From contig QNQO01000803.1 of the NCBI GenBank assembly GCA_003290165.1, forward strand, positions 434,001 through 498,000: 64,000 nt of DNA, written 5' to 3'. The position numbers and the translations under genes are program-made. Source of the DNA: Berberis thunbergii. Its lineage: Eukaryota > Streptophyta > Magnoliopsida > Ranunculales > Berberidaceae. Numbering within the stretch: the first letter of the stretch is position 1; every line of letters begins with the position of its first letter. Shown here piece after piece: positions 1 through 64,000 of this stretch. The notes under the pieces are model-generated. The model ran no database searches. It was not told where the DNA came from and was given only the letters and a program-made list of their open reading frames with translations.

Positions 1-929
1 TCCTTTGCAAATCCGGCATGTTGAATATCATACAGTTTCAATATTGTTTTATTTTGATTGCTTGACGTTTGAGAATTGTAGATTTTTTTCTGTTTTTGTT
101 TTTTTTCTTCTTCTTTTATTAACAACTTCGTCTCATATAAAACTACTATTAGTACTGATATAGACAACATGTTTGCCATTCTTTGACCTTTGATACAATG
201 ACAAACCTGATATTAAGCTACACGACTATTTACTAAACCAAGCTCGTGTCTTGTAACATCAATACCATTTACTATATGGCCTGATTCAGCCAATTCCAAC
301 TTCAATGATCAATTGTAAGAATTGCTTAGGTATGATGAACTAATTCGAGTTGAATACTGCAACTTCTACATGGTCATTTGTGGTCTACATGTGGTTGTAT
401 ACTGCAAACTACCCAGCATGGATCATGATGAACTAATTCAAGTTGAATGAACAGAATACAAGCTAGGAATTGCAAAATGGAAAAAATAAATAAAAATGAA
501 TTACCCTCATTTTTTCCCTTTGGCTTTTGTATAGGATTTCGAAACTGTCATATTAGTCTTTTGTTCCTTTGGTTCAAATAGTACAACTAGACCCTAAAAC
601 TAATATCACCCTAAAACTATATCAGGGATAGAATGTTTTATGTCTTTCTTCAACTTCAACCATTTAAATCAACCAATTGAATATTTCTCCATATGGACAT
701 AGGATTACTTCTCTATTCCAATAAAAAAAAATTTCAAGGATAATACATGTATCAAATTAAAAATTAAATACAAAAATATGAAACGAAAATGAAAACATCT
801 TCCCCAATCCAATTGTATACCTAGTTATTTTTTCCCAAAATGAAAACATCTTCTGCAATCACTCAAAGACTTGCAATTGTATACCTAGTCAACAATGCTC
901 AAAGACTTGCAATTTGTTCGGAACCCTAA
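1..929. other. No gene seen; AT-rich intergenic DNA
   Basis: I see no coding region, RNA gene or transposon terminus here. Between about 785 and 912 two short blocks are duplicated in direct orientation: 'gaaaacatctt' with 'aattgtatacctag', and 'ctcaaagacttgcaattt'. This looks like local slippage. The stretch could be the interior of the CACTA element whose right end lies at 1860, because no left terminus of that element is visible. Confidence 0.5.
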
Positions 930-1345
930 TTTCATAAAAAAATACAAGAGAGAGAGAGGGTACCTGTACGAGAGAGGGCGTGATTGATTTGAAGACGCCG
1001 AGTGGAGGGAAGACCAGGGGAGGAGGGAAGTCGAGGGAGGAGCAGGGAAGGAGGGGAGGAGCAGGGAAGGAGGGGAGGAAGGAAGTCGAGGGAGGGAGCA
1101 GGGAAGAAGGCGCAGGGAAGTCGAGTCGAGGTAGGGAGCAGGAAGTCGAGTCGAGTGAGGGAGCAGGAAGTCGAGTCGAGTGAGGGAGCAGCGAAGGAGA
1201 CGAGTCGAGTGGAGGGGAGGAGGGAAGCTTCGATGGAAGTCGAGTCGAGGGAGGGAGCAGCGAAGGAGACGAGGTCGAGTGGAGGGGAGGAGGGAAATTG
1301 TCGATGGCGAGTGGAGGGAATGTCGAGCGCCAATATACCCCGCCC
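930..1345. repeat. Polypurine (GGGAGGA/GTCGAG) repeat tract
   Basis: The plus strand is almost pure purine, built from degenerate GGGAGGA, GGAGCAG and GTCGAGTCGAG units. It keeps frames open on both strands, giving Ser/Pro-rich or Gly/Glu/Arg-rich translations that overlap each other, so none is a believable protein. It adjoins the CACTA subterminal repeats and may be inside that element. Such a tract could form triplex or G-rich structures; that is inference. Confidence 0.75.
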
Positions 1346-1361
1346 AAAATTTTTTTCAGCT

Positions 1362-1860
1362 TTTCATGTAGCCACGGTTCTGAGCCGTTGCTATATTTAG
1401 CCACGGTTTAGAACCGTTGCTAAATTTTATTTTGCAACGGTTTTGAGCCGTTGCTAGCCATAGCCACGGTTTAGAACCGTTGCTAAAATATTTTGTTGCA
1501 ACGGTTCTAGGCCGTTGCTATGCATAGCCACGGTTCAGAACCGTTGCTAAATTTTATTTTTGCAACGGTTTTGAGCCGTTTCTATACGTAGCTACGGTTA
1601 AGAACCGTTGCTAAAGTATTATGTTGCAACGGTTTATAACCGTTGCTAATGATTCCAACGGTTTGGAGCCGTTGCTAATATTCGCCACGGTTTTTAGCCG
1701 TTCCAAATATAGCAACGGTTTTAAGCCGTGGCCAGGTCTTTTTTACCCACGGTTTTAAGCCGTTGGTAAATATAGCTACGGTTGTTAGCCGTGGCAAATA
1801 CACCAACGGTTTAGAGCCGTGGCCAGGGTGGCGTGGCTAAATGGGGTTTTTGGTGTAGTG
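1362..1860. mobile_element. CACTA transposon, right terminal region with subterminal palindromes
   Basis: The block ends exactly at 1860 with TTTTTGGTGTAGTG, the reverse complement of a CACTACACCAAAAA terminal inverted repeat. Inside it are some twenty half-units of 'gccacggtt(t)(t)agaaccgttgct', alternating in orientation, which is the subterminal repeat layout of plant CACTA (En/Spm) elements. The same repeats and terminus bound the complete element at 26573-37190, so the two belong to one family. The next three bases, ACG, would be the target duplication. The left terminus is not in the window, so the element is truncated or extends leftward. Confidence 0.85.
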
Positions 1861-1863
1861 ACG

Positions 1864-2906
1864 GTGAGATATATTTATGGAATGGTCAAATAGAAAAGTT
1901 GAAAATAGATATTTCATGTGCCCTCGAAGTAAAAGTGTTTGATTGTACAAACAGGGAAGAGCATGTAAAAATAAAATAAATAAATAAAAGGTTAAAGAAC
2001 AAAAAAAGGGGTTGAAGAAGAAAAAGTTAATGGTGTACAACATTCTCATTGTCGTATATGTTTATTCAAGGGTGTAGCCATTCTCAGGAAATTTTTGTAT
2101 CTTTTTTTGTCCATTATTGTTTTCCATAATCCAAGCCCCATTACAACCTAGTAAAGACCTAATTGATCTTAAGTAAAAGTTGGGTTAGTAGATGTGGAAA
2201 TTGAATAGGCAAGAACTATGGTGTTTGATTCAACATTCTCAAAAGTAATCTTTATTCCTGTCCATGAGATCATATTTATTTCACTCTTTGAAAATTTCGA
2301 TTTTCATGATAATTATATGTGAGACGTTTGCATTTTCCATAGTTCATATCTTTTTCTTCACATATAAATTGAGTGTCCAATCTCTAAGTGTTTTATTTCT
2401 GAGTGACATGAGAGATTTGTAGTCCAAGCGTACTTTCGATAGGTTTATCTCGTCACATCTTTACTATGAGATGACGAGTTATGTGTATAAGGTTTCTCAC
2501 ACACACACACTTCGAGTTGAGAATGATTATGAAATTTATTTAACCTTTAGATACTATTAAATTATTGTACTTTATCGATATACTATTGGGACATTTTTAG
2601 TTTGTTGTTTTTCTTGAATTTTAAGCAATTAGAAAATTACTCTTAGGAAAATAAAGGAGAATGCCCATGTTTTTGCATTATGTTTTTAGAAAATAGATTT
2701 TGTTCTATTGAGTCAGTAATGTTTGGGGGTAACATTTGTAGAAACCCTCACGAGACTATAATTCTTCCACTAGAGGTAATCTAGGGGTTTAAAGCCTTGT
2801 TGCACGTTAAGGTAAGTGCAACCGTGATTCCTACGAAAGTGAGTTAGGATTTTATTCTTAATTTTGTTTTGCTCGAGGACTAGCAAAATATAAGTTTGGG
2901 GGTATT
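1864..2906 (+). mobile_element. Ty3/gypsy-type retrotransposon, 3' internal remnant
   Basis: No usable reading frame remains. The end of the block, 'gaggactagcaaaatataag' followed by TTTGGGGGTATT (2895-2906), is a typical plant Ty3 polypurine tract lying directly against a TGAT-starting LTR. A similar 'tttgggggtaacatttgtagaaacc' stretch occurs near 2728. The CACTA end at 1860 seems to lie inside this internal region. Lineage (Athila or Tat-like) is inferred only from the tract style. Confidence 0.55.
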
Positions 2907-4100
2907 TGATATTCACATAATTCAAATAATGCATTTTAGTTTAACTATTTTATTTTTGTATTTTTGTAGGATTTGGAGTTTAAATGACAAAAGTGCATTA
3001 GCGTGGCGAATTTGGAAATTCATAGAGAAATTGACGAAGTGGAGCGGGAGACACTCAAGCCAAAGATTAATAAAGAGAACCAAAAAAAAAAATAAGGGAA
3101 AATAGTTTTGAATTTTGGTGGAACAAAGGAGTAATATGGATAAACATAGCCAAACCCACATTTCCTGTTATTAGAACAGAATCTAAACAAAGGGGTGGTT
3201 CCCAATGGTTTCCAATTTGTATTTGGTTTCCAATAAGGAGTTGTTTCTTTCTACCATAAATACAACAGCACACAGAGAAGGCAAGACGGGCAGATAACGC
3301 AGGAACAACAGAGAGTGCATCGCTAATTCACCACGCGCTATCATGCAGATGAAGCTCCACACCGCTATTGATGTCATCACCTTCACCATGTGTCACTAAA
3401 CTCCACGCAAGCCGAAGAGATGAACTCCTAGATGTAACGCACTTAATTGGTATTTGATTCGTTGTATGCTTTTACGATGAATAATGGTATTTATGATTTT
3501 CACTTTTATTTAATATAGGAGTTTACGTTATTTTAGTGACAAAGATTTCATCAACTTCTTCGTAGATTATTATTTTGGTGGTTGTCTTTTTCTTCTTCAT
3601 GTAAGTCTAGTCATGTTTTTCTTATGTGTGGAATTTTTAAGATCAATTAATTTTGGAAGGTTAGTTATATGTGATTGTCTTTTATTACGTTATTGTCTCC
3701 GAATAAATCGTAAATTTAGGATATCATATATGACCAATATTTGTGCTTTCTAGAAAAAGTGAAATCTAAAATCCATTTACATTAGAATATATTGGTGCAT
3801 TAAAGCCTATTTTTCCAATTATGTTGTTTGGGATGTAAAACATGTAATTGAGTTATCATAGCGAATCAATACTAGTTGGCGCGTGAAATCTAGGAGGGAT
3901 TCTTGAAACCTTATGATTTTTCTAAACTTGATTTTTATTAAACTAAATTCAATTTCATATTTTAAAATTGATAGAATTTCTTAAATTTAGTTTCGCGTAG
4001 TTTTTCTTCCTTGACCTGGTTGTGTAGATCGTTTTTCTCGTGGGATCGACGCCCCAATTTTTACTGCAATTGACCGCGTGTACTATTTTGGTCATAATCA
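2907..4100 (+). repeat. LTR of a Ty3/gypsy-type element (3' LTR or solo)
   Basis: The LTR runs from TGATATTCAC, just after the polypurine tract, to GGTCATAATCA and so has TGAT...ATCA ends. Its 3' part contains 'tcgtgggatcgacgcccc', a phrase common near the end of plant Athila/Tat-type LTRs. Length is 1194 bp. AACAG follows, but the partner duplication cannot be tested because the 5' end of the element is not identified. Confidence 0.65.
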
Positions 4101-4289
4101 AACAGCTATATCCTTAGCAATCATTCGGTGATTTGAATTTTCCTATGCTTTAGGACACATGTCTTGATTTTGTGTTTTTCATCTCTGAGTCCTTATGGAA
4201 AGTTGTTTTGCTTGCTTGTCTTGTACTTTGTTGATTTGGTATGTTAGTTAAACAATGGTTCTCCCGGGTTGTGCTAACTTGCTCATCCG

Positions 4290-5075
4290 TTTGGTCATTC
4301 TATTCATTTGATCAACCTCGGAGTCTGTCTCGTTCGAGTTGGTTTGTTGAGTCGACGGTCTCGAGGTTGTTTTTACTTCATTGAATCTTTCACTCAACCT
4401 TTTACTTCGTCGACTCAAAGTTTTTGTTGATTCGGGTGTCTAATCTTTACTTTGTTGGTTCGATGCTCTAATCGACCCAAAGTCATTTGACTCGTTCATC
4501 TAGTGTCTTCTTCGTTAACTCGGCATTTCAGTCAACTCAAAGTTTTAACTAGGTTGACTCGTTCGTTCAACCTTTACTTCATTAATTCGATGTTTAATCG
4601 ACTCGAAGTTAGTTTACTTAATTGACTCGTTTGTTCAACCTTTTCTTCGTTTACTCGACGTTTCAGTCGACTCAAAGTCATTTTACATAGTTGACTCGTT
4701 CGGCCAACTTTTACTTCAATGGTGCGACACTCTAGTCGACCCAAAGTCTTTTTACTTAATTGACTCGTTCGTCCAATTTTTACTTCGTCAACTCGACATC
4801 TCAATCGACTCATTCGTCCAATTTTTAGGTGTTTAGTTGACTCGGGTGTCCAACTTTTATTTGTTGGTTCGACCCTCTAGTCGACCTGAAGTGGTTCTAC
4901 TTAGTTGAGTCATTCGTCCGACTTTTACTTTGTTGTTGCGACACTCTAGTTGACCCGAAGTCATTTTACTTAGTTGACTCGTTCATCCAATTTTTACTCG
5001 TTAACTCGACACCTTGATCGACTCAAAGTTTGTGTTTAGTTGACTCAAGTGTCCAACTTTTACTTCTTTTGTTGA
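4290..5075. repeat. Degenerate minisatellite, about 69-bp unit
   Basis: A unit containing 'ttgactcgttcgtccaa', 'tttacttcgt' and 'tcgactcaaagt' recurs with the anchor TTGACTC near 4554, 4622, 4691, 4760, 4837, 4904 (TTGAGTC), 4974 and 5040, a spacing of 66-77 and mostly 68-70 bp. About ten to twelve degenerate copies are visible. Tat-lineage retrotransposons often carry tandem repeats in non-coding internal regions, and a gag remnant lies beside this one. Confidence 0.85.
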
Positions 5076-5689
5076 TCAGACAAGAAGTTTATTGTAATTA
5101 TCCGACTTATGACCTGATTCCGTTTTGGCTTTATACGCCGATTGTTTTGCATATCTTTGCTTTGAAGTTGTTTATTTTTGTGGGATGTCAATTTCGAAAT
5201 TGAAACTTTATTGATTCTTTGACCATTTCTAGAGATCATTTTTTTGGAGCGATTTCGTTATATTATGCAGTGTTTCTTCTTTTATCATTGTGTGACTGAT
5301 GTCTATCCCTATGTTGGTGTTTTGTGCCTCTATTGTTCCTTTTAATTTATGACCTCTTTTGCTTGGATCGTTATTGTTCCCCGTTTGGCATTGTTTGTTA
5401 AGGTTTGATAGAATTTGTCATTGTTAATTCCTTTGTAAGTAACCTTGGCTAGATTTGTATCCGCTGACAGTCTTCGAACTGGTCAGTGCATTTAACTTCT
5501 GGGTGTTGACCTTTCTGCTTCGACATAGATCTGCTCGGGTGTGAGATGTTTCTTTACTGGGGTGGATGTAGTGTAGAGTGTATATCAATTTTTTGGATCG
5601 TTCTTTTGATCCAGTGGCTGTGGTATTAGCTTTTTCTTTTCTTTTGAACTGTTTGTCTGATATGCCAATGAATTCATCCAGTCGTCCTC

Positions 5690-6640
5690 TTTGGATCTAA
5701 TGCTCGATTTCTTCCTTTAACTTGTAGTAGTCATCGGTATCATGTCCGTGATCCTTGTGAAAAGAGTAGTACCTATTTTTGTCATGTCCTTCCAGGTCTC
5801 CTCTCATCTTGGGTGGCCAGTTGATGTTCTCCCAATTCACTTTGTGTTTTAAGATGTAAGTCCGGCTTATTTTTAGGGTTGTGTACGGTTTGTACTCTTT
5901 CTTCATCACACTGGTTATCTGCTTATGACTGGGTCGTGCCGTTTGCAATTTCCTAGATTCCCGCTGATTGAACTCAGTCTGTCCGTCGTTCTAATGTCTC
6001 TTTGAATGATTGATATCCTCCCGTGCTCCATCATCTCGCCTTCTTTCATCTTTCCTTTCTCGTTTCCTCAAATGTTTCTCCCTTTTCTGCTCATTCTTCC
6101 TTCTCACAGCTTTCATTTCTTTAACGGAGACATGATTCTACGTTATTTTCTGCAAGACTGCCATACATTTTGGGGGCTCCAGGTTAAGGGCTTTGAAGAA
6201 GGGGACTTTCTTCAGTCTGGTGATGAAAGTTGCAGATGCTATGTCATCGCTACATCCATCAATCATTGTTAACTCATTGGTGAAACAAGTGACATATTCC
6301 CGTATCATTTCTTCAGGCTTCTATCTGATTTGCAGAAGGTAGTGGGGTCATTTCCTCATCTACTGACTCCCAATGAATTTGGTAATAAAAGCAGTGGCTA
6401 AAGCCTGGAAGGAGTTTATCGACCTCGGATGTAGGCTATTGAACCAATTCATCGTTGTGGAAGTGAGGTTGGTTTGGAATGTTTTGCACAGGATCTACTC
6501 CGTAGTTTCCTTTAGAGCCATCATGAGGTGGAAATGTCTTAGGTGATCTTGTGGGTCGATGGTACCATCATACACTTTGAAGTTTGTCAGAGTGAACCTT
6601 TTTGGCATTGCCTTTAGGGAAGAAGATATTCGTGGAGATC
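5690..6640 (-). pseudogene. Ty3 (Tat-like) gag remnant
   Basis: Reading the minus strand from about 6620 leftward gives gag-like text: a YDGTIDP-like segment, an 'FQTNLTS..MNWFNSL' segment, then (5948-5697) 'WPPKMRGDLEGHDK..YYSF' and 'HKDHGHDTDDYYKLKEEIEH'. The last is the conserved retrotransposon gag motif FHxDHGHxTxDCxxLKxxIE, here with Cys replaced by Tyr. Several stops and frame changes interrupt it, so it is dead. It lies head to head with the plus-strand gag remnant starting at 7155. Confidence 0.8.
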
Positions 6641-6714
6641 CTTATCTATTTAGGAGTCGTGGTATGGAGGGAAGTTTCCTTGTTAGCCTCGTGTTCTTAG
6701 ATACACAGAATATC

Positions 6715-6842
6715 TAAGGTACATTTCGAATTTATATTGTACCTTAGCTTACCAACCTCATGGAATTTATATTGTACCTTAGGACTTCAATACTATAAAT
6801 AAGACATGAGGTTGGTAAGCTAAGGTACAATATAAATTCCAT
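6715..6842. repeat. 31-bp perfect inverted repeat at a head-to-head LTR junction
   Basis: The segment TTATATTGTACCTTAGCTTA followed by CCAACCTCATG at 6733-6763 is the exact reverse complement of 6806-6836. The right arm belongs to the R region of the Tat-like LTR that also occurs at 14810; the left arm is the same LTR segment inverted. Together with oppositely oriented gag remnants on the two sides, this marks a junction of two related elements in opposite orientation. Confidence 0.8.
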
Positions 6843-6996
6843 GTTTACAACATTACAACTTCCTCAAATCCATGTCTGACTTTAGCATCGGAGTGTCATT
6901 GGCCACCACAATGGTGGTCTGTCGCTCATGTGCGCTCCTTGTGCAAGTCAGCAGGTTTGCAAGTCAAGGTTATAGCAGGGAGCAAAAAATGACTGC
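6774..6996 (+). repeat. Left LTR fragment of Tat-like element
   Basis: The segment matches 14789-15001 base for base over most of its length. Shared stretches include 'aagacatgaggttggtaagctaaggtac', 'gcatcggagtg' and 'ggccaccacaa', and both end in a TGCA near 'gcagggagc'. It starts with a TATA-like 'actataaata', so it represents the promoter-proximal and R/U5 parts. The U3 part found upstream of the right copy is missing and is replaced by inverted LTR sequence. Confidence 0.8.
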
Positions 6997-7003
6997 ATTA
7001 GTT

Positions 7004-7014
7004 TGGCGTCGTCC
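7004..7014 (+). promoter_or_regulatory. Retrotransposon primer-binding site
   Basis: TGGCGTCGTCC lies eight bases after the LTR end. It resembles the TGGCGCCGTC-type primer-binding site usual in plant Tat-lineage elements, with one change in the GCGCC core. Confidence 0.6.
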
Positions 7015-7154
7015 TTGAGGACGACAAAGTTCCTAACTTTTCACTAGCATCATCTCTCTTCGGGATACAAAGATATGGTGGCCACCAAATCACGCGACAA
7101 TGGATAATAAGGGGACACGTCAAATGCCCAAATTGGCGCTATACCGCCGCTCTC

Positions 7155-8110
7155 AGTGGTACCGGCACCACACGGGTAGATGGACCCCAGGATAGATTTG
7201 TTGTCGTCTCAAATGCATCAAATCGTCAAAGCAGTGGAGGTTCTCATACAACAGAACCCTCCACCCGCTATTGGAGATCAGGAGTAGCACAAGCCTCCAT
7301 CTTCGTAAGATAACAAAGAGCAAGCACGGGAGAGTCAAGCCCCTACTAATTCTCATTGGACTAGAGGAGCCAGCGCAGCTAACACGGAACCGACTCTCAG
7401 GGTAAAGAGGTTCGGCCTTCAAAACCACCTCCGCAGAGGGGCGCATGACCCATACATGTTGTACCGTCTCTCTATTCCAACGTTCATGGATCGTATCATG
7501 CTCTTCCAAAGAAGTTCACGTCTCGAATGAGACACTCAGAGAATATGTAACATGCTTCAACAACGAACTGACACTTATTGACTGCTGCTGTGACGACACA
7601 GCCGCGATGGCTTTTACGGCGAGCCTAAAGGAAGGAAAACTTTATGAATGCCTCACCTTGGAACTCCTTTGAATATGACGGAACTCTTTAAGAATGCCCA
7701 GAGGTACATCACCTTAGAAGATATGAGAACTATGAAGAGGGAATAAGAAGTTGAGAAAAAACCCTTCACTTCTAAAGACGGGAAGAAGCGAAAAGGGCGA
7801 GAGGATGAAGAAAAGAGCAAGCAAATGCGTAATGACCATAGATCAGACCCTAGCCGGGCCAAGCCAAAAAAGACATCCAACTACGTTGGATCTAAGTCCA
7901 TGACCCCCTCAATTCTAGCCTATCAAACCTTTTGAATTCCATGAAGAACTGGAAAGATCTGAAATGGCCCCCGAAGCAGCGCGGAGACCCCTCCAAATGT
8001 GACAATAGCAAGTACTGCTCATACCACAAAGAGGGTGGCCATGACACTAACGACTGCAAAAGTCTAAGGAACGAGATTGAGTACTAGATTCGCAAGGGCA
8101 AGTTAAAGGT
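7155..8110 (+). pseudogene. Tat-like gag, broken and internally deleted
   Basis: Successive plus-strand frames give an N-terminal part with 'QMHQIVKAVEVLIQQNPPP', then 'TLREYVTCFNNELTLIDCC' (about 7530-7590), a helical 'MTELFKNAQRYITLEDMR' segment (7676-7730), a Lys/Arg/Glu-rich linker, and 'KWPPKQRGDPSKCDNSKYCS' with the YHKEGGHDTNDCKSL motif (about 8020-8060). All are landmarks of Ty3 gag polyproteins. The central capsid part expected between the first two segments is missing, and stop codons occur at several points. The copy is therefore non-functional. Confidence 0.8.
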
Positions 8111-8136
8111 ATCTGAAGCCCTGAGAAACGACCAGA

Positions 8137-8651
8137 ATGACCCAGGGACCGGGGGAGTCAATCAAGGAGATCAAGAATGAGATTACGGGTATAATCTATG
8201 TAACTCATGTAGTCGGATTGGATGAAGACGAGTCAAATAGGTCCCATAAGCGGGCTCTACTAGAGATGCAAACACGGCTCGCAGATGAGGACATACACAT
8301 TTACTATTTGAGGGTGCAAAGCCCCATCCCTGCCTTAACCTTTACAGACGAGGACTTCGAAGGAGTCCGAGCACAACACATTGATGCTCTCGTCATATCG
8401 ATCTCCATTGCAAGGTGGGAGGTAAAGAGAGCCCTGGTGAATATGGGAAGCTCTCTCAATGCACTGTTCTAGAACTTATTCGGCAGTATGGACCTCAAAT
8501 AGCAGAACCTAACATCCTCAGACTACCCGCTGATTGGATTCAGTGGATAGAAGTGGTGGCAGGAGAGCCACAACTGAGAAAGGTCTTGTTCCTGGACTTC
8601 ATGGTAGTAGACACACCGTCTACCTACAACCTTATTTTGGGAAGACCATAG
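8137..8651 (+). pseudogene. Tat-like retropepsin (protease) remnant
   Basis: The frame ending at 8472 contains 'ALVISISIARWEVKRALVNM' then GSSLNALF. It matches the plant Ty3 protease region, where the motif is normally LVDxGSSxxxLF. The catalytic aspartate is replaced (NMGSS instead of DTGSS). A frameshift and stop follow, and the domain's end continues in another frame to 'FMVVDTPSTYNLILGRP' (8600-8651), the conserved FLVVDxPSxYNxILGRP close. Catalytically dead on two counts. Confidence 0.85.
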
Positions 8652-10429
8652 CTCCACTAGATGGAAGCAGTAGTCTCCACCCTTTTTCAGTGCGTTAAGT
8701 ATACTGTTAACCACTCTGAATGAAGGATATGTGGGGACCAGCCTATGGCATGTGGCTGCCATTATCTTTAACTGAAGCACATAGAATGTTCACAGATCCA
8801 ATTGGATCTCACAGCGCAATCTGAACTAGAGCCAGACCCAGTGACTGTGAACATGTCACTCCACTCACACGAGATCCCAACAACGGTGGCTTATTTCAGA
8901 AATGGGGAGGATCAAACGGTACAGAAGCAATCCGTTTTTCAACCTAGCAGAACTGAGATATCAATGCATACGGGAGTACAACCCCCCCCCCCCCCCCCCC
9001 CGACAATCCATTGGCACGGGAATTAACTCCCACACAAGGTTTACTTTTCAGTAACCTAAGAGACATCAACGAAGCTTGGTAGTTCACTTAAAGTATCAAT
9101 GATTCAGCAAGGGCCATGCGAGTTAACTTCAGGACCGAATCGATTTCTCTTCGTCAACAGTTGGTCTATTTTAGTTGTTTATTTTCCTTTCCATAGTCAA
9201 CTTAGAGTTTTAGTTCTTAGAAGCTTATGTGATTTGAAATCATTTAAGAAATAAAAAAAGAATTATGCAAACACAATCTATTGATTACTGGAAAGATGTA
9301 ACAACGAGCGCCCTGAGGCGGATACAAAAGACTACATACTATAAGCATCTGAATCCGATGCGACATAAAATAAAAACTCGCTTAAACAGTCCGACTACAT
9401 AAGAAGACTCAGAAGCGACAACAAATGTACCCTAAGTAAACTTCGCTAGCCGACTTCTCCAATAAATATGTCCCAATATCAAGGACAAATGTGCAAAAAG
9501 TGGTTGAAAGTACAGAGCAGCTGGTTGCTCCGCCAAATCACCCTAAGAAATGACCCGACAATGGTAATACTGACCTTACAACGAGCTGCAAACTTCTTCA
9601 AAATACATCCAGCTTCACGAAGGAGTTAGAAGAGGACATACAAATATTGTCTCAAGCGATGAAGCAGTCAAGGTTTCACAATATGCCAAGCGAGGACACT
9701 TATTCCATGCGCAACACTCAGGGTGACTTCGAGATACCACCCCTGGAAGCAACTACGCATCTGCCAACACTTCGATCAACCATAAACTAGTCACAGTGGG
9801 CAGAACGACACAAGATAACACCGAAGGGTGGGCGAATAAACGATAGACTCATCTCTTGGGAGGGAGTCTATACTTCTTCTTCGAAATATAAGAAGAAATT
9901 ACAAGATCTCAGTGAACCAATTAGGTGCTTACCATAGCAGATGACCACGCATAATAGTGAGTCTCATCGTGACTCATGGGCGCAAATGTCAGAACATTCT
10001 AATACTCCAGTAATGGAGATCTCCCTTCAACCATTGGAAAATCCAAAGCATATTCTTCAAGTAGGAAAATTACAGAGGGTACCCTCTACAAAAGATAATG
10101 CCTACAACAATGAAGAAACACCATTATATAGACATGATGGTTCATCAAACGGACGCTTCAACATTATGTCAGCATTGAATACCGTATGGGAAATGAGGAG
10201 ACAATAGTTCCCAAGGAAACTGCACAAGACCACATTCAACCAAACACCTAGTCTGCCAAGTGCGGATGTAATTGGTTAAGGAAGTGAGAATCTAATTAGC
10301 GTTATCATGCCTGGTGACGACGACTCGCCTTAGACTTTTGCCTGTTTCACAAACATCGGTCATCGAACCTGATAAGGTAAGCCTAGCTAGTGATGACTGG
10401 TAATGATAGCTTCTGATCAAAGCCTAGAC
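8652..10429. other. Retrotransposon interior without recognisable coding motifs
   Basis: The stretch follows the protease remnant. Here reverse transcriptase would be expected, yet no YVDD/FxDD box, RNase H or integrase motif appears in any frame I read. Base composition is like the rest of the element. It is probably the non-coding internal region of a non-autonomous Tat-like element. Confidence 0.5.
8982..9001. repeat. 20-base poly-C run
   Basis: An uninterrupted run of cytosines inside retrotransposon debris. Long G/C homopolymers are rare in plant DNA and prone to assembly or length error. It creates a false polyproline stretch in one frame. Confidence 0.95.
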
Positions 10430-11045
10430 CTATAGTCCTCCATTGCGCGAGTGTAGATGGTTTGGAAGGTGGGAGCCTAGTCAGTTCCAACTGATGTCGA
10501 TGCTTCGCCACGAGGCCATTGCGCTTCTACTGACTACGGTCGTCAAATTACAAACTCCATACTTGTAGCCCCCACTGCGTGGGTGTGGATGAATTGGAAG
10601 GTGGGAGACTAGTCCGTCCTAAACTGATTCCGACGGCTTGCCACAATACCACTGTTCTTCTACAAACCATGGTCGCCAAAAACTCCCAAATTTGTAGCTT
10701 GATGCGTACGGGTGTAGATGATTTGGAAGGTGGGAGCCTAGTCAGTCCCGAACTGATTATGACGACTTGCCACGAGACAACTACTCTTCAATAGACCATG
10801 GTCGCCGAATCCCCACATTCAAACTTGTAGCCCACTACGCGCGGTTGTAGATGGCTTGAAAGGTGGGAGCTTAGTCAATCCCGAACTGATGTCGATGGCT
10901 CGCCACGAGATCATCACTCCTCAACATACCATGATCGCCGAATCCTTGCTCCCCGAACCTGTAGTCCACTCTGCTTGAACATAGACAGCTCGGAAGGTGG
11001 GAGCCCTAGAAGGCTCGCCACGTGACCACCGCTCTCCTTCGAAAC
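10430..11045. repeat. Tandem repeat, unit about 132 bp, 4.5 copies
   Basis: A unit beginning 'gtagcccactacgcg..gtgtagatg', then 'ttggaaggtgggagcctagtc', 'ccgaactgatt', 'gacggctcgccacgag' and 'ccatggtcgccgaa' recurs at about 10433, 10565, 10694, 10827 and 10961, spacing 129-134 bp. It lies between the gag/protease debris and the antisense ORF, where Tat-lineage elements commonly hold satellite-like arrays. Confidence 0.9.
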
Positions 11046-11699
11046 AGCGGTCACAGAGATTAATCATAGCTCAGATAGCGTCTTCACGCTCACGCGTGCT
11101 GACATTCTATTATCAGCAAAGGCTGCTCATGCCATCCCATAAATCATCCCGCCAACATGTAAATGAATGCTACATGGAATGCCAGCCCGAGCTTGCGAAA
11201 CTTGACTCGGGACAAGTGCTCAAGCTTAAAAACAGCGCATGTGCTAGACTATCACAGTTCACTCACGCTAGCAACCGCGACCGATAGTTTGGTGGGAAAA
11301 AACAAGCCCCTAGTGCCTTACCTTAAGGATGGGCTACAACTGGGTAGCATAGCTCACTTCTAAATCATCCGTGGAATGCCCATTATTTGATGTAACTAAG
11401 CAACAATTACTCTGAAACCTTACAACAGAACAGGTTAGAACCACTCGCGTCACAATTGGTCAAACACTCAACATTAGACATACCACTCAACTTCCTATCA
11501 ACCCGACCAGCCTATGTCAAAGTAAACGACAAGGCGAAACAAAAAGTGCGTAATAGGGAAACTAAACATAAAACGGGTATAGAACATACTCAAGATAAAT
11601 TTGTTTTCATTAACAGTTGAAGCAAAAAAGGTATAAGTTCACAAAGGCTATTCCTCATCAGGAAAGGGTACAGAAATAGAAGAGCTAAGCTTACCGAAG

Positions 11700-14180
11700 G
11701 AATGGGCAGAACTTGCATTCGCACCCGCAATCTAAGCGTCGTGATCCGGATTGCCCTATTTATCGGATGACGCAGAAACCACTGATAAGTCTATATACGA
11801 CATCTTCTTATATTGATCGAGGTCCCATTCTAGATGCTCCTCTTTTATCAGCGCCAGTAGCTCCAATTTACCATGTACAACCAAGCGGAATTCACACTTG
11901 TGTTGTCCTTGGAGAAGCCCTTCCCCGCACGCCTTCACTTCAACAATTTCAACAGTTCCAACTTGCCTGTCAAAGCATCGACCTGAGCTTGCTCCATAGT
12001 AAGAATGTTTTTTACAACACTGAGTTCATGTTGCTTCAATTTAAGCTGGTCCTCGGCCTTCCTCGCAACCCGAGCACTGAACTCCACATCGGACTCCAAC
12101 TGTTGTCTCTGAACAGCCCAATCAGCCTTCTTCAAGGCATCCTAATCAAAGAGATACCGCAATTGAGAACGTGCCTCAGCGGTTGCTTCCTGCGCAACCT
12201 CCAGATCATGGCGGGTCAGATCCAACTCCTGTTTGAATCTGTCCCTCGCGGACACCGCCTTTGCTAAGTCAAACTCAAGGGCTTCCAGATGAACCCTCTG
12301 ACTCTCAACAACAATAGCTGACTATTCCAGCCTCCTTTCCTCAGCCTACTTCCTCAGCAGTTCAGTTTCCAAAAGCGCGTCAGAATACAACCTCTGCATG
12401 TTCGAGAAGACACGCTCTATGGTGTACACCCTCTCACGAGCCAGCTCAACTTCCATCCTAGCGACATCCACCTAGCTCAAGTGAGACATTTCCAACATAA
12501 GGTACTTTAAGCCCTTATCCATACGCCCGTCTAGCGTATCCTCCTCGGGTTTTGGAGCATGATCCATAAGCCAACTATGACACCTGCTTATATGCTTCCT
12601 CGAAGCATAATCCACAACAACCTCCTGGTGTTAGGCCTGATTGCTCATCTTCACTACGTCCGAGGCAAACAGACTTATCTGCTCATCCGGGAGCTCTTCC
12701 AGGTGAGGAATTATTCTAGCACCACCCTTTGTAATCACCACTGCTCCCAGGACCTCCTTCGCAGCCTTTCCTTTGTAACCAACAACCCTTTATTGTGAGA
12801 TGGCTTAGCAAAATTCAGAGGAAGAGAATGAAGCAAGTTGTCCAACAGACCATCCATCACTCTGAGATGCAGCCTGGAGTGAGATGGGGAACAATGCGAA
12901 CTATAAGAAACTTCGCATCTGTCATCACGGCCACTATTAGACAACCCACCAGTGGAATGATTGGATTCCAGAACCTCAAGCGAATCCTCATCAGGACCCT
13001 CTAGCATAACGGTCCCGGACAGATCAACACCAGTAGAAGCCCCATAGTAGCCAGCATCATCTTCTCTCTCAGAGCTTCTGCCTACGTGGTACTAAGATTC
13101 GATGCATCTTAAACCTTTGTTAATTGTAGGTGGTCCCTCTCCAAGTTAAACATTTTGGCCTCCACCCTAGTAGGCTAATCAGGATCACACTCCTTACTTA
13201 CTGGAGCGGACCGTTGGAAGACAACTCAGTCCTAACATGGGACTTCTTCGAGCTTACAAATGAGACAAGTGTTTCAGAAAGCCCCTCCGCATCAAACAAA
13301 ATAAGAGCCTTAACTTTGGCGGCTTTCCTTTTGCTAAAAGGGGCCCCACATTCGAACTTAAATCGCGACGATCGATAAAGAGTGGGGGCCTTATGCCAGT
13401 TTGTCCCACAGCCCACTGCGATTAAAGTTGGTGGTACATATGACATCCTCCACATTCTTCTTCGGCAATATTTTTTATAGTGTTTCACTCCTCTGAGGTA
13501 AGAGGAGTAGTATGGAACGTCCTTGCGAAGAAAAACGAGCAACAGTTAGCATACAATCAATGCAATGAAATCGAAGATAAAGCTACACTTAAGAAGTGTC
13601 TTGAACTCTCATTCGAGCGAACGATCCTTAAACTCGAAATACTTTGAATCCGCGGGACCTAAGAAGTAGTACTTCTGCCAGTACTTGAAGTCATCCGTAA
13701 AATTCTCAAAGCAAGTCGACGATGTCATCTTACAAACGGCGTGATCGTTCAGCCGAGGAGAAGTCAGCAACTAAATCGCCCACGAAGTCACGCGGATGCC
13801 AACTTCCTTCGCTCTAATCAAAATAAGAAGAACAATCATGTACCCATTCGGTACCAACTGGGCAGGAGGGATTCCAAGAAAATCTAAGAAGTCCCAAATC
13901 ACGTCAAGAACAAGGAAGCAGACTCCAGTATGAAGCATCTCGCGGTGCAAATAGATAAACCTCATCGGTGGAAACATGAGCGTCAGATCATCATTCAGAG
14001 CATATAGTTGCAGGTCCTCAGGGACCCCGAACTTCTTCCAAGTTTTAGTAAGGCTCGATTCAGAAAGCAACCTGTCTTCGAAAAACTCAAAGCCCTTGGC
14101 CAAAGTCGCGACATCAAGATGGTTTTGGTGACCCAGGAAGAAAATGAACAATCTTTTCAATCGAAAAATGAACATAGCAG
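11700..14180 (-). pseudogene. Antisense ORF of Tat-like element (gypsy-associated plant domain plus coiled coil)
   Basis: The longest intact piece is 13771-14175. It contains 'FFEDRLLSESS', 'MFPPMRFIYLHREMLHTGVC' and 'FLDFLGIPPAQLVPNGY'. The pattern PPxGF-x-h-x-xxL-xxG followed by LgIxPAQLxPN is that of the plant 'putative gypsy type transposon' domain (the Pfam Transposase_28 type, from memory). Downstream on the same strand, 12135-11935 encodes a heptad-rich helix (RQQLESDVEFSARVARKAED, then KLKQHEL), a likely coiled coil. Stops and frameshifts separate the pieces. The gene runs opposite to gag and the LTRs. The role of such proteins is unknown. Confidence 0.7.
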
Positions 14181-14788
14181 AACTTTAAGAATAAAGAAAA
14201 TATAAGAGTCAGTCTCCGCATAAAGAAAGACCTAAATAGGGATTGGGTCCCCGCCTATTCTCTATTAAACCGATGCACATTCAATTATGAAGTACACGAC
14301 TCAAGCAACGATTCAGACTCAATCATCATGAGTAGCATATTTTTTCAAGAAGTGACTTAGCGAACCGATGATGGCCCACCAACTCGGGGGAACAGCTGAT
14401 GTTACACCAAAATGATCCCTCTTTTGCACTGTATAGCGTCACGAATATCTCAAGGAATAACAGGCCCTAGCGTCAACCCAACACTGATCGGGCCTAAGTG
14501 GTTCTAAGCTCGCCCAATGCAGTCCGCCAGACGGACTTGGGTTCTTACAGTGTGCTAAGCTCACGTGTCTCACAACTATCCTCAATACCCATAAACCTAC
14601 TAAGGCAAGTATCTTGACGATCAGCTTCGGACGGGCAATTACAGCAACTATTTGCTTCCAACTAGGAAGTAAATTCCAAAATATATGTTACACATGGAGA
14701 CGTCTATCTACAAACTACTCTCGAAATGAGAACCATTGACGGCATATTCTACCCAAAACTACGCCATCGATGGTCTGGTCGAACCTGG

Positions 14789-15001
14789 ACTCCAGCACTA
14801 TAGATAAGACATGAGGTTGGTAAGCTAAGGTACGCTACAAATTCCATGTTTATAGCATTACAACGTCCTCAGATCCCTTCTGTTTGTAGCATCGGAGTGG
14901 CATCGGCCACCACAACGGTGGTCTGTGGCTCGTGTGCATTCCTTATACAGGTCAACAGGTTTGCTGGTCAAGGTCATAGCAGGGAGCGAAAAACTACTGC
15001 A
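14789..15001 (+). repeat. Right LTR (R/U5 part) of Tat-like element
   Basis: Direct copy of 6774-6996, including the TATA-like 'actatagata' and the ACTACTGCA end. U3 should extend further left, toward about 14200, but its start is not identifiable because the left copy lacks it. The two copies differ at many positions, pointing to an old insertion. Confidence 0.75.
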
Positions 15002-15149
15002 TCTGTTGTCAGTAGGAGAGGTGTTGTGATCATTACTGGATTGAGGATCTGCAGACTGCATCATTTTCTCTGGCGACTTGTTGATTTTTTGTCAGGTTGC
15101 AATGAGCTTTGTCACTGTGTGTTCTATTTTTTAGAAAGAAAACTCGTCA

Positions 15150-15738
15150 TTTCCCATGGATGGTGCCAAACTGATGCATCCAAAAATTGTCCTCTTGTGA
15201 GTTTGACTTGCAAAACAATCGTTAGACTACCAATGACCACCTTTTGTGGCCAAAGGCACTCTGATGCTTAAGTCGGTAACTCTGTTGGAAGAAAGAAGTA
15301 AATCTGGACAAAACTCAATTAAAGTTGCATACCTATGTCGAATGTTCTCTTTACCTTTTATAATGGTCGTGGCTAACTCTCTGCGTGACTTAAGCATGTG
15401 AGGCGCAATGGAAGGAGATGTTTCTTGTAATAGTCTACTCCTTAATGGAGATGTGTTTGGGGAGGCGTAACTCCCTCCACGACTCTTTTTTGGTGCAACG
15501 TTCATCTTCTTTATGAGAGAACTCGTGTCGGGCTTGGACTTGGGCTCTGGTCAATTTTGGTCTGGATTCGAGCCCTGTTTATGTCTCCTCAGTGGCAGAC
15601 CTCGTCTAGCCTCTGTAGTTGGCTTTATTCCTCCTGAGCTTTATGAACTCGCCCAATAGATTGGGCGATGTATCCTTGTGATGGGTCTTTATGCCACATG
15701 TACGACCGTGATGATTGGTCTATTTTGATGTATCATCA
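15150..15738 (-). repeat. Inverted LTR of the same Tat-like family
   Basis: Read on the minus strand, the segment starts TGATGATACATCAAAA and contains 'CTTAAGCATCAGAGTGCC' next to 'TTGGCCACAAAAGGTGGTC'. The same landmarks occur in the LTRs at 49393-50053 and 51264-51931 and, in the opposite orientation, in 14880-14930. It is a solo or partial LTR abutting the preceding element. I could not define its left edge precisely. Confidence 0.65.
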
Positions 15739-16254
15739 CATAGTGCAAACAAAATTTATACCATCGCGAGAGTATCGCCATTTAAGGGAAACTCAAAGGC
15801 CCATATTTACCGCAGGTTGTAATATACCTTAGCTTAGCTATTTTGAATCTCAAATATATTGTCTTTCTTGTCTAACTACAAAAGTCTTTTTCCCTAAAAC
15901 GTTTTATGTTTTCTTCGGAGAATATTGGCACCAAAAATAATATTAGTTCAATGATGCAATTAAAATTCTTCATAAACAAGAATGAAAATACAACTGTAAT
16001 TTGTAGCCATTCATTTTAAATCACTTGCCACGCACGAGTAAGAAGAAAACAAGGACTTTATTGTATACCTCGTATAACCACTCATTTAATAACAATGAAG
16101 TTTATTTAAAGACTATATAGGGTGTGTTCAATATTCACAAAGCCCTAGTCCTTCAATATGAGAGCCAATGTTTCAGCTTTCTTATAAGTTTCGTCATGGA
16201 ATAAACAATTTTCCCTGCAATGCAGTCCCCAAGCTCGTGGAAAACAATTTGAAA
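15739..16254. other. No gene or clear repeat seen
   Basis: AT-rich sequence with short open frames only. No transposon terminus or conserved protein motif was recognised. Confidence 0.5.
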
Positions 16255-16541
16255 CTCCATCAACGTTCAATGTATGCCAACAATGAAAAGGAAACATATG
16301 ATGTAAAACCAAAACCAAAGGAGAATGATTAATTACTCACATTGTTTGTAATCGCAACAATATGATGACATTGTTACTAGATGGAGACACCTTATTGAGA
16401 AACAAAAAGTTGTTACATTTGAACACCCCATCGAAGTTCAATGTTTGCCAACATTGAGGAGGGAGCATTTGGTACAAAACCTAAGGGGAATGATTAATTA
16501 CTCACGTTGTGTGTGATCCAACCACATGATGTTACTCAAAG
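16255..16541. repeat. Two-copy tandem duplication, about 172-bp unit
   Basis: The block 'ccatcaacgttcaatgt', 'gccaacaatgaaaaggaa', 'gtaaaacc', 'aatgattaattactcac' at 16255-16376 recurs with changes at 16427-16541. The copies are diverged, so the duplication is old. No coding capacity was seen. Confidence 0.75.
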
Positions 16542-16554
16542 TGTGAGATACTCT

Positions 16555-17650
16555 ATGCTAGTACGACTAGAGGGCGGTGAATAATTTATTTTCATAAATA
16601 AAATTTATTTAAAAACAAGCAAAAATATTCAACTTTGAAGTTCTTCACCTAAATTTATTGAAGGCTTATGTTGTAACTCTTGGAGAGTCAACACCACAAG
16701 GTTCAAAAGTTTGGTTGTGTCATTTGAAGACACTCAAGTAAAAAAAAAATTGTTTGCAAAAAACACCCAAATGAAAATCCTAAGCATGCAAGTTGAACAT
16801 ACAAACAATCTAAAGTAGATAAAACTTATCTAAGCATGCAAGGTAAAGTAATTAGAATCGCGAGTAGAAGAAAACAAACTAGACAAAGACATCGATATAA
16901 TAAGGCTCACCTAAGCGGAAGTTGGATTGGCTGCGACCAGTTACTTATTCGGTGGAAAGGGCTCACAAGCCACAATTTTTATTATTTGCTAAAAAAATAA
17001 ATCCACTCTCAATCAACATTCCCCAATCTCGCAAAGTCAAACGCAATGCTCGCACAAGACTTGCCGGCATGAACTAAATGCTACACTCAATGAGTCTTAC
17101 ATATAACCTTGATGATCCCGAGTGGGATGCAACAACATCAAGCCTCACGGATTTGTGCTTTGATTCAAGGGATACAACAAACTTGGTCTTATGATTGTGT
17201 TGCACGAGTCTTACAGATTTGCATAAGATTTCTACTAACTTGTAATATAACAGAAACAAGTCTTATCACCTGCTTGAGATCTCCAGGATAATACTTAATC
17301 GGTCAAACAACCCTTCACATGGGCTATAACCCATATGGGACAAAGGAGAGTTTAGGGTAGCTAACACTTGAGGTTCCTCTCTTTTAGTTACACTTGGTTG
17401 TCGGATAGAGAGGCTATAAGCTCTTTAATACTCCTTCACTGAACAAAAGATGGAAGGTCAAACTCAAGATGAGATGAAGTAGTTGAATGCTCAACAACTC
17501 TCCAAAAGAGGCATGCACCAAAACCTAGATAAAAAAGGCATATAATAAAAAATCAAAACCCTAAAAATAAAAGAAGCAGAAACGAAACCAAAACCAAAGT
17601 TTAATTGAACAACAAAGATAAAAATCAATGAACCGAGTGTGATTCATGAC
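16555..17650. repeat. Dispersed repeat family copy 1 ('gagggcggtgaata' type)
   Basis: The copy starts near 'gactagagggcggtgaataa' and contains 'cacctaagcggaagttggattggc' and 'ttcggtggaaagggctcaca' about 350 bp later. The same ordered landmarks occur at 53904-54517 and 58780-60900. They resemble parts of plant LTR retrotransposons, but I saw no terminal dinucleotides or target duplication that fix the type. Up to 18239 nothing else is recognisable. Confidence 0.55.
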
Positions 17651-18247
17651 CTTCAAAACCTAGATTTCAAATCGTACAGTGAAACATAAACCTGAAAAAA
17701 GAAAGAGTTTGAAGGGAAAAGGCAATGTCTGAAACAAAATGAAGGAAACTCACTTACAATGATTGTGATTTTGATTTGAAATGATTTTGGAAATTTGATT
17801 TTAAGAAAAATTTTGGGTGTGTACAGGAAAAAAAAACATAAAATTTTCATGGGTACATGAAACATATATAATAATCTTTTAGGGTATATGAAATATGTAA
17901 AAAAAAATTAAAAAAAAACCAAACTATTCAACAACAACAACAATGAAGACAAGAAGGTAGTGAGAAACAAAGAGATTTATTATACAATTTATCAAAAATA
18001 AAGAAACCCTTTTTCAAATAAAAATGGGATAAAACAAATTGGAAGTTAAAGTGCAAAGCACACCCCGAGCTACTAGTACAATTTCTTTTCTTTCAGCTAA
18101 CACTCAAAATTATTTCGCCCACAAAATGAAAATAAGACACATAACTATGACTCTAGAAGAAGAAGAAGAAGATAAACAAATCAATAAAGATAAAAGAATC
18201 AGAAAAAGAAGTCAATCTTCCTCGAGATATGCAAAGATGATGTCAAG

Positions 18248-18952
18248 TAGGGGTGGGCACGGGACGAGATGGACCTCATCCCTATACCATCCCGTTTGTT
18301 TGGAATCGGGACGGAATATACCTCATCTCGACCTCGTCCTATCCCAAATGTGTTCGGGACGAGACGGGATGGGATGGGATGAGCATGTACTAAATTTTGG
18401 GTTGAAAATTTAACATGCAAAATTGAAAATTTTGGATTTACCAAACACACAACTCTAAAAACAACTATATAATTTTAAGCCAATTATTATTATTTCACTA
18501 TTTCATTAGCTTTTACTACGTTTTCTTAGAACCACTATTGAATATAGTCATTTTTTGTATATTGCTAATGAAAATGATCAAAGGGTTTGTCATTTAAAAC
18601 TACGAAGAGCACACATTGTTGTTGTCAAGAGTTGAGAAGATGACAAAAGAAAGGAGAGGGTTTGAGTTAGATTCATTATCTAGGCGAGTCGCATGGAAGC
18701 TTGTGAGAATAAAATAATCATGTCAATAAATAAAACAACAAATAAAAGTCATATCAACAAATAGTTTCATAGTTTCATACTACATATTTCATATTAAATA
18801 TTTAAAAAAATCAGTTCGGGATGGGCGGAATTGAAAATCTTCATCCCGATCCCGCCTCACTCTAGATCGAGATGGGATTGATTAATCCCAATCGGAATCA
18901 AAAAATTGGAACAGGACGGGAGTGGGATCGCGGGATGGGATGCCCACCCCTA
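18248..18952. mobile_element. Non-autonomous hAT element (family A), complete
   Basis: The termini TAGGGGTGGGCA and TGCCCACCCCTA are perfect inverted repeats, extended by degenerate CGGGA/TCCCG-rich subterminal sequence. The element is flanked by a perfect 8-bp duplication, ATGTCAAG, at 18240-18247 and 18953-18960. Eight-base duplications and AGGGGTGGGCA-like ends are typical of hAT transposons. Length is 705 bp and there is no transposase frame, so it needs a transposase from elsewhere. A relative in opposite orientation lies at 59562-60555. Confidence 0.93.
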
Positions 18953-19029
18953 ATGTCAAGTGGGTAGAAAGTCTCGACATCCAGAAGGTATCCGATTTTT
19001 TTTGTAATCTTCTTTCCCCACTCTCTCTC

Positions 19030-19290
19030 TACACCAACAAGGGCTCCGCCAATAAGTCCAAAACTAAGAAGATCAATCGTTTCTAGACCTCTCTCAAGGA
19101 ATCCACCCGCGATCTATCCCTCTCATGTTCAAATCAGAAGTCGTCATCCTATTCATGGTCTTTGGCCTCCTCAATTCCCTTTACGAAGGAAAATTCGTCA
19201 CCAAGTTGCCCTTCTCCCCCACTTTATGCTCAATCATAAGATGAGCCACAATGGAATCCCTGGTGACAAAGCACTGAGGGTGAAATCGAA
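19030..19290 (+). pseudogene. TMCO1-like ER calcium-channel gene, broken copy
   Basis: Three frames in series give 'NKGSANKSKTKKINRF' stop 'TSLKESTRDLSLS', then 'MFKSEVVILFMVFGLLNSLY' EGKFVTKLPF, then 'MLNHKMSHNGIPGD'. From memory these match, in order, the middle of plant TMCO1 homologues, the ER 'calcium load-activated calcium channel' with the hallmark FGLLNSLxEGKVVAKLPF and MSHxGLxGDD. One stop and two frameshifts disable it; both the membrane-spanning N-terminus and the C-terminal conserved end are missing. No intron interrupts the retained part. Assignment rests on my recall of the family. Confidence 0.7.
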
Positions 19291-20598
19291 GCGCCGACCC
19301 TCCATTCGATCCTCCAATTCAGATGAATTTAACGGAGGTTCTCTACTTTGGTCAAAAAGTTTCGACTGAAAATTTGTAAATTCTCCCTCTGAGTATTGAG
19401 TCTTTAGCAAAAAGAATGAAATTTAAGAATAAATTTGAAAAAAAAAACCCTCAAAAAATTGTGAAATTGCATTTCGCCACCTTTCGATTTCATGGTCCTA
19501 AAAAAACCAAATTTTTGGTGAAATTTCGCAAAAACTCGTTCTTGCTCGCTTATGAGGGAGTTGTACCCTGGTTAGTTTAATTGGAAAAGGGCAATTTAAA
19601 AACAAAATGTTTAAAACTTTTATGATAACGTACTTGTGGGCCAGGATGTGTGAAGGACAAAAAACCCACTCAAGAAAAAACTGGTTTAATTAAGTTGTCC
19701 CAACCTAGAATAAGGACTCAATCCCCATTTTGTTTATATAGATATCCAAAGTTTTGAAGAATTCCATCAACAATAGTATAGGTAGCAGTGGTGCAGCATG
19801 GTAATCAAATTACATAAGCTTCATTATCGAATGTGTATTGAAGGTTGTTGTATATCCTATTTAGAGAAAAAGATTTTGAGAAAAAAATTGTCACTGTTTG
19901 ATTGCACCAAGGAAAAAATCATTAGAGAAAACATTTATATTTTATAGAGGAATTGTTCAACGAGGCTTTGAATGTTCAGATATTGAGTCTTTTGAGGGCT
20001 TTGTGTCGAGGAAAGAGTCGTTGGTGAATGAAAAGATTGAACAGGAAAAATTTTTCTGAGGGAAGGCCTAAACAAAGTTTTCCCACTTTACGAGAAAATT
20101 TTCACTGGCAGAAAAGTTTTCTTTGTCCTACAAAAAATCAAACGCCAGAAAACTCAATTTTCAAAAATAAGTTTTTTTTATTTATGTAACACCCAAAAAT
20201 CAAACACACTTAAGTTCTTCAAATTGCTTTCGAAAGCTTTAGTTTGTAACTTCAAATTCTACAAATCAACTACTTCATAGTTAGAGCTAGAAAAGGGCTC
20301 ACTGCAGCGTTCAAACAACCAACATTGTTACCTCAAACCTAGTTCACATTGGTACGTATTGCATGAGGAGGGCGAGGGCCATATGATGAGGGTATGTATT
20401 ATTTGCATTCTCGTGGGTTAAGCCTTTCTCAGTAATTGCCTTAGAATTACAAGCTATTTACTTTGTCCTTAAAATTATGAAATCCTAAATATCACCAAAA
20501 GTTAATCCAGTAGATGTCATGCTTTAAGATGTTTGATATGTTGACAAGTAGGTTTATGATTTGATAGTGAGCACATCAGTTTCATGCATCTATTGGTT
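19291..20598. other. No gene seen
   Basis: AT-rich sequence between the TMCO1-like remnant and the copia element. Open frames are short and unlike known proteins, and no element boundary was recognised. Positions 20599-20603 (GGTTG) are the target duplication of the copia insertion. Confidence 0.5.
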
Positions 20599-20603
20599 GG
20601 TTG

Positions 20604-21306
20604 TGTAAGGGAAATACCTGTTAATGCAGATAATTCCAACACAAGTCCTAGACCTAGGTGGTGATAGTGAATGGCTACGAACGCTATGCAAGCAATAGCA
20701 AACAACAAGCAATGTGCAGAAAATAAAGATGACACCAAGATTTATGTGGTTTAGCTTTGCCTACTCCACAGACGACGACTCTGTAACTATTTTATTGATA
20801 TGGAAACACTTACTTGAAGATTATAACGTTGTCAAACAACAATCCTTGAGATTACCCAATCTCAAGCAAACAATACCATCAAAAGTTTGACGAAACTCGC
20901 AAACGAATAACACCTGAAATCGCCCGATTCCAATCCTTCTACTTGGCTACTGTTTCACGCTACACACACACCAATTCACACTGAACTCACAGCCCATTTC
21001 ATGCCATGCTCGCAATCGGTTTCATGCCGTATTGCTCTTGTTGCATGTTTCATGCCGAGTTTGCTACGTACGCTACCATGTTTCAGCGCTTTGCTGCTGC
21101 TGCTACATTGTTTTTCTCCTCTTCATTCACGTTGTTGTATTGGCTGTTTTAAAGAGAAAAAATAGGACTAATTTGTGAAGGACTAAAATGCTTGAAGTCC
21201 TTGCTTGTGAAGGACTTTAACTCCCAATAAATTGGGAGCCAACACCAATTACACAATGGACTATGAGTCCTTATTTCTAACGGACTGTGAGTCCTACTTT
21301 GTCTCA
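20604..21306 (-). repeat. 3' LTR of the copia element
   Basis: On the plus strand it runs TGTAAGGGAAAT to TTTGTCTCA, giving TG...CA ends. It matches 37987-38497 through 'tccaacacaagtcctagacc', 'gatgacaccaagattta', 'cccaatctcaagcaaacaat' and 'tttgacgaaactcgcaaac'. At 703 bp it is about 190 bp longer than the partner. Confidence 0.92.
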
Positions 21307-21319
21307 CAATCTCCACCTT
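21307..21319 (-). promoter_or_regulatory. Copia polypurine tract
   Basis: On the minus strand, AAGGTGGAGATTG immediately precedes the TGAGAC start of the 3' LTR, the position and composition of a plus-strand primer. Confidence 0.75.
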
Positions 21320-21509
21320 GGCGAATAATTTCAAGCCACCACACAAACATCACAAACAACCACATAAGCATCTCCATCTTGGCATGAAAAATCGCCAAGA
21401 TCCATTTCTTGGTCACGAGAATCATCGTCATGCCACTAAGGGCCCTGTCCCCTTGGAGCGTCAACACTGAGAACGCCTGATCAAGTTGAGACAATGCTCA
21501 AACTTGATC

Positions 21510-22900
21510 CCTAGAATCACTTTTGTCAACATATCAGATGGATTGTATTAAGTACTCACCTTCTCCAAGAAAACCTCGCCATCTTCAATGACATCTCTCA
21601 GAAAATGATATTGCACATCAATGTGTTTGGTTCTGGTATGATGAACCTAGTTCTTCACCAAATGGATAGCACTCTGACTGGCACATAACACTGTCACGTC
21701 ATCCTAAGTAACACCTAAATCACTAACCAAGCCTCGAAGCTAGATGGCTTCTTTCATAGTCTCCAATAGAGCCATGTACTCTGCTTCAGTAGTAGACAAA
21801 GCAACTATAGATTGTAACTAAGACTTCCAACTCACCGAACCCATCGCCAATGTAAACTAATAACATGTAGTTGATCAGTGCCTATAAAGATCACCAGCAT
21901 AATCCGAATCAACATAACCTCGGATCATATTTGACACATCTCCTCTCTCATATACTAAACCAACATCCAGCGTACCCTGAAGATATCTCAATATCCACTT
22001 CACTGTCTGCCAATGTTGTTTTCCCGGGTATGACATAAACCTATTAACCAGACTTACTGCATGAGCGATATCCGGACGTGTGTAGATCATGGCATACATA
22101 AAACTACCAACTGCACTAGCATAGGAAACCTGTGAAATGTATTCCCTCTCATCCTCTGTGTTAGGAGACAATTTACCCGAGAGCTTAAAGTGAGAAGCCA
22201 AAGGAATACTTACCGGCTTAGACGTATCCATGTCAAAATGGTGAATAACCTTCTCTAAGTATTGTCTCTGTGACAATGTCAGTCTGCCCTTCTTTCTATC
22301 TTTCATTATCTCTGTCCCAAGTATCTTCTTCGTTGGACCAAGATCTTTCATCTCAAACTCCATGCTAAGTTTCAACTTTAATTTATCATTTTTTCTTATG
22401 TTCTTCGTAGTAATAAGCATGTCATCAACATAAAGTAAGAGAAACACAAAAGACCCATGCTTGAGCTTCTGTGTGAATACACAAGGATCATACTGACTCC
22501 TCGCATATCCCTACTCAATCGTAAAAGTATCAAACCTCTTGTACCACTACCTCGAAAATTGCTTCAGTCCATACAGTGACTTCTTAAGCTTGCATACACT
22601 TTCTTCCTTGCCAACAACAACATATCCATAGGGCTGAGACATGTATATGTGCTCAAAATCTCCATGCAAGAAAGCAGCCTTGACATCAAGTTGCTCAAGC
22701 TCTAAGTTAAACTGCGCTGTTAAAGCCAAAAGGACTCGGGTAGAAGTGTGTTTTACAACCGGAGAGAATACTTCAATGTAGTCCACACCTTCTTGTTGTA
22801 CATATTCTTTAGCCATCAGCTCGCCTTGTAACGTATACCTGTACAAGTACCCCTGGAATCTGGAATCCCGTCTTTCACTGTGAAAACCCACTTACACCCA
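21510..22900 (-). pseudogene. Copia reverse transcriptase and RNase H, broken
   Basis: The minus strand from 22891 gives 'LYRYTLQGELMAKEYVQQEG', 'VFSPVVKHTSTRVLLAL' and 'LEQLDVKAAFLHGDFEHIYM', the copia RT fingers/palm start. From 22447 it continues with the catalytic LLLYVDDMLI box, 'MKDLGPTKKILGTEI', 'RPDIAHAVSLVNRFMSYPGK' and 'GYVDSDYAGD', the RNase H start. After a stop at 21875, other frames still show ALSTTEAEYMAL and the HIDVQYHFLRD end of RNase H. Stops and frame changes, for example between 22547 and 22447, abolish function. Confidence 0.93.
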
Positions 22901-23007
22901 ATCGACCTATTCTCTTTAGGGAGTGTCACAAGCTCCCATGTATGATTTTTCTGAAGAGATAGCATCTCCTCATCCTAAGTTTCCTTCCACTTCTCTTTCT
23001 GAACACT

Positions 23008-26000
23008 TCACAAAGCTTGCGTGTATGTGGTAGGAACATCATCATACCCATCAAGAACTGAGAATGCGCAAGCTGCGCCATCCTCATAGTCAAATCTAAG
23101 TGGTGAACGACTAACTCTAGGTTCTATGCATGCTACTAAAGACGATGTTTGTAACTGTTGAACCTGTTGTTGTGTAGGATCCATGTCCCCATCAGTAGGA
23201 ACCTCATCTTCTGTTACTGTCTCATCAAGCATCATATATGTATCATCCCTTCCCTCAGTAGAAGGAACATCATGCTCTAATGAGATCTAGGAGCTCGAAA
23301 CTCCATTTGCAGAGATCCTCCATCATCCTCATCTTCATCATATCTATCACCCCTCCAAATAAGGGAACCAGATTTGCATCTCTCGTACTTTGCCTGTAAC
23401 AAAACATCCTCATGGAACTTCACATCTCGACTGATCAAAAACTTCTGCAAGTCAGGGCACCATAATCTATACCCTTTCACATTATCTGGATAACCGAGAA
23501 AAATAGCTTTTTTGGCCCTTGCTCCAATTTTATCTTCCTTAACATGAAAATATGTTGGACAACCAAATAATTTCAAGTTAGAATAATCTGAAGAAATACC
23601 AGACCATACCTCCAGAGGAATCTGATACTCAATAACTGATGAAAGAGAGCGGTTAATGAGATAGCATGTCGTGTTTACTACTTCAGCCCACCATATTATG
23701 CCCAAACCTACACTGGACAACATGCACCGTGCTCTCTCCAACAAGGTACAATTCATTCCACTCTGCTACCCATTCTATTGTGGTGTCGACTTCACTATGA
23801 AGTGTCTTCTAATGCCATGTTCCAAACAAAACTGTTTCAACGAATCCTCAGTATACTCACCGCCATTGTCAGATCTCACTACTTTGAACACCCTTCCAGT
23901 TTGTTTCTCAATCATAGCTTTCCACTTCTTGAAGATATCAGTGAGTTCATTTTTATGTTTCATGGTATACAACCATACTCTTGATGCGTTATTTTAGTAG
24001 CACACAATTTAATACCCTGATTTGTGATTGTAGTATAGAATAAGTAGGGATCGTTCTAGACCGGGGATTAGAGGGCTTGTCAATTAACACTAATAATAAC
24101 TAAACGACAACTAACAACCTAATTATCTAAATAAAAATGGATTGGATTTTCTAAATTAAACTATAAATATACCTATGAAAATTATTGTAAAGATAATAAA
24201 CTAAAGGGATGGCAAAGACGAGAAATTAGCTAAGGGTTTATCTCCACACACCAAACATATGTTTATAAATCAATCTTCAATAATCATTTGCTAACTCGTG
24301 AGAGACAATGCTCAAGACTAACCGTGACTGCACTGCATTAATCTTATTATTTTCCCAAATTCGTTGAATTAAACTAAGCATCGCTTTCAAACTATTCTTA
24401 TCATGCTATCTAAACAGGAATCGCAAGTTAGACAACAATCTAAGATCATCAAGTTTTGTGGATAATATGAACACTGACTAGGCAATTACAAGTATGATCA
24501 ACATCTTGTTCTTGCCTAGGTTTCTACTTAACCTTACCAACGTTCCTTGGTATTTACTACTTGTGAGTACAAAATCATAACAATTAGGTGAAACTCTCCT
24601 ATACTCTAGCCCCAGATCCTAGCATGCTTACTAAGTTGGTCACCTTAACAAACATACAAAGAAAAGTTCTCTATAAAGCAGTTAAGCAAAACACAATCAC
24701 TAATAGCAAGGAAGATTAAATTCAATTAATTTATAAAACACATGTTCGGGGCTTCGAATCCACCCATAACTAAGAGGAGTTTAGCTAGACATATTAATTA
24801 TGTTCAAATAGTAATCCCTAATCAATAATTAAACTAAAATAAGTAAAAGAGTTAAGTGATGAAACAAAACACTGTAGCCAGATCCGTGGTGGTAGAGAGT
24901 GGAAATTGGGGTGCAAATAGTGTGATCTCTTCTTTCTCCATCCTCACTTCGCGATTTGCTTCAGTTATGTTTTATTTCGATCTCTGCTTGTGACAGAGTG
25001 AGAGAGATAAGGGGATGACGAGGGACAGCGAGAAAGAAAGGGAGATTAGGCGGTGTCGTTGTGGAAAGGTTTGGCGAGGTTGTTATTTCGAGAGAGAGGG
25101 GTTACGGTCCGATGAGGTCTATGGCGATGATTGGATGATGACTGAGACAGAGATGGGGGACGATAATGGCTGCGGCTATGGATGAGGACAGTGACGATGG
25201 GTGATGATGGGTTCAAGATGATGGCTTGATGGTTGTTGTGAATGAGGACGACGGCGGCTGTGAGGATGGGTTTTCTACAGAGAAAAGATAACGAGATTGA
25301 AGGGCGGTGTTGGGCTGCTGGTTGTGATGCGAGGATGATTGATGAGCTGTGGTTGTGATGGCGGGGTGTGGATGGATTCTAGGTGACGGCGGCTAGGGTT
25401 TGGCGAGGAAAGCCATGGACGGATGATGATGGGTGACGGCATGCTATGGTTGCAAGCGTCCTTGCTCCAAGGCAGGTTTCATTCCTTTTATATTTGTTTT
25501 CTGCTTGGTTTCCTTGTTGGTGTGATTTCCTTGCTTGTGTGATTTCCTTGTGTAATTAGTATTTCTAAATTGCCAATTTGCTTCTATTTTAAAATATTGT
25601 AATTGAAAACCTACACAAACATGAAAATAGCAATTAGTACCATAATTAACAAGTAATAGCTAAAAATATATATAGAAATATGGTACTAAAAATAGCCTAA
25701 TTATGCCCCTATCAACTCTCCGACTGAAGTCATCGATAAAAGACACAAAATACCTGGAAGCCCCCTTAGATACGACTCTAGAGGGTCCCCAAACATCAAT
25801 GTATATTTAATTCACAATCTCCTCGGTGCTATGAGTAGCATCACTAAAACTAACTCTGCACTGCTTCCCATAGATGCAATGTTCTCATAAATCAAACTTT
25901 GCCATTTTATCACCGCCAAGCAAACCTCGCTTGCTTAAAGTTCTTAGTTCATTCTCACTTACATGCCGTAATCGCATGTGCTATAATTGTATGCGCGTCA

Positions 26001-26300
26001 AGCTTTTATCATCAACAACTGTAAAAATCATAGCTTCACCTTCAACTATACTACCTTGAAGGAAATACAATTTGGCATGCCTAACCGCTGACATAAGCAA
26101 CCTGTCACCAAAATAAACATTGCAATACACATTCTCACCAATATACTTGTAGCCCTGAGCTTCAAGCACCCCAAGAGAAATCAACCCCTTTGAAAGAGCT
26201 GGAATATGACATAAGTTGTCTACATTACCCATCTGCCAACTAGAATTTAACTGTACCAACACCCATTGTCTTGCAAGGCCAAGAGTCATCCATTTTAACT
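23008..26300 (-). pseudogene. Copia integrase, broken and split by a solo LTR
   Basis: From the right, 26289-25981 encodes the segment before integrase (NLCHIPALSKGLISLGVLEAQGYK). Then come a catalytic-core segment with FIDDFSRRV at about 25720 and, after the 1.73-kb insertion, 'WLYTMKHKNELTDIFKKW' and 'VVRSDNGGEYTEDSLKQFC' (23976-23775). 23756-23277 holds the C-terminal part ('LLERARCMLSSVGLGIIWWA', 'KLFGCPTYFHVKEDK', 'KAIFLGYPDNVKGYRLW'). Acidic 23235-23008 is the linker to reverse transcriptase. Besides the insertion, stops are present. D and DN(G) residues of the core are still readable. Confidence 0.9.
23982..25714 (-). mobile_element. Solo LTR (Ty3-type) inserted in the copia integrase
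   Basis: The plus strand begins TGATGCGTTATTTTAG and ends ATTATGCCCCTATCA, giving TGAT...ATCA ends. The flanks ACTCT at 23977-23981 and 25715-25719 form a perfect 5-bp duplication. Without the insert and one duplication copy, the integrase reading RRVWLYTMK is restored. Read on the minus strand, the 3' end holds 'ctagaacgatccctacttat', like the ends of Athila/Tat LTRs. Length is 1733 bp with no internal coding region, so it arose by recombination between LTRs. Confidence 0.88.
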
Positions 26301-26572
26301 GAATTGACCTTAACCTCGCGATAAGTGTTGAACCATTCCCTTACGGGACACATATGATACGAAGCTCCCGTATCCAACATCCAACCGTCATACAAATGGT
26401 CATAAGATTTTGCTATCAGTGCATGTGCTAACTCACCCTCGATTAGAATATCCTCTACCACATCCGGTGCTTTAACAACATTCACTACGCCCTTACTCTC
26501 ATTCTGTTGCTTATTGTGATTATTCTTCCACTCTATACAATTCCTTATGTAATGGCCTTTGCGCTTACATTT
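26240..26572 (-). pseudogene. Copia gag 3' part (zinc knuckle) and protease
   Basis: The minus-strand frame begins inside the zinc knuckle as CKRKGHYIRNC, then 'DVVEDILIEGELAHALIAKS', and the protease active-site region WMLDTGASYHMCPVREWF with an intact DTGA. The first half of the knuckle (FECHK) lies 10.6 kb away at 37191, beyond the CACTA element. Joined conceptually, CX2CX4HX4C is complete. At about 26240 the frame shifts into the following segment. Confidence 0.92.
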
Positions 26573-26589
26573 CACTACACCAAAAGGCT

Positions 26590-26820
26590 TGTTTAGCTAC
26601 AGGGAGGTGGCCACGACTCTAAACCATTGGTTAATTTGCCACGGCCAAAACCCGTGGCTATAACGGCCATCAGTTTAAAACCGTGGCTAAAAAAAAGGTT
26701 GCCACGGCCAAAAACCGTGGCTAACTGGCAACAGTTAAAAATCGTGGCTAAAAAAAGGATTGCCACGGCCAAAAACCGTGGCTAAATGCCAACGGTTTAA
26801 AACCGTTGCTAAGCTTTTGC
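26590..26820. repeat. CACTA left subterminal palindromic repeats
   Basis: About eight units of 'gccacggccaaaaaccgtggcta' and variants, each a near-perfect short palindrome, lie directly inside the left terminus. Such clusters are transposase-binding sites in characterised CACTA elements; here that role is inferred. Confidence 0.85.
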
Positions 26821-27992
26821 TTTTCACGTGAGTTTCGCGCTTTGGCGAAATTTTTTTTCGCACTTTGGCTTTGTCGAAATTTTTTTTGGCGCTTTGGAGG
26901 GAGCCGTTTTGTTCAAGCTGGCAAAAAGAATTGAACAGAAGAAGCTGGCGAGGTGTTTTGTTCAAGTGTTCGTGAGGTTCGCGAGGTGTTTTGTTCAAGT
27001 TGGCGAGGTGAGTTTCGTGAGTGAGTTCGCAAGGAAAGAGTAAGGAGAAAGTTTTGTTCTTCATCAGGTAACAAATAAAGAATGTTTGTTTATTGTTCTG
27101 GTTGTTTGATTCATTTAGTTTGATTGGTAGATGAAGTGTCCAGGGTTTTGAAGCAAGGGGTGTTTGGATTTGTGGTTAGAAATGTTGGGTGTTATTCAAT
27201 TTCTGATTTTTATGTGTTTCAAGTTTGAAGGGATGTTAGTCAGATTTGGGGTTTAAGTGATTAGGAAGGTTTGGGTTTTGATGAGTTTATTGATTTTGAA
27301 TAAATGGGGTTTTAGATTTGTGGTTATTGATGAGTTAGAGATGTTGGGGTTTTGTTCAATATGCGAAAAGTTGAGATTTTGAAGGTCAGATTTGGGTATT
27401 TTAGTGGTTAGGAAGCTTTGGGTTTTGATGGGTTTAGCAGTTTTGAATTAATGGGGTTTCAGACTCGTGGTTATTGACGAGTTAGAAATGGTGGGGTTTT
27501 GTTCATTCTGCAGAAAGTTGGGATTTTGGAAGGGAGACTTTCATCTTTGGGAATTTTGGTGGTTGAGAAGCTTCGGGTTTTGAGGGTGGTTCAGTACATA
27601 TGGTTGTTGATTTGTTTTAGTGTTTTGAAATGGACTATTTGGCTGCTTGTTGTTTGTGTTTAGCACAATGAGGTGATATGTTTATTTCATAGTTGGTCTT
27701 AGGGGTTTTCAATGTAGAGATTTGGTGTCTTTGAAGGTTGAGGTTTTGAGGATTTTTTTTCAGTTGGGTTTAACAATTGTTTGCTTATTTACTTGTGTAA
27801 ATTAGGGTTTTGAATAGTTTGATTTGCGGCTTATCTTAGTTGAGAAATTTAGGGTTTGCATGGTTGAGGGATTTGATTTGGTTTTGGCTATTGTTCAACT
27901 TCATGATAAAAAAAAATGATTGGATGTTTATGTGAAATTGGGGCTTTTTGTATGTTGTTATTAACTTCCAAGTACTTTATCCAATGATACAG
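26821..27992 (+). other. CACTA 5' region, possible promoter and leader of the chimeric unit
   Basis: The first 240 bp hold repeated 'gtgttttgttcaagt' and 'tttggcgaaattttttttcg' units; the rest is T-rich with repeated 'gggttttgatg(g/a)gttta' and 'ttgtggttattga(t/c)gagtta' phrases, indicating internal duplications. No coding region was recognised. Position upstream of all captured exons suggests a promoter and leader intron, but this is inference. Confidence 0.4.
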
Positions 27993-28240
27993 ATCTAAGC
28001 TTGGAGTTTAAAGAAGAAATAATGGCATTGTCAATAACTTGCCCTAATAAGATGATGGATTTTGATATTGATGAAGGGAAAAAAGTATATGGCGTAGTTA
28101 GGCTCATGGGATCAATGGGGAGGAAGCGAGTGGAACCATTGTGTCTCTACTCCCCTTCTAAAACTCCATTGAAGAAGCCATGTCGTGCAAGGAGGAGCTC
28201 GGACATGTCAATGTTGGAGAGGCTACCAGAAGACTTATTG
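27993..28240 (+). pseudogene. Captured FBS-type F-box gene fragment
   Basis: An exon-like segment lies between an AG acceptor at 27991 and a GTAGGT donor at 28241. It contains MMDFDIDEGKK, 'VRLMGSMGRKRV', 'SPSKTPLKKPCR' and ends MLERLPEDLL, the start of an F-box, which in this family reads LExLPxDLLVRIL. The basic stretch before the F-box is like the plant F-box stress-induced (FBS) group, from memory. The rest of the F-box and the C-terminus are missing. F-box proteins bind SKP1 in SCF ubiquitin ligases; this piece alone could not. Confidence 0.7.
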
Positions 28241-28350
28241 GTAGGTATTATGATGATTTTTTCTTTTCCAAACTAAAAACTATGTTGTCTACTTTGATTG
28301 ATTGTGAGTTATTACAGAGCTCTGGCTAATATTTGTTTGTTATATTTCAG

Positions 28351-29157
28351 ATTAGAGTTTCTGCTGTTTGTAACCAAGTGGTGTCAGACAATTGAACAAA
28401 TGGAAGATCAAGTTTCTGTTGTTCTCGAGGAAGAAAGGTTATTATTGTCTCATACCTGCATTTTCTCTACTTGTGAATTTTTTTTTTTGGTGTTATTTGA
28501 AAATAAAAGTTCCATCTGTTTGCAGGGAAGAGAGAGCTCTAAGAAAAGCTAAAATGGAGGCAACAAAGGTTCGTTTTATTAGTGGGCTAATGTAAAAACT
28601 TTTATACACAAATAATTTCCGAAGTTCTGTCTCTTGCAAATCTTTTGGCCCATTCCTTTGTGTCCAACTTTGCAAGTTGGTTTATATTGTGGAGACAAAA
28701 TTATCTTTTGGTTCTTTTTATTCCTCACTAGTGTGCACGGCTACAGCTGCTCCTGTATTTAAGATATCAAGGGGAGTCAAATAATAATCTGATAATCACC
28801 CATAATGAATAGTGTGTTAGTTTATGAACTCTAATATGTTTTACTAAGTGTTCATGTTCTTGTATCATGAAGATGTGCATTTTCTTTTTACAGGCCTCTG
28901 TTGGAAACAACAGAATGGGGAAGGAAGTGATCAGTGCCCAACAAGCGGAAGATCTCAAAATGAAAGAAAAGCGAAAGCGGGAGCGAGAGGTTTCATAATT
29001 TTTCCCTCTAGTTTGTTTCATTTCTGGATGCTTGTTACAACATAAATGTTGATTATGTGGAGGCATTACTTTGATGTAGAAAAATTTGCCACGAAAGAAG
29101 CGTCGTAGGCTGGAAGCTGCTCAAGAGATGGAGGACGAAGGTGATGACATAGAACAG
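28351..29157 (+). pseudogene. Captured RH28/DRS1-type DEAD-box helicase C-terminal exons
   Basis: Four exons join in one frame: 28351-28437 (ending TIEQMEDQVSVVLEEER), 28526-28568 (EERALRKAKMEATK), 28894-28989 (ASVGNNRMGKEVISAQQAED, LKMKEKRKRERE) and 29080-29157 (KNLPRKKRRRLEAAQEMEDE). AG acceptors and GT donors sit at every edge. A possible fifth begins after 29262 (GGHRGKKEKE). The text matches, from memory, the charged tail after the helicase core of plant RH28, a DRS1/DDX27-type ribosome-assembly helicase. The helicase core is absent, so no ATPase activity is possible. Introns show capture at DNA level. Confidence 0.8.
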
Positions 29158-29299
29158 GTCTGTTTTATCATCGCTTTTGCAGATGCATTAACTGAATCAT
29201 ATTCCTTGTTGGTGGGGAGTTTGTCTAGAGTCATTAAGTACGTGGACACCAAAAAATTGCAGGGTGGACACCGAGGTAAGAAAGAGAAAGAAGTATATC

Positions 29300-30321
29300 C
29301 AAGCGAAAGTTCATTGCATTTGATCTATGTGCTTTGTGAGATAAAAGTTCATTGCTCATGTAAGGTTTACTTGCAGTTACAAGTGAAAGTAGCGGTGACA
29401 ATCATTTTGCATCTTAACGTTCATGTACCCATAGCTTCAAAGTGACCAAAATCAACCCTCATTTCTCATTGGGTTTCATGTCCTCAGTGCCAAGCTCTTC
29501 ATCCATTGCTAATTTATTCTGCAATCACCAATTTTTGTGATGTAGACCCATATCTGCAGCCAGGTATTTAAGATCTAGAATGAATAAACATCTAGAATGA
29601 ATAAAGTTAAGTCATCTACTTCTTACAGAAATATAGTATAGTCTTTCTTACAATCAAAACCTGGTGGAGTAAAAGAAATTTGATGTTTGATTTGTTATGA
29701 GAGTTGCCTCCATTATGTCTCTCTGTATGCACCTTAAGTATATCCAAAAAACCTTTCCTTTAGTTCAGCTGAAAAATTCCGATCGAAACTATTTGTGTAT
29801 TCTCTTGCATATATACTTTACTAGTTTGTCTATCATGTCTTGAAACGTATATACATTACTAGTTTGTATGATGTCACTGTTTCAGGGAGACCATGTGGCA
29901 CTATTGTTTGCATTTTCAGAGATAATGAATGACTATTTGTATAACTCGTTTGCATGTATGCCAATAATTTATTTATATGTTTTTTATTGCTCTTTTTTTT
30001 CCAGAACCTGAATATTCATTTCATTTAAAATGTTGATCTTGGTGAAATGCTCACTACAATTTCCACAACAATTATGATTATTTAGTCTAAACCAATTTTT
30101 ATTAATTAGAAAACAGAAATGCTTAAAACAAAATGAAAAGTTGCATATGAACCGTAGCTCTATTGAAATGTTTAAGGACCAAGCAATTTTCTTTGTGAGA
30201 GTATGCACAACAAGGAACTAATATTTTTCTGTTTTGGAAATATCTAAAGATTTACTACTATGATCTCTGTATTGCTCATTGTTCAATCTGGCTAAGTCTT
30301 TCTTTTCTTTTCTATTTTTAG
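29300..30321. other. CACTA interior without recognised exon
   Basis: AT-rich, intron-like sequence between captured fragments. I read no conserved protein motif on either strand. Confidence 0.4.
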
Positions 30322-30479
30322 GTATGTACGTATAAAGATGGAAAGGTTATTATAAATACTGCTGCTGGCGTGCTTGGAAAATATGATCCTTGTCCTGTTC
30401 AGCCAGATAGCTTATTTTCTGTTTTCTCAGTAACAAAGGGAATAACTGCAGGATTGTTACACTGGCTAGTTGACAATGA
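30322..30479 (+). pseudogene. Captured ABC1-kinase/beta-lactamase-type gene exon
   Basis: Between a TTTTTAG acceptor and a GTATGT donor the exon reads VCTYKDGKVIINTAAGVLGK, YDPCPVQPDSLF, then 'SVFSVTKGITAGLLHWLVDN'. The SVTK tetrad is the SxxK nucleophile motif of class C beta-lactamase-like serine hydrolases. The whole segment matches, from memory, the beta-lactamase domain of the plant ABC1-like kinase/beta-lactamase fusion protein. Only one exon is present, without the kinase part or the second catalytic motif. Confidence 0.75.
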
Positions 30480-31586
30480 GTATGTTACAGTTTCCAGTTC
30501 TCCATAATTTCATTTTGATCCCTTTCTTTTTTCAAGTTTAGTGGTTCTACTACCAAGCTTCGTTTAACAAGAATATAACTGAAACTTTGAAAATAGTAAA
30601 CATGCATCAGCAAAAAGTCTTTCCCTAGAGCATGAAGGTTTGAGTCAACTATATAGAACAATTATAAGTAGCTGGGAAGGGCATTTGAGCACATCCACTG
30701 TAAAAATAGTTGCTTACCCATCCTTGTCTGACAGGTTTTCTATTTATCTTTTTGTAAACTCTCCATGATCACCATATAGTTTTTTGAGGATTTATTTTAG
30801 GAATTCGTAAATATATGTTATGTGTTTCTTAATGTGTAGGAAGCTCCAAGCCAGGATTTATTTATCATCTTTGTTTCTAATGTTGCTACAAGCACAATTG
30901 ATTATGTCAAAAGCTTCCTAGATGAAAAGTATGATTATTGCTAAGAGATAAGTTTGCATAACAATTGATTATTGCTTGTTTTATGGCTTTTCATTAAAAG
31001 AGAGATCAAAAGTTTGCATAACTGGTGTTGTTGTGGTATGTTGTATGTAGTTAATACTATATGATCTTTTGCTACAATGAGTTAAGTTTGGAAATGATGA
31101 ATACAAGAAAAGTGGTAAGCTCTATCTATCCTTTCTCCTTTTCTGACTTTTTTTCTTATGACGTTTGAAAATAACAAGAAGTTTGAAAATATGACAATCT
31201 GATGACGTTTCTGAACAGGAATGCGAGGATGAGGCTTAAGCTTCAGTGTACAGATGATTCTGCTATTTGAATTTGCATATGATATTCATAAACAGAAAAT
31301 GTAAAAAAGAAAAAGAAAGTGTTCTGAGAATTTATAGATGTTCTATTTGTTTTCCTTTTCTTGTTTCTGAAAAGATTCTTGTCAAATAGTTTTCTGATAA
31401 AACTTCTGACATCTTGAAAGACGGTTGAAAACCCAAACTTCAAGAAAAGAGATATTATGTACAAACTCACTCACCATTGTTACTACTAGTCCCATCTTTT
31501 GTATAGTTTTCATGCCCACCACCCCACATGACATTTGATTTTTATCACTTTTTAAACCATTTTTTATCCTTTGTCTGCACGGGCAG

Positions 31587-32169
31587 ATATGCCTGCTATC
31601 ATTCTGCAGTCTTCTAATGCTTCAAGTTCAAGCACTGCTGACTGGAATGGACGGACGCCATCTTCTGAATTGGAAGATGTGGAATCTGGGGACGATCTCG
31701 AAACTTCCTCCCATGCTGAAAACATTCCTAGTTCAGGATGTGAGAATGCTTCTGTATACACGCATAACGCAGCAGGTAAAAGTGGTATGAGATAATAAAT
31801 TAACCCTCAAAAATTTGCTCTCAGTAATTCTATATGTTTATATTGGAGCATTTTATTTGCTTCCTAATCTTTAGATACTAGCTCTTGTCTTTACTGCTTT
31901 TCAGGACATTTGAGTTCATCTAGGATCCACTTGAAAGAAGGTTTGATGGTGTTCATTCTATTCAGTTTCCAGGCACATCTGTTTGGTCTGAACTTCACAT
32001 CCCGAGCGGAAACATCGATAGCGTCCAAGAAAATTTCACTTTTTATGACCGGCAAAATGGTGCTGAAGCCATCGCTAGAAAATCGATAGAGTCAAAGTTG
32101 GATGTCTGTAACTTGCTCAAAGACGACATCAGTGGTGGAAACCTAGTTTTTCCTGATATGCATCTGTAG
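31587..32169 (+). pseudogene. Captured gene fragment of unknown origin
   Basis: Exon 31587-31775 (CAG acceptor, GTAAAAG donor) encodes a Ser-rich acidic text, 'MPAIILQSSNASSSSTADWN' then SSELEDVESGDDLE. A second segment from 31905 to a stop at 32169 is protein-like in one frame: 'RRFDGVHSIQFPGTSVWSEL', 'IPSGNIDSVQENFTFYD'. Joining the two exons by their splice sites lands in another frame, so an indel has occurred. I do not recognise the source gene. The two exons may come from the same gene. Confidence 0.5.
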
Positions 32170-33650
32170 ACATCAATTTCTCAAGGACTAGTTCAGGTTT
32201 GTTGTCATCTCACGCTTCTTTAGATGATTTGTTGTTCTCAAGAGTTAGCAAATTTCAAAAGAGAATCTCATGTACATTTGCATTGATCTAATCTAAAAGG
32301 GCCCTAAAGCTTCTATTATGGTGTTATCTCAGTGTGTAAGATAAGGGAGTGTTGGAAGAAAAAATTTGTAAATGGAAGAAGGTGCAACATTTGTCAAATT
32401 ATATGAAAGGATGAATTTTCTTTGTTCAGCTGATCCCATATAAATTGATATAAGCTTTAATTATGATTACCACCCTAGTTGTCAAGCATTGTAATCTCAG
32501 AATTCATTCTATACACATTACATTCTTACTGAATCAGTCTTCACTGAACATATAATCTTTGCAGTTGTTATCAACTTTACATGCAGGGTCTTGCAAAATC
32601 CATAGCATGGGATGGTGAAGGAGCAGTGTGTTTGATTGAGGTTTTGTATTACCAAAACAGTTCTTAAACACAAAGCATGTTTTTTTATACACTTTGTTGT
32701 GTTGAATGTTTTTTATTTTGCCCCTTCAATGTTATATCTTGAGTTTTGCATTGCATTTGGCATGATGACTAGTCATTAGCTAACAAAAAAAATAGACAAG
32801 CAACTTATTGCGCGAATTGATTCGGTTTTTTCATCTATCAATTTTTGAAAATTTTGGTTCTTTTCATCTATCTTGTGTTGGTCGAACCCGAAAAAGTATG
32901 AAGTATAATGGAGGAATGCTTAGGCTCCATGTTTTGACATACTTTGGCAGTAAATGCTATGAATATAATGCAAAAGAATAGGTAGTTATTAACATTGTGG
33001 AATTACAGAAGGTGAGTATAGGAAGAAGAATATTATAAGAAGAATTTTTAGTTGTTACAAGGGTATGATTAATTTTCAGTTGCAAAGCACCAGATTATTA
33101 TAGGAAGAAGAACATTATAGGGTGGATTTGGGATGCTTTTTCAATATATGAAACAGAGATGTATACCCTGTTTTTTGCTGCAACAAAAAACAGAGAATGC
33201 TCTGGTTTCGAGCTTTGTTTTGATGAGTGTTTGGAGTTTTCTTTGAGGCGTTTGGTGGTCTCTTGCCTGTGGTTTGTAATGACAGAGTTAGGATGCAGTA
33301 AGGACCTATTTTCCTAATAAGATTCGAGGGTGGGTTTGCTTTAAAACTTCTGACTTATGTGTTGGTTTATTGATTTTTTATTTGTGATTGTGGTATTTTA
33401 TTGTATGGGTTTTTTATTTGTGATTGTTGCATTGACTAGATCAGTTTGAGTCTTTTATTGTTTAAAGGGTTTTCATAATCTGATCCATATTGTGAATTGT
33501 TGAGGCACTTGCCCAATGATGTTAATGAAGCAGTGTTGACATTGATGATTTTTGTGAGAAGGTAAAACAACAGTTATCTTCATCTTGCCTGCATTTGTGC
33601 ATGATTTCTCCCTTGGTCTTGTTCTCACTTTAGCTTGATTATTGTCTCAG
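32170..33650. other. CACTA interior without recognised exon
   Basis: T-rich, intron-like DNA. No conserved protein motif or transposon end was found. Confidence 0.4.
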
Positions 33651-33869
33651 GCACAACTTGTTAACTACATCCAGTATAGAGCTTTGCTGGAGGGAAGGAC
33701 TTCTCGTATGTGGACAAAATATATCGGTGTTCTAATATGGAAGACTCAGAATCCTTGGACTGGTCTTAGAGGTCAGTTCTATGATCATCTCCATGACCAA
33801 ACAGTAGGATTCTATGGCTGCCGCTCTGCAGCAGAACCAATTCATGTCCAACTGAATCTGGCAACAAAG
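33651..33869 (+). pseudogene. Captured endo-beta-mannosidase exon
   Basis: A 219-bp open exon between CAG and GTACCA encodes 73 residues including [19 protein letters not shown], '[20 protein letters not shown]' and '[20 protein letters not shown]'. From memory this is a conserved stretch of plant mannosylglycoprotein endo-beta-mannosidase (glycoside hydrolase family 2), which trims N-glycans. No other part of the enzyme is present. The exon has no stop, which suggests recent capture or short residence. One deviation I expect from the family text is GRT for GW(S/T), which I cannot verify here. Confidence 0.82.
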
Positions 33870-34880
33870 GTACCATTTATTTATTAGGAAGCAACTCTGA
33901 CACCGTGAAGACATGTTTCCTTATTTGTTTTCGAAAAAAAAAAGTTATTTATCATTGACTAGCTGCATTTTCTGGATGTGATGGCTTGGCTGATAAGATT
34001 TATCTTGTCGATTCAGAATGCAAGTGCTATATTACATAGTCTCCCCTATTTCCCTAGTGTCTCATCCTTCAGAATGCTTCTTAAGGCTTTTTTTCATGCC
34101 TATAATCCTCACCTATAAACTTTTATTAATTGTTGTTTTCTTTTTATAAGCCTATGAATGCAATGTTTTAATGTTCTTCTCTAGCCTTTCACTAAAGGCA
34201 TGCCTCTTGACTGCATGACCATATGTAGTTGGTTCCCTTTATTCTTTCATATAAATTAAAACTTACACTACTAATTACTCTCATTGCATTTAAATACATC
34301 CACCCAGTTCAAATGGCATGTCACTGGTCAAGGTAGTAAAACCGATCACGACCCGATCGGTGTAACCAGTCAGGTGGGTCAACCCGAAATGACACGGAAA
34401 TACAAAAACTTATGACCTGAACTCATTTATATCAAGCCAGTTTCGATTGTGTCATCGTGTTCTGATTACCAGGTCTACCCCGACCTGACCATTGGTAGGC
34501 CTAGGATTGAAAGATGGAGATGATTATCTACATCTTAGTTCTGCTCAAAATATTTTCATATACATGTCTTTGCAAAGATCTGTTCAATGCTCACAGAGTT
34601 GGGATTCTTACGATTCTCTTACTGTATTATATGAATGAGCTCGAGTTGGCTAGAATATGTCTCATTAGTCCATAGTGTGGGACTTGACAACCCTGTTTTG
34701 ACTGAGAAAGCATGTTAACAGTAGTACATGAACATATTTATAAAAAATCTACATTTCCTTAAATTTCGATGCGTTTGGTTGCTATGTTCTTATGTTTATG
34801 TTAAGCTGTAATCTGGCAGCTAAGTTGATTTTGAAGTATTTTACACAAGCTGAGCATAGTTATGGTCATGCTACTCTCAG
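33870..34880. other. CACTA interior; possible inserted repeat at 34330-34500
   Basis: Mostly intron-like. The segment 34330-34500 is richer in GC, with 'gatcacgacccgatcgg', 'gtgggtcaacccgaaatgacac' and 'ccccgacctgacc', as in the solo-repeat debris common in plant introns. I could not assign it. Confidence 0.35.
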
Positions 34881-34967
34881 GTTCAGAGCGGCCACTTTGA
34901 GGAATTTTTTGCCCCTGAATTGGATAAACATGGTTATCAAGCTCTCTTCAAGAAAAAAACAACAGAG
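34881..34967 (+). pseudogene. Captured CCR4-like deadenylase exon
   Basis: An 87-bp exon after a CTCTCAG acceptor and before GTTGTC encodes VQSGHFEEFFAPELDKHGYQ then ALFKKKTTE. It corresponds, from memory, to the EVQxDHFEEFFAPELDKHGYQALYKxKT segment of plant CCR4 (carbon catabolite repressor 4) deadenylases, part of the exonuclease/endonuclease/phosphatase fold of the CCR4-NOT complex. The metal-binding residue of the preceding exon end (the E of QEVQ) is not encoded here. Confidence 0.78.
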
Positions 34968-35454
34968 GTTGTCTTATGAATTTATTTGTTCTTAAGAGTT
35001 TTTTTTTTCTGTGGAATTTTGTTGTTCTTTCTTAACTTTACTTTTGGAGCATGTTACTCTAATTAGCTAGAGCTCGATGTTGATCACTAGGGAGAGGACC
35101 CAAACTGGCACCTACATCAATTTTATTTAAAATTAAATCTTTAACCTTGATGAAGTATTGGATATTGAAATTTTGGAGCCTATTTGATTGTCTGATGCTT
35201 CAGTGATATCATTGAAAGACAGGCAAAAGGATCATAAATGATCCCTCAAGATTTCGTTGTTTCATTTCAATGTTTCGCAAATGTGAATTGCATATTAGTG
35301 CTTGTTTCCATGAATTGCACCCATTGGCATAGACAAGCTAGGTCTATGAATGTCCCTTCAGTTTGGAAGATTTGATTTTGTATGTTTAAGAATTGTTGAT
35401 TTCTCTTCATTTTAGACTACCATGTCACTCTCATGTGTCATGATTGTTTTGCAG

Positions 35455-36030
35455 ATTTTCAAGTGAAACAATTATACTTGTCAAAAAATAGGCTATGGTC
35501 AGGTGCCACAAGAGCCTGCATGTCGCAGTCCACTGAAATTTCAACTGCACCGGAAGACTGCAAAAGGAGTCGCCCTTTAGTAAAGATGTGTGGAATTACA
35601 TTGGCAAGAAATGCAGCCCTGGCTGCAGAAGCAGGTGCTAACCTTATTGGGATAATTCTCTGGCCAAACTCAAAACGTTCCATCTCAACCTTGGTTGCAA
35701 AAGAAATTTTGAAAGTTGCAAGGGAATACGGAGTAGAACCTGTAGGTGTATTTGTGGATGATGATGTGAACACAATATCAAGTGTTTCTGATGCAGGGAA
35801 TCTTTAGCTCGTACAGGTAAGTCCAACTTCAGTGATCATGCAATGCAGTGAAGATCTAAAGATACTAACTATTTAAGTTGTGCAGCTTCATGGAAATCAT
35901 TCCAGGACTGCTTTTCCAGTTTTGCTGCAAGAAAGGCGAGTTGTATATGTTTTTCATGCCAATGAAGAAGGCGAACTCCTGAACCAAATTCCTGAGGAAG
36001 AATGTTTTGATCATTGCAACTGGTAATAAA
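35455..36030 (+). pseudogene. PAI: Captured phosphoribosylanthranilate isomerase (PAI) fragment
   Basis: Exon 35455-35816 encodes a leader and the start of the barrel: 'LVKMCGITLARNAALAAEAG', 'NLIGIILWPNSKRSIS', 'VEPVGVFVDDDVNTI', DAGNL, then an in-frame TAG where plant PAI continues DLELVQ. Exon 35886-36030 gives LHGNHSRTAFPVLLQERRVV, YVFHANEEGELLN and ends in a stop. PAI is the third committed enzyme of tryptophan synthesis in plastids. KxCGIT with the catalytic-base Cys is intact, but the later active-site Asp strand is absent and a nonsense codon truncates the product. Confidence 0.85.
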
Positions 36031-36143
36031 GTAAGTATATAAATGCCTCTTTTGAAGTTTGCTCTCTGCGACGAATGTTAAGAATTATCATGTGTAGTTT
36101 TCCTTGCTGAAAGATAGTTTTGCGGCTTTGTTTTGGATTGCAG

Positions 36144-36800
36144 GGGCATTGTAGGAGAGGCAGTTGCGGGAATCACAATGAGCGCAGGCACTCAGCCTGA
36201 TATACTTGCTGGACTGCAAGTGGGCGGTTCGCACTGGGGCTGTGCATTTATCTGGTGTATAGGATGTTGTTGTTTTTTATGCAGGAGCGAGGATGCGCGT
36301 CGAGCAGGCTTGCAGCACACCTACACTCTAGTACCACATCCAACAGGTTGTTGGTTGGAACACTGTTGCAAAACAGAGTGTATATATATGCTGGGAGCTG
36401 AGATGTTGCAGACTGATGGTTTTCTGCGGCCTACTGAGATGTTGCGGCCTGTTGAGGAGATGTTGTTGTTGTGCCCAGCATCGAGATGGTGGATGCGAGG
36501 GATGGTTACTGCATGCTGCTGCGAAACACAGTTCGCGAGGGTACGATGCAGCGTCCTGTTGGATTTTTTTCAGGGTGATTATTCAGATGGCGTTGGTGTT
36601 TCAGCGTGTGCTGGCTGCTTGGGCAAATTTACGTGCATTCTGGTTGGGTCATTTGTTTGGCCTCAAGTCTTTTTGATGTTTTAAGTTATGTCTTTGTCGT
36701 GGCAATTGTTTAAAGGACAGGTTTTTTCTATTGTTTTGGTTTTAATACGGGTAACGTTGTAATGTACCCACGTAGCGTTTGTAAGTCAATTTTTGATAAG
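36144..36800 (+). other. CACTA 3' region, possible terminal exon of the chimeric unit
   Basis: An AG acceptor at 36142-36143 precedes 'GIVGEAVAGITMSAG' in one frame, which runs open to 36684 but becomes Cys/Trp-rich and low in complexity. I do not recognise a domain and do not call it a protein. 'aataaaggtctggcattcc' at about 36801 could serve as a polyadenylation signal for transcripts crossing the captured exons. Confidence 0.35.
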
Positions 36801-36884
36801 TAATAAAGGTCTGGCATTCCATAGTTGCCCCTCCCCACTGGAGGTTAATTTAAAAAAAAATTGAATATTGAATATTTTTTACTA

Positions 36885-37175
36885 GCCACGGCTTAAAACC
36901 ATGCTAAAATTTTAGCAACGGTTTTAAGCCGTGGTAAGTATGGCCACGGTTTTAGGCCATTGCTAGTACTTGCCACGGCTTAAAATCGTTGTTAACATTT
37001 TAGCAACAGTTTAGAACCGTGGCTAAATCATCGACCATCCTAAACATAAAACCGTTGCTAAAATTTTAGCCACGGTTTATAGCCGTCATGGGTGATTTCG
37101 CGACGCCTCTACAGCCCATGCCTCTTAGCCGTGGCCATCAGTTACCCCCACGGTTCCAAACCGTTGCTAATGGGG
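36885..37175. repeat. CACTA right subterminal palindromic repeats
   Basis: About a dozen alternating half-units of 'agccacggttttaagccgt(g/t)gc' lie just inside the right terminus, mirroring those at 26590-26820 and at 1362-1860. Confidence 0.88.
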
Positions 37176-37190
37176 AAATTTGGTGTAGTG

Positions 37191-37931
37191 TTTGTGACAT
37201 TCAAACTTAGACATATCTCTGCCTTTTGATTTAGACCGGTTCCTTCTGTAGTTGTTCCTTTTGTAATTTCTTCCCCTTGTCACTAAAATACCATGTGCTT
37301 GAACCTCTTCATTCGAAGTACTCTTTCTGGAAGCCTTTGCAAGTACAGCTTGAACAATATCACTATACACAAATTTCTCTTTCTTCAATGTAATCATCTG
37401 ATCAACAAACGATTCTCATTCCAGTAACAAAGAAATTAACAAGAATAATGCTTTTTGACTATCTTCAAATTTAGCTCCCAAGCTAACACAATCTGAGTAT
37501 AAACATTCAAATTCATTTATGTGATCAGTCATGAGTTTACCTGGCTGCAACCTGAAAGTGAGGAGCTTCTTCTGTAGGTACAACACACTCATCTGATCAT
37601 TCTGAAGATACACAGCCTAAAGCTTATCCCAAATACCCTGAGCCGTTATCTCATCAGCGAAGTTGTAACCACATTGCGAGAAAGACAAATGAATCGTACT
37701 ACATGCTTTCTAATCCATTTTACTCCACTTCTCGATAACCTCAATCTTCACCTTATCTGATGATGGTTTCCCTTTATCATCTAGTATATCAATCCGATCC
37801 AAGCTAACCAGAATATCTTTACAAACCATCTGCCAAGCTTTAAAATTGTTCCTACAATTGAATCGAACAATGTCGAACCTATGGACTTTCACATAGCCAT
37901 CATCACGCGATGAAAAAGACCTTTCAGCCAT
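37191..37931 (-). pseudogene. Copia gag, 5' part, broken
   Basis: The start codon at 37931 gives MAERSFSSRDDGYVKVHRFD then FNCRNNFKAWQMVCKDIL, the usual copia gag opening. Further frames show 'YLQNDQMSVLYLQKKLLTFR', 'DHINEFECLYSDCVSLG' and, before the breakpoint, RRNRSKSKGRDMSKFECHK. Stops occur at 37710 and 37416, among others. The last residues are the first half of the zinc knuckle that resumes at 26572 beyond the CACTA element. Confidence 0.92.
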
Positions 37932-37972
37932 TTTAATTGACACCTTCAAAACACAAACACCAACTAACTGGT

Positions 37973-37984
37973 GCTCTGATACCA
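37973..37984 (-). promoter_or_regulatory. Copia primer-binding site (initiator tRNA-Met)
   Basis: On the minus strand TGGTATCAGAGC starts two bases after the 5' LTR end. It is complementary to the 3' end of plant initiator tRNA-Met, the usual copia primer. Confidence 0.95.
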
Positions 37985-37986
37985 CT

Positions 37987-38497
37987 TGTAAGGGAAATGC
38001 CTTGTAATGCAAATAATTCCAACACAAGTCCTGGACCTAGGTAGTGATAGTGAATGGCTAAGAACGCTATGCAAGTAATAGCAAACAACAAGCAATATGC
38101 AGAAAAAAAAAAAAAAAAACAAAAAAAAAAACAAAAAAAAAAGATGACACCAAGATTTACGTGGTTCGGCTTTACCTACTCCACGGACGACGACTTTGTA
38201 ACTATTTTATTGATATGAAAACACTTATTTGAAGATTACAACGTTTTCAAGAAACGTTCATTGAGATTACCCAATCTCAAGCAAACAATACCACCAAAAG
38301 TTTGACGAAACTCGCAAACAAAAAGCACCCGAAATCACCCAATCCCAATCCTTCTCCTTGGCTATTGTTTCACGCTGCACACACACCAATTCACGCTGAA
38401 CTTGCAGCCCATTTCACGCCAAGTTCGCAGCCTCTTTCACGCTGCATATGCTGCCCTGTTTCAGCTGTGTGCGTGTTGCTACTGCTGAAGACTCACA
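37987..38497 (-). repeat. 5' LTR of the copia element, shortened
   Basis: On the plus strand it runs TGTAAGGGAAAT to GACTCACA. It matches the 3' LTR in order until about 38470. The last roughly 190 bp of the partner (about 21110-21300) are missing and the remaining end meets the GGTTG duplication directly. The lost part is U3, where the promoter would lie. An A-rich slippage tract of about 43 bp at 38104-38146 is absent from the partner. Confidence 0.88.
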
Positions 38498-38502
38498 GGT
38501 TG

Positions 38503-39250
38503 ATCACTTCATTGTGGTATAAACTGTTTTGCATTTGCCCATTCCCATTTCAAGTGAAGTCATTAGCTTAATAGCTGCCTAAGAAATAATCTAGAGAAGC
38601 AGGGTTGGAGTTTAGAGAAAACCAATGCTGATAGTGTAGCTAGCTAGATAGGGTGTGTTCTCACCATGGCTTGTTAAGCTACCTATTTGAATTATAGTAC
38701 TCATTAGCCGACTTAGGTGCTAATGTGATATCTCCTTGGCCGTGTAATATAACCCTACTCTGCAGCCAATAGGCAACAAGACCACACCAGGTCATTCTTA
38801 TCAGGGCTTATCAGTTCCCATACAGAGTCCTCTTGCTTCTGAGTTCTGATAGTGACACCCACATATTCTTTACCGACTTGGTTTCCCAGGTTACCTGCTT
38901 ACCTTGTCCAGTCCCATGTTTGAACATAATATGATAACAAGCAAGTTCAGAAAAGCTACATATGTTTGTTAAGACTCGTATAATTCACAGGCCATATATC
39001 CTTCTTGAGGCCATGAACCACCCTTTATTTATTAGTGGATGCATGGTTCACTAAGCCTGTAAATGCAGATACATGGCACCGGAAATCCAGAAACAATTAA
39101 ATGATACATTTTCCCTTCAAAACCAGTAATAAATCAAGATAAAGGCTATTTATTACTTACAAAATAGTTGTTTTTATTGCAAAGCATCCCATGAAATCAA
39201 ATGAACCATACTGAATGACATTATACGTCCAAATGCAAGCTACTTTCTAA
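38503..39250. other. PEPCK downstream intergenic region
   Basis: No gene or element was recognised between the copia duplication and the PEPCK 3' end. Confidence 0.5.
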
Positions 39251-39254
39251 ACTG

Positions 39255-39261
39255 CTTTATT
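39255..39261 (-). terminator. Polyadenylation signal for PEPCK
   Basis: On the minus strand AATAAAG lies about 56 bp beyond the PEPCK stop codon; a second CAATAAAA occurs near 39176. Plant signals are degenerate, so the choice is tentative. Confidence 0.5.
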
Positions 39262-39316
39262 TTCTCCTATTCACACAAACCCAACCGAAGATTATTAGCT
39301 TTCTCGTATGCCCATA

Positions 39317-42300
39317 TTAGAATATAGGGCCAGCTGCAAGAATCTCCTCAGTCAGATTCTTGCCCTCGCCAATGTTGTAGTTCAAGAATAGTTCAAAGTT
39401 CTTCTTGAAGAGACCTGCCAGCTTCAACAGAGTGTCGTTATATGCTTTTTTGTCCGTCCACTGCAATAAAAAAATATCACAAAATGAGTCGATCAGAATT
39501 CCATAGTTTGGGAGGAAGCAAAGGAGAAGAAAAGGTATGTGGACTAACAGTGTTAACTGGATTAAGGATCTCTGTAGGCACTCCCTCCACTTTATCAGGG
39601 ATTTCAAGCCCAAAAATGTCCTTCTTGGTAAATTTTGCATTCAGGAGACTTCCAGAATGAATGGCATCGATAATCTTCCGGGTGTATGATAACTTCATAC
39701 GGTTACCTGAACCATAACTGCAACAGTCAACCAAATACAAAAACATTAGCACCCTATAGAAGTTGTCAGTGTTTTCACAGAGGGATTAGTTTTGTTCCTA
39801 TTCATGGTAATATACCTTCCACCAGACCAGCCGGTGTTAACAAGCCATCCTGTGGTGCCGTGTGCCTGCATCTTCTCAGCCAACATAGCTGCATATTTGG
39901 TTGGATGCATCATTATAAATGCTGCTCCAAAGCAGGCAGAGAATGTGGCCTGTGGTTCTTTAATACCCTCTTCGGTGCCGGCAACCTGCATTTTGTTAAA
40001 TATAGTCAGCAGTTTTGGTGACATACATTTTCCATCAATACATTTTCCATCAATGCATTAATATTCTTTTCAGCGGACATTCATACCAGAGCAGTGTAAC
40101 CGCTGATGAAGTGATACATGGTCTGCGCCAGGTTCAACTTGCTAATAGGTGGGAGCACACCAAATGCATCACATGCGAGAAGGATGACGTTTTTGGGATG
40201 TGGACCTACACATGGTATCTTTGCATTCGGGATGTATTCAATTGGATAAGCTGCACGTGTGTTTTCTGCAAATCTCACATTATATCAGGTTATTATACGC
40301 ATCCTCCTGATTTTGTTCGATTTATTTTATTTCTAAAAGAATATACAGCTAATGTAAGTCATACTCTAGTCCTCTTTCTATTTCGATTCCTATAATCCTC
40401 ATAGTGGTCTGTCTTGGCTTGTTCAAATATAGACTCAGATTAATAAGATTATTTAATAGTTCTGACTGGACAATCGCTCCTGTACTTATGGTTTTTTCTT
40501 GAGCACAGTAAAAGTAACATCCGCTAATTGCACAAGTCAGACACACAAGTAAATCAAGAAATCTTAATCACTGAATTCATAAACAACTCCGGGAAACATT
40601 GACTTGTAACCACCTTGGCACTACAGGAAACAACATGGCTGTGTTAATTTATATCAGAAAAATAGGAGTTAGAATGACTACAATCTACAGTTGCCCTGCT
40701 TTCGATTTTTCAACACAGCACACTAACAGATCATCACTTGCAAAAAGGATTAGCTACTGTCAAAGGCAAAGGTAGAAGTCCAGCGGACTTTATTCATATA
40801 TTGGGTTTCATATGAGGGAAAGTCCTCTTGTCATATCTTCTTTTGTTGTTTTTTTTTTTTTTTTGTTGATTTTGGACTTAATCTTATGTTAAGAACAATA
40901 TCCATAGATCTATACATGTTTACCATGATTTTTAATAAACAAAGAACATTCAAGCATATTTTCACCTGTAACAGATTTGTCCGTAAAATCAACCTCGCGA
41001 GTGTGCTCATCAAACACCACATTCTCCAAAACTGCCAACAACCAATAATTGTATATGAAGAACGTAAATTTCAAAACCAAAAACTACGGGAATTGCAGAA
41101 CATTAAATAAATAAGTAAGTATATTGTATATTTTGAGACAACTTGATTAGATAGAGAACAGGGGACAGGCTAGATTACCAGTGCCAAACTTGATGGAATT
41201 GAAAATATCAGGTTCCTTCTCCCTTGAGAGGTCAATGCACTTGGCATAGCAACCTCCTTCAATGTTTGACACGCCATTCTCACTCCAACAGTGTTCATCA
41301 TCTCCAATTAAATACCTATTTGGATCTGTGGATAGAGTTGTCTTCCCAGTACCTAAACCAAGATAAAAGCAAGAGAAAACGTGAGGACATTGAATACATG
41401 AGAAAATCAACTAACACATGCATAATGGAGGAATGGTAACTGACAATAAAAAGGCTTAATGCAGAAAGGCAACGGGACCATGTCACGATGCTGATCCAAT
41501 GCTAATACTATACCTGACAACCCAAAGAAAAGGGCAACGTCTCCTTCTTTTCCCATATTGCATCCAGAGTGCAGGGAAAGGATTTCACGATTAGGCATGA
41601 GGTAGTGCATTACGCTGAATAGACCCTTCTTCATTTCCCCGGCGTACTGTGTGCCGAGGATGACCATTTCCCTCCTAGCTAGATTAAGATCTATGCTAGT
41701 GGAGGACGTCATGTAGTGTGTGTACCGGTTGCATGGAAACTGCCCGGCATTGTAAATGGTAAAGTCCGGAGTACCAAAATCCTCCAGCTCTTCAGGTGTG
41801 GGTCGAATACACCTGCCACCTACGCGGTTATCGTATGTACACTAACTAATATTATATGCTTATAACCTTTTCTATTTCCTAACTAACCATTGAAGGTCTC
41901 AATGATCATTGGACAACGTTAGGAGGACTTATCTGGGCTTTGACGGAGAGAACCTACAAACACAATATATTAGCTGATGAGTTTTTTATTTGACTTACAT
42001 GTTGTGCATGAACAAGGAATGATAAGCTCTGGCAGAGACGATTCGAACTTTGATCCTGTGCTCGGGATCCCAGTTAAGGAATTGATCATTCACAAACACC
42101 TGCAGCACACGTATAATGAGATTAGCAATCCAAAATTGTGGTCAAAGGTAATGAGATCACAGAAAGGATGAGAATGTGGGGTTAAATGTCTTTTTATATA
42201 ATGTAGCCAATGGTGATGCTCATGACATTTAAAGGCAAGTAATTTGCCTAAGCAAGCTGGTCCTCTAAGCCAGTTTCAATTTTTTTTTTTTTTTTTTTTA

Positions 42301-45068
42301 CGGGAAAGCATGCTTTTTATTAGATCCCATAATCATTTTGAAACCTGAAATTATGGTACCATCCACCTCAAGGCTTGCCAGCTGAGATAACACCCGTTGT
42401 TAGTACAATGGTGGTTTCATTAGCTTTACTATAAATCTCATTGTAATTAGATTTGTCACACGAAAATATGGGAGGATATCGAGTCTTTGGTTTGTAGTGT
42501 TGTAAATAACCAAAACTCAAACTCCATTGAGTTAACAAAATACATTACTCTGTTCCAAAAAGCATTCAATGGTGAAGTGCTAAGATCTCGACAACCCACT
42601 AAAGAAAAGCAGCTAATGGTATGCTTGGTCGCATGGAATCCTATGCCATGAAAATCCACGAAGAGACCCCTATATTTTATGTTAATTTGAAGTATAATTT
42701 CACATGCACTATTTGATTTTGTTATCAATGGTGGGAATGAAAATCTCATGAACATGGAAATTACATGCCTTGGGGACCAAAGAGTGGGATTCTTATGTTA
42801 ATGGAACTTACATTCCCATTGATCACAAAATCAAATGGTGAATGTAGAGTGATATATCAATTTAACCTAAAATGTAGGGGTTTCCTCATGGATTACCATG
42901 ACATAGGATTTCATGCAACCATACACAGCCATGGGAATCCATAACGGAACCCTTATATTTTAGGCTAATTTGATATATAACTCCACGTGTACTATTTGAT
43001 TTTGTTATCAATGGTGGGAATAAAAGTATTATGAACATGAAAATCGCATACCTTGGGGGACCAAGTAGTGGGATTCTCATGTTCATGGGACTGACATTCA
43101 TACCATTAATCACAAAATTAAATGGTGGTCAAATGGTGGATGTGAAGTGATATATCAATTTAGCCCAAAATATAGAGGTCAATTTCCATGACATAGGATT
43201 TCATGCAACCAAACACACCCTAAGACTTAGTCCAAGGCTCTAGGGCTCGTTTCAATATGGTTAAAAGTACTTGTATGACTTAGTTTTTTAAGTAAAATAG
43301 AAGTTTATATATAGCACCGAATAGAAAGAGTGTTTTGGAGGCAAGATAAGGATGAGGTGGTGTGGGGTGGTGTTTGCTTGTGCCTTTGTTGGGATGCCAT
43401 GCATGTGGTAGCACCAACAGGTTTCCCTTTCTCAACTGGGATTGTGATTGACTTTGTTTTCTTGTGCTAAGATATGAATGAATATTATCTCCTTTTCTTT
43501 TGTATTTCTTCTACAAGTTAGATTGGGTGGATGGGACCCCTAACACGTGAGGTGCAATGATAAAATATCTCACAAGAATGAAGAACAAATCATGGTTTAA
43601 GGTTTAAGCAAAACTAGTTTTTTTTTAAAAGAGATTTCAATGTGGTTACCTTGTCCAATGAGTTCAAGTAATCAACAGCCCTCTCTCTGTTGACCATGAA
43701 GGTGTGCTCGTCCATCTCAATGTTGGGTGAACCCCTATATGAATCATCACATACCATTTTATGTATGTTACAATTAAGATGCCAAGATAAAAGCAAAAAT
43801 AATGAACTGATCAAGCAAGGGGAAAACAAAGAGATTTTGAACTTACTTTCCCCACCAAAGCTCATTTTCTGTTGTTTCATCCTTGACAACGCGCTTATCT
43901 CTTGGAGATCGACCTGTCTTGGCTCCTGAGAGAGTTGCCAACGCTCCACTCGACGTGATGAATGATCCATGCTCATACTTTATAGCCTGCTCATAGAGTT
44001 CTGTCTCACCCACAGTACCACAGGAAGGAAATTAGTATTATCACATAATTCTGGTTATACAGAATTTATTTTAGCAATCAAATGATGATGATGATGAATT
44101 AAAAAGTGCTTGTCTACCACTGCCATCTTGTAAATCTTTTTCTTCTTACTCGTTTTTGGTAGCATAGTGGAAATAAAACTAAATAGTTCGTGAAATAGTA
44201 TGGTATCTAATTTTCAAGTGCAAACATTTGAAGACATAAAATAGAGTGATATATACCTCCAGGAGAAAGGTTATAGAGGATGTGGGTAAATTTCAAGGCA
44301 CTGTCACTGATGGCAAGGTAGGGCGAGAAATGGTGATGCGTATGCGAAGTAAGCTTAGGCGTATCTGATTTTCTTGATGGATCTCCTCTCACCACTCTTG
44401 GTCCCGACTCTCGAGTCAGAGATGCTAAAGAAGCACTGTGAATAGCAAAAACAATAAGCGTTATATAAACAAGCACAAAAATTAAATAAAACCAGGAAGT
44501 ATCTCCTCTCACCACTCTTAGTAATTTATTTATTATTAAAGATATTTTCTCTTTAAAAATATTTGACTATTCAGATTTAAGACGGAGTAGGTGGCAGGGC
44601 TGACAGAGTTGATTTTGTGCCCCACATCCGAGTTGTCCTAGCAATCAGATATCTTTGTTCTTACTTTTATTGTTATTATTAATATTTTAACCTTTAACAA
44701 GTATTGATTTTGTTTAACAAAAAAAAAAAATTTATTTTTGTCTTGTAAATGTTATCAAGATCAGAAGATGGATATGATAATATGATATACCTTATGGACT
44801 GAAGTTGCTGTTTTTGGCGGTCATCTTCAGAAATGTTGGCAAAAGTACCTTGGGTGCCTTTGAGAGGTGTAGTTGGAGCTGATTTTTTCTTCTGAAGAGA
44901 ATGAAGCTCGTCAATGGTTTGAGCCTTAACGGGAGGGGTGCTGTCGTCGTGACAGACCCCGTTCTGTTTCTTTTGGTGAGTTTGGATTTTCGCTAGTCCA
45001 TTAGTAGGTCCATTGGTGTTTCTACCATTCCTGCTAAAGCTGAAATCTTCTTTTGCGTTCCCTGACAT
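39317..45068 (-). CDS. PCK: Phosphoenolpyruvate carboxykinase (ATP), 12 coding exons
   Basis: The enzyme converts oxaloacetate and ATP to phosphoenolpyruvate, CO2 and ADP in the cytosol, feeding gluconeogenesis from stored lipid and organic acids. Exons: 45068-44791, 44435-44257, 44000-43847, 43734-43650, 42099-41999, 41812-41514, 41352-41179, 41031-40966, 40265-40087, 39985-39816, 39717-39549, 39460-39317. All introns are GT-AG, and the phases join to 1998 nt (665 residues), the usual plant length. The Ser/Thr-rich N-terminal extension ([17 protein letters not shown]) is plant-type and holds likely phosphorylation sites. The ATP site GLSGTGKTT (363-371) spans the exon 6/7 junction; LIGDDEHCW follows at 380-388; the protein ends AAGPIF. 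No stop or frameshift was seen, so it is probably functional. Confidence 0.97.
42610..43225. mobile_element. Two adjacent MITE hairpins in PEPCK intron 4
   Basis: The first copy (about 42615-42915) starts 'ttggtcgcatggaatcctatg' and ends 'cataggatttcatgcaacc'; its two halves ('tttgattttgttatcaatgg' against 'cattgatcacaaaatcaaa') are long inverted repeats. The second (about 42915-43223) repeats the plan and ends 'gcaaccaaacacaccctaa'. The GGTGTGTTTGGTTGCATG-like terminus is common in plant hAT-type MITEs. No clear target duplication was found. Transcribed with PEPCK, they would fold into long hairpins. Confidence 0.75.
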
Positions 45069-45335
45069 TTTGGCCCTTTATCTAAAACAAACCATACAAC
45101 AACAAAAACCCAAATTTCAATCAAAATGATCATCAACAAAACAAAAGATATATAAACGGAGAAGTGAGAAGAAACGAACCAAGAGAAAAAAGAAAGAACA
45201 AGCGAAAAAATGACTAATGAAAGGAAAGGAGACCGAAAATGAAAACAAGGAAGGATTCAATCATCCAAATTCAAGATTGTAGAAAAGAAGAAATGTTGTG
45301 ATGAGATGAGAGAAAAAAAGGTGTCTGAGGGTTCG
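45069..45335 (-). other. PEPCK 5' untranslated leader
   Basis: The leader is A/T- and CT-rich, from the predicted start site just downstream of the TATA box to the ATG at 45068. No upstream coding motif was seen. A leader intron cannot be excluded. Confidence 0.55.
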
Positions 45336-45343
45336 CTTATAAA
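45336..45343 (-). promoter_or_regulatory. PEPCK TATA box
   Basis: On the minus strand TTTATAAG lies in 'ggcctttataagcgaac', 268 bp upstream of the start codon, followed by a CT-rich, A-rich leader typical of plant genes. Confidence 0.65.
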
Positions 45344-45643
45344 GGCCATGGTCTGCCCAAACTAGACAATAGCTAACTCAAGTCAACATTTAACTATAGT
45401 TAACCGCGAACAAATTCAAACAAACTCCACCACCTATCCATCCACGAGATAGAGAGTCAGCAAAAAAGTGCTCTATATCTTCTCATTGAATTATGTCAAA
45501 AAAACAAAAAAAAACAAAAAACCACCCCCGTTGTGTGCTATATTGATGATAACTCCTACTCCAAAATTTAATCGCTTGGGCTGGCTCTGGCCTGTTAACA
45601 AGTAAATGAAATGAAGCAGCATGGAAGTTAGCTAGCTAAGCGT

Positions 45644-45651
45644 CCACGTGG
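45644..45651 (-). promoter_or_regulatory. G-box/ABRE-like element upstream of PEPCK
   Basis: The palindrome CCACGTGG lies about 300 bp upstream of the TATA box. ACGTG cores bind bZIP and bHLH factors and mediate abscisic acid and light or sugar responses in plants. A role at this gene is inference. Confidence 0.5.
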
Positions 45652-45699
45652 ACTACTCGAGGAATAACAGTACAAAAAACTGGCTGACCCATAGGATGG

Positions 45700-47555
45700 A
45701 TCAAGAGTATATACAATCAGGGAGTGGGCAGGGGCACACATTTTAATATGAACTGCTGCTATTCTATCCTACTATTGATTATTCATCTCATCTCGAAACC
45801 ACACGTTCCTTTTTTCTGGATTCTCACTATGAGTCTCACAGTCTATGGTGGACTCTTTTCCTTTTGTTTAATGTTTGCTGGAGAAAAATCCAAGCATGAT
45901 TTTGATATGTTACAGGCAGGGTTATGCTAATTTGATATGAGATTAGGATGCTTCATTTGTAGCAATTTGAATTACCAAAGGAATTTGATGCAAGAGGATT
46001 CAAGTCGGATGATGTTGAGCTGTCAAGTAATATATTATTTACATTAAGATATATTGTATTAGCAGATTAGCGCAAGGATTGCAGGAAATCATGATTTTAT
46101 TTTTAATTTGACAGTTTTTATGTGTTTTAGTATTTTGGCCATAACTTTGACTACAAGTATCAAAATCGCTCAAAGGACCCCAGTTTGGAAACCTATTTTC
46201 AACGTGCACGTTGTGGTCAACGAGCTATGCTCGTTGCACATCTTTTTGAGGCCAAATTCCACCGTTTTCCCTTTTGAATCCACAAATTTAGCAGTTTATT
46301 TTTCTTTATAGTAATATTTCAATTATTGTTTAAGAAGTGATTCTGAATCCAATTTGGGTCAGATTTCTGGCAGTTTATTTCTTTTATTACGTATTTTGTT
46401 TTAGCATGATTATTAGGGTGTTATCATTTTTAGTAAAATTTCAATATTTATGAGTTTTAACTATAAAGTTCGGCTTGTGGCATGATTTTAGAGATACCTT
46501 TGATTTGAGTAATTTGATGAAACATTAGAGTTATTTTCTCTGTATTTTGGACGAATCTCTTGTATCATTTTTTATGAAATGTCTATTAAACTAAAACACA
46601 GACCGACATCAGAATTAGTCTTTAGGATTATACTTGATCTTTGTGTTGCATTCTATTTCTGAATGCACATGTATTATCTTTCTTTTGCAACAATGATTTT
46701 TTCTTCAGTATACTTCTGTCTTCTAATGATGATGTTCAACTAAACCTTTGTGCGCTATGGAAATTTCGTTGCCAGGACTTGGCTTGTGAGCTATTTGATG
46801 ACATCGTGTAAAAGGGTATTGACAAGTATTTTAGAAAAAAAAAAAAAAAGACCCATCAATTCAAGCTCATATCTCATCAAAGATCTGTTCCGTTTCGAAT
46901 AAATTAAATGTTTGAGCTGTCCTGACCACTGCATATAGCCCTTAGATGATCTGGAGATGTATTTGCACTAATCATTTTTCGTGTATCTTGGGTTATATTT
47001 CTTTTGGAAAAATTTTCATATTTAGATTAACCATATGTAAGATCCGTGTATATGCCAGAAAATGATATCACTATATATATATATATGCAAATAGGTTTAT
47101 TGACATGTTGTTATGGTTAGTTGTTGCATCAAAGATAAAGATGTGATATTAATTTGGCAAGGAAGAATAAGCTAAAAACACCAAAATAGTCAAGCAAAGT
47201 AAAAACTTTTGAAAAGAAATTCCGTGAATCATGGTTAAGTGGACGAAATTATGTATGACTATAAAGACAAGATCGGTCACAGGAAACTCAACCAAATATA
47301 TCACTTTATTCATCTTTGAAAATAGAGTGGTCTAAAGAGATAATGATTTTTTTTTTTTCTAGCGTTTCTATCAACAAGGACAAAATCTACATAAACCAAT
47401 AAGGCAAATGAGTAGAGGATAACGTAGTGGAGGAAATGAAAACTGGGGGAGGCCTATTTGGTTGAGGTGATGATACCATAAGGCATTCATTGATAAAATA
47501 AATCATATTCACCATTTTGGCATTTTCCAAATATGGGCATCTGATATAGGAATTC
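45700..47555. other. Intergenic; no gene seen
   Basis: Long AT-rich sequence with only short open frames. A small palindrome 'caacgagctatgctcgttg' occurs at about 46218, and an (AT)n run at about 47072. No element boundaries were recognised. Confidence 0.45.
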
Positions 47556-47559
47556 TAAA

Positions 47560-47885
47560 TGACGAGGAAATGAGCGAGGAAACCGGCGAGGAGAGTTCTC
47601 CCCCCTCCACCTCACTCCCCTCACTGGTTTCCTCGCTCATTTCCTCGCCATGTAGCAAAGCTCCATCTGATAATATGATGTTGAAGGGAGGGAAGAGTTG
47701 GATGAGAGCTTTGCTACAGAGCGAGGGAGGGAGCGAGGTAAAGGGGCGAGGGATGGGTGATAACCACCCATCCGCCTCGAGATAAGTGCATCGAATTTGA
47801 AATGCACGATAGCATTTATCTCGAGGCAGATGAGTGGCTTACACCCATCCCTCGCTCCCTTTCCCTCGACCCCTAGAATTTTTCG
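47560..47885. mobile_element. Fold-back element with three nested hairpins
   Basis: Three inverted repeats follow one another. 'gaggaaatgagcgaggaaacc' pairs with 'ggtttcctcgctcatttcctc' (47565-47648). 'gtagcaaagctc' pairs with 'gagctttgctac' (47651-47720). 'gagggatgggtgtaagcc...' type arms plus 'cctcgagataa' and 'ttatctcgagg' form the third (about 47747-47860). Flanking 'ggaattctaaatgacgagg' recurs at 48256. No transposase was seen; the class is undetermined. Confidence 0.65.
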
Positions 47886-48249
47886 TTGGATGAGGTGGAG
47901 ATAATATTGGGGGAGGTATGGAGAGTTTTTGTCTTATGGGAAAGGGATGCATGGGACCCCTTTCTTCAAAAATGATGATGGTACATCAGCTCCAAGCTTC
48001 AAGGATGCTGTCCTATTTCCTAACAATAATAGTATAAATAAATCAGTTGCTGTCTTTTGCTGGTTCCATATGGCTATAGAGGTAGCCATTTGATAGATGT
48101 TCCCATCATAAGTTTCCCATCTCAAAATCTTTATATGTTCCCTATGGAAAGATACAATTAGTGTTTTTTTTTTTTTTGAAGTACCAAAAATTGGGGTTCA
48201 CATTCTATTGTATTTTCTTCTGGAAGAGCATTATCAGAGTAATGCTAGA

Positions 48250-48420
48250 AGGGGAATTCTAATTGGCGAGGAAACGGAGGGCGGTGGAACTCTCCATCCC
48301 CCTCGAAATGCGCGCATGCACATATTTTGAGGGGATGGAGGGTGGAGACATCTTGAGGGATGGAGGGAGGGAGGGAGGGGGGTGGAACCCTCCGTACCCA
48401 TTTCCTCGCCCGTAAGAAAA
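48250..48420. mobile_element. Second fold-back element, related ends
   Basis: It starts 'ggaattctaattggcgagga' like the element at 47560 and closes with 'cccatttcctcgcc'. The arms GGCGAGGAAACGGAGG and CCTCCGTACCCATTTCCTCGCC pair, with a GGGA-rich loop. Length is about 170 bp and it is non-coding. Confidence 0.6.
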
Positions 48421-48923
48421 GCCCATACTAGAATCTACAAATGAAATTTTTCATAAAAGGATCTCCAAACACAGAAATGGGTGGTATCTCTTAAGAAGAG
48501 CCGACAAAATGGCTCAAAGCCCGATGCCTGATCCTGGATCCAATCCTTGAAAATTGGCACGACACTGAAAATTTTCGGCTCGATATAAATAAGTGTTGTT
48601 GGCCCAGCCTGACCATATTTTACATTAATTGGATTTGGGCTTGGGTACTCAACCATTAGCTCAAGTCTATACCCAATTCCAAACACTAAGCTCATCTAAC
48701 ATAATCAAACCATGTCATCGAAACTTTTCATTCTTGTGGTAAACCAAACCTATATAAATGTTTCACTTAAAAGGTACTAATTTCATATACTTAACGAATT
48801 CATCTGATATTATAAAGATCACAACCTATTAACCAAAGACTAAAAAATTACTGAAGAATAAAAATACTATGTAAACTTTTGTATGTTTCTTTGTTTGCCT
48901 CGTTCTTCACTTATTTATATTGA
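48421..48923. other. No gene seen
   Basis: Mixed AT-rich sequence; one GC-richer block (48500-48640) has low-complexity frames only. Confidence 0.4.
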
Positions 48924-48935
48924 AAGTAAAGCAAA

Positions 48936-49048
48936 TTGATTTTTTTTTGTTTACCCTTAACCTTCCCCACCCCATGCCACAGGTTGGAACCCGTGACATA
49001 TGATTTCATTCACCACACATCTACCAACTCAGCTGGTACACCTTTGAC
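48936..49048 (-). mobile_element. tRNA-derived SINE, complete
   Basis: On the minus strand the unit opens with an A-box-like 'ccagctgagttggtagatg', has a B-box-like 'gggttccaacctgtgg' about 45 bp later and ends in an A-rich tail ('aaacaaaaaaaaatc'). The flanks AAGTAAAGCAAA at 48924-48935 and 49049-49060 are a perfect 12-bp duplication, as LINE-driven insertion produces. At 113 bp it is short for a plant SINE. No cloverleaf can be folded beyond the promoter half. Confidence 0.85.
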
Positions 49049-49336
49049 AAGTAAAGCAAAAAGGTAATCAATGTATCCAGTGACATAATAGATACGGATG
49101 TAATTGTAGGCTATTAACCCCATCCCTACTTACATAGCCTTGCCCCAAATGTGGACTTTGGTGGGAATACATTTATCACGTTTTACATAATTTTTACTCA
49201 TCTAACAATAATTGGGCTCAAGGATATATATATATGTGTTGGTATCATCGTCGGCTCTAGGCTCTTGTAACATTGCAATCCGGGAATTCTTACTATGGTA
49301 ATCCTATTTGAGGTTGTGGAGATTTTATTACAAAAA

Positions 49337-49392
<56 letters not shown>
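49337..49392. repeat. (ATT)n microsatellite, about 18 units
   Basis: A perfect trinucleotide run. The LTR element at 49393 lies at its right edge, and ATTAT...ATT continues at the element's far side (51932 onward), so the element inserted into this array. Confidence 0.95.
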
Positions 49393-49393
<1 letters not shown>

Positions 49394-50389
49394 GATGTTG
49401 TCGAATACTTCACTCCTTCATCGCTTACCTAGACTTGCACAAGTAGCACACGTGAGCCAAAAACCACCATGTGGCGGCCAATGACACTCTGATGCTTAAG
49501 TTAGATAAGGCTTACAAGAGGCTTAAAGTTGTAAATTGGGTTTATATAGCGTACCTTTGTTCATCGACTTTATAGTCCTGGTTCGGCTCGACCTTTGGTG
49601 ACTTAGTTTAGGGAAAGAGATTTTGCTAGAGATCTTTTCCTTGTTGGGAGTTGTCAATGTAGAGAAGTTTCCCTACACGAGTTGTGCTCCTAGATCTATG
49701 GGAGAAGTTCCCATTTCTGAGTGTTATCCATGCAAGGAAGTTTCATTGCCCGACTTATACTCTAGTATTTGTTTCCTAGTCGTATCCGATGTATTGTTGG
49801 CATGACTGTCTTGGGTTGATTCCCCATATACTTGTATTATCAAGACTTACGAGTATTAGGCTTGACCGCGTGACGCATGGGATTATTAAGGCGCTCTAAT
49901 TCGGGTCCAACACTTTGGAATCTATCAATTGTGAGCTTAATGTTGTCTGGGCCTCACTGGATTGAGCGTGCAATCGAGCCTGTTTTGTTTTGTTGACGAG
50001 ATTATCATGACACGCGTACGGTGCTGATCAGATGACGGTTTGATGTATCCTCAGCTACTCCCTTCGAGTTGGTGGGTCATCTCATCAGGTCATTTCATAA
50101 AGCAAATGTGCAGTCATGATGGTTGAATCTAAGTTGTTTATTCGAGTGGCGAGTTTCATTAATTGGGCATACGTCAACTCGAAAAAAAAAAAAATGTGGG
50201 AGTTATGTTATCTATATAGATCTTCTCTCTGTGGAGTTTGGCTGCTTTACTCTTTTGATCTTAGTTATTTTGTTTTGCCGTGCCGCATTCTGTGTTTTTG
50301 ACTTTGCTTAACCTTTGTATTCGAAAGCTTCTACAATCTTTCATGGTGGGCCGGAATCAACTTTTCGATGAACTTTTACTAAGTGCCGC

Positions 50390-50636
50390 AAGTTCTTTGA
50401 GGAGAAATTGCTCTCGAAATCGGATATGGAAGTCCTTCATAAAACATACAGGATTCCTAATGATCTGGTGTTCTGCACTATGGGCACCAATCTGACGCCA
50501 TTGTCTCCTCCTGAGGGGTTTATTTGTCTTCATCGAGGTATGCTTCAATTGGGTGTTTGCTTTTTTGTTATCAACGAAATTTTGGAGTTCCTGGAGCACC
50601 TCAACATTGCACCCGCTCAACTGGTGCCAATCTGAT
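50390..50636 (+). pseudogene. Gypsy-associated plant domain, antisense to the mini-element
   Basis: The frame gives FFEEKLLSKSDMEVLHKTY, 'LSPPEGFICLHRGMLQLGVC' and 'LEFLEHLNIAPAQLVPI' then a stop. It aligns along its length with 14090-13840 (minus) of the larger element (FFEDRLLSESS, PPMRFIYLHREML, GIPPAQLVPN). It ends before the family's usual PNxW continuation. Orientation is antisense to the LTRs, as in the larger element. Confidence 0.8.
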
Positions 50637-50869
50637 TAGGGCTGAAAATGCTAGTGTCCGAGTATCTTGGAGGGCGATCCAACTGCTTACTTCCCCTCGG
50701 ATAAATGAGCACGCTATGTGTGCTGACGTCCTCAAACAGCATTAACAATCTGCCTGACAATTTTAAATCCTGGTAGAAGTTTTATTTCATGGCTTCTGCG
50801 GACTCGACGTATTTTGAGCTTGTTGGTCATTTGGTCAAGCGTGAATTCAGACAACTGAGTAAGTTCAAT

Positions 50870-51245
50870 TCTTTTTTGAACCGATCCCTCATGGACACGG
50901 CCCCCGCCAAGTCGGACTCAAGTGTTTCCAAGTGAACCTTCTAAGCCGCTGATCTTGTGTACCAGGACTCCGCTCAATTATCTGAGTAAGTTCCAAGTTG
51001 CTTCCTCAATGACTCAATCTCGTAGAAAGCATCAAAGTATCACTTTTGCAACTTTCCAAATATTTGCTCCATAGTATACACGCCTTCATGAGCGACTTCA
51101 ACTTCAATTCCAGCTGCGGCCACTTGATTCAGATATGACATCCATAGCACGAGATGTTCTGCCATTTATCCATACGCTCTTCCAGCGTCTCTTCCACTGG
51201 CTCCGGAGCACAGTCACCAGTCAGTCATTCCACCTGCTAATATGC
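50870..51245 (-). pseudogene. Coiled-coil part of the antisense ORF, inverted
   Basis: On the plus strand the sequence 'ccgccaagtcggactcaag', 'tccatagtatacacgcc' and 'atgcttcctc' follows 12250-12600 of the larger element in the same strand sense. The coding sense is therefore minus, opposite to the domain at 50390-50636. In the larger element both parts share one strand, so part of this interior has been inverted. Stops are frequent. Confidence 0.6.
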
Positions 51246-52266
51246 TTCCTCATCCACCTACAATAGCACAGTCGATTCTTGCTCTCCTTCTTCGCTTTTA
51301 CCTAGACCTGCACAAGTAGCACACATGAGACAAAGATCACCATGTGGTGGCCGATGGCACTCTGATGCTTAAGTTAGATAAGGCTTAGAAGAGACTTAAA
51401 GTTGTAAATATGGTTTCTTTAGCATACCTTTATTCATTGACCTTAACTCCTTTTTATAGTGTGAGAGTCTTGGTTCGGCTCGGCCTTTGGTGGCGTAGTT
51501 TAGGGAAAAAGATATTGCTAGAGATATTTTCCTTGTTGGGAGTTGTCCTTTCAAAAAGGTTTTCCTACACGACTTATGCTTCTAGATCTGCGGAAAAAGT
51601 TCTATTTTTTTAGTGTTGTCCATGCAAGGAAGTTTCCTTGGTTGACTTATACTCTAGTATTTGTTTCCTAGTCGGATCCGATGTATTGCTGACTTGTCTG
51701 TCTTGGGTTGATTCCCCGTATACTTTTCTTATCAAGGCTTGAGCACATGACGCATGAGCTTATTAAGGTGCTGCAATTCGGGGTCCAACGTCCTAGAATC
51801 TGCCAATAGTGGGCTTAATGTTGTAAGGGTCTCGCTGGATTGAGCATGTAATTGGGCATGTTTTGTTTTGTTTATGAGATTAATATGACACGTGTACGGT
51901 GCTGATCAGATGACGGTTTGATGTATCATCAATTATTATTATTTTAATCTTTTACCTTCAATTAGTCAACATGAATTGAACCATTGCCTTTGGCAATATC
52001 CAAGTCCATTATTGAGTTGTTTAAAGCAATGCATTTTGTTAAAAATGTCATTCCCAACCGCTACAAAAATGATGTGATAGTGACCAATAAAATACATTAT
52101 GTCACTAAGTATAGTTCATTCATGTCCATGATTTGTCATTTTATTTTTGCAAAAGCTATAATTATCATTGCTTAAAATCATCTTATTTGAGAAAATATGG
52201 AAATGAAAATGTTCGTCCTTAATGCTCATCATGATTACTCGAGATGTTATCCTGAGTAACTTAATT

Positions 52267-52279
52267 GGCTCTGATACCA
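52267..52279 (-). promoter_or_regulatory. tRNA-Met-type primer-binding site
   Basis: On the minus strand TGGTATCAGAGCC lies eight bases beyond the end of the LTR at 52288-53903, showing that some internal sequence of that retrotransposon remains to its left. Confidence 0.75.
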
Positions 52280-52287
52280 ATTAAAAA

Positions 52288-53903
52288 TGCACTTAGATGT
52301 GATGAGCGAGGCTAGAGTCGCGACGATCAAGGAAACAACTCAAACTTTTATTTTTTATTTGACATATAAGCACTTCCAACATAACTACTAGGTTGTATTT
52401 TATTAGATTTACATTTTATTTATGTCTCAAACACGCATAACACCTCAAATACAAAGGCTACAAAGCTAACTTAAAAACAATCATTTAACATGAATCAAGC
52501 TTCTAGAAAGCACCTCTTTGCATGAGCCTTCATTAGCTCACCTATCATGAAAAATATTAAGTGTGACATCATGTGAAACAAGGCCCAGTGAGTAGTCATG
52601 CCAATATTAGTTGGTGTACTATTAAACAATATATCGAATTAAACATCAATATCAAATATAATTATAAGCCTTTCATGTTTTGAAAAATAGTATGCATTAT
52701 AAATGTGTGTCAAATGCTTTACTTATGCATAACATAACTTTAATGTATATTATCAATCGTACAATCCACTTAATACACATTAATGTTATCTAATGTGTGT
52801 TGCATAACAAACACACTAGCCAATCCTAGTGTGATGCCCTCGGCGAATATAACATACTAGTATACACTATCATCGGCTCACACATATGTCAACCACATAT
52901 ATGTATAACTACACCCTAGCTACCTCTAGTGGTATATTGATACATCATTAAATGTTCGGGCATTACCTCGATCAATTGAACATAAATTTTAACAATATGG
53001 ATTACATTGTTTACAACACATACATTAACATGGTCACAATGTGCATCTAACATAATTTATATATGTCTGCCATATCATGACATGTTTTCTTCTAACAACA
53101 TCACATGCAATTATATACCGAAACCATTAACAGAGTTTCTACGCATTATTAATATCAAAACAAAATATGTATAGGCTAATGATTGAATATGAAATTATAA
53201 GGATAACCCCTCACATAATCTCAATATAATATACATAGGTCATAACTGGACTATTATTAAAACATTTCACCATATTTTGCCTAGCATATTTGATTAATAC
53301 AAAAGATAATGTCATTAATAGTAATTACAACAAAGTAACTTTTGGAATGATTCTTAAAAGTTCAAATTATGTACTATATTTATAGCTTCACAAACAAGCA
53401 TATGACACTCAACATCTAAAAAAATTATTGTATTTATTTTATCATATCCGCAATGTCGTGCTTTTTCAATCATATCCATATTCGATCTTTTACATTCTTA
53501 TCATGTTAATCATCATGCTTTTTTGATCCTATCCACATTTGATGTTATTTACATCATCGTGTTTATTCAATCTAATCCATTTTTATCGTGATCATTTGAT
53601 CTTATCTACATCATCGTGTTTTTTGTGATCTTATGCATACACGATCTTTCCACATCATCATGTTTCTTATGTTTTATCCACATTTGATCTTATCCATTCT
53701 AATCGTGCTTATTTGATTCTATCTACTATTTTCTTTTTTCAATTTTATCCATAATTGATCTTATCTGCATCGTCATATTTTTGCATTGTCATGATTTTAC
53801 ATCGCCGTGCATTCGCATTAATGACATGCTTAACTCAAACAAGGTATTTCGTAAAATAAATGTGTGCACCTAAATATAGTAACTGATTTTTAGGGATGTT
53901 ACA
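52288..53903 (-). repeat. LTR of a TGTAACATCCC-type retrotransposon (5' LTR, rest lost)
   Basis: Read on the minus strand it starts TGTAACATCCCTAAAAATC, the usual opening of LTRs in plant chromovirus-type Ty3 elements, and ends near TAAGTGCA before a tRNA-Met primer-binding site. Length is about 1.6 kb. The stretch 53430-53800 has degenerate 'catcgtgttt..gatcttatc' repeats. It separates the dispersed repeat at 53904 from its expected left part. The mini-element at 49393-51931 and the microsatellite lie to its left. Confidence 0.65.
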
Positions 53904-54517
53904 AGAGGGGGATGAATAGTGTTTTGAATAAAAAAAAGAAGCTATATTTTTGAAAATTTTGCGGAAGAATATTCGAATCAAATGATAGTCACTGAAACAC
54001 TTTGAATAACGACATTGCAACTCTAGAACAGTTGACTACAAGTAGTTCTCGACCATTGTGTTTGATTGATTTTCACTTTAAATTCAATACCAATCAAAAT
54101 ACTTATAGGTTTGAAGGTTCAATGATGACAACCCAATTAAATAAGTTTAAAAACATACTTTAGATTTTTGAATATTGAATCCAACACTAGGTTTCTAGTT
54201 GAAATCAAGACTTGGGATCAAACTGCATGGGTAGTTTAGAAAACACTTCAAAAACTTAGTCCAAGTTTTGGCTTGATAAGAATTCAAGTAAGCAAACAAG
54301 ATTTAGAAAATCCTCAATTTCTCTTTAAAGTGTGCAAGATAAAATGAGGTTCACTTAAATTGGAGTTTGATTGGCTCCAACAGTAATTCCTCAGTTGAAG
54401 GACGTACACATGAGACAAATTTTTATTACCATATTTTTACAAACTAGAATATAAAGCTTGCTCTACAAGAGCTCCTCTCTCGAAACTACAACCACGAAAA
54501 CTTGTCCACATTAAGAC
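53904..54517. repeat. Dispersed repeat family copy 2
   Basis: It begins 'agagggggatgaatagtgtt' and contains 'ttggagtttgattggctcc', matching the order of landmarks in 16555-17650. The LTR at 52288-53903 has inserted exactly at its edge. Confidence 0.5.
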
Positions 54518-54526
54518 TTTAAATAA

Positions 54527-55697
54527 GGCAACGACTACTCCACACCACCAAAAGTGTTTTCTTACACCATTTTACTTTCCCACACCACCTACTTTCTTTC
54601 CCACACCACCTATATAAACAAAGAAACAACATTTTTTTTCCTCCCCATTAAAATCAAAACACAAGTCTCCCCTCCTTCATTCAAATCTTCCCACTCCCTC
54701 AAATATCTTGCAAAATCAAAACCAATATCTTCCCTCTACCTCGAAAATCCCTTCCCTCTCCCTCAAAATTGAAACCCTTAAAAATTGAACCCTAACTCGC
54801 AACCTCTCCAAAATCTTTCAGAAAAACAAAGTAATATCATGGAAACTTCAAAAATATTTTCAATCACAAAAACAAAGTAAACTTCAGAAAAAATTTCAAA
54901 AATCACAAAAAAAAAAAAAAAACTATAGTTCGGTTGAAAACTTGCATTGGTCTAGGCGAACAGTAAAAAATTTGCTGAAATTTCTTGTTCACCCTGAACA
55001 ATGCAAGTTTTTGCATTGGTTTAGGGGAACAGGAAATTTAAACAAATTTTTTCAGACAGATTTGCAAAACTTTAGTAAAATGACCATAACTTGCTCATTT
55101 CAAAACATTTTCAAGTGATTCAAGTTTTATTTATTAGATAACTCATATTACTACAACTTTCATGTTTTGATCAACTTGAGAATCGGTCTCAATCAAGCAC
55201 ATAAGTTGACCGAAAGTCAGGGACATAATATCGTTTTCATTGTGATACAGATTTGTGCAACTTTAGTAAAATGACCATAACTTGCTCATTTCAAAACATT
55301 TTCAAGTGATTCAAAAGTTTTTTTTATTAGATAACCCGGGTTACTACAATTTTTATGTATCAACTTGAGAATTGGTCTCTATCAAGCACATAAGTTGGCT
55401 GACATTCAGGGACACTATCCCATTTTCCTTGCTAGACAAATTTGTGCCACTTTAGTAAAATGGCCATAACTTGTTCATTTAAAATCATTTTTGAGTGATT
55501 CAAGTTGTGTTTATTAGATAACTCAGATTAGTACAATTTTCATGTTTTAACTAGTTTGAGAATCGGTCTCAATTAAGGGTTTAAATTGGTCGAAAATTAC
55601 CCTTTTTTAAGTTACCATATTTTCAAAAATAGTTTTTTGGATGGTGTGAGTAAGTAAGAAAAAAAAAACCCAATGGTGGTGTGGAGTATTCGTTGCC
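54527..55697. mobile_element. Mutator-like fold-back element
   Basis: The ends GGCAACGACTACTCCACACC and GGTGTGGAGTATTCGTTGCC are inverted repeats with one mismatch, followed inward by further matching CACACCACC/TTCTTAC blocks. The 9-bp flanks TTTAAATAA and TTTAACAAA agree at seven positions, compatible with a decayed 9-bp duplication of the Mutator superfamily. The interior has three tandem copies of a repeat near 189 bp and no transposase. Confidence 0.7.
55057..55620. repeat. Tandem repeat, about 187-191-bp unit, three copies
   Basis: Each copy carries 'cagatttgtgcaactttag', 'atgaccataacttgctcatt', 'tattagataactca' and 'ttgagaatcggtctcaat'. Copies start at 55057, 55248 and about 55434. They form the core of the fold-back element. 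Confidence 0.88.
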
Positions 55698-56766
55698 TTT
55701 AACAAATGATAAACAACATTTTTGTCTCTCTCATAAACTAGGTTAAAGAAGGTTTGAGGACATATCTATCACATATTTATAGTTTATAAGTGACATTTCA
55801 CTCTTTCAAGTAAGTATGAAGGTTTGGGGGTGAAAACAAGATTTTCCTTTCTAGGGTATAAATCCCAGACAAAAAAGTTGTTTAGTATCACTTAACAATG
55901 ATTGGAAAGTTGAAAAGATTTCTCTTTAAACTAGGAGAATTGTTTTTCTTTGGAAGCTTGAAGTTTTCTCTTCTTTTTTTCTTTGATGACTCTCTAAAAA
56001 TTCCAAGTTATAACGAGCAAGTAATGTATTGTATTTATAGGCAAATATGTGGGAAGCTTAGTAAATTAAACTGCCCTGTTTCATCTTTTTCCAATGGCTA
56101 GTTTGATTCAGATCTAGATCAGAAACTATACCCTAGTTTATCTGAGCTAGGCGATATGTTTGTTTGTTTTTGTTTTTTTGTTTTTTTTTGTTTTATACTT
56201 TTGAACATAATTTTTAGCTTTGACTTGAGAAATCATGGACTTTCTTCAATCATCTTGGAATTCAGTCTTTTTAGCATTTTGACTTTTGTTGACTTAGTCA
56301 TTTTTACTATAACATTGATCTTCTCATCTTGACATAGGCCTTCGGTTGATTTTAACTGCGTTTCTTTCATTTTTTATATGGATATGGAAATACACATAAC
56401 ACAACTTTTTTGTAGCATATCTATTGGGCGATGATTTGAAGGATTATTTCCATCATAATGCCTTGAGTAAGTCAAGTTAGGGGTCAATTTCAAAACATTA
56501 AGCTGCATAAAACAAACCTTTGACCTGTCTTTTTAGTATGCCTCCTTCTCCTTGGAAGACTTGTTAGAAAGGCACTACTTTTGTTCCTATGGCTTTGTTT
56601 CTCCATGTTGGATCCTGATTTTGTGTTGCCAAAAACTTTGCTCACGTTTACAATTCGGGCTTCCAAACTCATAACTTCACCTCTTAGTCTACCTTGATGG
56701 CATTCTTTTCCCATGAGTAGATTGACGGTTTTTTAGCCTTTGTAGATCAACTTTGTATGTAGTCGT
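55698..56766. other. No gene seen
   Basis: AT-rich sequence with T-runs and short frames; continues the dispersed-repeat background. Confidence 0.45.
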
Positions 56767-56774
56767 GTCCTAGG

Positions 56775-57196
56775 CAATGTTCTAAAAAGCGGCCTGGGCG
56801 GCCGCCTAGGCGCTAGTAGGTGGAGAGACGCCTAGACTAGTTGCTGGGCGGAGGGAAAAATCGGTCAGGACTCCTAGGCGGGTTCTGGGCGGGTCTGGGC
56901 ATTTTTTGTTTTTTTTTCTTTCTCTAGTTGCAAATAACCAAAACTAATCGACCAAATACCCATCGAAATTTTTAGGTTTTGCAAAACAGAGAGAAAAGAA
57001 GAGATTGAGAGACCGATTGAATGAAGATTATAAATAAGAACAAAAGGGAGAGGGAGAAGGGAGTAGATGTACTACTTGCTAGTGAAGCTAGTCAGGCGCA
57101 AGGATGGATTGTTGATGGTGGCGATGAAGAAGTTGTCCCCTTGGAAATAGTTGGAGAGGTATCGGAGGCAGATAGTATTCTAGAGCCTAGGAGAAG

Positions 57197-57239
<43 letters not shown>

Positions 57240-57646
57240 GTATCTGATGAGGACACTGAAGGGGAAGGAGAAGGGGAGGAGGATGTTGAGTTTGAGTCTG
57301 ACACGGAGAGAGTTGTTGAAATGGAAGGATATGAATAAGAGATAGAGGCCTGGCATTTCAAGTTCAACTATCAACTTTCAAGTATGTTTTTTTCCCTCTA
57401 TGTTGTTGAAACTCTATGTTATGCAACTTATACTATTATAAATTTAATGTAAGCTTAATTTTTCATATTTATAAATTTTCATATGTATTACTATTCTGGC
57501 ATTAAATTGGAAGTAATTGATAAAATATTAATTTATTATAATAAATTTTTGTAAATTATGAAAATTATAATACAAAATCTAAAACCGCCTAGGCGCTAAG
57601 CACCTGCTGTCCGCCCGCCCACCGCCTAGCGATTTTTAGAACACTG
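56775..57646. mobile_element. Non-autonomous hAT element (family B), complete
   Basis: The termini CAATGTTCTAAAAA and TTTTTAGAACACTG are inverted repeats, followed by GCCTAGGCG-rich subterminal palindromes. The 8-bp flanks GTCCTAGG at 56767-56774 and 57647-57654 are identical, as for hAT elements. The 872-bp interior includes an acidic open frame but no transposase catalytic region. Confidence 0.93.
57021..57338 (+). CDS. Acidic 105-residue frame inside the hAT element
   Basis: The frame is rich in Glu/Asp ('EEDFVSDEDTEGEGEGEEDV') with a basic start. It contains no hAT dimerisation motif or zinc finger. Acidic tails are common at the C-terminus of hAT transposases, so this could be the remnant left after an internal deletion. 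I see no evidence of expression, and it could be chance in purine-rich DNA. Confidence 0.35.
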
Positions 57647-57654
57647 GTCCTAGG

Positions 57655-58779
57655 CAAGGTTCTAGGTTGGAAGGCTTAATAGCCTATCTTCATCCACATC
57701 CACGACTTGCTTTACATTAGCTTTAAACATATCCATAAAAGTTTTGAAGTAATTCGCTTTCATTCCACCGCACCATCAACATTTGAGACACATTTGTCGC
57801 TCTTATGCATCAGTGAAATAGTATCCCACAAAGATGTATTTGAGGTTCTCAAGAAAAGTCTATACATAGTGCATGTGACCACCAGATGCGAGTGCCTATC
57901 AAATTCAAAAGGCAGTCCAAACCATCATGTATATTCCCATTGCAGGGTTTCCCGAGAAAGTGAATCAGGTGCTCCGTAGGGTTGGAGGTCCCATCATAAT
58001 TGATGAACTTAGACATCTAGAACTTCTTCAAAAGTTATCTATTATGAATCCACAAAAGGCACTATTAAAGGAGTTTTAATGCCTCGTTGGTTGTCAAGCC
58101 TAGTTTTTCTAATTTTGCATAACTTATAAATTTGGGGCACCTTCTTAGAAATCTTTTCCATTGTTGTTGTCCCTCGAATTCTCGACCATGGGATTGTTGT
58201 TTTTCCTCATCTTTGTCTGCACACAGTTGTCTCAACAACATGCGCTCGCCACATGGGCTCCATCTTCTCCTATATTCTCCACATGTTCTCTAACAAAAAA
58301 TCACACAATTTCCTTCATGTTTAACTATTGTTGCACAATAAGAATTGTTTGTTACCTCCTCGGTTACACATTTCCAGTTGGGATACATGCGATTGGATTT
58401 GGTATTTTATTTCCTTAGATGCATATCTTAGTATGAGACTCATAGCTCCATTCTTCTCCTCGAAAATAATGTCATATTATATAAGGTGAAAGCAACAACT
58501 CTGGACAGAATTCCTATCTAGTCAAGATCCTCGTGCAAACCTACATAAAATTTACACTAAATACCTTCAAGTTAAGTGCAGTGATAACTCTAAAGTACTT
58601 CCAACGGATGCTCAAAGATATGATGAGCAAGACAAGTGTGAGTATCTTTTTGAAATTCCTTTTTGTTTGAAAAATGTTTGTGGAAGAATGCAAATGTTAG
58701 TAGAATGTTTGAACACTTTATATATATTCCGTATTCAAAATAATCTCCTAAACCTTAGCACCAATAAAACAATTGAAGA
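57655..58779. other. No gene seen
   Basis: No conserved motif. An 85-residue frame at 58161-58418 is hydrophobic but unlike a known family and is not called. Confidence 0.45.
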
Positions 58780-60900
58780 TAGGGAAAAAAAAATAAAATG
58801 AGTCACCTCTTGGTCTGTATCGTCTCACAAGTCTTGGAATCTAAAACATGATTCTAATAAAATAATTTTGCAAAGTAGATCCAAGACTTGATGCACAAAT
58901 AAAGCAAGATAAACTGTGATTTATAGAAACAATACAACTTAAAATAGACAAGATGAGATATCAATGACAGTAAGGTAAGTAGGCATGCATAAGAATATAC
59001 AGAGAGGGAATTAAACAATACCAGACACAGATATAACGAGGTTCACCTAAGCCGAGGCTTGATTAGTCCTGACCAATTACTTCTCGGTGGAAAGGGCTCG
59101 CAATATTCTAGTTTTATTATCTTGATTAAAGATAACTAGAATCTCAATAATGTTCCACAACGTCGCAAGGTCAAGTCGCCGTGCTTCTCTGAGACTTATC
59201 AATATTACTCAAATATTTTGTTCCGCCAGACTTATGCAATACCTTGGCGATCACGTGGGATGACACGCAACCAAGTCTGAAGGATGTGTGTTTGAGATTT
59301 CGGAGATACCACCTGGTCTAATGTTTGTGTTTTGCGAGACTTATCGATCGGCCAAGGATTACACCATCATGGAATGTGATACAACCAAGCGTTATCACCT
59401 GTTTGGGATCTCTTGTGACACTTATTCGGAGGAATCCACTCCACGGATTAGAACCCACATTGGGTTGGTTGAGTATAGGCAACCTAACACTCAAAGAAAT
59501 TTCTCCAAAGATGTCTCTCAAATAGATGAATGGGATAAAGTTAAAGTTTAGATTTCTCACTTAGGGATGGGCATCCCATCCCGCGATCTCGATCTCGTCC
59601 TGATTTTTCAGGTCTTATTAGGATTGATCAATCCCATCCCGTCCCGATCTAGAATGGGATGGGATCGGGATGGAGATTTTTATCCCTCCTATCCCGTCCC
59701 ATCCCAAACTGATTTTTTTTTTTTAATATTTAGTATAAACTTTGTAGTATGAAATTATTTGTTGATATGGATATTTTATTTTCACAAAGTTTCCATGTGC
59801 AAGTCTAAAGGTAATACATAGAAGGTTATTATTTAGGGGCATTTCATTCTAAAACATTAGCAACTATAAGACTTTAAGTAATGGATTTTAACTTTTAAAC
59901 AATGAATTTGAGCTAAGTTATGGATCCTCTAAGAACAAACTGCATAATGAAGTAAGGCAATTCCTACCTTTCACACAACTTTAGGGAGTTGGGAAAAAAA
60001 TGCAACTATTCAAGAGTTGCTTCCAAATAATCGCCACACCATTTATGTTCTCGAATAAAAACTCTTCTGAAAAGTGAGCTTGTGGTTGGAGTAATTTTAT
60101 CTACCCCAAGAGTTGTTTCCTGACTTAACATCATTCAATGACAATCCACCAAAGCTAAACCAAGTAATCTTGAACAAGGTAAGCTTACTATGTAGTATTT
60201 TGACTTTACTATGTAGTCTTGAACAAGATATTGAGATAAATAGCCTCTGTTTGATTTGAATTTAGTTTGTGTTACAAATTTGCTAAGGATTTATCCCTAC
60301 CCAAAGCCTTTAAGTCCATTACCATGGAAACTTAAATAGAGTTGAGTTGTGTGTTTGGTAAATCCAAAATTTCAATCTTACATCTTAAATTTTCAATCCA
60401 AAATTTAGTACATGTTCATCCTGTCCCATCCCGTCCCGTTTCGTTCCGAACCCGTTTGGGATGAGACGAGGTCGGGATGAGGTCTATCCCGTCCCAATCC
60501 CGAACAAACGGGATGAGATAGGGGTGTGGTCCATCCCGTTCCATGCCCACCCCTACTCTCACTTCCTTGTAAAGTAGAAGTAAGGTTCACCATTTCAAAT
60601 ATGAAGGTTTGGCTTGATAAAAGAAGGTTTCTCTCTAAGGCCTTTAGATCTCAAATAAAGAAGTTGTTTGGTCTAGGTTAAGCACTCAACTTGAACCTTA
60701 TGTCTCTCTATTTTGTATTTAAGCTCACTCAAAGATAGTATGGAGAGATTTTCTCTTGAACAATAAGGAGAAATTTGTTCTTCTTCTTACTGGATCTTGT
60801 TGGATCTGCTGCTTTTTAATAGCTCTCACAAATTTCTCTGGAACTCCCAAAGTTGATGAAGGCAAATGAAGATCCAACTATTTATAGACTGAGCCTGAAA
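58780..60900. repeat. Dispersed repeat family copy 3, split by a hAT element
   Basis: It contains 'gaggttcacctaagccgagg' and 'tctcggtggaaagggctcgc' like 16900-16970, then continues with 'ttcaccatttcaaatatgaa' beyond the hAT insertion. Its longer extent makes it the best copy for defining the family. Confidence 0.5.
59562..60555. mobile_element. Non-autonomous hAT element (family A), second copy
   Basis: The ends TAGGGATGGGCAT and ATGCCCACCCCTA are those of 18248-18952 in the opposite orientation, with the same TCCCG/CGGGA subterminal repeats. The 8-bp flanks TTCTCACT (59554-59561) and CTCTCACT (60556-60563) differ at one base. It is 994 bp, about 290 bp longer than the first copy, and has no transposase frame. 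Confidence 0.9.
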
Positions 60901-62480
60901 AGGTGAAATTGACTTCACTATCTTTCAAATATGTTTTTCAAAATGGCTAGTTTCAAAACAACTCTTTGTTTTATTAGAACGACCACATGCTGACAATGAC
61001 ACTTCATGAGTGACATCGACTATGCTATGCCTTGATAGCTTTTTTAAAACAAAAGCTTTCTCTTAATCACATATGATTGTACTTGACATGGACATCTCAT
61101 GTCCAAAGTGATGAAATATTCAAGAGAATATTCATTCTCTTGTCCAAAAAAAATTTCTTTGAATTTTGCTTCGTACACATTCTTGCCTTTAAATAGCTTT
61201 AGCGTTTCATTAGAAATTTGGTCATCCATAAATTGTTTTTGCCTCGTCTTCAACTACCACATGGCAAAATCCACCTTCTCGGACTTATCTTCTTGAAAGT
61301 TTAAAATTGTTTGATTGATCTTCATGTCTTATACTTCATTGACTTGAATTGACTTCGCCCTTTGTTGACTTTAACTTTAATTAGCACATGACTTGATTTC
61401 ATTTTCTTGCATTGTCACCTTCGGTTGAGTCTTTACGGTCGCATTATCACCTTCGGTTGAGTCTTTAAGGTCGCATTTGAATGATCTAATTTCATTGATC
61501 ACTCACAACACAGTATGTATGACTTTATAATTTAGTCAATACATTTTTGCAATAACTTTACTCAATCTATATTGGTTTTATGAGCTTAACCAATATTGAT
61601 TTTGTAATAATTCGCAAATAACATTTTCACTAGGAAGAAGCGGTGAAACAACTTGGGATGAGCCTTTGATGCTTAATTTAGTTACCACTCGAAAAAAAAT
61701 CCCTAAACTAGTTGTACTTGGGAAAAATCAATGGGTTCTCCTTGTTGTGTTATATGGCCCTTTACTCATGGCACACTGCTGTTTATATAAACTGGCGTAA
61801 AAGGATATTTTGGTGTAAAAGGGTATCTTTAGTTTTTATTTTATCCCTCTGGGGCACCGCTTCTAGTAGAGATAACATGCGATACATGCACACGTTAACT
61901 TATGTTCAAGGCACACACATGCCACGTGCTAGGGATGACACCAAAGAAAAATACCCCTTAGACTACGTCTCTGATCTATTGATCCCACTAATCTCGCTAA
62001 TAATAAAAATGGAAAACATCTCCAAACGAACCTAGTTATCTTATGGGTGAATGCTAGAATTATTTAGTACAATAGCATAGTCCATCACATACCATTACAC
62101 ACTTTCTATATTTGACTTCAACAGCAGGATTCACTTATTTGCAAAGATTAGCATGTTCCATGACAACTCAAACAACTTGCTCAATGAATGTGCATGTATT
62201 TTTGTTTAACCAAGTCCCTTCCAAGCTTGGTTGGAGCATTTCCACTATCCATATGAGGCTAACTGAGCTGACATGGGGAAGAAAATAACCACTTAGCTTA
62301 AAAAGGCAAGGATCATGTAATCTCTCCGCACAAAATCAAGGCCCAAAATAAAGAAGGAAATAAATACACCTAACTCTCAAAAAGCAAGTCTTCACCACCA
62401 CAAAAGATCTCATTTTTTGGCTTATTTATTGTCGCATATATCACTTTACTCCATAAATAGTGACATGTGGAGCCTAATTC
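60901..62480. other. No gene seen; 33-bp two-copy repeat
   Basis: At about 61414-61480 the phrase 'caccttcggttgagtcttta' with 'ggtcgcatt' is present twice in tandem. The rest is AT-rich without recognised elements. Confidence 0.5.
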
Positions 62481-62484
62481 CTCC

Positions 62485-62680
62485 ACTATTGGTCACTTCT
62501 GGCAGCCCAATCCATCCCGGCGGACAAATCATCCACCAGAATCACTCCATATCTGCCAGAAATGTTCTTGCCTATTAGTGGCGGACACCACATCCGCTGG
62601 GTTGTTTTTAATCCGCCAGAATTGTTCCTTTTAATACTTTTCTGGCGGTTAGTATCTACCACAACTATTCAACATTATCT
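62485..62680. repeat. Palindromic GGCGGA/TCCGCC repeats, possible element end
   Basis: The motif 'tggcgga..' and its complement 'tccgcca(gaa)' alternate several times (near 62518, 62552, 62579, 62596, 62616 and 62643), similar in layout to CACTA subterminal repeats but of another sequence. CACTATTGG at 62487 could be a terminus. No right end or target duplication was found in the window. Confidence 0.45.
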
Positions 62681-62785
62681 CCTAATAAAATTCTTAGAGT
62701 TCTAAGGTGAGATGACTAGCAAATCTTGTTCGTAAAACACCAAACGTCCATCCTCAATCGCCCTATCTCTAAACACCCAACCCAG

Positions 62786-62931
62786 TATAAAAACCTAAAT
62801 TCCATCTCATCTTCTTCTCCCAATTTAGTCACTCGAGCAGAAGCAATATAGGGTTTTAGGTTTTCGCCGAGCATAAACTTGGATCTCATTTTCCAGCAAT
62901 CATGGCGACTCAAATGAGCAAAAAGTGAAAG
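62786..62931 (+). pseudogene. RPS3: Ribosomal protein S3 first exon with premature stop
   Basis: A TATA box (62786-62791) and a leader precede ATG at 62902. The ten codons read MATQMSKK, stop, K before a GTTTGT donor at 62932. Plant cytosolic ribosomal protein S3 starts MATQMSKKRK, so the arginine codon CGA has become TGA. S3 is a small-subunit protein lining the mRNA entry tunnel. No second exon (FVADGVFFAEL) appears in the remaining 1.07 kb, where it would usually lie close by. Promoter and first exon only: a truncated, dead copy. Identity rests on eight matched residues plus the splice position. Confidence 0.65.
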
Positions 62932-64000
62932 GTTTGTTCTTCAATCTCCAAATCTGAAAGATTTTCTTAGTTTCAAGTTCATCAAAACCCTCTCTCTCTT
63001 CACCTATTCATCTGATCTCACTCTCTCATCATCTCTTCTCCTTTATCGATTTTAGGTGAAAAAAAAAAAAAAAACCTGATAAATCTCTCTGAAATCCGTA
63101 AAGATCGAAGCTTTGTAATCTTGATTTGAGTCCATTTACCCAATTTTCTTCATCTTTAAGGAGGATCTTGATGAATCTTTGTTGTGACCGACTGGATTTC
63201 TAGTTTTGTGGTTTTTCTGTGATTCTTAAGTAGTTTAATACAAAGATCGTTTGTTTGTGTGGATTGATTGATTTGTGCGTTGTGTATTCTTTTAGTTTTG
63301 TCGATTTCGCAGCCATTGTTGGAGTGTTTTGAGGTATTTTGTTGATCAGAGTTCTTCAGTGGAAAAAAGGGTACGTGATTGGGGGAAGTTTGTTCAGATC
63401 ATTTCGTCGATACCAGCGAAGCCGAAAGAGCGGCAATTCTCTCTCTCTCTGAGGTAAAGCCAAGTTTAACCCATCAAGGCTATTCGAAAATATTCATTCC
63501 TCATCAACCAGGAATGAAAATAGTCATCTACTGATTCTAACGGCGGGCTGGTGGTGTCTTTTTCTTTTACAATGATGAGAAGATAATTTGAGAAATTTTG
63601 ATTCACGTATTCATTAAATATGGAATAATATTCGCACATGACATGATGATGTTCATACTGCAAAGGGACAAAAGATTTTATTCTTGTGTCTATGGAGGTG
63701 GAGCACTAATGATAGAGCTGTTCAGAGGGGCTCGCACATTTTCTTGGGATGTGTGCAGTCATTTTTCATGCACGTATCTCGAAGAGAATGGACAATTCCC
63801 TCATTCTCTCCCTCCCTCGCTGGCTTACTCGACATTTAGAATTCCTCCTAATAATAATATGGTTGTGTGATCTACCCACCACCTTATACAATTTTACAGA
63901 TAATTACAAAATTATTCATTTTTACTACACATTAAAATAAAATTTGTGCGGGGATAGTTATTAGGTTATACATGGCAGATAATTATAAATTTTAAAATTA
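62932..64000. other. Intron- or leader-like DNA, no gene seen
   Basis: The sequence is T-rich with CT-repeats (62990-63040, 63440-63452) like plant leader introns. It includes an A16-type run at 63060. No coding exon was recognised before the window ends. Confidence 0.4.

Follow-up and report, generated by a model that had tools for sequence, protein, structure and literature searches.

In a Berberis thunbergii genome, we find that a CACTA-type element of 10,618 bp carries pieces of at least five, and probably seven, unrelated ordinary plant genes. The element occupies positions 26573–37190 of the window, i.e., the whole 64,000-nt stretch of contig QNQO01000803.1 that was analyzed, and all coordinates below are positions in this window on the forward strand. 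We are confident that it is a Pack-CACTA element, probably non-autonomous and part of a large family, that was probably put together quickly as a composite and afterward spread. Its features are as follows (position, strand, and description).

26570–26572, unstranded: left target site duplication, TTT
26573–26584, plus: left terminal inverted repeat, CACTACACCAAA
26636–26812, plus: left subterminal palindromic repeats
26813–28368, plus: 5′ region, G-rich against C at 27001–28000, with a 147-bp tandem repeat
28369–29573, plus: RH28 DEAD-box helicase fragment comprising exons and introns; aligns to donor C834 with two internal gaps
29585–30849, plus: ABC1K/beta-lactamase gene fragment; aligns to donor C1634 with three internal gaps
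30850–32580, plus: stretch without assigned origin, including exon-like 31587–31775 and 31905–32169
32581–32810, plus: ArgJ (glutamate N-acetyltransferase) fragment; donor C706
33538–33866, plus: GH2 mannosidase/glucosaminidase-type fragment; donor C560
33867–35043, plus: probable CCR4 fragment with exon 34881–34967, its limits set by the neighboring modules
35044–36006, plus: PAI (phosphoribosylanthranilate isomerase) fragment; matches donor C2340 without interruption
36007–36346, plus: segment opening with an apparent MDAR exon end, the rest without assignment
36347–36879, plus: 3′ region, partly common to several copies
36880–37178, plus: right subterminal palindromic repeats
37179–37190, plus: right terminal inverted repeat, TTTGGTGTAGTG, an inverted copy of CACTACACCAAA
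37191–37193, unstranded: right target site duplication, TTT

The boundaries are those proposed in the initial annotation. CACTA/G terminal inverted repeats are present, with CACTACACCAAA on the left beginning at 26573 and TTTGGTGTAGTG on the right ending at 37190, TTT flanks the element on both sides, and the subterminal palindromes belong to a family of 24–25-nt repeats, D1, with 10 members, 5 per end. The host site is a Copia gag, and when the element and one TTT are removed in silico, the minus-strand gag frame, with its CCHC knuckle, is open across the join, leaving a clean empty site; the rejoined frame has one stop further upstream, away from the join. The 3-bp duplication argues against a Pack-MULE, for which the target site duplication is given as 9 bp (PMC4423477).

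Searching the same genome yielded donor genes for RH28, ABC1K/beta-lactamase, ArgJ, the GH2 mannosidase-type gene, and PAI, each on a separate contig, with the five contigs ranging from 127 to 639 kb. All five match the element on the sense strand and none on the opposite strand, the identity of the captured pieces to their donors is mostly 96–97%, and comparison with the RH28, ABC1K, and PAI donors shows that introns are retained. Host gene fragments with donors and introns identify the element as a Pack-CACTA, and the proposal that one element combines multiple unlinked host genes is upheld by five donors on five contigs. One could instead suppose that CACTA-like ends merely chance to flank a genuine gene cluster or a segmental duplication. 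The locus C9066, which matches the element together with its 500-bp flanks at 99.1–99.5%, would by itself look like such a duplication, but the best interpretation is that it represents the other allele of the window locus. Given that the donors are scattered over those five contigs rather than drawn from a single chromosomal region, that insertions have 3-bp duplications of their own, and that the empty site is clean, this explanation has next to no chance of being correct.

For RH28, the homology that had been noticed in the exons is supported, with three pieces matching donor C834 at 96.2, 96.1, and 93.5% (the third being the lowest), against 82–88% for long matches to the paralogs that were compared. 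The RH28 genome query gave 142 matches from 150 of 376 candidates scored, many of them other DEAD-box genes, and among the three RH28 regions compared, C834 is the donor, C2423 is a paralog, and no sense-strand match to the element was found in C381. A search of the RH28 piece against the PDB returned nothing at E 1. The ABC1K/beta-lactamase fragment, which lies 11 bp from the RH28 module, matches PF00144 in Pfam (E 1.8e-9), and its pieces are 96.0–96.7% identical to donor C1634, against 76–86% over long matches to paralogs and 93% in one 29-bp piece. Copy C8230 keeps donor positions 1816–1992 and 2030–3674, and the window copy is without 1876–3018; because C8230 retains donor DNA that is missing from the window copy, the ABC1K piece must have been longer when captured and was trimmed later.

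The ArgJ fragment was absent from the initial annotation and was found here. Its two pieces match donor C706 at 96.0 and 80.8%, with paralogs at 92 and 88% over long matches, and the second piece is about 81% identical in the window copy versus 94–96% in C6852, C89, and C9061. The exons attributed to an endo-beta-mannosidase are borne out at the level of GH2 (PDB 2vzt_A, exo-beta-D-glucosaminidase, E 2.2e-7), and this piece is 97.0% identical to donor C560, against 91.5 and 84% over long matches to paralogs and 96% in a 25-bp piece. The PAI exons likewise hold up, with a match to PF00697 (Pfam, E 2.2e-13) and 96.0% identity to donor C2340, against 81–85% for long matches to paralogs.

The same ends also delimit further copies of the unit at other places in the genome, as had been anticipated. 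A 328-bp query from the 5′ end matched in 40 of the 40 candidates scored, window included (of 4011 first-look candidates), and C9061 is an end-to-end copy of the window element at 94.7% identity over 10,698 columns (K2P 0.037). Matching 3-bp duplications are found at seven of the eight insertion loci examined (window, C89, C10074, C10922, C6852, C871, and C8230); C9061 is flanked by GCA and TCA, with no matching duplication, and the right end of C8230 is altered, with TAGCG in place of TAGTG. Other copies contain further fragments (LRR, KH, BT1, GPN, BOR1, and MDAR-like). The name of the MDAR-like fragment in C6852 is supported by a PDB search, and its frame gave no Pfam match; nor did a frame in C89 for which a sugar-transporter identity is only tentative. 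Five of 10 plus-strand frames picked by eye from 77 frames of at least 45 aa in four copies had Pfam matches at E < 0.001, and 10 of the 15 minus-strand frames of at least 70 aa from four copies were searched with a best E of 0.046, a comparison biased by the hand picking, so that the firm strand result is the 5/5 donor matches only. A MATH_2 match in the frames from other copies is taken as chance.

Element-side changes that precede amplification are few for every dated donor (RH28, 8/1130; ABC1K, 4/1190; ArgJ, 1/150; mannosidase-type, 3/329; PAI, 1/260), and because they are few for all five, capture is placed shortly before amplification. Pooled, these changes come to 17 of 3059 sites and show no heterogeneity (chi-square 2.42, p 0.66), small counts that leave room for moderate timing differences between captures; the window copy has private changes of its own, at 60/3481 (1.7%). 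The element had initially been put forward as a case of serial capture, in which fragments are taken up one by one over a long time. The presence of several donors, with each piece having its own edges, fits such a history, but the pre-amplification changes are alike across the five donors, the five captures being equally close to amplification, and we now consider prolonged serial uptake distinctly improbable.

How, then, might captured genomic pieces of unlinked genes have come to lie head to tail on one strand? We suggest that DNA synthesis could switch to other templates during repair of a break left where an element was excising or had just inserted, or that neighboring elements could fuse; a long composite would thereby be built in a short time and be spread by transposase supplied in trans, and internal parts of copies would be deleted through end joining at short microhomologies. 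No intermediate of the capture process was seen. On inspection by eye, short microhomologies are present at most junctions; at junction 33104/33585 in C89 there are about 20 bp of other sequence and no plain microhomology. Fusion is the current Pack-CACTA model (Catoni et al. 2019, as described in PMC8903248 and PMC13317346), in which the facing ends of two nearby insertions are lost and everything between the remaining outer ends, host DNA included, is mobilized by them, and local insertions in the same orientation would account for the one-strand, head-to-tail order. However, fusion predicts remnants of inner subterminal repeats, and that repeat type occurs at the two ends only (among the families listed, 20 of 31 direct and 25 of 31 inverted); moreover, the RH28 and ABC1K modules are separated by just 11 bp, and the mannosidase-type, PAI, and ABC1K pieces have edges inside exons. 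We consider growth of the composite by fusion less likely than not. A stricter form of the fast-built composite that we favor is that the whole mosaic came from one assembly episode, short relative to the age of the family, in which template switching, occurring again and again and perhaps where loci were being transcribed, strung together many unlinked sense pieces with hardly any spacers to give a gene-like, spliceable mobile unit that was then amplified; in this full form we think it rather unlikely.

Splice signals are preserved in the captured exons, and transcripts may contain these exons in spliced form, as is the case for soybean Tgm-Express1. Splice signals point to a possible leader intron at 27068–27992, followed by a first exon at 27993–28240 with an ATG. 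A long chimeric protein is unlikely because, with the first exons joined, the frame from the first ATG ends after 87 codons. A non-exhaustive scan of the window element gave one internal ORF of at least 150 aa, at 36133–36684, and a 39-aa piece of it had no Pfam match.

Elements of the Pack-CACTA kind are already known, and what sets the window element apart is its unusual richness, with five source genes traced. Its nearest likeness is Tgm-Express1, a 5.7-kb CACTA element that contains exon and intron segments from five unrelated host genes and for which splicing of the exons was shown by RT-PCR (PMC1947982); the window element, in contrast, is 10.6 kb long, and has, besides its five traced donors, probable CCR4 and MDAR pieces, an unassigned 1.7-kb stretch, and a many-copy family. 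As with the Pack-TYPE elements described in PMC8903248, DNA-transposon terminal repeats surround host DNA and the ends are conserved while internal DNA varies between copies, but the PIF and Mariner examples given there measure hundreds of bp and contain one or two gene fragments, whereas here we see a 10-kb mosaic. CACTA elements of wheat 3B and grapevine also captured host genes or gene fragments (PMC4290129, PMC2528002). The 140 wheat events involve 145 genes, about one per event, with 17 genes possibly from exon shuffling (PMC4290129), unlike the several genes here, and the grapevine report has one fragment in opposite orientation (PMC2528002), whereas all five located donors here are sense. 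How CACTA elements gather pieces of unlinked genes is unsettled, and an alternative, yet undiscovered mechanism has been allowed for (PMC13317346). With traced donors, paralog outgroups, full and trimmed copies, and exact junctions, this family makes the order, timing, and joining of captures directly measurable.

Of the host genes originally listed, RH28, ABC1K/beta-lactamase, the GH2 mannosidase-type gene, and PAI therefore stand, ArgJ is to be added, and CCR4 is only probable. The CCR4 segment matches 4b8c_D weakly in the PDB (E 0.0073), and its DNA query matched at 40 places, window included (41 matches from 40 of 274 candidates scored), among which a donor is indistinguishable from element copies. 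The 5′ exon, presumed to be F-box (FBS), is unconfirmed, with no Pfam match at E 1. For the exons at 31587–32169, none of 349 candidates in the region search reached E 0.1. Pfam matches to Golgin_A5 and E2-E1mid are taken as chance. The apparent MDAR exon end at the start of 36007–36346 has a fuller counterpart in C6852, and within the 3′ region, 36731–36859 is also similar to sequence that precedes the PAI donor on its upstream side.

The CACTA termini, TTT duplication and subterminal palindromes described in the initial annotation are all seen at 26573–37190. The 10,618-bp element begins with CACTACACCAAA and ends with TTTGGTGTAGTG, has palindromic repeats of 24–25 nt (type GCCACGG...CCGTGGC) at both ends, and is flanked on either side by TTT. 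Removal of the element together with one TTT leaves a Copia gag frame on the minus strand; this frame contains a CCHC knuckle, runs through the join without interruption, and has one stop further upstream. The host Copia element lies on the minus strand at 20604–38452 and has a pair of LTR-like copies, one from 20604 and the other from 37987. They share 82% identity; almost all of the 33 gap positions between them fall in one A-rich stretch, of which the right copy has 32 bp extra. This divergence argues that the CACTA element inserted into a retrotransposon older than the insertion. Another right-hand end of the same kind lies at 1366–1860, where tandem CCACGG/CCGTTG-type repeats are followed by TTTGGTGTAGTG up to 1860; no left end pairing with it was seen upstream within the window.

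The element is mobile and repeated in the genome, as the check for further copies of 26573–37190 proposed in that annotation shows. We searched the 2.24-Gb assembly (11,732 contigs) with the element's first 328 bp and obtained 4011 first-look candidates; all 40 that were scored matched, the window among them. Eleven matching places besides the window were fetched, and 8 of them were extended to find both ends. Contigs C473 and C6853 agree in both flanks with C89 and C6852, respectively, and look like their other alleles, and six left-flank bases likewise suggest that C522 is an allele of C8230 and C9244 one of C871. The C9066 copy and its flanks are 99.1–99.5% identical to those of the window (K2P 0.004) and read best as the window's other allele. 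Counting each allele pair once and adding C9061, matching 3-bp duplications were found at 7 of 8 insertion loci (TTT, CAT, ATG, ACA, GTC, TCT, and CAT at C8230, where the right end is TAGCG). C9061 carries a complete unit from terminus to terminus, 94.7% identical over 10,698 columns, between GCA and TCA, with no matching duplication. The C6853 copy (region L012, 3139–7935) has ~4.8 kb extra at element position 28000 relative to its presumed allele.

Exons that the initial annotation had assigned to RH28, ABC1K/beta-lactamase, mannosidase and PAI genes were each matched to a donor contig, and ArgJ was added.

Captured pieces, with identity to the donor contig
28369–28581, sense, RH28, C834, 96.2%
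28578–29293, sense, RH28, C834, 96.1%
29313–29573, sense, RH28, C834, 93.5%
29585–30849, sense, ABC1K/beta-lactamase, C1634, four pieces from a 3.1-kb donor span, 96.0–96.7%
32581–32681, sense, ArgJ, C706, 96.0%
32681–32810, sense, ArgJ, C706, 80.8%
33538–33866, sense, mannosidase-type, C560, 97.0%
35044–36006, sense, PAI, C2340, contiguous, 96.0%

A protein search with the RH28 and ABC1K region gave 888 of 1801 candidates at E 0.001; the 120 matches listed comprise beta-lactamase/ABC1K and helicase proteins, and those that carry names are from plants. The ABC1K/beta-lactamase fragment matches PF00144 (E 1.8e-9), the PAI fragment PF00697 (E 2.2e-13), and the mannosidase-type fragment structure 2vzt_A (E 2.2e-7). 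Because the ArgJ match to PF01960 (E 0.022) is under the family cut-off, it is the donor that settles its identity. Paralogs of the mannosidase gene are lower than the donor (C1191, 91.5%; C5964, 84%), and the PAI paralog C637 is at 81–85%. The five donors jointly account for 3,973 of 10,618 bases, leaving out an extra PAI-locus match at 36731–36859. This stretch of the 3′ region is 82% like DNA that precedes the captured part of the PAI donor by about 1 kb (locus L033, reverse complement 1203–1338), a likeness seen too in C871 and C9061. The CCR4 exon of the initial annotation has one weak match and is a probable assignment; the F-box assignment is putative. One match to this CCR4 module, at C181:472121-473621, is 315 bp longer than the query between its positions 120 and 116; the extra DNA may be an insertion or donor sequence that was kept, or the locus may itself be the donor.

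Open frames were listed in four other copies, and ten plus-strand frames were chosen by eye from 77. Five of the ten had E below 0.001, bringing five more gene families: LRR_R13L1 (9e-7), KH_1 (5.6e-4, just below cut-off), BT1 (1.7e-7), ATP_bind_1 (1.6e-11) and HCO3_cotransp (9.7e-8), the last near boron transporter 1 (5l25_A, E 9.1e-31). A C6852 frame matches MDAR (6krt_A, E 2.4e-9); the end of this frame runs into the beginning of 36004–37190, a stretch common to C6852 and the window.

Tgm-Express1 has pieces of five genes in 5.7 kb (PMC1947982). By comparison, the Berberis element draws on five traced donors and also contains probable pieces of CCR4 and MDAR genes and a 1.7-kb stretch without assignment (30850–32580). 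It belongs to a known kind, of which it is a rich example, and its family provides material for deciding how the captures happened. All five donors match in the sense strand, none in the opposite strand. Since introns are retained, the captured sequence came from genomic DNA or from RNA before splicing rather than from mRNA. The modules almost adjoin (11 bp from RH28 to ABC1K), and the ABC1K, mannosidase and PAI pieces have edges inside exons. The C8230 copy retains ABC1K donor positions 1816–1992 and 2030–3674; positions 1876–3018 are missing from the window copy, C871, C10074 and C9061, and the match in C10922 ends at 1871. Since C8230 keeps donor DNA missing in the others, at least the ABC1K capture was longer originally and was trimmed afterwards. 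Of the junctions inspected by eye, most have 1–4 bp of microhomology; at one ABC1K junction the overlap is longer, 12 bp, and imperfect, and the C89 junction 33104/33585 has ~20 bp of other sequence.

Captures were dated by comparing, for each donor, an element consensus with the donor and a paralog outgroup; the consensus was the majority base at each site among as many as eight copies, with three or more copies required. Element-side changes before amplification number 8 of 1130 outgroup-covered sites for RH28, 4/1190 for ABC1K, 1/150 for ArgJ, 3/329 for mannosidase and 1/260 for PAI, alike across the five (chi-square 2.42, p 0.66); the remaining differences are 30 donor-side and 22 not assignable. 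Private changes of the window copy occupy 60 of 3481 sites (1.7%). Because pre-amplification changes are few and alike, the five captures fall within a period short relative to the age of the amplification, though with few sites for ArgJ, mannosidase and PAI and with paralogs as outgroups a moderate spread of capture times is possible.

Tgm-Express1 is reported to give exons to transcripts (PMC1947982). Splice signals flank the RH28, ABC1K, CCR4 and PAI exons, so the Berberis element could, by analogy, have its exons spliced into transcripts as well. The first exons, when joined, reach a stop after 87 codons, which makes a long chimeric protein unlikely. Elsewhere in the window, at 55054–55577, a 189-bp unit forms a tandem array of 2.7 copies.
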